Below, in pieces: positions 1-64,000 of a stretch of 64,000 bases of DNA (the stretch's first letter is position 1; the number at the start of each line of letters is the position of its first letter). The notes under the pieces are model-generated. The model was not told where the DNA came from. It searched no databases and saw nothing but the letters and a program-made list of their open reading frames with translations. The position numbers were made by a program, and so were the translations under genes. Source of the DNA: Candidatus Kapaibacterium sp. (GTDB lineage Bacteria; Bacteroidota; Ignavibacteria; Kapaibacteriales; NICIL-2); the NCBI GenBank assembly GCA_026003475.1, contig BPHJ01000001.1, positions 2,070,501 to 2,134,500 of the forward strand. Reading direction: 5' to 3'.

Positions 1-2263
<2,263 letters not shown>

Positions 2264-2345
2264 ATCCGCACATTATTCCACTACCGCGCGCGGATGCTCC
2301 AGTAGGAGCGTTGGGTAGGCTGGCACTCTTTGCGTCGTCACCGAG

Positions 2346-3380
2346 CTATCGCCCGATCGCAACGGTTACGTGCAGCAAGCGCACCATTGCCACGAGCAGT
2401 CCAATGGCGATGGCCTGATGCATCAATGCCAATGGCAGTGCAACATGGAAAGTCACCACAGCAATTCCCAGCAGGATTTGGAGCAGCAGCAGTCCCGTCA
2501 AGGTCCACAGCCAGCGCGTCACCACGGGCACATACCCACATGCACGCCGGACGGCTCGCCAGAGCAACGGCAACAGCGCAAGCCCCAGAAATGGTAACCA
2601 GCGATGCACAAAGAGCACGGTCACGGGCGCCTCGACCACATTGAGCCATGCTGGCTGCACGAAGGAAAAAAGCCCGCTCGGGAGAAGGGCTCCGAACATG
2701 AGCGGCCACGTGTCCGATAGGTGTCCGGCTTTCAATCCAGCGGTCATGCCACCGTAGCTGATCTGAATCACCAACAGAGCAAGCGCAACCGCCACGCCCA
2801 CCGTCGCACGATTGCGTTGCCTTGGTCGTGGTCGGGAAAGCGCCATCTCTGCCAGTGTCCACACAGCAAGTGCGATCATGGCGAGCGCTAACAACAAATG
2901 CGCCGTTAGCCGCAGGTGACTTACCACAGGTTGATCAATTAGCCCACTGGCAACCATCAGCCAGCCCATCACTGCTTGCCCAATGAACAACAAACCCATA
3001 CCAACCAGCTTCCCGCGGTGCTCCCGTGGCAACCGACCCTTGACCCAAAACCACAAGAACGGCACGGCAAAGTACAATCCCACTGCTCGCGCTAACTGAC
3101 GGTGAATCCACTCGATCCAGAAAATGTACCGATACTCTTCGAGTGTCATGCCGCGATTGACTTTCTGGTACTCGGGCGTCTGTTGGTATTTGGCGAACTC
3201 CTCCTGCCAAGCGCGCTCCGACAGGGGCGGAATGGCACCGCTAACAGGATTCCACTCAACGATCGAAAGCCCCGACCGCGTCAACCGCACAAAGCCACCA
3301 ACCAATACCATCACCGCAACCAGCACAGCAAATCCTGCCAGCCAGCGGCGAACCGACCGATCCACAACGGTGAATTCCAT
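2346..3380 (-). CDS. ctaA: Heme A synthase (COX15/CtaA family)
   Basis: 344-aa polytopic protein with GGFVRLTRSGLSIVEWNPVSGAIPPL, EEYRYIFWIEWIHRQLAR and FHVALPLALMHQ motifs. Confidence 0.93.
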   Translation of the reverse strand: MEFTVVDRSVRRWLAGFAVLVAVMVLVGGFVRLTRSGLSIVEWNPVSGAIPPLSERAWQEEFAKYQQTPEYQKVNRGMTLEEYRYIFWIEWIHRQLARAVGLYFAVPFLWFWVKGRLPREHRGKLVGMGLLFIGQAVMGWLMVASGLIDQPVVSHLRLTAHLLLALAMIALAVWTLAEMALSRPRPRQRNRATVGVAVALALLVIQISYGGMTAGLKAGHLSDTWPLMFGALLPSGLFSFVQPAWLNVVEAPVTVLFVHRWLPFLGLALLPLLWRAVRRACGYVPVVTRWLWTLTGLLLLQILLGIAVVTFHVALPLALMHQAIAIGLLVAMVRLLHVTVAIGR

Positions 3381-3567
3381 TCTGGAAGGAGATCATTCAA
3401 ATGGTGAGACCATGCAAAACTACCTCGCACCTTCTGCAATGTCATGCACGGGCGCGCGGTAGATGCACAACAGCGCGTGTCCCGACCACGTTCCCCGGAA
3501 TCGTCGGCGCTGGTCATGCCGAGCGCCTACTGGCAATTGCTGGCATCGAGCATGCGGCATGCCAGCG

Positions 3568-4143
3568 CTACGGTGCCTTCACCACGGCAGCAATCGCCAG
3601 TCCTGCCAGCGTCCATCCCACGACGGCATCGGCAATCATCGCTGCCGTATAGTCGGCAGGGAAGTACAGCCAATTCATTGCGACAAGGTGATCGGCGACC
3701 GCAAGGAAGATTCCCAGAATGCCGCAGAACGATACCCGCTGCCAATAGGACCCCGCAACCGCTGTACTCCGTGACAGCAACCAGCTTGCGATAAATGCAG
3801 CCACAATGAAAATCACCAGCCCCCACACGAATTGTCCCGCCATCATGGGATCTCGACCTGTCGGGATGTAGAGGATCATCCCAATCGGTCCCCGCATGTG
3901 CCGCTGCCGCCAAGCCTCCTCAGTATTGGTGCCCTGCATATGCGCGTCCATGCCCTCCATCATGCCAGGAAAGTAGTACATTCCTTCACTGGGAATGCAG
4001 TGTTGCAAAGTCGCTACCACACTATCTTCCTTCGGCAGAGGGCGCATGGTCATAGTATGGTGCGGCAGAACTGTCCACGCAAGCATGCCCCAGACAAACA
4101 ACACTACTCCACCAGCCAGAGATGCAAGAATAAGCCGTTTCAT
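3568..4143 (-). CDS. Hypothetical membrane protein
   Basis: ORF MKRLILASLAGGVVLFVWGMLAWTVLPHHTM..., several TM segments; TACTTTTG element upstream. Confidence 0.75.
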   Translation of the reverse strand: MKRLILASLAGGVVLFVWGMLAWTVLPHHTMTMRPLPKEDSVVATLQHCIPSEGMYYFPGMMEGMDAHMQGTNTEEAWRQRHMRGPIGMILYIPTGRDPMMAGQFVWGLVIFIVAAFIASWLLSRSTAVAGSYWQRVSFCGILGIFLAVADHLVAMNWLYFPADYTAAMIADAVVGWTLAGLAIAAVVKAP

Positions 4144-4233
4144 CGGTCCACCATATGTTGTTGAACATCATCTCACCCATCGAAGTTATCCACCTCAGAA
4201 GGGGCGCGACAAAAGTACAAAACCAAACAATGT

Positions 4234-4872
4234 TCACGATACCGGGCGTGCTACGACCAGATACTGCACAATCGAAAACGGGCGAGCAAGTCCCAGCGTT
4301 GCTACGTTAAGCAAGAAAAATTTCCACCCCCTGCTTCGATTTGCTCCTGCAAAATGGACCGTGTATCCAGTCGAGGTAAACATCTGCTCGATCGTATGGC
4401 GCGTGAAAAATCGCAGGTGGGTACGATCGAGGATGCCGCTTGGCTCATACTCGAAGCGGTCGAAGATAATTTTCGCCAGCACCGATAGATGTCCGATATT
4501 CGGGATGCTTGCCACCAAGACACCGGCAGGGGAAAGCAGTCGGCGAAGTTTGCGCAAGACTTCCCACGGATCGCGGAGATGTTCGAGCACGTCGGCACAG
4601 AGTATGCAGTCGAAGTACCCATCGGGATAGGGCAATTCCATTTGCTCGATGTCGCCGATGTGGACTGCATCGAGATATTCGGATGCACGGCGAGCAACCG
4701 GTTCGACGTATTCAACGCCGATGGCTTCCTCGACTCCGAGCGTGTGTTTGGCATAGTGGGCGGTCAATCCTGCGCCGCATCCAACATCGAGGAGCCGTTT
4801 TGTTCCTGCAGGCACATGCTGCAAAACGTCGCGCCGAATCAGGGAGTAGTAGTTCGGGTCATTCATGGCGGT
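4234..4872 (-). CDS. Class I SAM-dependent methyltransferase (start approximate)
   Basis: MNDPNYYSLIRRDVLQHVPAGTKRLLDVGCGAGLTAHYAK: SAM-binding motif I (LLDVGCGAG), then ILCADVLEHL. Confidence 0.85.
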   Translation of the reverse strand, partial: TAMNDPNYYSLIRRDVLQHVPAGTKRLLDVGCGAGLTAHYAKHTLGVEEAIGVEYVEPVARRASEYLDAVHIGDIEQMELPYPDGYFDCILCADVLEHLRDPWEVLRKLRRLLSPAGVLVASIPNIGHLSVLAKIIFDRFEYEPSGILDRTHLRFFTRHTIEQMFTSTGYTVHFAGANRSRGWKFFLLNVATLGLARPFSIVQYLVVARPVS

Positions 4873-5227
4873 GGGTCTGTGGCTCATCGGCGGGGAGAGA
4901 ACACTGTGGCGGACCGAACCATTGGTGACGATGCCGTGCAACAATGTCGTACGCTCGATCACGGATCACAGCAGGCACAGCATACAGGAGCACAGCCAGC
5001 AGCTTCCACCATCGGCCTAATCGCCAGAGTATCTGCACCACGGCACGGGAGCACGTATAGGTGTGTGCTCCATCCTGGACAACCACGCTTTGGGGATTCA
5101 TCGGTGCCAGTGCGTGAACCGATCCGAAACGGAATTGCTGGCGCCGATCATGGCGGCGAATCCACTGCGCCGTGCGACTGCAGAGGACGCATTCATCATC
5201 AACGTACACTATTGGATGTGCCTCCAT
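4859..5227 (-). CDS. Thiol-disulfide oxidoreductase DCC family (DUF393)
   Basis: MEAHPIVYVDDECVLCSRTAQWIRRHDRRQQFRFGSVHA: DxxCxxC-like DCC N-terminus; start at internal ATG 5227. Confidence 0.8.
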   Translation of the reverse strand: MEAHPIVYVDDECVLCSRTAQWIRRHDRRQQFRFGSVHALAPMNPQSVVVQDGAHTYTCSRAVVQILWRLGRWWKLLAVLLYAVPAVIRDRAYDIVARHRHQWFGPPQCSLPADEPQTHRHE

Positions 5228-5247
5228 GAACGGGCACGTGGTGGTTA

Positions 5248-5697
5248 TTACTGGGCGAACTGGGCGTCGCGAGCAACACGAACGAGCAAATCGGCACGTG
5301 CACGCTCGGCTTTGAGATGGGCGCGACGACGGAGATCGGTTTCTTGCTCCAGTTCTGTATCGAGCCGATCCCGCTCGGCAGCAGCGCGAGCAATGTCGAT
5401 CTCCTCGGCTCGCCATACCTCCTCGGCAACAACGCTGACGCGGTTGTGCTTGACCTCAGCAAAACCACCGGTAACAGCGAAGACGTGTTCCTCGCCATCA
5501 CTATCGAGCACGCGGAGCGCACCAAGTTCCAGCGTCGAAATAATCGGTGCGTGATTGACCAATACCTGGAATGGTGCTAATCCACCCGGTAACGTCACCG
5601 CTTGGGCAGAGCCGCTGTAGAGCGTTCCTTGCGGTGTGACTATCTCGACGTGAAGATGTACTGTCGGCGCCATTGATGTTGCCTGGTGCGTGGTCAA
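5248..5697 (-). CDS. atpC: F1 ATP synthase epsilon subunit
   Basis: VHLHVEIVTPQGTLYSGSAQAVTLPGGLAPFQVLVNHAPIISTLELG; directly downstream of atpD. Confidence 0.93.
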   Translation of the reverse strand: MTTHQATSMAPTVHLHVEIVTPQGTLYSGSAQAVTLPGGLAPFQVLVNHAPIISTLELGALRVLDSDGEEHVFAVTGGFAEVKHNRVSVVAEEVWRAEEIDIARAAAERDRLDTELEQETDLRRRAHLKAERARADLLVRVARDAQFAQ

Positions 5698-7191
<1,494 letters not shown>

Positions 7192-7533
7192 TTACGAAGT
7201 TGTTCCCATGTTTGCGTCGGCAGGAGCAGTATCGGTGCCGATTGCGTCGTCATCGTAGGTGAGTGTAATTACCGCGCTACTGCCGCAGGCGCAATGCACC
7301 CGAAGAGCACGGATGATACCGTAGGCATCTTTTTCGACTACAACTGCGATTGGAGAATGCCCTGCTTCTTCATGGATATCGAGCAGTGCGGGTTCTGGTG
7401 CGATAGCGACGTATTCGGCGGGCACCATGGATCCCGGTGGTGTTCCGCGACGAACACTGGGGATCAACGGAAGCTCGAGAAAATCCTCGAATGCATCCTC
7501 CAGACGCTGCTGTTGCAGATGCTCACCGTTCAT
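7192..7533 (-). CDS. Hypothetical protein
   Basis: ORF trimmed to internal ATG (MNGEHLQQQRLEDAFEDFLELPLIP...) that overlaps the stop region of the upstream gene. Confidence 0.55.
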   Translation of the reverse strand: MNGEHLQQQRLEDAFEDFLELPLIPSVRRGTPPGSMVPAEYVAIAPEPALLDIHEEAGHSPIAVVVEKDAYGIIRALRVHCACGSSAVITLTYDDDAIGTDTAPADANMGTTS

Positions 7534-8047
7534 CGCCAATTTCCGCGACTGCATAGTACGAAACCGGTTGACGATCGGGTGTGCGCACTGCCTCCCTGGC
7601 CATAGAGAGCCACCAACGTGCATGGGCAAGCGCTTGGGCAAGCGTTATGTTCTGCCCGTGTGGGGGGACAAGCTCGGCAAGAATTTGTTCGCAGGTTGCG
7701 AACATATCGCTTGCATCCACGCCGTGGTTGTCTTCCTTTGCTGCCAGCGTTTCGATACTGGTAAGGTAGGGGTTTCCAGGATAGTCGCGCTCTAATCCTG
7801 CTCGCGCAATCTCGGCAATTGCCGCGCAGGCATGGTAGGTTGACAAACTCCGCAGCTGCAATTGCGCCAGTAACCGCCGCAATTCACCGACGAGCTCTGG
7901 GGGTGAAATTGCCTGATCATGCGCTCCCGGCTGGATTGCGGCACTCACGCGCTGTTCGAGCAGCGTAAGCTTCTTACAGAGTGCGCCCAGGTGCTGCTCA
8001 AGCTGTTCTGCTGATGTCGGTTTGCTCTGCAATGGTCCATGCACCAA
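7523..8047 (-). CDS. Hypothetical protein, helical
   Basis: 174-aa ORF MVHGPLQSKPTSAEQLEQHLGALCKKLTLLEQRV..., co-directional and overlapping its downstream neighbour. Confidence 0.6.
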   Translation of the reverse strand: MVHGPLQSKPTSAEQLEQHLGALCKKLTLLEQRVSAAIQPGAHDQAISPPELVGELRRLLAQLQLRSLSTYHACAAIAEIARAGLERDYPGNPYLTSIETLAAKEDNHGVDASDMFATCEQILAELVPPHGQNITLAQALAHARWWLSMAREAVRTPDRQPVSYYAVAEIGDER

Positions 8048-8066
8048 GTGTGTGTCCTATGGCACA

Positions 8067-8876
8067 TTATCGGCGATTGGGAAGAAACGTTGAGTTCCCC
8101 ACCACAAGAATTGGTGTGTGCACTTCCGTACCATTGCACTGAACGATGCGGAGCACATACCACCCGTTGTTGAGACCACGTATGTTGCAGCGAACACTTG
8201 CACCATCGTAGCTGCACGGCAGAGTGACTGCCCTCCCGTCCACTGCGTAGAACGCCACAACCGACGGGGCAAGTGGCAACGGCAGACTCAGCTCATCACC
8301 GATTAAGCGTGGCAGCGCGTGCTCTGCTGGAACTTCCACCGAGCTTGCGCGTGCGGGCGTGTAGTGCACGCGAACCGTAAACCGCTCCAGCTCTGCTGTC
8401 GTTCCACGAAGTGTATCGGTGCGCTGGGGCCCAAAAGCGATACGTGCGAGCACTCCACCCAGCCGATCAGTAACCACCACCGAATCAATGCCACGCGGGA
8501 GTGGATAATCCCACGCGAAGATGAGCAAATCCCCACGACCAGAGAACTTCGGCGTAACATTCAAGCTGTACTCAACCGCGAAGTGTTCAGTTGATGTATC
8601 GGGATAAGGTCGAAAGTCGGCATAGCTCAGATCGGTGATGTCGTCGGTGGTGATTTCCCATGCAGCATGAAAACCATCAGGGGGATGTCCCGGAATTGGA
8701 TACTCGCCAAGCTGGAGGTCCAATCCATCCGTTGCCATGGAGTCAATGCCGCACCGGAGTGCTATGCTCTGGTTCTCATCCCCGATCAAGAAGGGCAACT
8801 CAAGATGTGGCTGCTGTTGGGCAGCTTGTGCAACTGCCACCATCAGCATGAGAGCAAGAAAGCGCATTCTCATCAT
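8067..8876 (-). CDS. Hypothetical exported protein
   Basis: 269-aa ORF with signal peptide MMRMRFLALMLMVAVAQAAQQQ. Confidence 0.65.
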   Translation of the reverse strand: MMRMRFLALMLMVAVAQAAQQQPHLELPFLIGDENQSIALRCGIDSMATDGLDLQLGEYPIPGHPPDGFHAAWEITTDDITDLSYADFRPYPDTSTEHFAVEYSLNVTPKFSGRGDLLIFAWDYPLPRGIDSVVVTDRLGGVLARIAFGPQRTDTLRGTTAELERFTVRVHYTPARASSVEVPAEHALPRLIGDELSLPLPLAPSVVAFYAVDGRAVTLPCSYDGASVRCNIRGLNNGWYVLRIVQCNGTEVHTPILVVGNSTFLPNRR

Positions 8877-8901
8877 GTGTTCTCGGCGTAGTGAAAAACA
8901 T

Positions 8902-8932
8902 GCGGGGCACCAGTTGACCGCCGGTGCCCCGC
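8902..8932 (-). terminator. Rho-independent terminator-like hairpin
   Basis: Perfect 10-bp stem GCGGGGCACC/GGTGCCCCGC; on the minus strand followed by ATGTTTTTC; just after the stop of the 8976-12086 gene. Confidence 0.75.
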
Positions 8933-8975
8933 GCAGATACGATTTGGGTGATCGCGCTTTTAGTGCCGCTCCAAT

Positions 8976-11900
8976 TTATCGCACCACAGTTACACGCTGC
9001 ACGGCGGTATAGGTGCCGCTGCTAACCTTGACAAGGTACGTTCCGGCTGGCAGCGCTTCGACGTTGAACTCCACGCTCGTCTGACCAGGCGTGAGCACTC
9101 CATCGAAGATGCGGACGACTTCCTGACCCAAAGCGTTGTAGAGCGCAACCGTTGCATGCTGTGTTTCCGGCACCGAGACGCGAACTTGGGCTGCGCGCTC
9201 GACTGGATTTGGCGTGACTGTCACGTCGTAACCGATCTCTTGTGGTGTCTGACGGAGCAGGCGAATAGCCGTCACATTCGGGTCACTCACGGTCAGGCTT
9301 CCGCCTGGCAGAAGGTGTCCAAGCACAGCACCCGTTGTTGCATCGAGCGCAGTGTAGGCGCCCGTGCTCTTTGCTACTCGGAGTGTGAGCGGGTAGTGTG
9401 CACCCTGTACGCGAACGATCGGGTTTGCATCCGATGCGACAAGCGTATTGCTGCCGAAGCGAACGTCGAACATACCGTGCGGTGGGAGAGGCGGAAGTTC
9501 GTACTGACCAGCCTCGGCCGCGATCCGCCCTTCACCGAGATAGAGCAGACCTTCGCGCTGGGCAGCATCACGAATCGTGAGCTGAGCGGCTGCAGCCAGG
9601 ACAGCACCGGGATCGTCCACACTGCTTGATCCTCGCGTCGTTGGAGCAGAGACATTATAGAAGCCCTGACCACGAACCTTGATCCAGTAACCTTTCCCAG
9701 GTGTCAACTCGGAGACAGCACGGTAACCACGGTTGGTTTGGTATTCATAGACGAACGTCAACGGAACGCGAATTGGTGGAGTGCCACCTTGGGTCGCTGG
9801 TTCGAAGGTGATGCGATCGATGCTAACAGGCACCGACAACGCACCAACAGTATTCCACCCATCATAGACACGCACAGGGAAGAGTCGGCTGTTGATTTGC
9901 TTGACGAGCACACCCGAAATCACCGTTGTATCGGGGTTGGGGAATCGTACAAAGTACCCAACACCAACTTTGAGCCGCTCATCTTGCTGGTAGATGTCCT
10001 GCGAGAACTTGATTGGCGTTACACCTTGCAAGTTCGGAAAGACTACCGAGTACAAATCATCCGATGGACGAACAGGCAACGAAACCAAGTTCCAGCCTTT
10101 GTCGCTGGTCATTTGGCGTACGGCGCGCGCTGGAGTGTACTCGATGTCGAACGCGGTAATGCTCGCATCGCGGATGGTGTAGGAGCGTGTTCCATCTTGG
10201 TTCAGCGTAGCTTCCCGCATATTGACGGCAAAGGTTTGCCCACCTTCAATATCGCGCAAGAACAACTGTGCACCGTCGGGGAAAGAACGCGGATCCCAGG
10301 TTATCACGATTGGATAATTGAGCGCACCGCCAGCAGAGAACCGAACACGATAGACGATCGTGGTATCATCGAAGACGTTCCGAATATCCCGCGAGGCAAA
10401 AATGCCAGTGTAATCGCCGAGCCCATTATCTTGCGAGCCATCGGTTGCGTTGATGGGGAAGAAGCGAGCAAAGAATTGTGCATCGTTTGGCGGTGTATCA
10501 TAGGGGAATTCACCAAAGAGCGAATCTGCGTTGATCGTCGCTCGCAATCCCGTCCCGAAAAGCAGTCGTGCTTGTTGCGGTACTGGCGCAGAGTTGCGAA
10601 TCTTGATTTCGATACCACGCGGCGCCCAGACTGTCGAAACGCCGTTGTAGGTTTCGTCTGGAACGCGGATATACAAGAACTTAACTTTCAACCGGACCGG
10701 CGAAATCTCGACATCTTGGGAACGGAAGGTGATATATCCCTCGTACTTGCCAGCAAATTCATTGGGGTTCTGAATGTTGGGATCATCAAAACCAACGGCA
10801 TTCGGGTCGCAAATGATATCGAGATTGAGCAACGGGTCGGCATTTTGCGGAATGTTATTGTTCACCGCATCCGGGAAACCAATCCCTTGTGGCCCAAGGA
10901 TACTGCGATCAATGTACCCAATCGTTGCCCGGCGCACAACACCGGTGGGATTGAGTTGTTTGAATGTTCCTCCTCCCGCTGCAACACCCTGGAACAGAAG
11001 CCATGGTTGATCTGATTCAACAATCACATTCTTTGCGCGCACGCCATCGGGCTTGAGGCGCACGTTGATGCGAACACGTGCTTGTGCTTGCCCCTGGAGA
11101 ACAGGATCAAGGTAAACAATCCGCGTAATCGCAAACAGAGAGTCTCCATTGTTGACATTCTCGACAGCAATTTCGTTCGGATCCAGACCCGTTGGCTGTG
11201 GCAGGAATTCGAAGCGTCCAGGTGTGTAGATGTGCGCATAAATCATGCCCAAATCAATATCGTTGACAACGGCTGGTTCGAATCCTGTCCGCTGATAGCG
11301 AATCCCCGCGAGGTAGCGATCCATATTTGCCAATCCTGGGACAGGATAGTTCACATCGCCAGGGAAGGGAGACTCATGGACAACGTCCAGCGTGTTGTAG
11401 TAAATCGAGTCCGGCGGAATTGCCAGAGGCGAAACGTCGCTTTCCAAATACCCCGGACGCCCCTTGACTTCGAGTTTGATGTAGCATAAGGGACGGAAGT
11501 CGAACGCATTGCAATCTTGGATCGAGGGATCACCGGTCAACGGCAACGGGGTACTCGATTGCATGACAACATTGACGCGGCGACCACGAAGCCGGTTATT
11601 GGTGACCGGAATGAAATTGTAGTACGTTTGGTAGAGTGTATCCCGTGCATCGTCCCAGCTGATTTGCCATCCATCGGCAATCGTTGGCTCGTCGAAGCCG
11701 TCAACGCGCACATTCGGGTGAGTACCGCTATAGACCGGGCCACGTGTTTGCACCCCGACAGCGCGGAATGCCGAGCTATCGTACTGGAACTTGAAGCGAA
11801 TGCTGTAGATGGGCTGTGCTTGGTACCCACCAGCGGTTACCCAGCAGTTCTTGATGAAGACCGGCACCAGGATGTAGCGTGGTTGATTGCCCACTGCTGC

Positions 11901-12086
11901 CGGGACCCACAAGCGCCCATCTGGATAGTAGGAGGTATTGTATCCACCTTCGCGTCCCGTCAGGCTCAACTTGGGAACCTCCGGACGAATCGGTTGTGCT
12001 TGCATCGCAATTGCAAACACCAACGCAACAACGACGGTTACCAGACTGGGCAACACACGGCGCCCAACGCCATAACCACGATCCAT
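8976..12086 (-). CDS. Large T9SS-exported surface protein with N-terminal cohesin-like beta region (left copy)
   Basis: Starts MDRGYGVGRRVLPSLVTVVVALVFAIAMQAQPIRPEVPKLSLTGREGGYNTSYYPDG. C-terminus DVTVTPNPVERAAQVRVSVPETQHATVALYNALGQEVVRIFDGVLTPGQTSVEFNVEALPAGTYLVKVSSGTYTAVQRVTVVR is a T9SS type A sorting domain. Close paralogue at 61702-64000. Confidence 0.85.
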   Translation of the reverse strand: MDRGYGVGRRVLPSLVTVVVALVFAIAMQAQPIRPEVPKLSLTGREGGYNTSYYPDGRLWVPAAVGNQPRYILVPVFIKNCWVTAGGYQAQPIYSIRFKFQYDSSAFRAVGVQTRGPVYSGTHPNVRVDGFDEPTIADGWQISWDDARDTLYQTYYNFIPVTNNRLRGRRVNVVMQSSTPLPLTGDPSIQDCNAFDFRPLCYIKLEVKGRPGYLESDVSPLAIPPDSIYYNTLDVVHESPFPGDVNYPVPGLANMDRYLAGIRYQRTGFEPAVVNDIDLGMIYAHIYTPGRFEFLPQPTGLDPNEIAVENVNNGDSLFAITRIVYLDPVLQGQAQARVRINVRLKPDGVRAKNVIVESDQPWLLFQGVAAGGGTFKQLNPTGVVRRATIGYIDRSILGPQGIGFPDAVNNNIPQNADPLLNLDIICDPNAVGFDDPNIQNPNEFAGKYEGYITFRSQDVEISPVRLKVKFLYIRVPDETYNGVSTVWAPRGIEIKIRNSAPVPQQARLLFGTGLRATINADSLFGEFPYDTPPNDAQFFARFFPINATDGSQDNGLGDYTGIFASRDIRNVFDDTTIVYRVRFSAGGALNYPIVITWDPRSFPDGAQLFLRDIEGGQTFAVNMREATLNQDGTRSYTIRDASITAFDIEYTPARAVRQMTSDKGWNLVSLPVRPSDDLYSVVFPNLQGVTPIKFSQDIYQQDERLKVGVGYFVRFPNPDTTVISGVLVKQINSRLFPVRVYDGWNTVGALSVPVSIDRITFEPATQGGTPPIRVPLTFVYEYQTNRGYRAVSELTPGKGYWIKVRGQGFYNVSAPTTRGSSSVDDPGAVLAAAAQLTIRDAAQREGLLYLGEGRIAAEAGQYELPPLPPHGMFDVRFGSNTLVASDANPIVRVQGAHYPLTLRVAKSTGAYTALDATTGAVLGHLLPGGSLTVSDPNVTAIRLLRQTPQEIGYDVTVTPNPVERAAQVRVSVPETQHATVALYNALGQEVVRIFDGVLTPGQTSVEFNVEALPAGTYLVKVSSGTYTAVQRVTVVR

Positions 12087-12127
12087 GACCACTCCTGTTG
12101 ATTGTTGAAGAAATACCATTGCCGTTT

Positions 12128-13315
12128 CTATCGGACAAGTATGGTTCGCACTACGTTGCCATTTCGTAAGTAGAGTGCAACAGCACTCCAGCGGCTACTT
12201 GCACTTGCCACGATCGGATCGGTGGGTGCGACAATGCGTTCAATCTGTCGTCCCATCAGATCCCACTGAACAAGTGCAACAACCTGTTCTGTCGGACCAC
12301 ACAGTTTCCACACCTGCGACGCTGCATCATAGTGCCAGGTAAAGACCGGGGCACCGCTCTCGGCGATCGTCGAAAGCGACTCGTATCGAACAAGGAGACT
12401 ATCGCCTTCCACCACTGCTATACACGTACACGATGCTGGCTCAATCCGGACGATAGCACGCGACATTCCCGAATCGCTGCCTACCCAACGAACAGTGGCT
12501 TCCAGGGAAACCGTTCGGGGAGCAACCGGTGATGGGCTTTCGATCTGTACGGTTATGGTCCTCGGTGATTGCTCAATCACCACTGATTGCAACGAATCAA
12601 CTTCGGCCAACCGTACTTGGCGAACTTCCATCAGACTATCGGTTGCCACCGTTACTCGCCATTGCCGAAAGCTGGCGCCCTCGGGGATGCGAATGTGCAC
12701 CGGAAGGATTGCATCCCTATCCTGCTGCAGTCGGATGCTATCGAATGGAAACTGTGCTGTCAAAGAGCGATTCGCTGGTGGCTGCTCGACCGCGGTCACA
12801 ATTGCGGATCGAAGCGCGCCGTAGAGAATTTTTGCTTCTTGGTTTTTTTCCGGTTCGTATGCGAAACGCACGCTGCTTGTGTCGGGGCATTCGCTGCGGT
12901 AGCGGAACAGCAAGCCGCAGAGCGGACCCTGGCCACGGAATGGTCGCGTAACGTTGAACGCATAGACCCGGAGTGTTATGGAGTCAATCCTGCCGCTGCC
13001 GCTGTAATCGGCATCTTCTGCAAGCGTGCCAATAAAGAGCGGAGAAACAAACTCCAGCACGCTGGGATTGTACTCAATTGCGAACTCAAAGAGCAAGAGA
13101 CTGTCGCTTGTGTAGAGCGGCGAATCAAGCGATACCGTTACAACGACCTCTCGATCACCGCAAATATTTGGGTTTCCGAGTGCAGTCAGTTGAACATCAA
13201 CCACTCGCTGTGCGTGCAACTGCACTGTCACCGCGGCAACGAACGTAACGGCGAGCCATGCAGTCGCCCAGCAACGTCGCTGCCTACCGCTCCACGACCA
13301 CTTTTGCAACCACAT
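12128..13315 (-). CDS. Exported cohesin-like domain protein (left copy)
   Basis: Signal peptide MWLQKWSWSGRQRRCWATAWLAVTFVAAVTVQLHAQ, then RVVDVQLTALGNPNICGDREVVVTVSLDSPLYTSDSLLLFEFAIEYNPSVLEFVSPLFIGTL...GPLCGLLFRYRSEC, which resembles a cohesin jelly-roll. Start chosen by comparison with the right copy. Confidence 0.7.
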   Translation of the reverse strand: MWLQKWSWSGRQRRCWATAWLAVTFVAAVTVQLHAQRVVDVQLTALGNPNICGDREVVVTVSLDSPLYTSDSLLLFEFAIEYNPSVLEFVSPLFIGTLAEDADYSGSGRIDSITLRVYAFNVTRPFRGQGPLCGLLFRYRSECPDTSSVRFAYEPEKNQEAKILYGALRSAIVTAVEQPPANRSLTAQFPFDSIRLQQDRDAILPVHIRIPEGASFRQWRVTVATDSLMEVRQVRLAEVDSLQSVVIEQSPRTITVQIESPSPVAPRTVSLEATVRWVGSDSGMSRAIVRIEPASCTCIAVVEGDSLLVRYESLSTIAESGAPVFTWHYDAASQVWKLCGPTEQVVALVQWDLMGRQIERIVAPTDPIVASASSRWSAVALYLRNGNVVRTILVR

Positions 13316-15182
13316 ATCCGATGCCGCTACCTTCAAGGCGGCAGAAGTACGTGCCCGATGGCAAGGACACACCCCGCTCATCGGTGCCATTCCAACTAAG
13401 CGGCAGCGTTCCTTTCTCCATCATGCCCTGTGCAAGCGTCGCAACACGCATTCCTTGTGCGTTGTAGATGCTGACGCTATACACGCCACGCTCGGGAACT
13501 GTCACAGCGATCACTGTGCTCGCACTGAAGGGGTTCGGCGTTGCGGTGATGAGTACGTCCTTTGGCTCATACGTTGCGATGTGAACAAGTTTATCGCCCT
13601 GACGCTCTCCATTGAACTCGATGTCGTGCAGGCGGAGCGATTCAACGGTGTTGGGAATTGTGATCCACGCTACTGGTTCATTGGCACTGGCATTGACCGA
13701 TCCTGCAATCGCAACCCGGCTGCCATGCGCAAGTGCGAGCGTATTCTCCTGAACCGCAAGTTCAACGCGTTCGATCGGTACGCCGGCATCGAAGGCGATG
13801 CTGAGCGGACCAGGGTTGTCGCCATCAAGGTAGATTGGCACCCGCAGTGCGTTACCAATCGCTACTGCCTCGCTGGTCCGCAGATCGAAGGTGCGCGCAC
13901 GTTCATAGGCGAGCTTTCCTGCCGGCACCACCGAATCAATCAACCACGGTAGCTCCGGCACACGCCCACCGAGATAGTGCATAATCAGCGCTGCATCGTA
14001 GGCATTGACATAGAAGTAGAGCGACCGAATATCGAGGGAGTTGTCATTGGGAAGATCGTCGGTGTAAACCAACGAGCGCGTCCGAATTTCACGGCGATAG
14101 CGCGGGGTATCTGCGGTGTTGTTGTAGTTGCGGGTGGAGTAGTAGTACCGACCGTTGTGGTCAACATCCCCTTTGAATGCGGGACGACGGTAGAGACTAT
14201 CGAGCGGAATTCCCGTTGCCACTGCACGCAAGATCGTCAGCGCATCGTTTGCGGTCACAAAGATATTCTGCGGACGTCCTGCATGGCGTGCACCCGGCGC
14301 TTGTGAGAAATCAGCATCGCCATCACCCCAGACATCAAGCCGGATACGGGGAATCGCTTCGAACACGATTGTTGTGTCGGTTGCTCCAGAGGGCGGCCAG
14401 AGATTGGTCAACCGTGTCGAGGTACGCGCAATATCAACATTGCCACCAAACTCCAACCCATTGATCCAGTCGCCTTGGGGTGAACTACCTTTCAACCCAA
14501 CCGAGGCATTCCGCGTCACAACCGTTTGCTGAGTAGTATTGGGGTTGCCACCAATCGCCCCATACGCAAATTCGATGTCACCTTGGAAGTTTCCAACGAT
14601 TTGTGTCTGCCGGTAGAGGAACACCTGGAAGTTCCCCACCGATGATGGAACTGTTTCGTCGTTGATATTCAGATTCCGCCACTCAATACAGAATGCATCA
14701 CGCCCACCAACACTCACCTGCCGGGTCAGGACCTGCGACGTCATATACTGTGGTTGCGATGGCGGACCGACACGCATGTAGTGATCTCCCCAGAACGGAG
14801 CAACGACGTTGCGTGGGAACTGTTGTCCATCGAACAAGCGCGTTGCGATATGCATCCCCACCAATCCAAGCGGTACGCTCGGGTTGTCAATGAACATGAT
14901 AAAGCCATTGACATTGATCGCAATGTAGTTGTACAGCGTACCGTTGAACTCAAACGGGAAGGGAAGTTGGGCGACAACGAATCCATCGTCTGGATCAGGG
15001 TTAGGCGTCGTCACAAAGTCATTTGCTGTGTAAACAGTCGTCCCCGCACCTGTCGGAAGCATCGTATAGGGACGATTTCCTCGCTTCATCGGCGGCATGA
15101 ACTCGACGTAGACTTGCGCCACCAATGAGCCAGCAGACAGCGCTGCCATCACCAATCCAGCAAGAAGCATTTTTCCTTTCAT
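13284..15182 (-). CDS. T9SS-exported protein with dockerin-like repeats (left copy, intact)
   Basis: MKGKMLLAGLVMAALSAGSLVAQVYVEFMPPMKRGNRPY...; dockerin-like DVWGDGDAD...VTANDALTILRAVATG and GDVDHNG...VNAYDAALIMHYLGG; T9SS C-terminus TATPNPFSASTVIAV...LPSGTYFCRLEGSG. Confidence 0.85.
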   Translation of the reverse strand: MKGKMLLAGLVMAALSAGSLVAQVYVEFMPPMKRGNRPYTMLPTGAGTTVYTANDFVTTPNPDPDDGFVVAQLPFPFEFNGTLYNYIAINVNGFIMFIDNPSVPLGLVGMHIATRLFDGQQFPRNVVAPFWGDHYMRVGPPSQPQYMTSQVLTRQVSVGGRDAFCIEWRNLNINDETVPSSVGNFQVFLYRQTQIVGNFQGDIEFAYGAIGGNPNTTQQTVVTRNASVGLKGSSPQGDWINGLEFGGNVDIARTSTRLTNLWPPSGATDTTIVFEAIPRIRLDVWGDGDADFSQAPGARHAGRPQNIFVTANDALTILRAVATGIPLDSLYRRPAFKGDVDHNGRYYYSTRNYNNTADTPRYRREIRTRSLVYTDDLPNDNSLDIRSLYFYVNAYDAALIMHYLGGRVPELPWLIDSVVPAGKLAYERARTFDLRTSEAVAIGNALRVPIYLDGDNPGPLSIAFDAGVPIERVELAVQENTLALAHGSRVAIAGSVNASANEPVAWITIPNTVESLRLHDIEFNGERQGDKLVHIATYEPKDVLITATPNPFSASTVIAVTVPERGVYSVSIYNAQGMRVATLAQGMMEKGTLPLSWNGTDERGVSLPSGTYFCRLEGSGIGYVVAKVVVER

Positions 15183-15242
15183 GACACAACCATCTGTTGT
15201 TTGAAAATCTCTCTGTGCATTTCTCGAGTTGGGCGTGTTCCG

Positions 15243-15287
15243 CGTCGGGAGGTACAGACCCATCTACTGGAGACGTACCTCCCGACG
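15243..15287. other. Intergenic hairpin (left arm)
   Basis: Perfect 13-bp stem CGTCGGGAGGTAC (15243-15255) / GTACCTCCCGACG (15275-15287). Extendable through TTCCG/CGGAA with a 2-nt bulge. Confidence 0.7.
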
Positions 15288-15302
15288 GAAATCACCGGTT
15301 AC

Positions 15303-18300
15303 TTATCGTACGACTGTGACGCGTTGGACACTCGTCGTTCCTGCCGCCGAGAGCTTGAGGACATAGCTGCCCGAGCTCAGCGTGCTGCTGTCCCACGTCA
15401 GTGAGTGCATACCTGGGCTGACTACACCATCGGCAAGAACAGCCACGACATGCCCAAGATTATCCACCACTTCGAGTCGAGCCACGGTTGCATGCGGTAC
15501 CGCGAAGCGGACTGTTGCAACACTGCCATCCACCGGGTTCGGCGAAACGGGATAGAGTGCAACCTGATCACCAGCAACGGGCTCTTCCTCAACCGGCGAA
15601 GCTTGATCCCAAAGAATCACGAACGTCTGATCAGCATCGCTCTTGATCGTGAGGGTGACCTCATCGCCATTGACGGTAACATCGTAGTTACCCGGCGACT
15701 CTGTGGTGAATACACCTGTTGCCATGTTGACACGGTAGAGGTTTCCACCGGTCCCATTCTGCAGGTAGTACGTGCCGCCGCATGGATTCTTCTGCGCATC
15801 GGTCCGTGAAGGAACTTGGGACTTATTCCACTTGATCTGGACCGGGAGGTAATTGGCCGTGTTATTGTTGACACCACCCGACTGGAATCGTCCTTTGTAG
15901 GCTTCGATTGCAGCACTACCCTGTGCACAGGTCGGGAAGATGTTCACCAATGTTCCATAGCGGTTCGGGATTGTCCAACGGGCGTCGAAGACGTCCACTG
16001 GTGGAATCGGCGCCAGTTCATACTCGCAGTAGTTCGAGTCGAGCTTACCGATACCTCCACGGGTTGCATTATCGCCGGTGGTTGCATTCGGCGCCGCACC
16101 CCAGGTGAGGGTCTCGAATGCACCTTGGGCATTGCTGATGGTCATATCCACTGTGAAGGTAGTCGGCTCAGAGACCGCGATCCGGTACCGCAGGGTATCC
16201 GGACGACCATTGTGCTTGTCGGTCACAACGAGAACGACTTCGATACTGGTCTGATACGGATTGACCACCAACGGGTTGGCGATAACTCGAACCGGAATTG
16301 GCTGATTATTGGCGCGGTAACCCGGAACTTGGCTCGGTTGCACGGTCACACCCGAGGGTTGGATCACACGGATCGTGAGCAATTCATCGCGGACGATGTC
16401 AATATCGCTGACGTACACCGTATCCTCGAACGACTTCCCACTCTCGACGCACCGAATGCGCGGTGCTCCCGTGATGTTCGGATCATGGTTACGAGCGATA
16501 ATCCGCAATGGCAATGTTTTCACGTGTGTGAGTCCACCTTCGTCGGTAACAAGCACTGTCACTTGCACCGTTGTATCGTCGAAGTTCGTATCCTTGACGC
16601 GCGGTGTGCCGTAGAGCAAGCCGCTGGCTTCGTTGATCTTGAGCCAATCTGGTGTGCTTGCGTTGGCAATATCCCAGACGCCCGCTTCGGGGAAGCAATT
16701 GTCCTTTGCGATTCCGCTCGACTTCCGCGGATCGTTCGCGTAGATCAGTTCGAAGCGGTGTGTTTGGCCAAAGTTCGGATCGTAGACCACGATGCGCTTA
16801 TTCAAATCGAGCAGTGCAACGTTATAGTCTTCGTCCTCGATTGCATCGGGCAGGGAGTTCGTCTTGATTGTCGGTGCAATGTTGACGATAATCCGCCGCG
16901 TCAGGTAGGACACTCCGCCGTGCCCGTCGTTGGCAGCGATCGTCAGAACGGTATCGGTGTTGTAGGCACTGTTGTACTGGGGATCCGGCTTGAGCAGGTT
17001 GAATGCGGTGGCCGCATCAATCCGCACATTGAGCTGCCCCTTCGTGGTAAAGTCCACTGCGAGCGGATCCGCTTGTGCATCATTATCGTACTTGCGGAAG
17101 TACTGGTTGCTCATCCAGACTGGACGAGTCTGGCTTAGCCAATCAAATGCCGTATCGCTTCCGCCTTGGTTCCGTGACCGGAAGGCATACGATGTCCGCC
17201 CATAGGGGAACGTCCATCCCAATGCTTCCGCCGCTGCATCTTCTTGCTCATCATCGGTTGTAAAGTCCACCTTGAAGCGCAAGGAATCCGTCAGGTTCGC
17301 ATAGAGCGTGTTCGGATCCGGGCCGGGGCACGCCGCTGCGATGTCGGTGAAGTTTGGCAGACTATCGGTCACGAAGATGCGGAATTGATAGACCGTGTCG
17401 GCATTCCAACCGTAGTTAACCGTGTCCTGCTGCAAGTACCGTGCATTGGTTACATCGTAGGCTTGATTAGCAAAGTAAGGCGGATAGAGGTAGATGTATC
17501 GCGCGATGATGCTATCTGGGTAACCAACCGCTTTGAGCGAATCAATTGTGCGGTAGTTCGGCGGATAATTCCATGCACGGACAGTCACGACCTCACCACC
17601 CGGTACGATGTAGGGGTTGCTTGGCCGACCTTTGAGGACAACATGGCCGTAGGCTTGCCAGTATCCATTGGGCTCATCTTGGCTGGCTGGAATCGTATCC
17701 GCTTGGAGCCAACGCGCAAGCCCGCTATTGGGATCAACCTGCCATTGATAGGTCAACTGGGTGAACTTATCCGGCTCAATGATGGAGCGCGGATCGAAGA
17801 ATTTATTCGTATCCTTTGCCGTAATCGCAAAGATGGTGTCACGGCAGGGAATCGTAAATGCTTGGTCACGCGAATAATCAACGTCTTCCGACACCCAAAT
17901 CCGATCCCAGAATTGCGGTGGCGTCAAGATCGGATTGCCCAGGTTATCGGTCACGATTTGGCAGTTGTTATCACGCAGTGGTGGACGATGGGTAAGCACT
18001 TTATGCCCGGTCCAAACCGGCGGTGGGGTGGACGTACCAACCCGGAAGATGAGCGCGCCATTGAAGGCGTCATTGTTTGAGCCAACTTCACGCCACAGCG
18101 CTGAGCGCGAGACAATCGCAATCTCGTCACCTGCTTTTGCTGGAATTGCCAGATAGCGCTCACCAGCAAAGTACGTTTCCAATCCCTGGTTCGAGGCGGG
18201 CAACGATGGACGGTTCGACAGACGGAAGCCGGCCCCACCAAGCTGATTGCCCTGTGCCGATGCCATGTACTTACGCCCTTGTAGCGCACCAGCATCTTCG

Positions 18301-21300
18301 TTGAATGCATTCCGCTTGATTGCAGCCAGAATCGAAGTTAAGTCACCACCAAAGTTTGCCAACCCTTCGGCATTACGCCGCGCGGCATAACCACCGAGCA
18401 CTTGTCCGCCGAAGCTTGAGTCTGGTACAATCTCTACCCGTGCACGGAAGACTTCGCTGCTGGCATCGACTTGCTTGAGATTGACGCGAATGTAGTCACC
18501 CGTGGTGGTGTTGATGACAAAGAACACCGTTTCGTTAATCGAGCGACTATCGAGGTTGCTAAATACCGGATCAGACGAGGAGTAATCCGCACGTGCTTCG
18601 AGGAAGAGCGGGTATCCAATTGGATGATCGCCCACGAATTCGGTTTGCAGCGCGGCAATGTTCGGATCGGCTTCAGCAACAAACGGATCACGCGTATAGC
18701 GCTTGACGAACTTGTTGTACGACGGACGAACTGGGTCATTGAACCGTTGGAGTCGGGTCGGAATACCAACCGCGAAATCTTCGATCGGCGCCATCCGACG
18801 TTTGGCATAATCTGCCGTCTTGATATCGACACCTTTATCGAAGATGTCATAGATCCGCCCCTGTTGGAGCAGCTTTTCCGGAATCGAGTTCGCTGCCGGT
18901 GTTGTGTAGTCAGCACCGTTGAGTGCTGGGATCGAAACGTAGGTATAGCGTCCGATGCTTTCGAACGGACCTTGGTCTTTCCCCGTCCCGTTCCGGATGT
19001 AGCGCAACTGCTGCGTGCCATCGCCGGCAACAAAGAACGTCTCCTGATTGACCGAATCAATCGGATCACCATTGACGTCGTACTTGTACACTCTCGTCGT
19101 CACATTTGCTTCAGTATGACCCCAGTAGTTCCCACGAAGGGTATCAACTCCGCCATAGCCAATACCGGTGATTCCAGCCAGCACTCCTTTGGTGTTCGGT
19201 GCATCCGGCAAGCGGATCAAAAAGCGAGCGGTATTGTCGTAGATCGAGTTTGCTGCAACGCTATAGGTGGTCGAAGGCACTGGACCGATCACTTCGCCAT
19301 AGATAATCGCACCAGCAAGATCACTCGATGCGGGGTTATACGTTTGGTTAGCAAGCACAACGTACGGACCGGTGATGACATTCTGTTCTTGACCAACCTG
19401 CGAGGTTGCAGTATTATTGGCAACAAAGCACCGAGCCATCACCAGCTTGAGGTCGTAGTTGTCCGAGTAGATGACCGCACCGCTATAAGCTTGCTGATTC
19501 TGGAAACGTACGCGGTTGAAGAAGACCGAGTCCACTCGTCCGGCGCGCGCAGGAACGATTTGATCGAGGATGTAGATAGCGCCACCGAGTCCAGTACCAT
19601 TTTCTTGCAGGACCGGACCACCAATTGCAGCATCGGGACCGCTGGTTGCGCCAGTACCTGGGTGAGTGATGGTGATATTGCCTTGTTGCGTCCAGCCGCT
19701 TCCCATACGATTGGGATTCGGGTTGGCGCGGTTATCCAAAAAGCGAGTCAACATCCGGACATGGGGCGGAATGGTCTCGTTTGGATCGAACGTAAACGGA
19801 GGATCGTAGGAGCTGAATCCTGTAATGAATGCAGGATTGGAACCATAGCTCACTTGATCGAGATCGGTCACAAACACACGCTGGAAGATACCGCCAACAG
19901 GGGTGCCGGCAGCCGATGGCTTGGGATTGACCAATGCGATCGCACCTCCGTTACCCCACTGCGCGATATTTCCGCGGAACTCACAGGCTTTTGTCGTTTG
20001 CAACTCACCGTTGAGAACGTAGATCGCGCCACCGCCACGGACATTAGCGCGGTTAGCACTATCAACACTTTCCCCGACGCGGTTGTTGTCGAAAATGCAG
20101 CGCACGTGACGAATGTAGTTATACTCCGGCTGCACCATCGTGCTGCGGAAGTGTGCCGCAACAGCGCCGCCGGAATAGCCGGCAGTATTGCCAGAGAACT
20201 CAATCATATGAGCGCTGGTATAGCCAATCAGCGTGCCACTGATGACGCCACCGGCTCCATAGACCAAGTAGTTGCGCCGAGTAAAGATTGCTCCGCCATC
20301 ATAGGTGGCAGTGTTATTCTGGAATTTGATGTTGTAGCCCAGGTTCCGCACTTGAATATTCTGTGCATCCGAACCGCCGATATGGGGCGAGGGCTGCGCA
20401 TCGTAGCTCACGTTTTCTGCAACGTAGATCGCACCACCCCGTGCCGACTGGTTGCTGGTCATGTACATCGGAACAGGGACTTGCGTACCACCACGCAACA
20501 CCAGCCGACCTGCGGTCGAAGACATGTAGACGGCACCACCCTGATTCACCGCAGCTGCGTTGTAGTCCGTAACAAACGGTGTCTCGGTCATATTCGAGCG
20601 ATAGCGACCCGTTGTCACCAGGCTGGTGTATCCGGTCACATACACCGCACCACCCCGTGCACCATTGGTGCCAGTGACTTGCTGATAGTTGGTTACCTTG
20701 TTACCGTCAAAAATCACGTAGTCGTAGCCTTGGAAATCATTGACGCCAAGCCCAACATGAATGCCCCAACGACCGGCCATATACACCGCCCCACCGAAGG
20801 CATCGTTTTTGTACGCCTTGTTGGGATTGGTTTCAATTGGTGCTGGCGCTTGCTCATCATCACGAACGATGATGAACGTACCATTTTGGGTCACCACTGT
20901 ATCAACCCGAACGCGCGCATTGATCACGCGGTTTTGTGCAAACGTCAACTGACGGATACGGCCAAGGTAAATAGCCAGACGTCCATCATCGAGCGACTGC
21001 CGGTAGGTGTCCTCCAGCTCATTGATCGTGCCATCGTAGAGGTTATCATGAGCACGTACATAGTTGGTGCTACTTGGCTGGTTATCCCGCCGCGGCGGAG
21101 GAAGCAGTGTCGAGGTATTGGCTGCATTTTGCTCGAAGAGGTACTGGTTGACGATATGGCTCGGGCGCGGCGGACTCATCGCAGCACCCACATCGGCAGG
21201 CAGGTACGACGCTGGCAACGCATTATACTGGGTTGCACCTGTTCCTGTCGAGATTGACGGATAGAACACGTTGTTCACATCAAACGGCGCTTGGAGGAAC

Positions 21301-22388
21301 TGCACCGCACCACCATGGTAGCGCGCAGTATTACGGGTAAAGTTGCAATTGACCAGCCACGTCCGCGAGGACAGAATCGACAGCGCACCACCAGACCCTT
21401 GCGTCATCGCAACCAATTGTCCATTAACCGAGGCGGGGTTGCTGACATCACCCGCAGCTGTCTGTTGGTAAATGTTCACACGATCAACCGTGGTGTCCTT
21501 GCGGAAGTTATCGAAGTCGCAGTCACGGAAGAAAGCAGTCCGTGCACCAGGCAGGATGATGATATGCCCCCATTCGCGAGCAAGGTTTGTTCCAACGCCA
21601 ACGAAACGGATGCGATCACGCCCCGGACCACCGATGCTGGGGTCTTGGTTGTTGAAGCGGCGCCATGGCTGGGTCCGAATCAGTGGATCCAGCGACGGAT
21701 TTTCCAGCCGTGCAGTAATCCACATGAGCGCATACTCGTAGGGGACAACGAACTTGGTGTTGTAGTAGGTGTTGGCACCAACCACCGTTGGGGTATTGTA
21801 CAGGTACAGTTGCCCACTTGGCGGCGGCGGAGTACCGGATGGATTGACCGCCGTTGGCCACTGCACATACACTGCGCCTTGAGCATTGTACGGCAGCGGC
21901 GGCAGGTTCTCGATCCGTCGCGTGAGTGTATCGAGAATCACGTTGTAGGTGATGTCGTACTTCTGCGAATGGATCGTCGGCTCGATTTGCGTGGTCTTAG
22001 CAATCACCGACACATTGAGGAAGTACGCCGGGTCGGAATAGTCGTAGCACGTTCCACCGCCCGGACGGGGGATGGTCTGGTAGTTCGGCGGATTAGTGAA
22101 GTTATAGGCCGCACGGGCGCGTCCGTCGGCGATAATGCGACCGCCGGTGGAATCAATGATGCGCCCATTGGGCAAGAACTCCACGCGCGTGCCCGGCTCG
22201 ATAATGAGTGTGCCGGCAATCACGTAGTTCCCGCTGACGCGGTAGAGCGTGTCGCGGACGAAAATGCGGACGTCATTGACACCGACGCGTCCGGAAACGT
22301 CCCGTATCGGCAATTGGGCGAGTGCAGTGCTCGCCGCCATCGTCGCAAAGAGCGCAACCAGTGCACTCAATCGAAACCAACGAAGCAT
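15303..22388 (-). CDS. Giant (~2361 aa) T9SS-exported beta-helix protein with GGAI/FxxN (Pmp-like) repeats (left copy)
   Basis: Start MLRWFRLSALVALFATMAASTALAQLPIRDVSG (conserved in right copy). Repeats include YHGGAVQF, ARGGAIYVAEN, IKFQNNTATYDGGAIFTRRN, IEFSGNTAGYSGGAVAA, CEFRGNIAQWGNGGAIAL. T9SS type A C-terminus LYPVSPNPVDGSVATVRF...LSSGSYVLKLSAAGTTSVQRVTVVR. The longer ORF start at 23108 overlaps the TPR gene. Confidence 0.88.
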   Translation of the reverse strand: MLRWFRLSALVALFATMAASTALAQLPIRDVSGRVGVNDVRIFVRDTLYRVSGNYVIAGTLIIEPGTRVEFLPNGRIIDSTGGRIIADGRARAAYNFTNPPNYQTIPRPGGGTCYDYSDPAYFLNVSVIAKTTQIEPTIHSQKYDITYNVILDTLTRRIENLPPLPYNAQGAVYVQWPTAVNPSGTPPPPSGQLYLYNTPTVVGANTYYNTKFVVPYEYALMWITARLENPSLDPLIRTQPWRRFNNQDPSIGGPGRDRIRFVGVGTNLAREWGHIIILPGARTAFFRDCDFDNFRKDTTVDRVNIYQQTAAGDVSNPASVNGQLVAMTQGSGGALSILSSRTWLVNCNFTRNTARYHGGAVQFLQAPFDVNNVFYPSISTGTGATQYNALPASYLPADVGAAMSPPRPSHIVNQYLFEQNAANTSTLLPPPRRDNQPSSTNYVRAHDNLYDGTINELEDTYRQSLDDGRLAIYLGRIRQLTFAQNRVINARVRVDTVVTQNGTFIIVRDDEQAPAPIETNPNKAYKNDAFGGAVYMAGRWGIHVGLGVNDFQGYDYVIFDGNKVTNYQQVTGTNGARGGAVYVTGYTSLVTTGRYRSNMTETPFVTDYNAAAVNQGGAVYMSSTAGRLVLRGGTQVPVPMYMTSNQSARGGAIYVAENVSYDAQPSPHIGGSDAQNIQVRNLGYNIKFQNNTATYDGGAIFTRRNYLVYGAGGVISGTLIGYTSAHMIEFSGNTAGYSGGAVAAHFRSTMVQPEYNYIRHVRCIFDNNRVGESVDSANRANVRGGGAIYVLNGELQTTKACEFRGNIAQWGNGGAIALVNPKPSAAGTPVGGIFQRVFVTDLDQVSYGSNPAFITGFSSYDPPFTFDPNETIPPHVRMLTRFLDNRANPNPNRMGSGWTQQGNITITHPGTGATSGPDAAIGGPVLQENGTGLGGAIYILDQIVPARAGRVDSVFFNRVRFQNQQAYSGAVIYSDNYDLKLVMARCFVANNTATSQVGQEQNVITGPYVVLANQTYNPASSDLAGAIIYGEVIGPVPSTTYSVAANSIYDNTARFLIRLPDAPNTKGVLAGITGIGYGGVDTLRGNYWGHTEANVTTRVYKYDVNGDPIDSVNQETFFVAGDGTQQLRYIRNGTGKDQGPFESIGRYTYVSIPALNGADYTTPAANSIPEKLLQQGRIYDIFDKGVDIKTADYAKRRMAPIEDFAVGIPTRLQRFNDPVRPSYNKFVKRYTRDPFVAEADPNIAALQTEFVGDHPIGYPLFLEARADYSSSDPVFSNLDSRSINETVFFVINTTTGDYIRVNLKQVDASSEVFRARVEIVPDSSFGGQVLGGYAARRNAEGLANFGGDLTSILAAIKRNAFNEDAGALQGRKYMASAQGNQLGGAGFRLSNRPSLPASNQGLETYFAGERYLAIPAKAGDEIAIVSRSALWREVGSNNDAFNGALIFRVGTSTPPPVWTGHKVLTHRPPLRDNNCQIVTDNLGNPILTPPQFWDRIWVSEDVDYSRDQAFTIPCRDTIFAITAKDTNKFFDPRSIIEPDKFTQLTYQWQVDPNSGLARWLQADTIPASQDEPNGYWQAYGHVVLKGRPSNPYIVPGGEVVTVRAWNYPPNYRTIDSLKAVGYPDSIIARYIYLYPPYFANQAYDVTNARYLQQDTVNYGWNADTVYQFRIFVTDSLPNFTDIAAACPGPDPNTLYANLTDSLRFKVDFTTDDEQEDAAAEALGWTFPYGRTSYAFRSRNQGGSDTAFDWLSQTRPVWMSNQYFRKYDNDAQADPLAVDFTTKGQLNVRIDAATAFNLLKPDPQYNSAYNTDTVLTIAANDGHGGVSYLTRRIIVNIAPTIKTNSLPDAIEDEDYNVALLDLNKRIVVYDPNFGQTHRFELIYANDPRKSSGIAKDNCFPEAGVWDIANASTPDWLKINEASGLLYGTPRVKDTNFDDTTVQVTVLVTDEGGLTHVKTLPLRIIARNHDPNITGAPRIRCVESGKSFEDTVYVSDIDIVRDELLTIRVIQPSGVTVQPSQVPGYRANNQPIPVRVIANPLVVNPYQTSIEVVLVVTDKHNGRPDTLRYRIAVSEPTTFTVDMTISNAQGAFETLTWGAAPNATTGDNATRGGIGKLDSNYCEYELAPIPPVDVFDARWTIPNRYGTLVNIFPTCAQGSAAIEAYKGRFQSGGVNNNTANYLPVQIKWNKSQVPSRTDAQKNPCGGTYYLQNGTGGNLYRVNMATGVFTTESPGNYDVTVNGDEVTLTIKSDADQTFVILWDQASPVEEEPVAGDQVALYPVSPNPVDGSVATVRFAVPHATVARLEVVDNLGHVVAVLADGVVSPGMHSLTWDSSTLSSGSYVLKLSAAGTTSVQRVTVVR

Positions 22389-22515
22389 ACGACCTCCGAA
22401 AGTGTAAAACGTTGCTGTCACATTCATTGCAGTTTGCGTTCGGTTTATTGAACTATTTTGTGCGTTCGTCCTGCAGATTCTTCTACTACTGCGCACCACC
22501 GCAAAATGGGCGCGC

Positions 22516-23247
22516 TCAATATTCAACAACCGTGCCAAGTCTGGCAAGCCCAGCTTTGGCATCGGCAGCATATTCGGAAAACTCAAATTCCGCAAGCAAT
22601 GCCTTGTAGAGGCCGATTGCTTGGTCTTTGTTGCCGGCTTTTTCGTAGCACTGTGCAGCAAAGAGGGTGTATTTGTCTTTTGCACCAATCTGTTCGGCAT
22701 CGGGCAGGATTGATTCGTAGAGTGCAGCGGCCTCTGCCAACTGGTTCTGCTGCTCTTTGCAGGCAGCACGTCCGGCAATTGCGCCGATCCGCACCAGGGG
22801 AGCATCCGAACCTTCCGCTTGCTCGAAGTAGCGCTCGGCTTCCTGGTAGCGCTTGCGGTCGAAGTAAATATGCCCAGCGTAGAGCGCTGCGGTCTTCCCA
22901 GCCGCGGTGCCGCTGTAGGTATCGGCGATTGCCAACAAGCCTTGAACAGGCTCGCCCCGGACAGTCTTTTTGGGATCACCGTTGAGTGCTTCGTCGTACT
23001 GCTGAGCTTCAAGGTACGGCAGGACGCGACTGAGCGCCAAACTTGCTTCCGCCTCACGCTCCTGCGCCCAGGAGTGCCAGAGCGCATAGGCTGCGACCGC
23101 AAGCCCAACTACAACGAGCGCCAGCACGCCATACCGCACGCGGCGATCATTCCACGCACGCTCCAACCACGGCGGCAACGCAACGGCTGCCACCGGTTGC
23201 TCAACAGCGCTGGTCGGTTCTTGAACTGGTGTGGTAGCTTCTGCCAT
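22516..23247 (-). CDS. TPR-containing, TM-anchored protein (left copy)
   Basis: MAEATTPVQEPTSAVEQ...RVRYGVLALVVVGLAVAAYALWHSW then TPR-like RYQEAERYFEQAEGS, KDQAIGLYKALLAEFEFSEYA. Start trimmed because the ORF extends into the tRNA. Confidence 0.85.
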   Translation of the reverse strand: MAEATTPVQEPTSAVEQPVAAVALPPWLERAWNDRRVRYGVLALVVVGLAVAAYALWHSWAQEREAEASLALSRVLPYLEAQQYDEALNGDPKKTVRGEPVQGLLAIADTYSGTAAGKTAALYAGHIYFDRKRYQEAERYFEQAEGSDAPLVRIGAIAGRAACKEQQNQLAEAAALYESILPDAEQIGAKDKYTLFAAQCYEKAGNKDQAIGLYKALLAEFEFSEYAADAKAGLARLGTVVEY

Positions 23248-23311
23248 TGTTACACGGAGGTTTCCACATTGCGCCCCTGGAGGGGCAAATCCATTGCTGC
23301 CTGCAGACTCG

Positions 23312-23384
23312 CGCGCCCGGAGGGACTCGAACCCCCAACCTTTGGAACCGGAATCCAATGCTCTATCCATTAAGCTACGGGCGC
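23312..23384 (-). tRNA. tRNA-Arg (anticodon CCG), left copy
   Basis: 73-nt cloverleaf GCGCCCGTAGCTTAATGGATAGAGCATTGGATTCCGGTTCCAAAGGTTGGGGGTTCGAGTCCCTCCGGGCGCG; 7-bp acceptor stem, loop TTCCGGT, T-loop GGTTCGAGTCC. Identical to the right copy by eye. Confidence 0.95.
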
Positions 23385-23398
23385 GGCGTTCCGCAACG

Positions 23399-23406
23399 CA
23401 AATATA
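23399..23406 (-). promoter_or_regulatory. TAnnTTTG (-7-like) element upstream of tRNA-Arg, left
   Basis: Minus strand TATATTTG, ~14 nt before the tRNA; same element at the same place in the right arm. Confidence 0.55.
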
Positions 23407-23661
23407 CGGTGCCTCTCCACGCTCTGGATGGAGTCGGCTTCAAAAAAATTCTTGCTTCCGCTCACTTTGCTTACCACCTTTTGTGCAACATTCCCCACAC
23501 TGTCAGATTTTCTTCACACATCGAAGCTGACACTGCACTGCCCGGCACGCGCACCAACTCCAGCGGAAGAGTCCACCCATACCGCCGTCACACTTGATTG
23601 TAGCATGCCACAGCCAGCACCTCTGCTGCATCCACACGACCACCACGCATGAATGCTGCGT

Positions 23662-23669
23662 ATTTTCGC
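23662..23669 (+). promoter_or_regulatory. Conserved TATTTTCG element upstream of guaB, left
   Basis: GTATTTTCGCG is found ~35 nt upstream of both guaB starts (right: minus strand 50152-50159). Confidence 0.4.
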
Positions 23670-23703
23670 GCCAATCCTTCCACAGCAGGTGGCACACATC
23701 CGC

Positions 23704-25170
23704 ATGAACCACGACAAGATTCTCTTCGATGGCATCACGTTCGACGACGTGCTGCTCCTTCCGCGCTATTCCGAGGTGCTGCCACGCGAGGTATCGCTCC
23801 GCACCCGCCTGACGCGCGGCATCGAGCTGAATATTCCGATTGTCAGTGCTGCCATGGACACCGTCACAGAATCGGCTATGGCGATCGCACTGGCGCGTGC
23901 CGGCGGCATTGGCATCATCCACAAGAACTTGAGCATTCTCCACCAAGCCGAGGAAGTCAGCAAAGTCAAGCGCAGCGAAAGCGGGATGATTCGCAATCCA
24001 ATCACCTTGACGCCCACACACACCATTAGCGATGCCAAGCGCATTATGGTGCGGTATGGTATTGCTGGCATCCCCATCGTGGACGCTGCCGGACGATTAG
24101 TCGGCATCTTGACCAACCGCGACCTGCGCTTTGTCGAGGATAGCTCGCTGCCCATCGCGGACGTCATGACGCGGGACAACTTGATCACCGCTCCCCTTGG
24201 AACAACGCTCGACGACGCCGAAGCCATCCTCCAACAATACCGCATCGAGAAGCTGCCCGTCGTTGACGAGCGCGGCATCCTCTGCGGACTGATCACGTTC
24301 AAAGACATTCAGAAAAAACGCCGCTACCCCGATGCATGCAAGGACGACCAAGGACGGTTGCGCGTCGGTGCCGCCGTCGGCATCGCAGCCGACACGCTCG
24401 AGCGCGTTGCTGCCCTGGTGGAAGCCGGCGCCGACGTTATCGTCGTTGACACTGCGCATGGACATTCCCGGGGAGTGCTCGAGATGGTCGAGCGTATCAA
24501 AGGACGCCACCCTGCACTGCCGATCATTGCAGGCAACGTGGCAACCGCCGAGGGGGCAGAAGCGCTCATCGCTTCCGGTGCCGATGGCGTCAAGGTCGGG
24601 GTTGGACCGGGTTCAATCTGCACCACACGCATCATCGCCGGAGTTGGGGTTCCCCAGCTCAGCGCCATTATGAGCGCCGCCGAGGTCTGCCAGCGGGAGG
24701 GCGTTCCTCTCATCGCCGATGGCGGCATCAAGCAAACCGGCGATATTGCCAAAGCCATTGCTGCCGGCGCCGACTGCGTCATGATGGGCAACATGCTCGC
24801 TGGCCACGAAGAATCCCCTGGCGAAAAGGTACAGTACGAAGGGCGAATCTTCAAAGTCTACCGGGGAATGGGGAGCCAAGGCGCAATGATAAGCGGTTCA
24901 GCAGACCGGTATTTCCAGGACGTCGAAGACGATCTTGCCAAGCTCGTTCCCGAAGGCATCGAGGGACGTGTGCCCTTCAAAGGTTCGGTGGCCGATACCC
25001 TCTACCAAATCGTCGGTGGATTGCGCGCTGCCATGGGATACTGCGGCTGCGCAACGATCGCCGAGCTCAAAGCCAACGGTCGCTTCGTCCGCATCACCCC
25101 CGCCGGACTGCGCGAGTCGCATCCACACAATGTGGTCATCACGAAGGAATCGCCGAACTACTTCGCGTAA
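23704..25170 (+). CDS. guaB: IMP dehydrogenase (left copy)
   Basis: [39 protein letters not shown]; two CBS domains; [45 protein letters not shown]. Confidence 0.97.
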
Positions 25171-25174
25171 GGGT

Positions 25175-27334
25175 TCACCACCGCATCACGTCACGGACGG
25201 CAGCCACAATATCTTCGACGCTCAGCAGAATGGCGTTCTCGAGCGGCTTGGCGAACCCAACCGGACAGTCCTTCGAGGCGACGCGCCGGACCGGCGCATC
25301 CAACCATCGGAAGCATTCATCTTGAATCGTCGCAGCAACCTCGCCCCCAAAACCTCCGGTCAGGTAGTGCTCGTGGGCAACCACCGCACGACCTGTCCGC
25401 TTGACTGCATCGCACACCCTGTCGCGATCCCACGGACGCAACGAGCGAAGATCAATCACCTCCACCTCGATCCCGTCGGCGGCCAACTGCTCGGCTGCCT
25501 TCAAGGACCAGTGCAACGCGTTGCCGTAGGAAACAAGCGTTAGGTCCCGGCCCGGGCGCCGAACCCGTGCCTTCCCGAACGGAATCAGGTAGTCATCCGG
25601 GGGCGTCGGCGCGCTGGCGGGACGGTAGTTGTAGAGAAACTTCGGCTCGATGTACATGGTCACGCCCTGCGACCGAATCGCCGTCCGCATAAGCCCAACG
25701 GCATCATCAGCAAATGCCGGACAGACCACCCGAATCCCTGGCAGATGGGCAAAAACTGCATCCAAACACTGCGAATGGTATAGCCCGCCCTGAATGTATC
25801 CGCCACTGGCAAGACGAATGACAATGTTCGGCGTGAACTGTCCGCGGGTTCGCCAGTAATCGTGCGAACACTCGATGAGCTGCTCCATTGCCGGCCAGAA
25901 GTAATCGGCAAATTCAGCACCCTCGATGACGACGCGAATGTCCTCCCGGTAGCGGCAAAAACCATTGGCGGTCCCGACGATGTAGTCTTCCGCAATCGGA
26001 GCATTGAAGATTCGCTCGTTGCCGAACTCGTCGAGCATTCCTTTGACAACGTTGAAAATGCCCTGCTTGTTCTTCGATGCCACATCCTGCCCCCACAGGA
26101 ACGTATGCGGATTGCGGCGGAACTCCTGCTTGAGCGCATAGTTGATTCCCTCGCGGAGGGTCATCGCGGGTGCGTTGGGATCGAACTGCGCGCGCTCCTC
26201 GCTGGGATCGTCGGCACCAATGATCGCCGGCGGAACGATGAACTGGTGCCACGACTGGGGATCCGGATCAGCAGCCGCTTCGGCACGCTCGGCAGCATCG
26301 GCAATGGTGGCCATGTTCTCCTGCTCGATGGCAGCAAGTTCCTCCTCGGTGGCAATTCCTTCCTGGAGGATTCGTTCGCGGAAGAGGCGCAGCGGATCGC
26401 GTGCCTTCATCGCCTCGATTTCTTCCTTGCTGCGATAGAGCTCGTGATTGTCCGAATTCGAATGCGATCCAATCCGGTCGCAGTCGGCGTGTACCATCGC
26501 CGGTCCGGCGCCGGAGAGAACATACTCGGCAGCACGCTGCATGGCGCGGTAGGAATCGAACACGTCCCGCCCGTCGCACTTGACAATGAGCAAATGCCGA
26601 AAACCCACGAAGTTGTCCGACACATCCGGATTAGCCGTCTGCTCCTCGACGGGGACCGAGATGCCGTACTTGTTGTTCTGGATCACAAAAATCACCGGCA
26701 GTTGCTCGCGCGATGCACCGTTGACCGCTTCGTAGAAGTAGCCCTCCGAACATGCCGACTCACCGCCGGAGTAGATGACCAGTTCATCGCCCTTGTACTT
26801 TTTGATGGCGCGAGCGGTCCCGGCTGCGTGTTGCGCATGGTTGCCCGTGCACGAACTCACGTTCTGGATGCGGATCGAGGGTTTGGCAAAGTGGTTACTC
26901 ATGTGCCGTCCGCCGCCGGCAACGTCAGCATCCTTACTCAAGCCGTTGAGAATGATTTCGTAGGGCGTAATTCCTGCCGATAGCGCAGTGATGAGGTCGC
27001 GGTAGTAGGGGAAGAGGAAATCCTTGCCCGGACGGAAAATCTGCCCAATGGCAAGTTGAATGCCGTCGTGTCCGGCGCAGGGTGCGTGGTACGACCAGCC
27101 TTTGGCCATCTTCAGGTAGGTCGCCGCTTTTTCGTCCAGCTTTCGCCCCAGATGGTTGAGCGCGTACCATCGCAGAATGGTCTCCCGATCGAAGCCCGAA
27201 ACATCGAAGCGCGACCGAATCACGCCGGCTTCAACCGAGGACGAACCATTGGTCACCGAAGGGGACGGGTTGGCAGGTGCTTTCGCTGACCGTGCAGCTT
27301 TTTTCGAGGATGATTTCGATGAACGACTTGGCAT
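25175..27334 (-). CDS. Fused alpha/beta E1 component of 2-oxoacid (branched-chain type) dehydrogenase (left copy)
   Basis: 719 aa; E1-alpha TPP region ...GDELVIYSGGESACSEGYFYEAVNGASREQLPVIFVIQNNKYGIS; E1-beta LREGINYALKQEFRRNPHTFLWGQDV...RSLRPWDRDRV. Confidence 0.92.
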   Translation of the reverse strand: MPSRSSKSSSKKAARSAKAPANPSPSVTNGSSSVEAGVIRSRFDVSGFDRETILRWYALNHLGRKLDEKAATYLKMAKGWSYHAPCAGHDGIQLAIGQIFRPGKDFLFPYYRDLITALSAGITPYEIILNGLSKDADVAGGGRHMSNHFAKPSIRIQNVSSCTGNHAQHAAGTARAIKKYKGDELVIYSGGESACSEGYFYEAVNGASREQLPVIFVIQNNKYGISVPVEEQTANPDVSDNFVGFRHLLIVKCDGRDVFDSYRAMQRAAEYVLSGAGPAMVHADCDRIGSHSNSDNHELYRSKEEIEAMKARDPLRLFRERILQEGIATEEELAAIEQENMATIADAAERAEAAADPDPQSWHQFIVPPAIIGADDPSEERAQFDPNAPAMTLREGINYALKQEFRRNPHTFLWGQDVASKNKQGIFNVVKGMLDEFGNERIFNAPIAEDYIVGTANGFCRYREDIRVVIEGAEFADYFWPAMEQLIECSHDYWRTRGQFTPNIVIRLASGGYIQGGLYHSQCLDAVFAHLPGIRVVCPAFADDAVGLMRTAIRSQGVTMYIEPKFLYNYRPASAPTPPDDYLIPFGKARVRRPGRDLTLVSYGNALHWSLKAAEQLAADGIEVEVIDLRSLRPWDRDRVCDAVKRTGRAVVAHEHYLTGGFGGEVAATIQDECFRWLDAPVRRVASKDCPVGFAKPLENAILLSVEDIVAAVRDVMRW

Positions 27335-27354
27335 AGGGGATACAACAACAATGG

Positions 27355-28335
27355 TTACTTTCCATCCAGTGATGGGGCAGTGCGCGGCTTGGCAATCGAC
27401 CGCCGCCGGCGCGGTTCATTGACGAACGTAAGCCAATTGTAGGGGTCCTGGCCATCGCGGACAACCGCAGCAAAGCGCTCCAGGATCGCCCGCGTGATCG
27501 GACCAACTGTGCCCGTGCCTACCGGGATACGATCAACCGAACGCACCGGCGTAATTTCGGCTGCCGTTCCGCAGAGAAACAGCTCATCGGCAACATACAG
27601 CATCGCGCGCGGAATCACTTGCTCGACAACGCGCAGTCCCAGTTCGCCGGCAAGCGTCACCACCGTGGACCGCGTAATGCCCGGCAGAATAGATGCCGCT
27701 ATCGGTGGCGTATAGAGCACACCATTGCGGACGATGAAGACGTTCTCGCCGCTGCCTTCGCTGATATTGCCATTGGTATCGAGCGCTAATCCTTCGTCGT
27801 AGCCGTTCCGCTGGGCTTCGATGCGCACCAGTTGCGAGTTCATGTAGTTAGCCGCAGCCTTCGCCACCGTCGGGAGTGTATTGCCCTGGATCCGTGTCCA
27901 GGAGGACACGCAGACGTCCACGCCATGTTCGAGCGCCTCGTTGCCGAGGTAGCGCCCCCATTTCCAGGCAGCAATGACGACTTCGACTGGTGAGCCAAAC
28001 GGCATAAGGCCCATTTCTCCATAGCCACGGAACACCAGCGGGCGGATGTAGCAATGACTCAGCTTGTTGCGGCGAAGCAATTCCACCGTCGCTGCTGCTA
28101 ACTGCTCGGTCGAGTAGGGCAGCTCGGTCGAGTAGATTTTGCAGGAATCCTCCAGCCGTCGCAAGTGGTCGTGCAGGCGGAATATGGCCGTCCCTCGCCG
28201 CGTGCGGTATGCCCGAATGCCTTCGAACCAACTGGAGCCATAGTGCAGCGCGTGGGAAAGGACGTGCACGGTTGCTTTGTCCCACGGGATAAAGCGCCCG
28301 TTCATCCAGATTGTGCGAGTTTTCGGAATCGGCAT
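27355..28335 (-). CDS. ilvE: Branched-chain amino acid aminotransferase (left copy)
   Basis: MPIPKTRTIWMNGRFIPWDKATVHVLSHALHYGSSWFEGIRAY; NISEGSGENVFIVRNGVLYTPP; GTAAEITPVRSVD. Confidence 0.95.
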   Translation of the reverse strand: MPIPKTRTIWMNGRFIPWDKATVHVLSHALHYGSSWFEGIRAYRTRRGTAIFRLHDHLRRLEDSCKIYSTELPYSTEQLAAATVELLRRNKLSHCYIRPLVFRGYGEMGLMPFGSPVEVVIAAWKWGRYLGNEALEHGVDVCVSSWTRIQGNTLPTVAKAAANYMNSQLVRIEAQRNGYDEGLALDTNGNISEGSGENVFIVRNGVLYTPPIAASILPGITRSTVVTLAGELGLRVVEQVIPRAMLYVADELFLCGTAAEITPVRSVDRIPVGTGTVGPITRAILERFAAVVRDGQDPYNWLTFVNEPRRRRSIAKPRTAPSLDGK

Positions 28336-28370
28336 AGGAGGATGCTCCACGTGGTGAAACAAGCTGGGTC

Positions 28371-29846
28371 TTACCGCGGCACCGCATCCGGACTGCCGAG
28401 CCGTTCCAACAAGAGTTGGCGGACCAGCGCCGGATTTGCCTTGCCATCGGAATACTTCATCACCTGCCCAACCAGAAAGCCGAGGACATTGGTCTTGCCA
28501 CTGCGCCACTTGGCAATGGTGTCGGGGTTCTCGCTGAGTGCACGCTCAACCAATTGTTCGATGAGGGCAGTATCGGAAACTTGCACCATACCGCGCTCGG
28601 CAACCAGTGCTTTGGGCGATGATGGCTGCACCAGCAGTTCGGCAAACAGTTCTTTGGCGATCCGGCTGGAGATGGTTTGCGCTGCCTGAAGCTCGACTAA
28701 TTCGGCAAGATGCTCAGCACCGATGGGAAAGTCCTCGATGCCGATCTTGCGCTCACCGAGCACACGAAGCACTTCGGTCATGATCCAGTTGCTAACAAGC
28801 TTGAAGCGTTCCGGCGAGGGCTCGATCAGATGCTGGCAGGTGCGCTCGAAGTAATCCGCAATGGGGCGCTCGGCAACGAGCACGCCGGCATCGTAGGCAG
28901 GAAGCCCGTACTGCTGTTGCAAGCGTCGCTTGCGGGCAAGCGGGAGCTCGGGCAATTCGCTGCGAACGCGCTCGATCCACTCGGCACTGACAACCACCGG
29001 CACAAGGTCTGGTTCGGGGAAATAGCGGTAGTCGTGCGCGAACTCCTTGGTCCGCATGGGACGCGTCCGCTGGGCTGCCGCATCCCACATGCGCGTTTCT
29101 TGTTCGATGGTGCCGCCGCGCTCGAGCACGGCAATATGCCGCTCGATTTCGTACGCAAGCGCTTTTTCGATGTTGCGGAACGAATTGAGATTTTTCACCT
29201 CCGTCTTGGTGCCGAACGTACTTGCTCCGCGCGGACGCACCGACACGTTCGCATCGCAACGGAGCGAGCCTTCTTCCATGTTCCCATCGCAAATGCCCAA
29301 GTACATGACGATCTGCCGAATCGCCTGCACGTAGAGGACCGCTTCGCGGGGGGAGCGGATGTCGGGTTCCGACACGATCTCGATGAGTGGCACTCCGCAG
29401 CGGTTGAGGTCCACCAAGGTTTCGATATCCATGTCGTGGATGGATTTGCCCGCGTCTTCCTCCATGTGGATGCGGGTAATGCCGATGCGCTTGGTGGAAC
29501 CGTCCTCGAGTTCGATTTCGAGGGCGCCGGCGTAACAAATCGGATCGTCGTACTGCGAAATCTGGTAGCCTTTCGGCAGGTCAGGGTAGAAGTAGTTCTT
29601 GCGTGCAAAACGGGAGCGCGGACGAATCTGGCAACCGGTTGCCAACCCCATGCGGAGCGTCATCTCGACCACAGCCCGATTGAGCACGGGCAATGCACCC
29701 GGATGCCCCAAACACACCGGACACACGTTCGTATTCGGCGCAGCACCGTACTGGGTCGAGCACCGGCAGAACGCTTTCGTCGCGGTCCGTAGTTGGGCGT
29801 GCACTTCCAGCCCAATGACGGCTTCGTAGTCCATGGGAATTGGCAT
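28371..29846 (-). CDS. gatB: Asp-tRNA(Asn)/Glu-tRNA(Gln) amidotransferase subunit B (left copy)
   Basis: [65 protein letters not shown]. Confidence 0.97.
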   Translation of the reverse strand: MPIPMDYEAVIGLEVHAQLRTATKAFCRCSTQYGAAPNTNVCPVCLGHPGALPVLNRAVVEMTLRMGLATGCQIRPRSRFARKNYFYPDLPKGYQISQYDDPICYAGALEIELEDGSTKRIGITRIHMEEDAGKSIHDMDIETLVDLNRCGVPLIEIVSEPDIRSPREAVLYVQAIRQIVMYLGICDGNMEEGSLRCDANVSVRPRGASTFGTKTEVKNLNSFRNIEKALAYEIERHIAVLERGGTIEQETRMWDAAAQRTRPMRTKEFAHDYRYFPEPDLVPVVVSAEWIERVRSELPELPLARKRRLQQQYGLPAYDAGVLVAERPIADYFERTCQHLIEPSPERFKLVSNWIMTEVLRVLGERKIGIEDFPIGAEHLAELVELQAAQTISSRIAKELFAELLVQPSSPKALVAERGMVQVSDTALIEQLVERALSENPDTIAKWRSGKTNVLGFLVGQVMKYSDGKANPALVRQLLLERLGSPDAVPR

Positions 29847-29889
29847 AGCGTCGGGAAACCAGTCACGTTCGCACTATTGGGATGTGGTG

Positions 29890-29897
29890 CAAAAGTA
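29890..29897 (-). promoter_or_regulatory. TAnnTTTG element upstream of gatB, left
   Basis: Minus strand TTCGTACTTTTGC; the same 13-mer precedes the right gatB. Confidence 0.55.
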
Positions 29898-29940
29898 CGA
29901 AGCGCCCTCTGGCGGGCAGGCACGCACGCTCTGCCGAGCG

Positions 29941-29948
29941 TATCTTTG
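29941..29948 (+). promoter_or_regulatory. TAnnTTTG element upstream of vWA-OmpA gene
   Basis: TATCTTTG ~40 nt before the ATG at 29989, with GGAGG before the start. Confidence 0.5.
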
Positions 29949-29988
29949 TTCCTACCCAAGCAACATTCAAACGGTTAGGAGGTCTGCC

Positions 29989-31347
29989 ATGAAACGCGCC
30001 ATGCCATGGATTACTCTCGTGGGCCTACTCATCGCTGGCTGTAGCAGCATCCGCGAACCGATTGCCGGACCAGACGTCCCGGCGCCGCCGGGTTATGCTC
30101 CGGTCTTTATCACCAGGACTGCACCCTACCAAACCGCGGTCCACGCTCCGTTTGTTATGATCAGTCGTGCCCAGATGAAAACCAGCCAAGCAGTACGGCT
30201 GATGGCGCATGTGCTCGATTCAAGCGGTGTGCTCTACACCGGTATTGGCTCGAAAGCATGGCAAAAACTCATCTGCGAGGTCACCACCGAGATCAACGGT
30301 CGGACGGTACCACTGCAGTACCGTTTGACCGAATACACTGCAGCGACAGCCGAACAGGCTGCTTTTGTCTTGGTACTCGACCACAGCGGTTCGATGGGTC
30401 AACAGCGGGCACTGGCCCTGCAGGATGCTGCCCACGCGGTCATCGCACAGAAGCGCCCCAACGATGAGCTGGCCATCGTCAAATTCGACGACCACATCGA
30501 AGTCGAATCGGCACTGTCGGCATCGCAAACTGAATTGAAAGGGAGGCTCCGCCGAGTAGGACTCCACGGATTTGGCGGCTTTACCGCAATTGCCGACGGT
30601 GCATATACAGCGCTCAACCTCCTTACTACCAGCCGTGCACCAAACAAGGCGGTCATTATCGTTACCGATGGCTACGACAACAAATCACGCGTTCATCTGG
30701 ACTCCCTCATCGCTCGCGCACGGACGGCCAATATCCCGATTTGCACCGTCGGGTTCGGCTATGGCATTGACGAGGACTATCTGCGAGGTATCGCAACAGC
30801 AACAGGTGGCATGTACCAACGCATCTATCGAACCGATGAATTCCGCCTGGTGCTACCGAGCATTTATACGCTCTTCGAGCATTTTCTGGCGCTCGACGTG
30901 ATGCTGGAACATTACGGACTGCACCGTATCCGCATCAAGCTCTGCCCGCCTGCACCCGCGACCCCAAGCACCGCCGAAATCATGCTCGATAACACGCCGG
31001 ATATCGGCACCATCGGAGTGCTCGCCGTGTACTTCGACCACGATAGAGCAGAACTCAAACCCGAATCCAAACCAGCGCTGGACAATATCGAATCGCTGAT
31101 GCGCGCCTATCCAGTGATGGTCATCCAATTGCGTGGCCACACCGATAGTACCGGCAGCACCGAATACAATCTGCGCCTGTCTGAGCGCCGCGCCGCAGCA
31201 GTTCGTGCCGAGCTTATCCGGCGTGGTATTGAGGACAGTCGCATCACTGCAATTGGGCTGGGCTCCTCGCAGCCCATCGCCGATAATCGAACGCCCGAAG
31301 GACGCGCGCAGAATCGCCGAACAGAATTCGTGATCCTGCAGAAATAG
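29989..31347 (+). CDS. vWA domain - OmpA C-terminal domain lipoprotein
   Basis: Lipobox LVGLLIAGC; MIDAS-type DHSGSMG; OmpA-like VYFDHDRAELKPESKPALDNIESLM...LRGHTDSTGSTEYNLRLSERRAAAVRAELIRRGI. Confidence 0.9.
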   Translation: MKRAMPWITLVGLLIAGCSSIREPIAGPDVPAPPGYAPVFITRTAPYQTAVHAPFVMISRAQMKTSQAVRLMAHVLDSSGVLYTGIGSKAWQKLICEVTTEINGRTVPLQYRLTEYTAATAEQAAFVLVLDHSGSMGQQRALALQDAAHAVIAQKRPNDELAIVKFDDHIEVESALSASQTELKGRLRRVGLHGFGGFTAIADGAYTALNLLTTSRAPNKAVIIVTDGYDNKSRVHLDSLIARARTANIPICTVGFGYGIDEDYLRGIATATGGMYQRIYRTDEFRLVLPSIYTLFEHFLALDVMLEHYGLHRIRIKLCPPAPATPSTAEIMLDNTPDIGTIGVLAVYFDHDRAELKPESKPALDNIESLMRAYPVMVIQLRGHTDSTGSTEYNLRLSERRAAAVRAELIRRGIEDSRITAIGLGSSQPIADNRTPEGRAQNRRTEFVILQK

Positions 31348-31416
31348 CTCGCCTGTCCAGCATAGCAGGACGAGCACCCAGCGAAAGGGTCAGGTCCGCT
31401 CCGGTTGTCAGAACGC

Positions 31417-34400
31417 TTACTTGACCAACTGCATCTGCTTGGTTGCAACCACGCGACCATCGAAGAGCAAGCGGTACTCATACGTGCCCGAACTGAGCAA
31501 GCCCATCTCGAGCGTCACGCTGGCCCACTGCTCCCGAGCCGGCAGCTCAATGGTGCGAACGGTCCGTCCCATTGCATCGCTGACTTCGAGCTGAGCACGC
31601 CCAACGCCACTGGGTACGTAGTACGGGATGGTCGTCGTGCCGTCGTGAGGATTGGGGATGTTCTGCCCTAACCACTGGCCATCGAGGCGGACGGTGGTGG
31701 TAGCCGCGCCTGCGGTGATGGGCTGTCCAGCGGCGAGCTGCTCGATCATCGTGCGTAGCTGCGCCAGTTCGGCGCGCAGCTCTTCGTTGCGGCGGTTCTG
31801 CTCTTCGACGCGAGCGCGCAGCTCCTCATTGCGGCGGTGCTCTTCCTTGAGCGCTTCGACCAGCAGTGCCGTCAAGCGGCTATAGTCCATGCCTAAGTAC
31901 TCGCCCGTCTTTGGGTCGCGGTCCACAACTTCCGGTACTATCGGCGCAACGTCCTCCATCACAAACCCAATATCCCGCGTGCCACCGTACTGCGGCTTCC
32001 ACCGAAACCGCACCCCCTGCAAACGCAACACCTTCCCCAAAGCATCTGCCAGCGGCTCGATGTCGTCTTTCCACGCACGCGAGGAGTAGTTTGCGTACCC
32101 TTGCGCACGAATCCGCCCAACGTTGGTTGCTGAATTGTTTGGCAAGTCTATGCGGTAGGATGGCGCGCCGGTGAAAAACGCCAACTTCCCATCGGGCAGA
32201 AGTCGCATCTTGACCGTGTCGGTGCCGCTCGAAGCATTGGTGCGGAACTGGATTTCGGCATTCTCATTCTGCCGCAGTTGGATGTTGGTGCCGCTCAGCT
32301 CGATGAGGAACCCATCGCTTGCCGTGTTGCCCGTGGATGAATTGACAAACTGCAGACTACCAGCAGCAGTGACGCGCATGCGTTCGGTGTTGCCCGTGCG
32401 AATAACCAGCGGCTGGCTGTCGGTTGTGCCCAGGAAGTTTGTGGAGGGGTCGGTGCTACTATTGCCGGTGAGAGACCAACCACTACCTCCAGCAGGAGAC
32501 TGCCACTGTGCGGATGTACCATTCCATGTGAGCACCTGACCAGTGCTTGGGATGTTGGTGTAGAGCGTCACTGTTCCGCTCAAATCTGGCAGCGTCCATA
32601 CGCGATCAGCCGTAAGCGTCGGTGAAGCAAGGGTGAGGGCATAGGGTCCACTTGTTCCGGCGAAGCTGATGAGCCCACCGCTGCCGCTATTGGCTACGAC
32701 CAGTGCGGCTGCTGTGTTGTCATTGGTCACAATAGCTGTGGTGGTTGCAGCAGAAAGGCTTCCCAAGATCGTCGTGCCGCCGACCACCAAATCGGTGCCA
32801 ACCGTCAGCGACTGACCAACAGCAAGACTTCCATCAGTGCTGAGGGTATTGGTGACCCCGGGGTTGATTGCGATGCTGCCGCTCCGGCTAAGCGTGCCGG
32901 CGCCGTCATCGCTGAGCGAACCATCTACCAGCGCCGAACCGCTCCATCGTGGGATCGCACCAGTGGTCGTGACAGAAACCTCTGGGTCTGTTTCACCCAC
33001 CGAGATGCTTGCCCACTGCGGCACACCACCTTGCGTGACGAGCACTTGCCCTTCCGAACCTGCCGCAAGCTTACTCACTGCGATGGCTGCTGTGCTGCTG
33101 ATGTCGGTGTTGGTGATTGTCCCGTCGGCGATCTTCGCACTTGTCACCGCACCACCAGCAAGCTCGGTCGTGCCGACTACCCCGCTGCCAAGTTGCAGGT
33201 TGTTGTACGGGCCGCTGACGTCGCCGCTGAACGTTGTGCTTGTCGTCAGGTCGTCGCTGGGGTCATCATCTACAAGTTGCCAGCTAAGCAGGCCGCCTGC
33301 ATCGGTGCGTAGCACGCCACCGGCAGTGATGGATGCAGGCAGGGTGTAGGTGATGTTTGCTGATTGCGCTTGGGCACGGAAGGCGGTGTATTCAGACCCC
33401 GACCCCGATGGCTCTTGGAAGCGGAGTTCGCGTGCGGTGTTGTCGGTGTTACCGAGTGCCACATAGCCACTGGTGATGCTCACATTGCCGGATGCATCAA
33501 TCCGGAATCGTTCGGTACCGGCAGTTGCAAGGCCCAACTGATTTGCGCCTGGACTAAACATGCCGGTCGAAGCACTGTTTGTGAAGCGGTATGCTGGCGT
33601 GCTTGCCGAACCATCGGCACTTCGGTAGCCATCGGCGCGAATGCTTCCATCCACACGGAGTTTTCCATCGGCAGTAACGTTGCCAATGACAACCGTCGTC
33701 GAAGCAGCACTGGCAAGCCGAACCGAACCGGTAACGTCGAGCGAGACACTCGGCGAAGACGTCCCCACGCCAAGCCGCGCATTGGTGTTGTCCCAGAATA
33801 GGTTACTGCTGCCGGTCAAGGCCGATCCATCCCAGAATGCCACCTGGCCGGTGCTGAGCGTGCCGACCTGTGGGTCGGTCTCAGCCGATGATACCAACGT
33901 CGAAGGATTTACCCACGACAAGTTCCCCGAACCATCGGTCTGCAACACACCACCTGCCGTAACACTGGCGGGTAACGTGTACACAATGTCACTGGTTTGA
34001 GTCTGGGCACGGAAGGCCGTGTAGTTGGCGCTGCCGTCGCTGCTTGTAGAAGGTTCGTAAAGCCGGAGCTGACTTGCCTGGTTGCGCACGTTGTAGAGCC
34101 ACAGGTCCACGTCCACAAAGGCGGTGATGTTGCTACTTGCGCTCAAGTCGGTTGGGATGTTCAGTATCTGGCCACTGAAGCCAAAGCTGCGATTGCCAAC
34201 TTTCAGGTTGTAACCGCCAGCAACCGTAGAATATGCGCCACCGGCAGTGTTGCTGCTGCCGCCACTGACAACGCTGAACAAACCACTGGCGGTGTTACCC
34301 CCACCCCCGCTGACGACGCTGCCGCCACTGCTTGCAGTGTTGCTTCCACCACCACTGACAACGCTGAAGTCTCCGCTGGCAACTTGAGCAGCATTATCGC

Positions 34401-34596
34401 GATAGCTCTGTAGGTCCACGGCATGCTGGCCGCGCTGGTTGCCGCCGTTGCGCTGGATGCTCCAAGCAGGCGCACTGGTTCCCGGCGCATTGAAGCGGAT
34501 AAGTTCATCGGAGGTGTTCATCAGCAACCCAACCTGTGCTGATGCTTCGGTAGTGGCAACCACGGCCACCACTACCACTACAAACCACGGTTTCAT
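31417..34596 (-). CDS. Fibre-like protein with S74 intramolecular chaperone domain plus T9SS sorting domain
   Basis: YadA-head-like repeats (FSVVSGGGSNTAS...); S74-type SSRAWKDDIEPLADALGKVLRLQGVRFRWKPQYGGTRDIGFVMEDVAPIVPEVV; coiled coil; C-terminal YYVPSGVGRAQLEVSDAMGRTVRTIELP...SSGTYEYRLLFDGRVVATKQMQLVK. Confidence 0.85.
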   Translation of the reverse strand: MKPWFVVVVVAVVATTEASAQVGLLMNTSDELIRFNAPGTSAPAWSIQRNGGNQRGQHAVDLQSYRDNAAQVASGDFSVVSGGGSNTASSGGSVVSGGGGNTASGLFSVVSGGSSNTAGGAYSTVAGGYNLKVGNRSFGFSGQILNIPTDLSASSNITAFVDVDLWLYNVRNQASQLRLYEPSTSSDGSANYTAFRAQTQTSDIVYTLPASVTAGGVLQTDGSGNLSWVNPSTLVSSAETDPQVGTLSTGQVAFWDGSALTGSSNLFWDNTNARLGVGTSSPSVSLDVTGSVRLASAASTTVVIGNVTADGKLRVDGSIRADGYRSADGSASTPAYRFTNSASTGMFSPGANQLGLATAGTERFRIDASGNVSITSGYVALGNTDNTARELRFQEPSGSGSEYTAFRAQAQSANITYTLPASITAGGVLRTDAGGLLSWQLVDDDPSDDLTTSTTFSGDVSGPYNNLQLGSGVVGTTELAGGAVTSAKIADGTITNTDISSTAAIAVSKLAAGSEGQVLVTQGGVPQWASISVGETDPEVSVTTTGAIPRWSGSALVDGSLSDDGAGTLSRSGSIAINPGVTNTLSTDGSLAVGQSLTVGTDLVVGGTTILGSLSAATTTAIVTNDNTAAALVVANSGSGGLISFAGTSGPYALTLASPTLTADRVWTLPDLSGTVTLYTNIPSTGQVLTWNGTSAQWQSPAGGSGWSLTGNSSTDPSTNFLGTTDSQPLVIRTGNTERMRVTAAGSLQFVNSSTGNTASDGFLIELSGTNIQLRQNENAEIQFRTNASSGTDTVKMRLLPDGKLAFFTGAPSYRIDLPNNSATNVGRIRAQGYANYSSRAWKDDIEPLADALGKVLRLQGVRFRWKPQYGGTRDIGFVMEDVAPIVPEVVDRDPKTGEYLGMDYSRLTALLVEALKEEHRRNEELRARVEEQNRRNEELRAELAQLRTMIEQLAAGQPITAGAATTTVRLDGQWLGQNIPNPHDGTTTIPYYVPSGVGRAQLEVSDAMGRTVRTIELPAREQWASVTLEMGLLSSGTYEYRLLFDGRVVATKQMQLVK
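34225..34385. repeat. In-gene tandem repeat (~48-51 nt units) encoding GG.SNTA/GGGGNTA motifs
   Basis: Repeated ctgcc(g/a)ccactgacaacgctgaa...caccggcagtgttgct; protein VVSGGGSNTASSGGSVVSGGGGNTASGLFSVVSGGSSNTAGGAYSTVAGG. Confidence 0.75.
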
Positions 34597-34678
34597 GGTA
34601 GAACAGTTAATGTGAAACATGCTATGCGGGCAAAACTAAGTCCGTGGAATGGGCACAGGTTCAAGCAAAAATTTACCG

Positions 34679-35815
34679 CTATCCGCCATACCCACGGGGC
34701 AGTGGGTCAGGCTTGACCAACGGTGTCAGGACGGTACGGTAGAGCTCGTGTCCATCGCGCGCGAAGCGCTCGAAGTAGCCGGTGTACCATTGGGCCAGTG
34801 TAGCACCGGCAGCCAGCACGTCTGCCAGGTGTTGACTCGAGGCAATGCCACCGGTGGCGACAATATGGAATTCGCTCGGCAGCGATGCGGCAGCCGTTCG
34901 AGCCACAACCACCCGTTCCAGCACGTCTGCCCGCAGGGGTTCTCCGCTGATGCCGCCCCCGAAGGTTCGCACAAAGTAATCGAAGACGCGCCGATCCGGC
35001 GATGCAAGGCCAAGCCGGTGGCGCTGGTAGTCGGTCGAGGTATTCCCGATGGTGATGCCGCCGAAGCCAAGGCTGCCTGCCAGAGCAACCAGTTCGGCGA
35101 TCATGGCTGGATTGGCATCGGCTCCAACCTTGATGAGCACGGGCGCACCGCTGGGGCGGACAAATCGCTCGGTAATCACGCGCAGACGTTCGGCGAGCGC
35201 GTCGAAGCCGGCGGTGTCGTCTCCGGTATTTGGGCAGCTCTCGTTGAGTTCGAAAAAGTCAACGCCCGCATCGCGATAGAGCCAGAGTCCTTCGAGGAGC
35301 CGTTCGAGGGCTTCGGTGGTGTCCATGCCGGGATCGAGTGCGACACTGACACCGATGGGGAAATCTTCGTAGCGTGGGAACGTGGCGATACGGGCCGCGA
35401 CGGCACGGTGGCCAGGATTGGGCAGACCGAGCCAATTCGAAGCCGCAGCGCTGTGGGGATACGGCACAAAGGGCAGGGCAATCCCGCGCCGAATGTTGCC
35501 CATGCGGGGTAGCGCTGTCGTCGTGCCAGCAAGGTAAGCGCCTGCACCCTGACGGTAGGCAAGCTCGTAGCCTTCGCCTGTTTTGAACATTCCAGCAGCA
35601 TTGAACAGCGGTGCGCGAAAGCGTAGCCCCCAGAGCACCCGCCCAACGCTCGGCGGTGGTGCAAGCATGCTCGCTGGCGTGCTGGCAACCAACCAGTGGA
35701 GGGCAACCTGCCGCGCCCAGGAATAGAACGCCACCACCCATCGAGCAGGGAGCAAGCGCACAAGCAGTGGACGCACACGCGCATCCACGCACGCGACCAT
35801 TTCGGCAAGTGTCAT
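34679..35815 (-). CDS. pyrD: Dihydroorotate dehydrogenase
   Basis: LFNAAGMFKTGEGYELAYRQGAGAYLAGTTT...DFFELNESCPNTG...PVLIKVGADANPAMIAEL...GGITIGNTS...GGISGEPLR...IVATGGIAS. Confidence 0.9.
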   Translation of the reverse strand: MTLAEMVACVDARVRPLLVRLLPARWVVAFYSWARQVALHWLVASTPASMLAPPPSVGRVLWGLRFRAPLFNAAGMFKTGEGYELAYRQGAGAYLAGTTTALPRMGNIRRGIALPFVPYPHSAAASNWLGLPNPGHRAVAARIATFPRYEDFPIGVSVALDPGMDTTEALERLLEGLWLYRDAGVDFFELNESCPNTGDDTAGFDALAERLRVITERFVRPSGAPVLIKVGADANPAMIAELVALAGSLGFGGITIGNTSTDYQRHRLGLASPDRRVFDYFVRTFGGGISGEPLRADVLERVVVARTAAASLPSEFHIVATGGIASSQHLADVLAAGATLAQWYTGYFERFARDGHELYRTVLTPLVKPDPLPRGYGG

Positions 35816-35940
35816 TCGTCAGCGTACCGCAGGGTGAACAGAAAACGCTCCATGGCACTGCAAACCTACGACCTTCGACCGCGCCGCCACTGGAGCGCCG
35901 GATGGCCCGTAGCATTTCGCGTTGAGCGGGGATGCTCCTC

Positions 35941-35948
35941 TAACTTTG
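35941..35948 (+). promoter_or_regulatory. TAnnTTTG element upstream of lytic transglycosylase
   Basis: TAACTTTG ~85 nt before the predicted start 36033. Confidence 0.4.
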
Positions 35949-36032
35949 GGTGCAATGTCGTATATTGCCACGTCGGCGGGAAGGACTATTTCTCGCGGCG
36001 CGGCATTAGTTCCACCACTGGCGATATGACCC

Positions 36033-38180
36033 ATGCAGGGATGGGCATGTGGGCTGCTTGGTGTCGGTGCGGCGGTAATGCTTGCGTTGCTCCCAATGCA
36101 GGCATCACCATCGCATCCGCAGCACGGTGGGGAGGTAGCATGCTGCCAACCCAAGGCATTACCCGACGAGTTTTCCGTTCTCGACCAATCCACCTCAACC
36201 AGCGACGATGCAGCGCGCCAATTGGAACGCGCGCGGCAATACTACCTCCGTGGATTGGCAGCCCTCGAACGGCATGACACCACCAAAGCAGCCAAACTCT
36301 TCGAAGCTGCCATGGACGTGCTCAACCAACTGGCAAGCACGCCCGGCATCGAGCGCAACGAAGACTACTCCGACCTGGCGCAATCCATCATCGAGGACTA
36401 CGAAAACTTCATCCGTCCCATTGACGAGCTGGACGTCAACTCGCCGCTCTTCGTCATGCGGGATCGTCTCTTCCAAGCCGTCGAGATTGTCCAATCGCCC
36501 GTTGCGGGGGTTGTCCCACCGCTGAGCGGGACGCTCTCGACGACCGTGCCGTTGGTGCAGAACGAGTACGTCAACAACGCCATTGCTTTCTTGACCAACA
36601 CCGAGCGTGGGCGGACATTTTTCAAACGGGTGTTGGGGCGGATGAATCGCTTTTTCCCGCTCTTCCGGCGCATTGCCCAGCAGGAGAACGTTCCCGAAGA
36701 GCTTAGCTACCTTGCCATCATCGAAAGCGGACTCAACCCGAATGCCGTCTCGCGTGCCCAAGCAGTGGGGCTGTGGCAATTCATCCAATCAACCGGGCAG
36801 CTCTACCAACTCCGCGTGACTCAGTGGTACGACGAACGCCGTGACCCGGAAAAATCCACGCGGGCAGCCATGCGGCATCTGCGCGATCTCTACCAAGAAC
36901 TTGGCGACTGGCACATGGTGCTGGCTGCCTACAACTGCGGTATCAACTGTGTCCGCCGGGCTATCAAGCAATCGGGCTTGGAGAATCCCACCTTCTGGCA
37001 AGTTCGGGACTACCTCCCGCGAGAAACCCGGAACTACGTCCCGATGTACATTGCCGCCACGCTCGTGGCAATGCAAGCGGAAGCCTATGGCTTTCACAAG
37101 GACGACATCGTCCCCGAACCCGCGTGGATCTACGATACCGTGACCATTACCGAGCCAGTCAGCCTGGGCGCAATTGCTACGTGTGCAAACACGACACTCG
37201 ACACCATCAAGGCGCTCAACCCGGAACTGTTGCGCAATACTACCCCACCCAACGAACCCTACACTCTTCGCATCCCCCAAGGACGCAGTTCTGACTTTGC
37301 TCTCCGCTTTGCAATGCTCACACCGGAGGAGAAACAGCCGTGGGTTCTCCACAGCGTCGGGCGCGGCCAGACGTTGGCGCAGATTGCCGCCGATTACGAC
37401 GTGCCTCTTGCTGAACTTGCTGAGTTGAACGGCGTATCCACACGCACACGCTTGCGTCGGGGGCAGGTGATTCGTATCCCGCTCAGCCCATCTTTGCCCG
37501 CTGCCGAAACAGAGATAGCAACTGATGAACAGCAGCCAACAAGCCGTTCGACTGACTCCAATCGCGCCGTGGCCGTCCCGGCCACACCAGCGGTTGCCAC
37601 TGCTGCTGAGAAACAGCAGCAGTCGTCGAAGCCACCGACGTACCAGACCCACCGCGTCCAGCGCGGGGAGACGCTCGCACAGATCGCCGATGACTATGGC
37701 ACAACGGTAACCGAACTTCGGCGCCTCAATCGGCTGCGGAGCTCGCGCTTGTTAGCAGGGCAGATCCTCCGCGTGCCAGCAAATACTGCGCAACAGGTTA
37801 CTGCTACTGACCGCACACCCCAACCGCCATTGGCACGCAAAATCTCCCACCGTGTTCGCCGAGGAGAAAACATCGGCACTATTGCTGCGCTCTACGGCGT
37901 CCGGCAAGCAGACCTTGTCCGCTGGAATCCGCACCTGGGGAATGGCACCGTCAAAGCAGGTGAGCGCCTGGCTATCTACCTGGAACCACAGGGGAAAGGA
38001 AGCTCGCGGGCAACTCCGCGCACCATCAATCGGCTTCCCAAATGGTACACCGTCCGCAGCGGCGATACGCTCTATTCGATTGCTCGCCGTTTCGGCATTG
38101 ACGTCGAGGACATTCTCGCCAAAAACAAGTTGCCCGATGCTGACCACCTCAGGGCAGGGCAACGCTTGCGCCTGCAGTAG
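36033..38180 (+). CDS. Membrane-bound lytic murein transglycosylase (MltD-like) with multiple LysM repeats
   Basis: SLT motif [38 protein letters not shown]...[13 protein letters not shown]; LysM units [109 protein letters not shown]. Confidence 0.95.
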
Positions 38181-38274
38181 CGTGATCGCCAATTCCCACA
38201 AAGCGCCAACTGCATACGAGTTGATTGCTACTGCCAGAACAGTTGGCACTTATTCTTGACTGCACAAGCTGTCA

Positions 38275-38865
38275 TCACCACCATCGTTCCTTTGTGCCCC
38301 CCCCGCGTGGTGCATAGTCGGCCAGCAGTGTTTTCAGGTTGTTTCGCGCTCGAAGTAACCGTTGCTTGAGTGTATTTGCCGTGCAGCCGATCTCTTTTGC
38401 CGCTTGGATGAGGGATTGGTCATGGAGATACACCATATCAACAGCCTGACGAAGCTTCGGGGAGAGTTTTGAGATTGCTGCCTGCATATCCAGCGCGATG
38501 ATAAGCCTACGCTCAGGAGTGTGTGAAGGTGGCGCGGAATTGTTGTCGCTCGGAAGCTCTGATGGTGTTTCCCGCAAGCAATGGCGTTTTTCGCGTTTGA
38601 GAAACGTGGTTGCTTCCTGAGAGAGTGCGTCCCGCAGTGCATCGAAGGTCTTGGGATAGGCCATTGCTCCTTTCATCACCTTAGCGGCAACATTCGTGAT
38701 TGCCTCGGTGACCGCATCCTCGATGCTTGAGCGGAATCCACGCCAACGACGCCAAAGGAGGGGCTTGAGAACATGCCCGGCATCAATAAGCTCCTTCCAC
38801 TGCTGCTCGGAAAGAGGTTGCCCTCGTGGGCAACACGCGCTGTCAGGCTCTTCCATCTGCGCCAC
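38275..38865 (-). CDS. Sigma-70 family (ECF-like) RNA polymerase sigma factor
   Basis: Region-4-like ALDMQAAISKLSPKLRQAVDMVYLHDQSLIQAAKEIGCTANTLKQRLLRARNNLKTLL. Confidence 0.75.
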   Translation of the reverse strand: MAQMEEPDSACCPRGQPLSEQQWKELIDAGHVLKPLLWRRWRGFRSSIEDAVTEAITNVAAKVMKGAMAYPKTFDALRDALSQEATTFLKREKRHCLRETPSELPSDNNSAPPSHTPERRLIIALDMQAAISKLSPKLRQAVDMVYLHDQSLIQAAKEIGCTANTLKQRLLRARNNLKTLLADYAPRGGGTKERWW

Positions 38866-38867
38866 CG

Positions 38868-39746
38868 TTATTCGATGCGAACCACAAACAGCGAGCCGAC
38901 GAGATTGCCGTTGGAGTCAGTAATCAAAATTCGGTAGAAGCCCTGGGAGATAGAGCTTGGTAGCAGGAGAGATTCTGTTCCCGCAGGGAGATGCTGTTCC
39001 TCGATGAGCCGTCCTGAAATGTCGAAGATCCGCATCGTGGAATTCATCGAGAGTGGTGCTCGGAGGGGAACGGTATTGTCTGTGAGCAGAAGCTTCTCGG
39101 GCATTGGTACGGGTGCATCGTGCATTGCTACACTGGAGACCAAGGAACTTGTATCACTGCAGATGGCGATCGCGCGCCGATACGCATCGTGGAAGCATTC
39201 TAATCGAAACCTCTGTGGGACGCACCACCACTCTACGCCCCACATCGGGACGTAGCTGCGATTGACGTAGGGGTCATAGTACATTACAAGTCGCAGTCTG
39301 GCAACCTCGATCTCTGGGCACAGCTCCTTCCATTCACTAACTATGATGGAGTTGAAGATTCTATTGTGAAGTGAGTCAATGTCGTACCAGCTTTTGTTGA
39401 TGACGCGCGAAGTGTCTTTTGGCCACTGCTTATGACCCACAACCTGAAAATTTCCGCCAGCGGAAATGACCGTGAACAGGTGGATCATTTCCTGGCTCGG
39501 GGAGAGGAAGATGTAATCCCAAACAGGCAGAGCGCCGTTTCCTTGCAGGTCGAATGTTCCAGCCGGAAGGCTGTCGGTGCGATACTTCATCCATCGAATG
39601 GAAACAAGTGCTACAGCGGTATCTCCGGTTTCCGCAATAGCGCGTTCCCGTGCGAACGAAAGCCCTTGAGCGGGAAGAAAAGGCTCATTGGGTTGCGCTG
39701 CACTAATAGCGGCAGCCAAGCAGAGAAGCACCAGTGCTGAGCGCAT
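38868..39746 (-). CDS. Hypothetical exported protein with T9SS-like C-terminus
   Basis: Signal peptide MRSALVLLCLAAAISAAQ; C-terminus RAPLSMNSTMRIFDISGRLIEEQHLPAGTESLLLPSSISQGFYRILITDSNGNLVGSLFVVRIE; 2-nt gap to sigma gene. Confidence 0.7.
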   Translation of the reverse strand: MRSALVLLCLAAAISAAQPNEPFLPAQGLSFARERAIAETGDTAVALVSIRWMKYRTDSLPAGTFDLQGNGALPVWDYIFLSPSQEMIHLFTVISAGGNFQVVGHKQWPKDTSRVINKSWYDIDSLHNRIFNSIIVSEWKELCPEIEVARLRLVMYYDPYVNRSYVPMWGVEWWCVPQRFRLECFHDAYRRAIAICSDTSSLVSSVAMHDAPVPMPEKLLLTDNTVPLRAPLSMNSTMRIFDISGRLIEEQHLPAGTESLLLPSSISQGFYRILITDSNGNLVGSLFVVRIE

Positions 39747-39758
39747 AGCAACACTCCT

Positions 39759-41669
39759 TTACTGTTGGTAGTTGAACATGTACACAGCAGAGCGGCGGTA
39801 ATCTTGGTAGAGAACGTAGAGATTTCCTTCACCATCAAAGTCCGCGCTTTGTGCGCGCATACCGTCCTGGAAGCGGGGAACAAACCATTCACCGATGAGC
39901 TTCCCCGTTGCTCTGTCGTATCGCTGCCAGATGTACGGATTGCGGGAATCCTCGTAGGGGCGACCAGGTTCGTAGAGATCCCACACCAGCATGTATTCCT
40001 TCGCTGTGATGCCTACAGCAGTTGGCCATGCTCGTGCACCCGCCAGAATGCGATAGAGCTTCGTTGGGGTAGCTGGGTACCGCGCTTGTTTGGTGGGATG
40101 GACAAGCTCTGGTGCATAGTACGTTTTGATCGGACGGCTAATCCCGTCGGGGACCAGTATTACGTAATCAGTTAGCGGCTCGTGGATGATTGCTGCATCG
40201 GGGCAAGAACTCATGAGCGGATCGAACATATACCCGATACCTAAAAGTTTTTTGTTTATATCAATCTTACCACCCAGGGCCAGACATCTTCCTGTATTAC
40301 GATCGAATATTGCCCAGCTTCGAGCCATTGTGTAAAATTCATCTGTTGTTGGGTTGGCTGATAATTGGGCGTCAGGACGGTAGAGATCAGGTAGGGGTAC
40401 TGATTGAGGGTAGGATTTCCAAATGATGGTACCAATCAGCAGAGGAGGATCGCATATCAGAACTCGCTGAATTAGATGCAAATTATCAATAAATCCAAAC
40501 CTGCCGATACTGGAGGAATCGTATTCTGGAATATGCTGGAATGGAGCGTTGCGGGAAAGATCGTAAAAAACTGTCCAGTTAGTTTTACCAATGACGATTA
40601 CAGTATCTCTCTCTCTCAATTTGATATCCTGAATCTTGGCGTAAGAAATAGCTACAGTCAAGATCGAATCGGCGCAGGGGTCATAGCTCACACCACCTGC
40701 AATAAGTGCCTGAAGGTAAGACTTTTTGAGAAATGCGCGAAAAAGTGAGTCACTTCCTACTGATTGTTTCCGAAAGAATACGCTATCGATAGGCAACGGA
40801 GTGAGTATTTGATGGACCAAGTCGTATATCATACCACCGATGTGCGTGACTCCTGCTTGCGCAAAGTAAAGCCACCGCCCGCGGGAGCTAACGTGGAGCT
40901 TTGCCCATCCCAGCGGCGTGGCAGGAGTCTCCGGAATAGGGATAACAGCAGAATGCTGGGCCTGTGGGTATGCCTGCACAACCGAGTCCAGCCGATAGCC
41001 ATGCGGAGCCAGAACGACGTTCTGCTTCTCTGGATGAAGAGCTGATCGGAGAGCTGGGGCAAGCGAAGTGGATGACCGTACCTGTTCGACCACTGAATCA
41101 ACAGATAAGCGAGGTTGGTAAAGGTTATAGTAGTACCGCAGCTCTCCAGAACATGACCACGCGGTTAGCCAGCCAGTAGAAAATCCCGGGCCTTTGGCCA
41201 CTCCGAAGATGCTAAAAAGTACTAAGTTTTGCGTGGTATCAACGATGATCGGAAACTTGAATGTGCCCGACAGACCGACATCGGTAGTCGCTCGCTCCCC
41301 TTTGACAATGCCGATCGTTGGCACGCCTTTTTTTGTCAGCTCTTCGCCAATGAGATTTGCAATGAGCACAGTGTGTCGAAAGCCAGGTTGGAGCAGTAAC
41401 ACTGCGACATTTCCTTCCTTGCAGGACAAATGCTCACGAATGAAATTGGCAACACGTTCTGATTGGAGCGGAAACGGCGGTGGATTTTCGACTCGCTCCG
41501 ACGGACGGAGAGCTGACTGACGCAATATCTCCTGGATTTCTTGCTCTTGCTCTTCCTCTTCGTCACTGTCGTGACCAGCATATCCCCTTCCTCCAATGCT
41601 CAAACAGAAGAGCAGAAGGAGCACAAGTCCCCCACGTGCTGCAGTAATGAGAAGATTGGCTCTTTTCAT
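39759..41669 (-). CDS. Hypothetical exported protein (possible beta-propeller C-terminus)
   Basis: Start MKRANLLITAARGGLVLLLLFCLSIGGRGYAG trimmed from a longer ORF; C-terminus QSADFDGEGNLYVLYQDYRRSAVYMFNYQQ. Confidence 0.65.
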   Translation of the reverse strand: MKRANLLITAARGGLVLLLLFCLSIGGRGYAGHDSDEEEEQEQEIQEILRQSALRPSERVENPPPFPLQSERVANFIREHLSCKEGNVAVLLLQPGFRHTVLIANLIGEELTKKGVPTIGIVKGERATTDVGLSGTFKFPIIVDTTQNLVLFSIFGVAKGPGFSTGWLTAWSCSGELRYYYNLYQPRLSVDSVVEQVRSSTSLAPALRSALHPEKQNVVLAPHGYRLDSVVQAYPQAQHSAVIPIPETPATPLGWAKLHVSSRGRWLYFAQAGVTHIGGMIYDLVHQILTPLPIDSVFFRKQSVGSDSLFRAFLKKSYLQALIAGGVSYDPCADSILTVAISYAKIQDIKLRERDTVIVIGKTNWTVFYDLSRNAPFQHIPEYDSSSIGRFGFIDNLHLIQRVLICDPPLLIGTIIWKSYPQSVPLPDLYRPDAQLSANPTTDEFYTMARSWAIFDRNTGRCLALGGKIDINKKLLGIGYMFDPLMSSCPDAAIIHEPLTDYVILVPDGISRPIKTYYAPELVHPTKQARYPATPTKLYRILAGARAWPTAVGITAKEYMLVWDLYEPGRPYEDSRNPYIWQRYDRATGKLIGEWFVPRFQDGMRAQSADFDGEGNLYVLYQDYRRSAVYMFNYQQ

Positions 41670-41715
41670 CGCGGGCTCCTCGATAAAAGACCAACCGCCG
41701 TTCAGTACGCGCAAG

Positions 41716-41723
41716 CAAAAATA
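41716..41723 (-). promoter_or_regulatory. TAnnTTTG element upstream of the 39759-41669 gene
   Basis: Minus strand TATTTTTG ~47 nt before the start. Confidence 0.45.
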
Positions 41724-41728
41724 CAATC

Positions 41729-41769
41729 GTGGAGGGAGTAGTCTGGCATGCACAGAACACTCCCTCCAC
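41729..41769 (-). terminator. Hairpin downstream of PII-like gene
   Basis: Perfect 11-bp stem GTGGAGGGAGT/ACTCCCTCCAC, 19-nt loop; on the minus strand followed by GATTGTATTTTTG. Confidence 0.55.
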
Positions 41770-41922
41770 AGAGCGTTTTGGTGGAACATTCCCGACGCGG
41801 CAGGGTGCTTTGTTCCCTCCACTGGGCAGCGCGCAGCAAGCACCCGAATCTGGCTACCCGCGGAGAAAACATGCCGCATCCCACAATGGTAGGTGCCGCA
41901 ATTGTGTTGAATGGTTACATCG

Positions 41923-42174
41923 TCACCGCACAAAGCGGCTTCGGCAGAGCACTTTGACCTCTGTTGTCCAGAGGATGAACGAGCCGCTGTGGAAGTCGCG
42001 CTGGTGGATTTCCTCCAGGATGGCATCAGCTTCTTCGTGCGAGACGATCACCTCCACGCGTTGGCGCGGGACGGGCTCCTCCTCCCGTCCAAAGCTCAAG
42101 CCCGACGCCGGCGCGACCGTGTAGCCGGTAGTTCTGTGCGACTGGAGAAGTTCGGTTACGGGGGCTCTCTGCAT
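41923..42174 (-). CDS. PII-like protein, apparently lacking the first beta strand
   Basis: MQRAPVTELLQSHRTTGYTVAPASGLSFGREEEPVPRQRVEVIVSHEEADAILEEIHQRDFHSGSFILWTTEVKVLCRSRFVR: GYTV..G and RVEVIV...EVKVLCRSRF resemble the PII/GlnB-like fold. Confidence 0.55.
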   Translation of the reverse strand: MQRAPVTELLQSHRTTGYTVAPASGLSFGREEEPVPRQRVEVIVSHEEADAILEEIHQRDFHSGSFILWTTEVKVLCRSRFVR

Positions 42175-42186
42175 AATTTCGTTTCT

Positions 42187-43968
42187 ATGCGTCGTGCATC
42201 TGAGTGTCTCACCTGGCGCCATATCCTGGCAATCTGTACCATCAGCGCAATTGCACGGGTGGTGTTCCTCCTCATTGCCGAGCCGCCTATCCCCGTTGCG
42301 GAGGACTACGCCATTGCTCGGCACATCGCTGCTGGCGACGGCTTTTCCATCTACGAGCGCGGACCCACCAGCATCAAAGGCCCGCTCTATCCAACCTACC
42401 TGGCAGCTTGGCTCTGGGTGCTCGGCGAGCAAAACGGGCTTCGGGCGGCGATTCTGGTGCAGCATCTTCTCTACGCTGCAATGCCAGCGCTGCTGTTCCA
42501 GCTTGGGCGAGCAATCGCCCGGCCAACGCTCGGCACAATCGCCGCGGTGCTCTTTGCACTCCACCCGACGTATTTCTACCACGCGACAGTTGCAGAAAAC
42601 ACCACGTGGGTTGTTGTAATGAGCGCGCTGTGGGGGATGCTCGTCTTCCGAGAGTCTCGCTCTCCGATCGGGACTGCGCTTGCTGCTGGAGCGATCATCG
42701 GCAGCTTCATTCTCGAGAAACCGATGCTTGCGGTACCGATGGCGATGATTCTCGGCCTGCGATGGTGGCGCAGGTGGCAACAACTCACTACTGCAGCGCT
42801 CGCGGCAGCACTCTTGGTGCTGCCGTGGGCTGTACGAGGCGCTGTGCTTTTCGGGGAGCCGACGCTCACCAAATCGTATTCGAGCACGTTGACGTTTATC
42901 CATTCCTGGCTGCCCAGTATGGCAGTCCATCCTCGCTATGCGGTGCCCGATTCTGTCGAGCGAGCGCTCGATTCGCTGACGAAATTGCCCGAACGACAAG
43001 CACTCCCTGCACTGCGCTCGCTGGCGACGGACATCCTTGCGACGAAGTGGTCAATCATGCCAGAACGGACTATTGTCCACGCACTCATCTTCTGGACAAT
43101 CCCACCCCGCTATTGGCAGAGCTGGTCGCTGGCATTTGTGGTAGTGCGGATCGTGCCAGTTGTTCTGTTGACAGTGCTTTGGATTTGGGGAATGGCAATT
43201 CTCTGGCGGCAGGATCGGCCGCTCCTGCTGGGTGTGCTCGGTATCGTGGCATGGGTAACGCTGGTGTACTCGCTCTACCACGTGCTCAACATCCGCTACA
43301 AGCTCGAAGTGGAGTGGCTTGAACTCTTCGTGTGCGCAGCACCACTTGTACCGAACCAATTGCGCTCCGTACATTTGTCCCGTCCCATCCTCTCACCTTC
43401 TCCAACTGAGCCAATGGTACGATCATTTGCAGCTGGCGTGCTCACCACCGCCATTGTTCTGAGCCTGACTGTCGGGGGGTGCACTTCCTCCTCATCCAGT
43501 AGCGATGGAGGCAATTCGATGTCAGCGATCGTCGGCTCGCAGCAATGGACAGCAGCACCCGGAATGATTCAAGCGACCAATGCGAACGGTGTCGTTGCAC
43601 TTGGCGGGATGGATGCTTCAGGAACGGTGCAAATTCAGCTGCGAGCGGTAGGCATCAGCCAACCTGGAACAGTCCAAATTGGCGCTGGGCAGCCGCATTC
43701 AGCCACGCTAAGCGACAATGGCACCCTCTACGTGGCCAGTAACGTTGCGGGCTCGGGCACGACACTTTCACCAGACTTACCAGCTCTGAAGCCGAGGGCA
43801 CGTTTTCGTTCATCGGTATCAACGCTGAATCAAAGCTTCCACGGAACGTTACCAACGGGAAGTTCAGCGTCCGGTTCAAGTAACTGCGGAGCACACGCAG
43901 AGACAAGTACGGCAGAACGCGATTCGTACTTTTGCGCAGCAGTCGCAGTGGGCGACTGTGAAGTGTAA
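42187..43968 (+). CDS. GT39-like membrane glycosyltransferase read in-frame into a lipoprotein
   Basis: N-terminal [59 protein letters not shown], polytopic. From 43414 a second signal peptide with lipobox [30 protein letters not shown]. Confidence 0.65.
43927..43934 (+). promoter_or_regulatory. TAnnTTTG element upstream of gatB, right
   Basis: TTCGTACTTTTGC, identical 13-mer to that upstream of the left gatB. Confidence 0.55.
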
Positions 43969-43996
43969 TCGCGTAGTTCAATGTTTCCAGACGCCA

Positions 43997-45478
43997 ATGC
44001 AGAGCGTGCATACTGGTGACTACGAAGCGGTCATTGGGCTGGAAGTGCACGCCCAGCTCCTGACGGCAACGAAGGCGTTCTGCCGATGCTCGACGCAGTA
44101 CGGCGCAGCGCCGAACACTAACGTGTGCCCCGTCTGCCTTGGGCATCCTGGTGCATTGCCCGTCCTCAATCGGCAGGTCGTGGAGTTCACGCTGCGCATG
44201 GGGTTGGCGACTGGCTGCACCATCCGACCGCGCTCACGCTTTGCGCGGAAGAACTACTTCTACCCCGATTTGCCGAAAGGCTACCAGATTTCGCAGTACG
44301 AGGACCCAATTTGCTACGGTGGCTTCGTCGAAATCGAGCTCGAGGACGGGACGACCAAACGTATCGGCATCACACGGATTCACATGGAGGAGGACGCCGG
44401 CAAATCCATCCATGACCACGACGTTGATACACTCATTGACCTCAATCGCTGCGGGGTGCCGCTCATCGAAATTGTTTCGGAGCCAGACATCCGTTCCCCT
44501 GGCGAAGCGGTGCTCTACCTACAGGCGATTCGGCAACTGCTCATGTACCTGGGCATCTGCGATGGCAACATGGAAGAAGGCTCCTTGCGCTGCGATGCGA
44601 ACGTCTCCGTGCGGCGTCGCGGCTCAGATCGCTTCGGGACAAAAACGGAGGTGAAAAATCTCAACTCGTTCCGCAACGTCGAGCGCGCGCTTGCCTACGA
44701 AATCGAGCGACAAATTGCTGTCCTTGCGCAGGGCGGCACCATCGAACAAGAAACGCGGATGTGGGATGCCTCGAGCGGATCAACTCGCCCGATGCGCTCA
44801 AAAGAATTCGCCCACGACTACCGCTACTTTCCAGAGCCGGACCTGGTCCCGGTTGAGGTTAGCGCCGAGTGGATCGAGCGCGTCCGCGCAGAGTTACCCG
44901 AGCTTCCGCTGGCGCGGAAGCGCCGCTTGCAGGAGCAGTACGGGATTCCCGCCTACGATGCAGGCATTCTCATTGCAGAACGCTCCCTGGCTGACTACTT
45001 CGAACGCGCCTGCGGCGCGCTCCGCGAGCCATCGCCAGAGCGCTACAAACTCATCAGCAACTGGATCATGACGGAGGTGCTGCGCATTTTAGGCGAGCGG
45101 AAAATTGACATCGGATCGTTCCCCATCGAACCGGAGCGCCTTGCTGAGCTTGTCGAGCTGCAAGCGCAACGCACCATCTCCAGCCGCATAGCCAAAGAGC
45201 TCTTCGCCGAGCTGTTGAGTTCGCCTGCGCGGCCGTCGGAGCTCGTTGCTGAGCGAGGGATGGTGCAGGTCTCTGACGCAGGATACCTCGAACAGCTCGT
45301 CGAGCGTGCACTGAGCGAAAATCCCGACACCATCGAGAAGTACCGCGCAGGTAAAGTAGCGGTGCTCGGATTCCTCGTCGGTCAAGTGATGAAGTACTCG
45401 CAGGGCAAAGCCAACCCCGAGCTTGTCCGGACGCTCCTTCTGGAGCGGCTCGGACACTCGGATGCTCTTGCCCGGTAG
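43997..45478 (+). CDS. gatB: Asp-tRNA(Asn)/Glu-tRNA(Gln) amidotransferase subunit B (right copy)
   Basis: [58 protein letters not shown]; collinear with the left copy. Confidence 0.97.
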
Positions 45479-45514
45479 GACGGAGCTTGTTTCACCCCTC
45501 TGGAGCGCCTACGC

Positions 45515-46492
45515 ATGCCAATTCCAAAGACGCGCACGATCTGGATGAACGGCCGCTTTGTGCCATGGGAAAAAGCGCACGTCCACGTGCTTTCCCACGC
45601 ACTGCACTACGCTTCCAGCTGGTTCGAGGGGATTCGTGCTTATGCGACAAAGCGTGGCATTGCAGTGTTTCGGTTGCAGGATCATTTGCGGCGACTGCAG
45701 GATTCCTGCAAGATGTACGCGGTCGAACTTCCCTACACACTCGAGGAACTTGAGCGTGCCACGCTCGAGTTGCTCCGGCGGAACCGTCTTGGCGCCTGTT
45801 ACATTCGTCCGCTTGTCTTCCGCGGCTACGGCGAAATGGGCGTTCTGCCGCTCAACTGTCCGGTTGAGGTGGTAATCGCTGCTTGGCAGTGGGGGCGTTA
45901 TTTGGGCGAGGACTCTGCTGAACGTGGAGTGGATATCTGCGTCTCCTCGTGGACGCGCCCGTCGAACAACGCACTCCCAGCGATGGCGAAAGCAGCAGCG
46001 AACTACCTCAACTCGCAGCTTGTCAAGATCGAGGCTGCCCGTCATGGGTACGCCGAGGGGCTCACGCTCGACGAGCACGGAAATTTGAGCGAAGGCAGCG
46101 GCGAGAATGTCTTTCTCGTTCGCGATGGGACGCTCTACACACCGCCGCTTGCCGCATCAATTCTCCCAGGGATCACACGAGCAACTGTCGTTGAGCTGGC
46201 ACGCGACGAAGGAATCCCCGTCGTCGAGCAAATCATTCCGCGGGCGATGCTCTACGTTGCCGACGAGGTCTTCTTGACCGGAACAGCAGCAGAGATTACG
46301 CCGGTGCGATCAATCGATCGTATCGCAATCGGGAGCGGAACAGTCGGCCCCGTCACGCGTGCGATCATGGAGCGCTTTGCCCGTATCACCCGCGATGGCG
46401 AGGATCCTTACCAGTGGCTGACATTCGTCAACAAATCGAGTGCTCGTGCGTCCAAACGCACGCGTTCCAGCCAGACAGTCAACAGTAAGTAG
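45515..46492 (+). CDS. ilvE: Branched-chain amino acid aminotransferase (right copy)
   Basis: MPIPKTRTIWMNGRFVPWEKAHVHVLSHALHYASSWFEGIRAY... Confidence 0.95.
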   Translation: MPIPKTRTIWMNGRFVPWEKAHVHVLSHALHYASSWFEGIRAYATKRGIAVFRLQDHLRRLQDSCKMYAVELPYTLEELERATLELLRRNRLGACYIRPLVFRGYGEMGVLPLNCPVEVVIAAWQWGRYLGEDSAERGVDICVSSWTRPSNNALPAMAKAAANYLNSQLVKIEAARHGYAEGLTLDEHGNLSEGSGENVFLVRDGTLYTPPLAASILPGITRATVVELARDEGIPVVEQIIPRAMLYVADEVFLTGTAAEITPVRSIDRIAIGSGTVGPVTRAIMERFARITRDGEDPYQWLTFVNKSSARASKRTRSSQTVNSK

Positions 46493-46514
46493 CACCATCA
46501 TCCCCACCCGGAAC

Positions 46515-48650
46515 ATGCCAAGCCGTTCAAAGTCGAGCCGAACGAAAAAATCTTCACCTGCTCCAGTACCATCCCCAACGAATGGGTCGTCCAGCCGAAC
46601 CGCTGAGCATTCGCGCTTTGATTTTACCGGCTTTGACCGTGAGACGATCCTCCGCTGGTACAAGCTCAACCATCTCGGACGAAAGCTTGACGAAAAAGCT
46701 GCCACGTACCTGAAGATGGCGAAAGGATGGTCCTACCATGCACCGTGCGCAGGGCACGATGGGATTCAGCTCGCCATTGGGCAAATTTTCCGTCCCGGGA
46801 AGGATTTTCTCTTCCCCTACTACCGCGATTTGATCACAGCGCTCTCGGCAGGCATTACGCCCTACGAGGTCATCCTCAACGGGCTGAGCAAGGACGCCGA
46901 CGTTGCCGGCGGCGGTCGGCACATGAGTAACCACTTTGCCAAGCCTTCGATTCGAATCCAGAACGTCAGCTCCTGCACAGGAAACCACGCCCAACATGCC
47001 GCTGGTACCGCACGCGCCATCAAAAAGTACAAGGGCGATGAGCTGGTCATCTACTCCGGCGGTGAGTCGGCATGTTCGGAGGGCTACTTCTACGAAGCAG
47101 TCAACGGTGCATCGCGCGAGCAACTGCCGGTGATTTTTGTGATCCAGAACAACAAGTTCGGCATCTCTGTCCCCGTCGAAGAGCAGACAGCCAACCCCGA
47201 TGTATCGGACAACTTCGTCGGCTTTCGTCATCTGCTCATCATCAAGTGCGACGGGCGCGATGTCTTCGACTCGTACCGTGCGATGAAGAAAGCTGCTGAG
47301 TACGTCCTTTCAGGCGCAGGGCCGGCGATGGTGCATGCCGACTGCGACCGGATCGGCTCGCACTCGAATTCCGACAATCACGAGCTCTACCGCTCCAAGG
47401 AAGAAATCGAAGCAATGAAGGCGCGCGACCCGCTAAAGAACTTCCGCCAGCGGATCCTCGAGGAGGGCATCGCCAGCGAGGAAGAGCTCCAGGCACTCGA
47501 GCAAGAGAACATGGCGGAAATCGCAGCTGCAGCAGAGAAAGCCGAAGCTGCGGCTGATCCAGATCCTGCTTCGTGGAAGGACTTCATCGTGCCTCCGGCG
47601 ATCATTGACTACAACGATCCGAGCGAGGAACAGGCTGTCTTTGATCCGAACGCGCCGATGCTCACACTCCGCGAGGGGATCAACTACGCGCTCAAGCAGG
47701 AGTTCCGCCGCAACCCGCATACGTTCCTGTGGGGCCAGGATGTCGCCTCGAAGAACAAGCAGGGCATCTTCAACGTCGTCAAAGGAATGCTCGACGAGTT
47801 CGGCAACGAGCGAATCTTCAATGCTCCGATTGCGGAAGACTACATCGTCGGCACTGCCAACGGCTTCTGCCGCTATCGGGACGACATCCGCGTGGTGATC
47901 GAGGGTGCCGAGTTCGCCGATTATTTCTGGCCAGCGATGGAGCAACTCATCGAGTGCTCGCACGATTACTGGCGCTCGCGAGGACAGTTCACACCGAACA
48001 TTGTCATCCGACTCGCCAGCGGTGGGTACATTCAAGGCGGGCTCTACCATTCGCAGTGTCTCGACGCGGTGTTTGCGCACTTGCCGGGCATCCGTGTGGT
48101 ATGTCCTGCATTTGCCGACGATGCTATCGGTTTGATGCGGACGGCGATTCGTTCGCAAGGGGTGACAATGTACATTGAGCCGAAATTCCTCTACAACTAC
48201 CGCCCGACGAGCGCACCGACACCGCCGGATGACTACCTGATTCCCTTCGGCAAAGCGCGCCAGCGGCGTGCGGGCAAGGATGTTACGGTGGTTTCTTACG
48301 GCAATGCATTGCACTGGTCGCTCAAAGCAGCCGAGCAGCTGGCAGCCGAAGGTATTGACGTCCAGGTCATTGACTTGCGGTCGCTGCGTCCGTGGGATCG
48401 GGAGCGTGTCTGCGAGGCAGTCAAGCGGACCAGCCGCTGCGTTGTCGCCCACGAGCACTACTTGACCGGTGGCTTTGGTGGCGAAGTAGCCTCAACAATT
48501 CAAGATGAATGCTTCCGCTGGCTCGATGCGCCGGTCAAGCGCGTGGCGTCGAAAGATTGCCCTGTCGGCTTTGCCAAGCCGCTCGAGAATGCGATTCTGC
48601 TGAGTGCTGAGGATATTGTCGAGGCGGTGCGGCAGGTTCTGCGCTGGTGA
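46515..48650 (+). CDS. Fused alpha/beta E1 of 2-oxoacid dehydrogenase (right copy)
   Basis: MPSRSKSSRTKKSSPAPVPSPTNGSSS...FDRETILRWYKLNHLGRKLDEKAATYLKMAKGWSYHAPCAGHDG...; collinear with left copy. Confidence 0.92.
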   Translation: MPSRSKSSRTKKSSPAPVPSPTNGSSSRTAEHSRFDFTGFDRETILRWYKLNHLGRKLDEKAATYLKMAKGWSYHAPCAGHDGIQLAIGQIFRPGKDFLFPYYRDLITALSAGITPYEVILNGLSKDADVAGGGRHMSNHFAKPSIRIQNVSSCTGNHAQHAAGTARAIKKYKGDELVIYSGGESACSEGYFYEAVNGASREQLPVIFVIQNNKFGISVPVEEQTANPDVSDNFVGFRHLLIIKCDGRDVFDSYRAMKKAAEYVLSGAGPAMVHADCDRIGSHSNSDNHELYRSKEEIEAMKARDPLKNFRQRILEEGIASEEELQALEQENMAEIAAAAEKAEAAADPDPASWKDFIVPPAIIDYNDPSEEQAVFDPNAPMLTLREGINYALKQEFRRNPHTFLWGQDVASKNKQGIFNVVKGMLDEFGNERIFNAPIAEDYIVGTANGFCRYRDDIRVVIEGAEFADYFWPAMEQLIECSHDYWRSRGQFTPNIVIRLASGGYIQGGLYHSQCLDAVFAHLPGIRVVCPAFADDAIGLMRTAIRSQGVTMYIEPKFLYNYRPTSAPTPPDDYLIPFGKARQRRAGKDVTVVSYGNALHWSLKAAEQLAAEGIDVQVIDLRSLRPWDRERVCEAVKRTSRCVVAHEHYLTGGFGGEVASTIQDECFRWLDAPVKRVASKDCPVGFAKPLENAILLSAEDIVEAVRQVLRW

Positions 48651-48658
48651 GCGAGAGG

Positions 48659-50125
48659 TTATCCCCAGTAGTTCGGAGACTCTTTGGTAATGATGACATC
48701 ATGGGGATGTGATTCGCGCAATCCTGCGGGCGTGATGCGGACGAAGCGGCCGTGCTCTTTGAGTTCGGCAATCGTGCTGCACCCGCAGTACCCCATCGCA
48801 GCGCGCAAACCTCCAACGATTTGGTAGAGCGTGTCGGCGACGGAACCTTTGAACGGGACACGGCCTTCGATTCCTTCGGGGACAAGTTTGGTGATCTCAT
48901 CTTCGACGTCCTGGAAGTAGCGGTCGGCTGAGCCGCTCATCATTGCGCCTTCGCTCCCCATGCCGCGGTACACCTTGAACATGCGTCCTTCGTACTGCAC
49001 CTTTTCGCCTGGGGATTCTTCATGGCCGGCGAGCATGTTGCCCATCATCACGCAGTCAGCGCCAGCGGCAATTGCTTTCGCGATATCGCCAGTTTGTTTG
49101 ATGCCACCATCGGCGATGAGTGGGACTCCCTCTTCCTGGCAGACGTCGGCGGCTGCCATAATTGCGCTCAGTTGCGGGACGCCGACGCCAGCGATGATGC
49201 GCGTCGTGCAGATCGAACCGGGACCGACCCCCACCTTGACGCCGTCGGCTCCTGCGTCAATGAGTGCGCGCGCGCCGTCGGCTGTTGCGATGTTGCCTGC
49301 AATCAGTTGCAGCCCTGGATAGTGTGCTTTGATGCGCTCGACCATCTCGAGGACGCCGCGCGAATGGCCGTGGGCAGTATCAACGACAACGACATCAACC
49401 CCCGCTTCGACGAGTGCGGCGACGCGCTCGAGCGTGTCGGCAGTGACACCGACCGCTGCCCCAACGCGTAGGCGTCCGTGTTCATCTTTGCAGGCATTCG
49501 GGTAGCGACGTTTCTTTTGGATGTCCTTGAACGTGATAAGTCCGCAGAGGACACCGCGCTCGTCCACAACGGGGAGTTTTTCGATGCGGTGCTGTTGAAG
49601 AATGCGCTCGGCATCGTCGAGTGTTGTGCCGACTGGTGCGGTGATAAGGTTCGTGCGCGTCATGACGTCAGCGATTGGGCGCGAGAGATCCTCGATGAAT
49701 CGAAGGTCGCGGTTTGTCAGAATCCCCACCAAACGGCGAGACTTATCAACGATCGGGATGCCAGCGATGCCGTAGCGGGCCATGATGCGTTTGGCATCGC
49801 CGATGGTTCGGTCTGGTTCGAGTGTGATGGGGTCTTTGATCATGCCGCTTTCACTACGCTTGACTTTGCTGACCTCCTCTGCTTGGCGGTGGGCACTCAT
49901 GTTCTTGTGGATAACCCCAATTCCACCGGCACGTGCCAGCGCAATCGCCATCGCCGATTCGGTGACCGTGTCCATTGCAGCACTGACGATGGGAATGTTT
50001 AGCGAGATGCCGCGCGTCAGTCGAGTGTGGAGGGAAACATCGCGGGGTAGCACTTCCGAGTATCGCGGGACGAGCAATACATCGTCGAACGTAACGCCAT
50101 CGCCAAGAATTTTCTCGAACCTCAT
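48659..50125 (-). CDS. guaB: IMP dehydrogenase (right copy)
   Basis: [39 protein letters not shown]...[20 protein letters not shown]. Confidence 0.97.
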
Positions 50126-50455
50126 GGCCAAAGCTGTGGAGAACGAACGCGCGAAAATACTGTGCAGTTCGACGTGGTGCTTGAGCGCTCGTGCATCGAG
50201 CGCACCAGTGCCTTGAACAGAGATGGGTTCGCCACTCTGCTGTAGTGATGGAGCGCTCGTAGCCGTCGGCACCGGTTGAGCAACTGTGTGTCGCACGGAA
50301 GTACTGTGCAGGTGGAGCGCAGGAGTAGTAGGTGTGAAGAAAAGTTGACAGTGTGGAGTAGGCTGGACGATTTGGAGTGTTTCGATAGAAGGAAAATGCG
50401 CAGCAGAGCGGAAAAATTTTTCGCTCTGTCGCAGGAGCGGTAGCTAGTGGTAGCG

Positions 50456-50463
50456 TATATTTG
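50456..50463 (+). promoter_or_regulatory. TAnnTTTG element upstream of tRNA-Arg, right
   Basis: TATATTTG ~14 nt before the tRNA; matches the left arm. Confidence 0.55.
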
Positions 50464-50477
50464 CGGTGCGGAACGCC

Positions 50478-50550
50478 GCGCCCGTAGCTTAATGGATAGA
50501 GCATTGGATTCCGGTTCCAAAGGTTGGGGGTTCGAGTCCCTCCGGGCGCG
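50478..50550 (+). tRNA. tRNA-Arg (anticodon CCG), right copy
   Basis: Same 73-nt cloverleaf sequence as 23312-23384. Confidence 0.95.
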
Positions 50551-50615
50551 CGAGTCTGCATGCAGCATCCACCCTTGCCCGCCGGAAATTGGGCACAACG
50601 GACGTACGATAACTC

Positions 50616-51347
50616 ATGGCTGAACCGACAACACCGACCCAGGATCCTGTAGCGGAAGCGCCTGTAGCACCGCCGGCAGTGACGTTGCCGCCGTGGGTCG
50701 AACAGGTGTGGAGCGATCGCCGCATTCGGTATGGTGCGGCGGTAGTTCTCGCGCTCGCTCTTGCCGTTGCTGGCTATCTGCTGTGGCACTCGGCGCAGCA
50801 AGATCGCGAGCAGGAAGCCAGCTTAGCGCTCAGTCGCGTACTTCCGTACATCGAAGCCGAGCAGTACGATCAAGCGCTCGATGGCGATCCGAAAAAGACA
50901 GTCCGCGGTGAGCCTGTTCAAGGCCTCCGGATGATCGCCGATACCTACGGGAGCACGACTGCAGGGAAAACTGCAGCATTCTACGCTGGACAAATCTTCC
51001 TGAGCCGTAAACGGTACGATGACGCAGAGCGGTACTTCGAGCAGGCGTCTGGCTCGGATGCAGTGTTGGTGCGCATTGGTGCGCAGGCAGGACTGGCGGC
51101 GTGCTACGAGCAACGTTCGAAGTTTGAAGAGGCCGCTGAGCTCTATGAACGCCTGTTCTCCGATGCTGGGCGTGCGGGCATGAAGGACAAGTTCATGCTT
51201 GAAGCTGCACTTTGCTATGAAAAAGCAGGAAAAACCGATCAAGCAATCCGCCTCTACAAGGCATTGCTTGCGGAGTTTGAATTTTCTGAATATGCACCGG
51301 ATGCCAAGGCGGGACTTGTCCGAGTTGGCACAGTTGTTGAGTACTGA
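50616..51347 (+). CDS. TPR-containing, TM-anchored protein (right copy)
   Basis: MAEPTTPTQDPVAEAPVAPPAVTLPPWVEQVWSDRRIRYGAAVVLALALAVAGYLLWHS...; collinear with left copy. Confidence 0.88.
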   Translation: MAEPTTPTQDPVAEAPVAPPAVTLPPWVEQVWSDRRIRYGAAVVLALALAVAGYLLWHSAQQDREQEASLALSRVLPYIEAEQYDQALDGDPKKTVRGEPVQGLRMIADTYGSTTAGKTAAFYAGQIFLSRKRYDDAERYFEQASGSDAVLVRIGAQAGLAACYEQRSKFEEAAELYERLFSDAGRAGMKDKFMLEAALCYEKAGKTDQAIRLYKALLAEFEFSEYAPDAKAGLVRVGTVVEY

Positions 51348-51476
51348 GCGCGCCCTTGACAGCTGGCAGGAGTGCAGAAGTTCAGCACGTGCCTGTCAAG
51401 GAAACCAAACAGCAGAACAGTGACATCAATCAATGAACAATCAGGTATGACAACGTTTTACTCTCTCGGAGGTCGT

Positions 51477-54400
51477 ATGCTTCGTTGGTTTCGATTGAGC
51501 GCCCTTGCAGCGCTCGTTGCGATCGTGACGGGGACTGCGTTTGCGCAGTTGCCGATACGTGAGGTGTCTGGACGTGTTGATGCAAAAGATGTGCGGATAT
51601 TTGTCCGCGATACACTCTATCGCATCAGTGGGAATTACGTCATCGCGGGAACGCTCATCATTGAGCCGGGTACTCGTGTAGAGTTCCTGCCGAATGGTCG
51701 CATCATTGACTCGACAGGCGGGCGTATCATCGCCGACGGGCGTGCCCGCGCAACGTACCCCTTCCAAACTCCTCCCGATTACCAGGTTATCCCGCGTCCT
51801 GGTGGCGGAACGTGTTACGATTACTCAGACCCAGCGTACTTCCAATCAGTCATCTCTCGGACAACGCAAATTGAGCCAACGATTCACCCGCAGAAGTACG
51901 ATATCACGTACAATGTGATTTTGGACACACTCACGCGGCGGATCGAGAACTTGCCACCACTTCCCTACAATGCGCAAGGGGCAGTGTATGTTCAGTGGCC
52001 GACGGCAGTTAATCCTTCTGGTACACCGACTCCGCCATCGGGGCAGCTTTACATCTACAATATGCCAACGGTTGTCGGCGCTAACACGTTCTACAACACG
52101 AAGTTTGTAGTACCCTTCGAATACGCTATTATTTGGATTACGGCGCGGCTGGAAAATCCGTCACTGGATCCACTGATTCGGACGCAGCCATGGCGCCGCT
52201 TCAACAACCAAGATCCGAGTATTGGCGGTCCAGGTCGTGATCGCATCCGTTTCGTCGGAGTCGGTACCAACCTCGCGCGTGAGTGGGGGCATATCATCAT
52301 CCTCCCGGGGGCACGGACAGCATTCTTCCGTGACTGCGACTTCGATAACTTCCGCAAGGATACCACCGTTGACCGAGTGAACATTTATCAGCAGGCTGCC
52401 GCTGGCGACGTCAATAACCCGACATCCATCAACGGGCAGCTCGTGGCGATGACGCAAGGTTCGGGTGGTGCGCTTTCAATCCTCTCGTCGCGTACGTGGC
52501 TTGTCAATTGCAACTTTACGCGGAATACTGCGCGGTATCATGGTGGTGCTGTGCAATTTCTCCAAGCACCATTCGATGTCAACAACGACTTTTATCCCTC
52601 AATTACCAGTGGGCAAGGTGCAACTGAGTACAACAGTTTGCCTGCCTCGTACCTGCCGAATGATATCGGGGCCGCGATGTCACCGCCACGGCCAAGCCAT
52701 ATTGTTAATCAGTATCTTTTTGAGCATAACGCTGCGAATACGTCTACGCTGCTTCCCCCGCCACGTAGTGACAATGCGCCCAATAGCACGAACTACGTTC
52801 GTGCGCATGACAACCTCTATGATGGGACGATCAATGAATTGGAGGATACCTATCGCCAAAACCTTGATGATGGCCGATTGGCAATTTATCTGGGCCGTGT
52901 GCGGCAATTGACCTTTGCGCAGAATCGCTTACTCAATGCAGCGATACGGACGGATACAGTCACCACCCAGAATGGGACGTTCATCATCGTACGCGACGAG
53001 CTAAATACTCCTGCCCCTGTTGAGACAAACCCGAACAAGGCATATAAAAACGATGCATTCGGAGGTGCAGTCTATATCGCAGGTCGTTGGGGTATCCACA
53101 TCGGTCTTGGCGTCAACGATTACCAAGGTTATGACTACATCATCTTCGATGGGAACAAAGTATCAAACTTGCAACAAGCAACGGGCACGAACGGTGCGCG
53201 GGGTGGCGCTCTCTATGTGGGCGGTTATACAAGTCTTGTCACAACAGGACGCTACCGTTCAAATATGACAGAGACGCCGTTTGTGACAGACTATAACGCT
53301 GCAGCCCTCAGTCAAGGTGGAGCGATCTATATGTCCTCGACCGCAGGACGGCTTGTGCTCCGAGGTGGCACCCAGCAGCCTGTCCCGATGTACATGACAA
53401 GTAACCAATCAGCACGTGGTGGTGCTATCTATGTTGCTGAGAACGTGGCCTATGATGGGCTGCCCTCACCCCACATTGGTGGTTCGGATGCAAACAACAT
53501 CCAGGTGCGCAATCTGGGATATAACATCAAGTTCCAGAACAACACTGCAACCTACGATGGTGGTGCAATCTTTACGCGACGGAACTACCTCGTCTATGGT
53601 GCGGGTGGGGTTATTAGCGGAACGCTCACCGGCTACACGAGCGCTCATATGATCGAGTTCTCTGGCAACACTGCCGGGTATTCAGGTGGCGCAATTGCTG
53701 CTCACTTCCGCAGTGCAATGAGTCAGCCGGAGTACAACTACATCCGGCACGTTCGTTGCATTTTCGATAACAACCGTGTTGGAGATAATGTTGACAGTGC
53801 CAATCGGGCAAATGTCCGTGGAGGTGGAGCGATCTATGTTCTCAATGGTGAGTTGCAAACGACGAAAGCGTGCGAATTCCGTGGTAACCTTGCCCAGTGG
53901 GGGAATGGCGGTGCAATTGCGCTCGTCAATCCGAAGCCTTCGAGCGCGGGAACTCCCGTCGGAGGCATCTTCCAGCGGGTCTTTGTGACAGACCTCGAGA
54001 TGGTTTCCTATGGGGCAAATCCCGCATTTATCACAGGTTACAGCTCGTATGATCCTCCCTTCACGTTTGATCCTAACGAGACAATCCCGCCCCATGTCCG
54101 GATGCTGACTCGGTTCCTGGATAACCGTGCAGTGCCGAATCCGAATCGCATGGGAAGCGGATGGACGCAGCAAGGTAATATTGCGATCACCCACCCTGGG
54201 ACTGGCGCCACGAGCGGCCCTGATGCGCCAATTGGAGGACCTGTGCTCCAAGAAAACGGCACTGGCCTTGGAGGAGCAATCTACATCCTCGACCAAATTG
54301 TCCCATCGCGTGCAGGGCGTGTTGACTCTGTTTTCTTCAACCGTGTGCGATTCCAGAACCAGCATGCCTACAGCGGCGCAGTTATCTACTCGGATAACTA

Positions 54401-57400
54401 CGACCTCAAACTGGTAATGTCGCGTTGCTTCATTGCAAATAACACCGCTACATCACAGATTGGCAGTGAGCAAAATGTGATTACTGGGCCGTACGTTATC
54501 CTCGGCAATCAAACGTTCAACCCCGCATCGAGCGACTTGGCGGGCGCGATTCTCTATGGCGAGGTCATTGGTCCAGTTCCTTCGACAACCTCCAGTGTCG
54601 CAGCGAACTCGATCTACGACAACAGCGCTCGCTTCTTGATTCGACTCCCCGATGCACCAAATACGAAGGGCCTGCTCGCTGGCACCACAGGTATTGGCTA
54701 TGGCGGTGTTGATACCCTCCGTGGGAACTACTGGGGTCGTACCGAAGCCAATGTAACAACGAAGGTGTACAAGTACGATGTCAGCGGCGATCCGATTGAT
54801 TCGGTGAACCAGGAAACCTTCTTTGTTGCAGGAGACGGGACCCAGCAGTTGCGTTATGTCCGCAATGGCACTGGGAAGGACCAAGGTCCATTCGAAAGCA
54901 TCGGTCGCTACACATATGTTCCAATTCATGCACTCAATGGTGCTGATTACCGGACACCGGCTGCGAACTCTATTCCTGAAAAACTGCTCCAACAAGGGCG
55001 GATCTACGACATTTTCGACAAAGGTGTTGATATCAAAACTGCAGATTATTCTAAGCGCCGGATGTCACCAATCGAGGATTTCGCCGTTGGTATTCCGACG
55101 AAACTGCAGCGGTTCAGTGATCCACAGCGTCCTTCGTACAACAAGTTCGTCAAGCGGTATACGCGTGATCCGTTTGTAGCCGAAGCAGATCCAAACGTTG
55201 CAGCACTCCAAACCGAGTTTGTTGGTGACCATCCAATTGGCTATCCTCTCTTCCTCGAAGCGAAGGCTGACTATAGCTCGATGGATCCGGTCTTTAGCAA
55301 CCTCGATAGCCGCTCGATCAACGAAACAGTCTTCTTCGTTATCAACACGACGACAGGTGATTACATCCGCGTCAATCTCAAGCAGGTTGATCCGAGCAGT
55401 GAGGTGTTCCGTGCTCGTGTTGAGATTGTGCCGGACTCAACATTCGGTGGACAAGTGCTCGGTGGGTACGCCGCTCGTCGGAATGCGGAAGGACTAGCAA
55501 ACTTTGGTGGCGACTTGACGTCAATCTTGGCAGCAATCAAACGGAATGCCTTCAACGAAGATGCAGGTGCACTGCAAGGACGCAAGTACATGGCCTCTGC
55601 GCAAGCCAACCAGCTTGGTGGTGCAGGTTTCCGCTTGTCGAATCGTCCCTCGTTGCCTGCATCGAATCAAGGGCTTGAAACCTACTTTGCGGGTGAGCGC
55701 TATGTGGCAATTCCTGCGAAAGCCGGGGATGAAATCGCTATCGTTTCTCGTTCTGCGCTCTGGCGTGAAGTGGGGTCGAACAACGATGCATTCAATGGCG
55801 CGTTGATCTTCCGTGTCGGTAGCTCGACACCTCCGCCCGTCTGGACGGGACACAAGGTACTTACGCATCGTCCTCCACTGCGGGATAACAATTGCCAAAT
55901 TGTAACCGATGCCAACGGCAATCCTATTTTGACACCACCACAATTCTGGGATCGTATCTGGGTGTCGGAAGATGTTGACTACTCACGCGAACCAGCATTT
56001 ACCATCCCATGCCGCGATACCATCTTCGCAATCACGGCGAAGGATACTAACAAGTTCTACGATCCACGCGCAATCATCGAGCCGAATAAGTACACACAAC
56101 TCGCCTACCACTGGCAAGTGGCGCAAGGCAGTGGATTGTCGTACTGGCTAAAGGCAGACACGATTCCTGCGCAGGCTGATGAGCCGAACGGCTACTGGCA
56201 AGCATACGGGCACGTAGTGCTCAAGGGGCGGCCGACGAATCCGTTCATCGTGCCTGGTGGAGAGTTGGTGACCGTGACGGCATCGAACTTTCCGCCGAAC
56301 TATCGCACTGTTGATTCACTCAAAGCGGCAGGATACGCAGATTCGGTTATTGCCAAGTACATCTACCTCTATCCTCCGTACTTTGCTAACCAGGCGTATG
56401 ATGTTACCAATGCCCGGTACCTCCAGCAGGATACGGTCAACTACGGCTGGAATGCAGATACCGTCTATCAGTTCCGCATCTTCGTTACTGATAGTGTGCC
56501 GACGTTTACGGACATTGCGGCAGCATGTCCTGGCCCAGATCAGAATACCCTCTACGCGAACTTGACCGATTCGCTGCGGTTCAAGGTGGACTTCACCACC
56601 GATGATGAGCAAGAAGATGCGGCTGCAGAAGCTCTTGGCTGGAATTTCCCCTATGGACGGACGTCGTATGCATTCCGCTCGCGGAACCAAGGTGGGTCAG
56701 ACACTGCATTTGACCAGCTCAGTCAAACGCGGCCAAGCTGGCTGGCCAATCAGTATCTGCGTAAGTATGAGAACAGTGCGCAGGCAGACCCGCTTGCAGT
56801 GGACTTTACCACAAAAGGTCAGCTGAATGTCCGGATTGATGCTCCAACGGCATATGCACTTCTAAGGCCTAACCCACAATACAACAGTGCTTACAATACA
56901 GATACGGTAATCACAGTTGCTGCAAACGACGGTCATGGTGGAGTTTCGTACCTTACGCGTCGCATCATCGTAAACATCGCTCCGCAGATACTTACAAATA
57001 GCTTGCCGGATGCAATCGAGGATGAGGACTACAACGTTGCGCTCCTTGATTTGAACAAGCGTATCGGTGTCTATGACCCGAACTTTGGACAAACTCATCG
57101 GTTCGAGCTGATTTATAGCGATGATCCACGCAAAGGCAGCGGTGTTCCGAAGGACAATTGCTATCCGGAAGCAGGCAACTGGGATATCAGTAATGCCAGC
57201 ACTCCTGATTGGCTCAAGATCAATGAGACAAGCGGATTGCTCTACGGGACCCCACGGGTCAAAGACACAAACTTCGACGACACAACGGTTCAGGTTACAG
57301 TGCTTGTCACTGACGAAGGTGGCTTGACGCATGTCAAGACGATTCCGCTGCGGATCATCGCACGCAATCACGACCCGAAGATTACTGGGGCACCGCGCAT

Positions 57401-58553
57401 CCGGTGCGTCGAAAGTGGCAAGTCCTTCGAGGATACAGTGTACGTAAGCGATATTGACATCGTACGCGATGAACTCCTCAACATCACTGTCGTTTCGCCG
57501 CAAGGTGTTACTGTCCAGCCGAGCCAAATTCCTGGCTATCGTGCGAACAATCAACCGATCCCAGTGCGGGTGATCGCCAATCCGCTCATCGTTAACCCGT
57601 ACCAAACAAGCATCGAGGTTGTGCTTGTTGTCACGGACAAGCATGGCGGTCGGCCTGATACTCTGCGCTATCGCATTGCAGTCTCTGAGCCAACGACGTT
57701 TACAGTGGACCTGACAATTAGCAATGCGCAGGGTGCATTCGAGGTCCTCACGTGGGGTGCAGCACCGAATGCAACAACGGGCGATAACTCGACACGTGGC
57801 GGTATCGGAAAGCTCGATTCGAATTACTGTGAATACGAACTGCCGGCGATTCCGCCAGTGGATGTCTTCGATGCGCGCTGGACAATTCCGAATCGTTACG
57901 GTACACTGGTGAACATCTTCCCCACCTGTGCGCAAGGTAATGCGGCAGTGGAAGCATACAAGGGTCGCTTCCAATCGGGTGGTGTCAACAACAATACGGC
58001 GAACTATCTACCAGTACGGATTTCGTGGAATAAATCGCAAGTGCCCAGTCGTACCGATGCACAGAAGAATCCGTGTGGTGGAACGTATTACCTCCAAAAT
58101 GGTACGGGTGGCAATCTCTATCGTGTCAATATGGCGACGGGTGAGTTTACCACAGAATCGCCGGGTAACTACGAAGTGACTGTCAATGGTGACATCGTCA
58201 CGTTGATTATCAAGAGCGACGCCGACCAAACGTTCGTGATCCTCTGGGATCAAGCTTCCTCAGTCGAGGATGCGCCAATCGCCGGCGATCGTGTGACGCT
58301 CTATCCAGTCACGCCGAATCCGGTTGATGGTCATACCGCAACGGTACGCTTTGCAGTGCCTACAGCGACGAATGCGCGGCTCGAGGTCGTTGACAACCTC
58401 GGCAATGTGGTCGGTGTCCTCGCTGATGGCTTCTACAGCGCTGGTGTACACACCGTTTCGTGGGACACCGGCACGCTAAGCTCTGGCAGCTACGTGCTCA
58501 AGCTCAGCGCGCATGGCACAGCAAGCGTTCAACGTGTAACAGTTGTGCGGTAA
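51477..58553 (+). CDS. Giant (~2358 aa) T9SS-exported beta-helix protein with GGAI/FxxN repeats (right copy)
   Basis: GGAGG before ATG 51477; MLRWFRLSALAALVAIVTGTAFAQLPIREVSGR; same repeats and T9SS C-terminus as left copy. Confidence 0.9.
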   Translation: MLRWFRLSALAALVAIVTGTAFAQLPIREVSGRVDAKDVRIFVRDTLYRISGNYVIAGTLIIEPGTRVEFLPNGRIIDSTGGRIIADGRARATYPFQTPPDYQVIPRPGGGTCYDYSDPAYFQSVISRTTQIEPTIHPQKYDITYNVILDTLTRRIENLPPLPYNAQGAVYVQWPTAVNPSGTPTPPSGQLYIYNMPTVVGANTFYNTKFVVPFEYAIIWITARLENPSLDPLIRTQPWRRFNNQDPSIGGPGRDRIRFVGVGTNLAREWGHIIILPGARTAFFRDCDFDNFRKDTTVDRVNIYQQAAAGDVNNPTSINGQLVAMTQGSGGALSILSSRTWLVNCNFTRNTARYHGGAVQFLQAPFDVNNDFYPSITSGQGATEYNSLPASYLPNDIGAAMSPPRPSHIVNQYLFEHNAANTSTLLPPPRSDNAPNSTNYVRAHDNLYDGTINELEDTYRQNLDDGRLAIYLGRVRQLTFAQNRLLNAAIRTDTVTTQNGTFIIVRDELNTPAPVETNPNKAYKNDAFGGAVYIAGRWGIHIGLGVNDYQGYDYIIFDGNKVSNLQQATGTNGARGGALYVGGYTSLVTTGRYRSNMTETPFVTDYNAAALSQGGAIYMSSTAGRLVLRGGTQQPVPMYMTSNQSARGGAIYVAENVAYDGLPSPHIGGSDANNIQVRNLGYNIKFQNNTATYDGGAIFTRRNYLVYGAGGVISGTLTGYTSAHMIEFSGNTAGYSGGAIAAHFRSAMSQPEYNYIRHVRCIFDNNRVGDNVDSANRANVRGGGAIYVLNGELQTTKACEFRGNLAQWGNGGAIALVNPKPSSAGTPVGGIFQRVFVTDLEMVSYGANPAFITGYSSYDPPFTFDPNETIPPHVRMLTRFLDNRAVPNPNRMGSGWTQQGNIAITHPGTGATSGPDAPIGGPVLQENGTGLGGAIYILDQIVPSRAGRVDSVFFNRVRFQNQHAYSGAVIYSDNYDLKLVMSRCFIANNTATSQIGSEQNVITGPYVILGNQTFNPASSDLAGAILYGEVIGPVPSTTSSVAANSIYDNSARFLIRLPDAPNTKGLLAGTTGIGYGGVDTLRGNYWGRTEANVTTKVYKYDVSGDPIDSVNQETFFVAGDGTQQLRYVRNGTGKDQGPFESIGRYTYVPIHALNGADYRTPAANSIPEKLLQQGRIYDIFDKGVDIKTADYSKRRMSPIEDFAVGIPTKLQRFSDPQRPSYNKFVKRYTRDPFVAEADPNVAALQTEFVGDHPIGYPLFLEAKADYSSMDPVFSNLDSRSINETVFFVINTTTGDYIRVNLKQVDPSSEVFRARVEIVPDSTFGGQVLGGYAARRNAEGLANFGGDLTSILAAIKRNAFNEDAGALQGRKYMASAQANQLGGAGFRLSNRPSLPASNQGLETYFAGERYVAIPAKAGDEIAIVSRSALWREVGSNNDAFNGALIFRVGSSTPPPVWTGHKVLTHRPPLRDNNCQIVTDANGNPILTPPQFWDRIWVSEDVDYSREPAFTIPCRDTIFAITAKDTNKFYDPRAIIEPNKYTQLAYHWQVAQGSGLSYWLKADTIPAQADEPNGYWQAYGHVVLKGRPTNPFIVPGGELVTVTASNFPPNYRTVDSLKAAGYADSVIAKYIYLYPPYFANQAYDVTNARYLQQDTVNYGWNADTVYQFRIFVTDSVPTFTDIAAACPGPDQNTLYANLTDSLRFKVDFTTDDEQEDAAAEALGWNFPYGRTSYAFRSRNQGGSDTAFDQLSQTRPSWLANQYLRKYENSAQADPLAVDFTTKGQLNVRIDAPTAYALLRPNPQYNSAYNTDTVITVAANDGHGGVSYLTRRIIVNIAPQILTNSLPDAIEDEDYNVALLDLNKRIGVYDPNFGQTHRFELIYSDDPRKGSGVPKDNCYPEAGNWDISNASTPDWLKINETSGLLYGTPRVKDTNFDDTTVQVTVLVTDEGGLTHVKTIPLRIIARNHDPKITGAPRIRCVESGKSFEDTVYVSDIDIVRDELLNITVVSPQGVTVQPSQIPGYRANNQPIPVRVIANPLIVNPYQTSIEVVLVVTDKHGGRPDTLRYRIAVSEPTTFTVDLTISNAQGAFEVLTWGAAPNATTGDNSTRGGIGKLDSNYCEYELPAIPPVDVFDARWTIPNRYGTLVNIFPTCAQGNAAVEAYKGRFQSGGVNNNTANYLPVRISWNKSQVPSRTDAQKNPCGGTYYLQNGTGGNLYRVNMATGEFTTESPGNYEVTVNGDIVTLIIKSDADQTFVILWDQASSVEDAPIAGDRVTLYPVTPNPVDGHTATVRFAVPTATNARLEVVDNLGNVVGVLADGFYSAGVHTVSWDTGTLSSGSYVLKLSAHGTASVQRVTVVR

Positions 58554-58562
58554 CAAAAAATG

Positions 58563-58606
58563 CAGGTGCGGGAGGGAGTCCATGTGGGACTCTCTCCCGA
58601 TGCCTG
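58563..58606. other. Intergenic hairpin (right arm)
   Basis: Core 13-bp stem CGGGAGGGAGTCC/GGACTCTCTCCCG (one G.U), extended by CAGGTG/TGCCTG with one bulged A; same location as the left-arm hairpin. Confidence 0.7.
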
Positions 58607-58658
58607 GAATACAAAATCTTGAATGTAAGCAACTTCACAACAATCTCAAGGTCGTGTC

Positions 58659-60556
58659 ATGAAAGGAAATTTGTTTCTTGCTGGCGTAGTTGTAGCAGCT
58701 CTTGCCGTGACTTCTGCGGTGGCGCAAGTGTACGTCGAGTTTATGCCGCCAATGAAGAGGGGCAACCGTCCGTACACGTTGCTCCCATCTGGCGCAGGGA
58801 CAACAGTATACACGGCGAATGACTTCATCACAAATCCGAACGTAGACCCCGACGATGGATTTGTGGTCGCACAGCTTCCCTTCCCCTTTGAGTTCAACGG
58901 TACGATTTACAACTACATCGCCATCAATGTCAATGGATTCATCATGTTCCTTGATGGTCCAAATGTACCGCTCGGCTTAGTGGGATGAACATTGCAACGC
59001 GACTGTTTGATGGACAGCAGTTCCCTCGAAATGTTGTTGCACCCTTTTGGGGTGATCACTACATGCGGGTCGGTCCTCCATCGGAACTGCAATACATGCA
59101 ATCACAAGTATTGACGCGGCTTGTTACAGTTGGCGGTCGTCAGGCATTCTGCATCGAATGGCGGAATCTCAATATCAATGACGAAACTGTACCATCATCG
59201 GTCGGGAACTTCCAAGTTTATCTCTATCAGCAAACACAGATTATTGGAAACTTCCAAGGCGATATTGAGTTTGCATATGGAACGATCGGTGGCAACCCCA
59301 ATACATCACAGCAGACAGTCGTTACACGGAATGCTTCAGTCGGTCTCAAGGGAAGCTCACCCCAAGGGGACTGGATCAACGGGCTTGAGTTTGGCGGGAA
59401 CATCAACGTCGCACGTACTTCGACACGCTTGACGAACGTTTGGCCACCGTCTGGTGCGACTGATACGACGATCGTCTTCCAAGCTATTCCACGCGTTCGG
59501 CTTGATGTGTGGGGCGATGGTGATGCGGATTTCTCCCAGGCCCCAGGAGAACGTCATGCAGGGCGTCCGCAGAATATCTTCGTAACTGCAAATGATGCAC
59601 TGACAATCCTCCGTTCGGTTGCAACAGGAATTCCACTCGATAGTCTCTATCGGCGTCCGGCATTCAAAGGTGATGTCGATCACAACGGGCGGTACTACTA
59701 TTCCACACGGAATTGGAACAACACTGCTGATACTCCACTCTACCGACGGGAGATCCGCACACGCTCGCTGTATTACACTGACGATCTGCCGAATGATAAC
59801 TCGCTCGATATTCGTTCGATTTACTTCTACGTGAACGCCTACGATGCGGCATTGATCATGCACTATCTCGGTGGGCGAATTCCTGAGTTGCCATGGCTCA
59901 TCGACTCGGTTGTTCCTGCTGGAAAGCTTGCCTACGAGCGGGCACGCACGTTTGAGTTACGTACACAGGAAGCGGTCAAGGTCGGTAGTATGCTCCGGGT
60001 GCCGATCTATCTTGATGGTGACAACGTTGGACCGCTCAGTATTGCATTCGATGCAGGTGTCCCCATCGAAAGCGTGGAACTAACGGCGAAGGAAAACGCG
60101 CTTGCCCTCTCGTACGGTAGTCGTGTGGCTATCGCAGGATCGGTTGATCTTAGCGCTGGCGAACCCGTGGCATGGCTAACGATACCAAGCACAGCAGAAG
60201 TCTTGCACTTGACGGATGTTGAGTTCAACGGTGACCGCCAAAGTGATAAGATCGTCCGCATCACTGCAAGTGAGCCGGTCGAGACGACAATCATTGCATC
60301 GCCAAATCCATTGACAACGACAACAACGATTCTTGTTACGATTCCGACGCCAGGCATCTACACGCTTGCCATCTACGATGCACAAGGTCGGCGTGTGAGT
60401 ACACTCGCCAGCGGCGTCTTGGCGAAAGGTACGCTTCCAGTGACATGGAATGGTACCGACCATATGGGTAATACTCTGCCCAATGGCACATACTTCTGCC
60501 GACTTGAAGGCAGCGGGATTGGTAATGTTGTCACCAGTATCGTCCTGGATCGGTAA
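58659..60556 (+). pseudogene. Dockerin-like T9SS protein (right copy), frameshifted in this sequence at ~58980
   Basis: ORFs 58659-58988 (ends ...FIMFLDGPNVPLGLVG*) and 58985-60556 (MNIATRLFDGQQFPRNVVAPFWGDHYMRVG...) together match the single left ORF across ...PLGLVGMHIATRLFDGQQFP... Confidence 0.85.
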
Positions 60557-61655
60557 TCTACTTGTAGCAGCTCTGCTGCTATGGGTGCCAGTACGTGCAC
60601 AGCGAATTGTTGATGTCCAGCTTGCAGCACGTGGCACGGCAGATCTTTGCGGTGACAGGCAAGTAGTGGTGACAATCTCCTTGAGTACACCACTGTATGC
60701 AAGCGATAGCCTCCTGCTCTTTGAGTTTGCAGTCGGATATGATCCAGTTAAACTGCAGTTTATCGCGCCGCTTTTCACAGGTACGGTTGCGGAAGGCGCT
60801 GACTATAGCGGAAGCGGTGCGATAGATTCAGCAACGGTTCGTGTATATGCGTTCAATGTTACGCGACCGCTACGAGGCACCGGGCCACTATGCGGATTAC
60901 TTTTTCGCTACCCTGGTGAGTGCCCTGATACAGTGACTGTCCGACTGGTGCTTCCGCCGGAGAAAAACGCTGAAGCAAAACTCGAGTTCGGTCAGCTCGG
61001 TACTGCCCTAGTTGAGGCGGTTGAGCATCCGAGTAGCTCTTTGAAAGCACAGTTTCCATACGACACCGCCTTCGTGGCTCTAGGCGTGGAGCGTGAACTC
61101 TCTCTTGAGTTCAACGTTCCAGCAGCTCGCGTGCGCACGTGGTCGTTCCTCCTGCGAGGAAGCAGGGGGCTACGTCTCAATCGTCTTGCGCTTGCAGCAA
61201 ATGATTCGCTCACACTCGTTGTTGAGTCGAGTGACTCATCAGAGCTGTATGCGCAGATTGTATGCCCTTCTGTGCTCCAAGCGCGGAAAGTAAGACTCAC
61301 GTGCAGTGCGCAGCTTCACCGCAGCGAGCCGGCACAACTGGAAGTTGTCCCCGAACTGCCGCACTGCGCTTGTGTAGCGTCAGTGCAGGGCGATACAGTC
61401 AGTATCGTGCCAGATGAGACAGTGAGCGTTACTCAACGGGCAGCGAGCAGTTTGAAGTATGCTCGGATCGGTGAGGAATGGAAACTGTGGGATCTCCCCG
61501 AACAAGCCGTTGAGCTTGTCGCATGGGATTCGCTTGGCCGTTTCGCAAGCAGAGTTGCAATTACCGGTCTCCCAGTGATTGTCCGGGCAGACTGCTGGAG
61601 TCCGGTACTCATCCGCTTGCGAGATGGCAGTGTGATTCGAACAATCTTGCGTTGA
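60525..61655 (+). CDS. Exported cohesin-like domain protein (right copy)
   Basis: MLSPVSSWIGNLLVAALLLWVPVRAQRIVDVQLAARGTADLCGDRQVVVTISLSTPLYASDSLLLFEFAVGYDPVKLQFIAPLFTGTV...; overlaps the dockerin-like ORF by ~32 nt, as in the left arm. Confidence 0.7.
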   Translation: MLSPVSSWIGNLLVAALLLWVPVRAQRIVDVQLAARGTADLCGDRQVVVTISLSTPLYASDSLLLFEFAVGYDPVKLQFIAPLFTGTVAEGADYSGSGAIDSATVRVYAFNVTRPLRGTGPLCGLLFRYPGECPDTVTVRLVLPPEKNAEAKLEFGQLGTALVEAVEHPSSSLKAQFPYDTAFVALGVERELSLEFNVPAARVRTWSFLLRGSRGLRLNRLALAANDSLTLVVESSDSSELYAQIVCPSVLQARKVRLTCSAQLHRSEPAQLEVVPELPHCACVASVQGDTVSIVPDETVSVTQRAASSLKYARIGEEWKLWDLPEQAVELVAWDSLGRFASRVAITGLPVIVRADCWSPVLIRLRDGSVIRTILR

Positions 61656-61701
61656 AACGATGAGTGCAACAATTTTTCTTCACCAACTCACAGGAGTGGT
61701 C

Positions 61702-64000
61702 ATGAATCGTGGATATGGTTTTCGGCAACTACTGGTGCGACAAATCGTTGCACTTGCCGCCTTGCTTGTTGGAATGCTCTCTACGGTCGGGTTGGATGCC
61801 CAACCTGTTCGTCCAGAGATTCCGAAGTTGAGTTTGACAGGTCGAGAGGGGGGGTACAATACGTCATTCTATCCGGATGGCCGTCTCTGGGTGCCAGCTG
61901 GTATTGGGAATCAGCCGCGGTACATCCTTGTGCCTGTCTTCATTAAGAACTGCTGGGTTACTGCGGGTGGTTATCAAGCACGTCCAATTTACAGCATTCG
62001 GTTCAAGTTCCAATACGACAGTTCTGCTTTCCGCGCTGTCGGAGTGCAGACACGCGGTCCGGTCTATAGTGGAACGCACCCTAATGTGCGGATTGATGGT
62101 TTTGACGTCCCAACCATTGCCGATGGATGGCAAATTTCGTGGGATGATGCGCGAGACACTACTTACCTAACATTTTATTCCCCACTGATTCCCATCACGA
62201 ATAACCGCCTCAGAGGGCGTAGAGTAAACGTTGTGATGCAATCAAGTACACCATTGCCACCAACAGGTGATCCGAGTGTACAAGATTGTAATGGATTTGA
62301 TTATATGCCGCTATGTTACATCAAGTTGGAAGTGAAGGGACGCCCTGGACTCTTGGAAAGTGACGTATCCGCCCTTGCGATCCCGCCAGATTCGATTTAC
62401 TACAATACACTTGATGTCATCAATGAATCACCATTTCCCGGTGACGTGAATTATCCAGTACCTGGTAGGGTCAATAAGGATCGCTACTTGGCTGGCATTC
62501 GGTATCAGCGATCAGGCATTGAACCGGCAGCGGTGAATGATGTCGAGGTAGGCATGATATATGCGCATATCTATAATCCTGGACGCTTTGATTTTCTCCC
62601 ACGACCAACAGGCCTCGATCCAAACGAGATCGCAGTCGTCAATGTCAATGATGGTGACAGTCTCTTTGCGGTCTCGCGCATTGTTTACCTCGACCCTGTG
62701 TTGCAAGGGCAAGCGCAAGCGCGTGTTCGAGTCAACGTTACACTCAAACCCGATGGAGTGCGTGCAAAGAATATCACTGTAGAATCAGATCAACCCTGGT
62801 TACTGTTCCAGGGTGTGTCAGCAGGTGGACCGTTCAAACAATTGAACCCAACGGGTGTAGTTCGACGTGCCACGATCGGCTACATCGATCGAAATATCCT
62901 CGGTCCACCAAATGGCATTGGATTCCCTGATGCGGTGAATAATAATCAACCGAATATCCCAGATCCTCTGCTCAATCTCGATATTGTGTGTGATCCTAAT
63001 GCTGTCGGTTTCGACGATCCGAATATTCAGGACCCGAACGAGTTTGCCGGCAAGTACGAAGGCTACATTACCTTCCGCTCCGAAGATGTGGAAATCTCAC
63101 CGGTACGACTGAAGGTAACATTCCTCTATATTCGCGTACCAGATGAAACGTACAACGGCGTCTCCACAGTCTGGGCACCGCGAGGAATCGAACTGAAGAT
63201 TCGCAATTCTGCACCCACACCCCAACAGACCCGACTCCTATTCGGGACCGGCTTGCGTGCAACAGTCAATGCAGACTCGCTCTTCGGTGAGTTTGCCTAT
63301 CAGACACCGCCGAATGACGCGCAGTTCTATGCACGCTTCTTCCCAATCAATGCAACAGATGGCTCTCAGGATAATGGGCTGGGTGATTTCACAGGAATAT
63401 TCTCTTCCCGTGATATTCGCAACGTTTTCGATGATACAACGATTGTCTATCGCGTTCGTTTCTCTGCCGGTGGTGCGTTGAACTATCCAGTTGTCGTAAC
63501 ATGGGATCCGCGCTCATTCCCGGATGGTGCACAGCTGTTCCTGCGTGATATCGAAGGCGGGCAAATCTTTAGCATTGATATGCGCAATGCAACGCCGAAC
63601 CCAGATGGAACAATGTCGTACACCATCCGTGATGCACAAGTTACTGCATTCGATATCGAGTACACACCGGCACGCGCAGTCCGCCAAACGACCAATGCGA
63701 AAGGCTGGAACTTGGTTTCCTTGCCGGTTCGCCCTTCGGATAATTTCTACTCTGTCGTCTTCCCGAACTTGCAGGGTGTCACGCCGATCAAATTCTCGCA
63801 AGACATCTACCAGCAAGAGGAACACCTCAAGGTGGGAGTTGGCTATTTCGTGCGCTTCCCCAATCCTGATACCACAGTGATTTCCGGTATTCTCGTCAAG
63901 CAGATCAACAGCCGACTCTTCCCCGTCCGCGTCTATGATGGCTGGAATACGGTCGGCGCGCTCTCGGTGCCTGTCAGTGTTGATCGGATCACATTTGAAC
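61702..64000 (+). CDS. Large T9SS surface protein (right copy), truncated by window end
   Basis: Manual translation MNRGYGFRQLLVRQIVALAALLVGMLSTVGLDAQPVRPEIPKLSLTGREGGYNTSFYPDGRLWVPAG...; open to the window end. Not in the ORF track. Confidence 0.88.
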   Translation, partial: MNRGYGFRQLLVRQIVALAALLVGMLSTVGLDAQPVRPEIPKLSLTGREGGYNTSFYPDGRLWVPAGIGNQPRYILVPVFIKNCWVTAGGYQARPIYSIRFKFQYDSSAFRAVGVQTRGPVYSGTHPNVRIDGFDVPTIADGWQISWDDARDTTYLTFYSPLIPITNNRLRGRRVNVVMQSSTPLPPTGDPSVQDCNGFDYMPLCYIKLEVKGRPGLLESDVSALAIPPDSIYYNTLDVINESPFPGDVNYPVPGRVNKDRYLAGIRYQRSGIEPAAVNDVEVGMIYAHIYNPGRFDFLPRPTGLDPNEIAVVNVNDGDSLFAVSRIVYLDPVLQGQAQARVRVNVTLKPDGVRAKNITVESDQPWLLFQGVSAGGPFKQLNPTGVVRRATIGYIDRNILGPPNGIGFPDAVNNNQPNIPDPLLNLDIVCDPNAVGFDDPNIQDPNEFAGKYEGYITFRSEDVEISPVRLKVTFLYIRVPDETYNGVSTVWAPRGIELKIRNSAPTPQQTRLLFGTGLRATVNADSLFGEFAYQTPPNDAQFYARFFPINATDGSQDNGLGDFTGIFSSRDIRNVFDDTTIVYRVRFSAGGALNYPVVVTWDPRSFPDGAQLFLRDIEGGQIFSIDMRNATPNPDGTMSYTIRDAQVTAFDIEYTPARAVRQTTNAKGWNLVSLPVRPSDNFYSVVFPNLQGVTPIKFSQDIYQQEEHLKVGVGYFVRFPNPDTTVISGILVKQINSRLFPVRVYDGWNTVGALSVPVSVDRITFE

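Follow-up and report, generated by a model that had tools for sequence, protein, structure and literature searches.

A conserved four-gene T9SS cassette of Kapabacteria encoding a cohesin dyad and a loop-expanded dockerin as a putative pair

The window analyzed here is a 64,000-nucleotide stretch of the genome of Candidatus Kapaibacterium sp. (contig BPHJ01000001.1, positions 2,070,501 to 2,134,500), and its left arm carries two overlapping reverse-strand genes for a dockerin-bearing protein and a cohesin-like protein. The dockerin-bearing T9SS protein is encoded at 13284–15182 (−), in an open reading frame that opens with an ATG at 15182 and a signal-peptide-like start. From the N- to the C-terminus it is made up of a signal peptide, a nidogen-like (NIDO-like) domain, a loop-expanded dockerin, a weakly cohesin-like beta domain, and a T9SS tail. 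The cohesin protein (12128–13315, −) contains a signal peptide, two tandem cohesin-like domains, and a degenerate T9SS tail; signal peptides were assigned by eye. Its likely ATG at 13315 lies 31 nt ahead of the last base of the upstream stop codon, giving an overlap of 32 nt between the two genes. The same offset is found in a right-arm copy of the pair (60525/60556) and in congeners G005 and G004, and it is absent in the remaining congener compared, G003. On the same strand, the pair is preceded by the gene for a giant PMP-type beta-helix protein (15303–23108, −, the longest open reading frame, with the signal-peptide start inside it and a T9SS tail at the C-terminus) and followed by a fourth gene encoding a T9SS-tailed protein of 1047 aa (8976–12119, −; TIGR04183, 6.9e-12). 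The open reading frames confirm both the placement and the motifs given for the pair in the preliminary description of this DNA. Elsewhere in the window, positions 31417–34620 encode a protein of 1067 aa that has a Peptidase_S74 (endosialidase chaperone) domain and, close to its end, a weak match to FlgD_ig.

The export route of these proteins is apparent from their C-termini. TIGR04183 tails are present on the dockerin protein (13287–13541, −; 27.3 bits against a cut-off of 23), the 1047-aa protein, and the giant protein (genome positions 2085812–2086048), while the tail of the cohesin protein is degenerate in this species; a profile match to solved T9SS tails was also obtained. The genome encodes PorU (757.7 bits), and at E ≤ 0.01 the T9SS tail model matches it 72 times, mostly over cut-off. 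A signal peptide, a C-terminal sorting domain, and a T9SS in the genome, the features that mark T9SS cargo, are all found here, in agreement with the earlier claim that the set is exported by this system.

The cohesin assignment is best seen in the structural model. The AlphaFold model of the cohesin protein (pLDDT 94.4) adopts the cohesin beta-sandwich fold. In the PDB, a type II cohesin dyad (3l8q, E = 3.6e-12) accounts, with three of its chains, for three of the model's four best matches, and the other is a cohesin-FN3 construct; the TM-score to a single cohesin (5nrm) is 0.71 by target length. When compared by hhalign with 20 Pfam-confirmed cohesins from relatives, domain 1 (12788–13210, −) gives 88.8% (E = 2.5e-6, 101 columns) and domain 2 (12425–12787, −) gives 43.9% (E = 2.4e-4), with unrelated controls at 0.3% or less and the dockerin protein's own beta domain at 16%. 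The window protein itself has no match to Pfam Cohesin (PF00963), and the family is matched by 12 of the 74 orthologues at E ≤ 1, with two over cut-off in a separate search; Por_Secre_tail is matched by 48 of the 74. The clearest case is an outgroup orthologue at the same locus position (L186:5237-6445), which matches PF00963 in two stretches (E = 2.3e-12) and carries a T9SS tail, while no Cohesin match was found in the same-place genes of two other outgroups (L185 and L187). The cohesin protein is also the fastest-evolving member of the cassette, with a median identity of 19% versus 37–47%. Fold, orthologue matches, and hhalign together uphold the cohesin-like domain originally proposed.

The dockerin module (13944–14339, −; residues 309–440 of the dockerin protein) has an unusual organization. 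Its two repeats read WGDGDADxS...VTxND and GDVNHNGR...xNEYDAALI, and across 61 homologues ligand positions 3, 5, and 12 are conserved in repeat 1, and positions 1, 3, and 12 together with Gly6 in repeat 2; position 1 of repeat 1 is variable, being non-acidic in 15 of the 61. In the homologues, both calcium loops are broken between positions 7 and 8 by inserts of 13–18 and 33–88 residues, the second of which is visibly shorter in two outgroups. The inserts in the window protein comprise residues 321–335 (15 aa) and 373–418 (46 aa). None of the unedited sequences reaches the Pfam dockerin cut-off, and only 2 of the 61 homologues are listed at all (best E = 0.094). When the inserts are cut out, all of 10 divergent homologues match Dockerin_1, 7 of them over cut-off, the window dockerin matches with E = 2.4e-8, and the hhalign value against real dockerins rises from 5.8% to 87.7%. 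The two dockerin-type repeats first noted by eye are real in kind, and the comparison with PF00404 proposed at that time succeeds for the edited sequences and fails for the native ones.

The choice of excision was controlled by scoring all 2702 same-length excision pairs against a model of the relatives' real dockerins. With 26.1 bits (median 6.4), the excision used here takes 14th place among the 2702. The better-scoring pairs hold the position of insert 2 within one residue, and the top-scoring pairs drop part of the linker instead of insert 1; from this pattern the placement of insert 2 is judged good and that of insert 1 less so. The AlphaFold model of the dockerin protein (pLDDT 88) places helices at the expected positions (289–301 and 372–382, mature numbering) and strands in insert 2. 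Two loop-helix repeats are present, their calcium ligands conserved in the alignment and their helices seen in the model. Because the loops carry inserts, and the window dockerin has neither uninterrupted 12-residue calcium loops nor a match of its native sequence to the model, it is classed as a loop-expanded dockerin variant and not as a plain member of the family.

A fold search with the full-length model of the dockerin protein listed no dockerin, its C-terminal sandwiches dominating the result, and a profile built from the whole dockerin region had no match in the PDB. Queried directly against Pfam, NCBIfam, and the PDB, the sequences of both window proteins yielded no signals other than those of T9SS tails and FlgD_ig, the dockerin protein having a FlgD_ig match; a NIDO match is found in 15 of the 61 homologues. 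Directly after the dockerin lies a domain of predicted beta strands (13557–13904, −) that aligns weakly with the relatives' cohesins (hhalign 16%, E = 1.6e-3, 104 columns, against 0.4% or less for unrelated controls). Among the relatives, dockerin proteins of family f9 (L047, L052, L057, L060-L064) are about 900–957 aa long with a repeated N-terminal region. This genome also encodes a 464-aa protein (L084:826-2220, genome ~1656.8–1658.2 kb) whose dockerin exceeds the Pfam cut-off, a 75-aa stretch matching 52 model positions; its N-terminal domain looks cohesin-like by eye, and similar frames of 450–545 aa recur in relatives.

The pair forms the middle of a four-gene cassette whose order on one strand (giant PMP beta-helix, dockerin, cohesin, ~1047-aa T9SS protein) is kept in 40 of 40 relatives' loci, where for divergent cohesin genes the open reading frame in the gap was taken and one locus (L048) stops short of the fourth gene. 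Since both genes of the pair hold their position in all 40 of these loci, and likewise in every genome-contig locus long enough to judge, their association is not due to chance. The fixed order also bears out the proposal of a modular operon that includes the giant beta-helix and the fourth protein, earlier given as ~1036 aa. Scanning 85,462 species genomes yielded 80 loci, mostly in records titled as Kapabacteria, Kapaibacterium, Ignavibacteria, or Bacteroidetes MAGs; the complete cassette, with all four full-length genes in fixed order, is present in 62 of them, and the other 18 are interrupted by contig ends or N runs. Two records that are labelled Desulfobulbaceae (L109) and Bradyrhizobiaceae (L122) carry a Kapabacteria-type cassette and are mislabelled or contaminated MAGs.

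Within the order, the cassette spans nine families as a single copy per genome, and one family lacks it. The fourth gene is found in 50 of 61 relatives and the dockerin gene in 49 of 61, some of these matches being split or fragmentary, with one copy per genome and two in the genome studied here. In all ten genomes of family f7 (G013, G021, G028, G034, G039, G044, G048, G052, G056, and G060) the dockerin and 1047-aa genes are both absent, and the cohesin protein is unmatched too. Related genomes of the order have these genes; outside f7, G053 is without both genes, and G046 is without the dockerin gene, with its fourth gene at a contig edge. Gene order is kept in three outgroup genomes of the class. 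Among the other matches listed from a draw of 247 genomes of the phylum, those outside the order cover the C-terminal part only, except for one N-terminal paralogue in an outgroup. Inherited together and present, with few exceptions, in one copy per genome, the cassette marks a core cell-surface feature of Kapabacteria, a lineage known here from metagenome assemblies only.

The second copy in this genome has a different origin. The preliminary description had noted that the pattern recurs in the right arm with the same overlap of about 32 nt, and the dockerin (58659–60556, +) and cohesin (60525–61655, +) genes there do share that offset. The recurrence is not a native duplication, however: positions 43851–66911 and 69726–78275 on the window scale (numbers above 64000 lying beyond the window) share 99.93% and 99.99% identity with the congener Ca. 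Kapabacteria bacterium KatS3mg040 (G005), whereas the left arm is about 75–78% identical to that congener over most of this stretch. An origin of the right arm by inverted duplication within this genome is rejected, the arm being 99.9% identical to another species. The near-identical segment is ~34 kb long, is inverted relative to the native copy, and extends to genome base 2,148,775 (78275 on the window scale); within it, beyond the window, lies a 2.8-kb stretch that is missing from G005. Sequence comparison suggests either a recent transfer or a chimeric assembly, and the estimated assembly contamination of 2% would be compatible with both. Because of this identity, the right-arm copy represents the orthologue of the other species and is not independent evidence from this genome. 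One G is missing from a G-run of its dockerin gene near 58983 (GGG, compared with an intact GGGG in G005), and because this one-base deletion splits the frame, the open reading frame seems to start at 58985 in place of the true start at 58659. The right-arm orthologue of the giant protein is 2393 aa long and matches Chlam_PMP (1e-6), He_PIG, and Por_Secre_tail in Pfam. One end of the segment lies at a CRISPR-like repeat in the species of G005. A CRISPR-like array with a 66-nt period and the repeat GTTGTCGGCAAAATTACTTTGTGTCCAATCCGCAAC lies at L071:15599-16753 (genome ~2066.1–2067.3 kb), and a further array-like repeat stretch is found near genome bases 1–3400.

Peer and colleagues reportedly described, in 2009, noncellulosomal cohesin and dockerin proteins, with the same module types occurring outside cellulosomes. 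Compared with the type II cohesin dyad of Acetivibrio cellulolyticus ScaA (PDB 3l8q), the cohesin protein is alike in its beta-sandwich fold, tandem pair, and export, but its sequence is very divergent (10% identity in the structural alignment) and it is carried on a T9SS protein without carbohydrate-binding modules. Similar to type I dockerins (PF00404), the dockerin module has two loop-helix repeats, calcium ligands at positions 1, 3, 5, and 12, and Gly6 in repeat 2; in contrast to them, both of its loops are interrupted between positions 7 and 8, and position 1 of repeat 1 is not consistently acidic. Dockerin variation is also known from Ruminococcus flavefaciens, in the form of 11- or 13-residue repeats and long linkers (PMC2930009), and the Kapabacteria case is set apart from it by the lack of enzymes, the large loop inserts, and the fixed cassette. 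A cohesin system borne by the T9SS, initially regarded as noteworthy, has a precedent in Cloacimonadota (Ca. Stygibacter), where a CTD-anchored cohesin scaffoldin of 3755 aa and dockerin-tagged enzymes were inferred (PMC8542988). That system is alike in T9SS-type anchoring, cohesin, and dockerin, while here there are no enzymes, the loop inserts are large, and the four-gene cassette is fixed. No description of this cassette was found in the literature covered, which left most subscription journals outside.

How the two proteins relate to each other can be read in several ways. The main rival to pairing between them is an intramolecular arrangement, given the weak cohesin resemblance of the domain that follows the dockerin and the occurrence of a cohesin and a dockerin in one chain in several of these genomes. 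In this arrangement the domains would be real without pairing across two proteins: the dockerin would pack on the cohesin-like beta domain of its own chain as a calcium-stabilized structural unit, and the cohesin protein would act on its own as a beta-sandwich adhesin or adaptor. A shared reading frame is frequent in relatives (e.g., G039:C34, G044:C83, and G056:C399), the 464-aa protein at genome ~1.657 Mb has a similar look, and the pair shows no special co-evolution, as distance matrices do not discriminate between partners (the cohesin tracks the dockerin protein, with a partial r of 0.28, no better than it tracks the fourth gene, with 0.27). However, the cohesin gene is never lost from between its neighbors, and an open reading frame is kept at that place even in outgroups, which fits the partner of a complex. 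We regard the intramolecular arrangement as a real but rather unlikely possibility.

The failure of the unedited sequence to reach a dockerin match over cut-off, and the many integrin and Ig-like chains that also match the cohesin-protein model, would be expected if the resemblance were only general, with an EF-hand-like calcium module unrelated to dockerin next to generic Ig-like sandwiches of T9SS proteins. This is improbable in light of the top rank of cohesins among the fold matches and in HMM searches of relatives, the match of the excised dockerins to Dockerin_1, and hhalign controls near zero. A cellulosome-like surface enzyme complex, for which the same domain types are in use and for which the enzyme-bearing, T9SS-tailed version in Cloacimonadota offers a model, is very improbable. 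Pfam reveals no convincing enzyme domain in any of the four cassette proteins, in keeping with the original remark that the operon holds no carbohydrate-active enzyme, and no enzyme or carbohydrate-binding family is over cut-off in the cassette, in contrast to the dockerin-tagged enzymes and the scaffoldin with a carbohydrate-binding module that mark a cellulosome.

The reading we favor, to which we give about even chances, is an enzyme-free, T9SS-exported surface assembly in which the cohesin dyad and the loop-expanded dockerin, encoded at the center of the four-gene core cassette of Kapabacteria, form a putative pair. All four products would leave the cell through the T9SS, after which a cohesin domain would grip the dockerin module at the cell surface, probably with calcium. 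The nidogen-like protein would in this way become linked to its cassette partners, among them the giant PMP beta-helix and the 1047-aa protein, and the resulting surface assembly, devoid of enzymes, may be structural or adhesive. In its fullest form the proposal is more tentative: a core surface complex of Kapabacteria, built by the T9SS and free of enzymes, in which the cohesin dyad is predicted to grip an insert-opened dockerin and which carries a giant PMP-like beta-helix. The presence of the cassette in nearly all related genomes examined points to a shared surface structure without cellulose-degrading enzymes. If this proposal is true, the calcium loops of dockerins would be able to host long inserts, and cohesin–dockerin pairing would in this lineage serve the architecture of the envelope and not the digestion of plant polymers.
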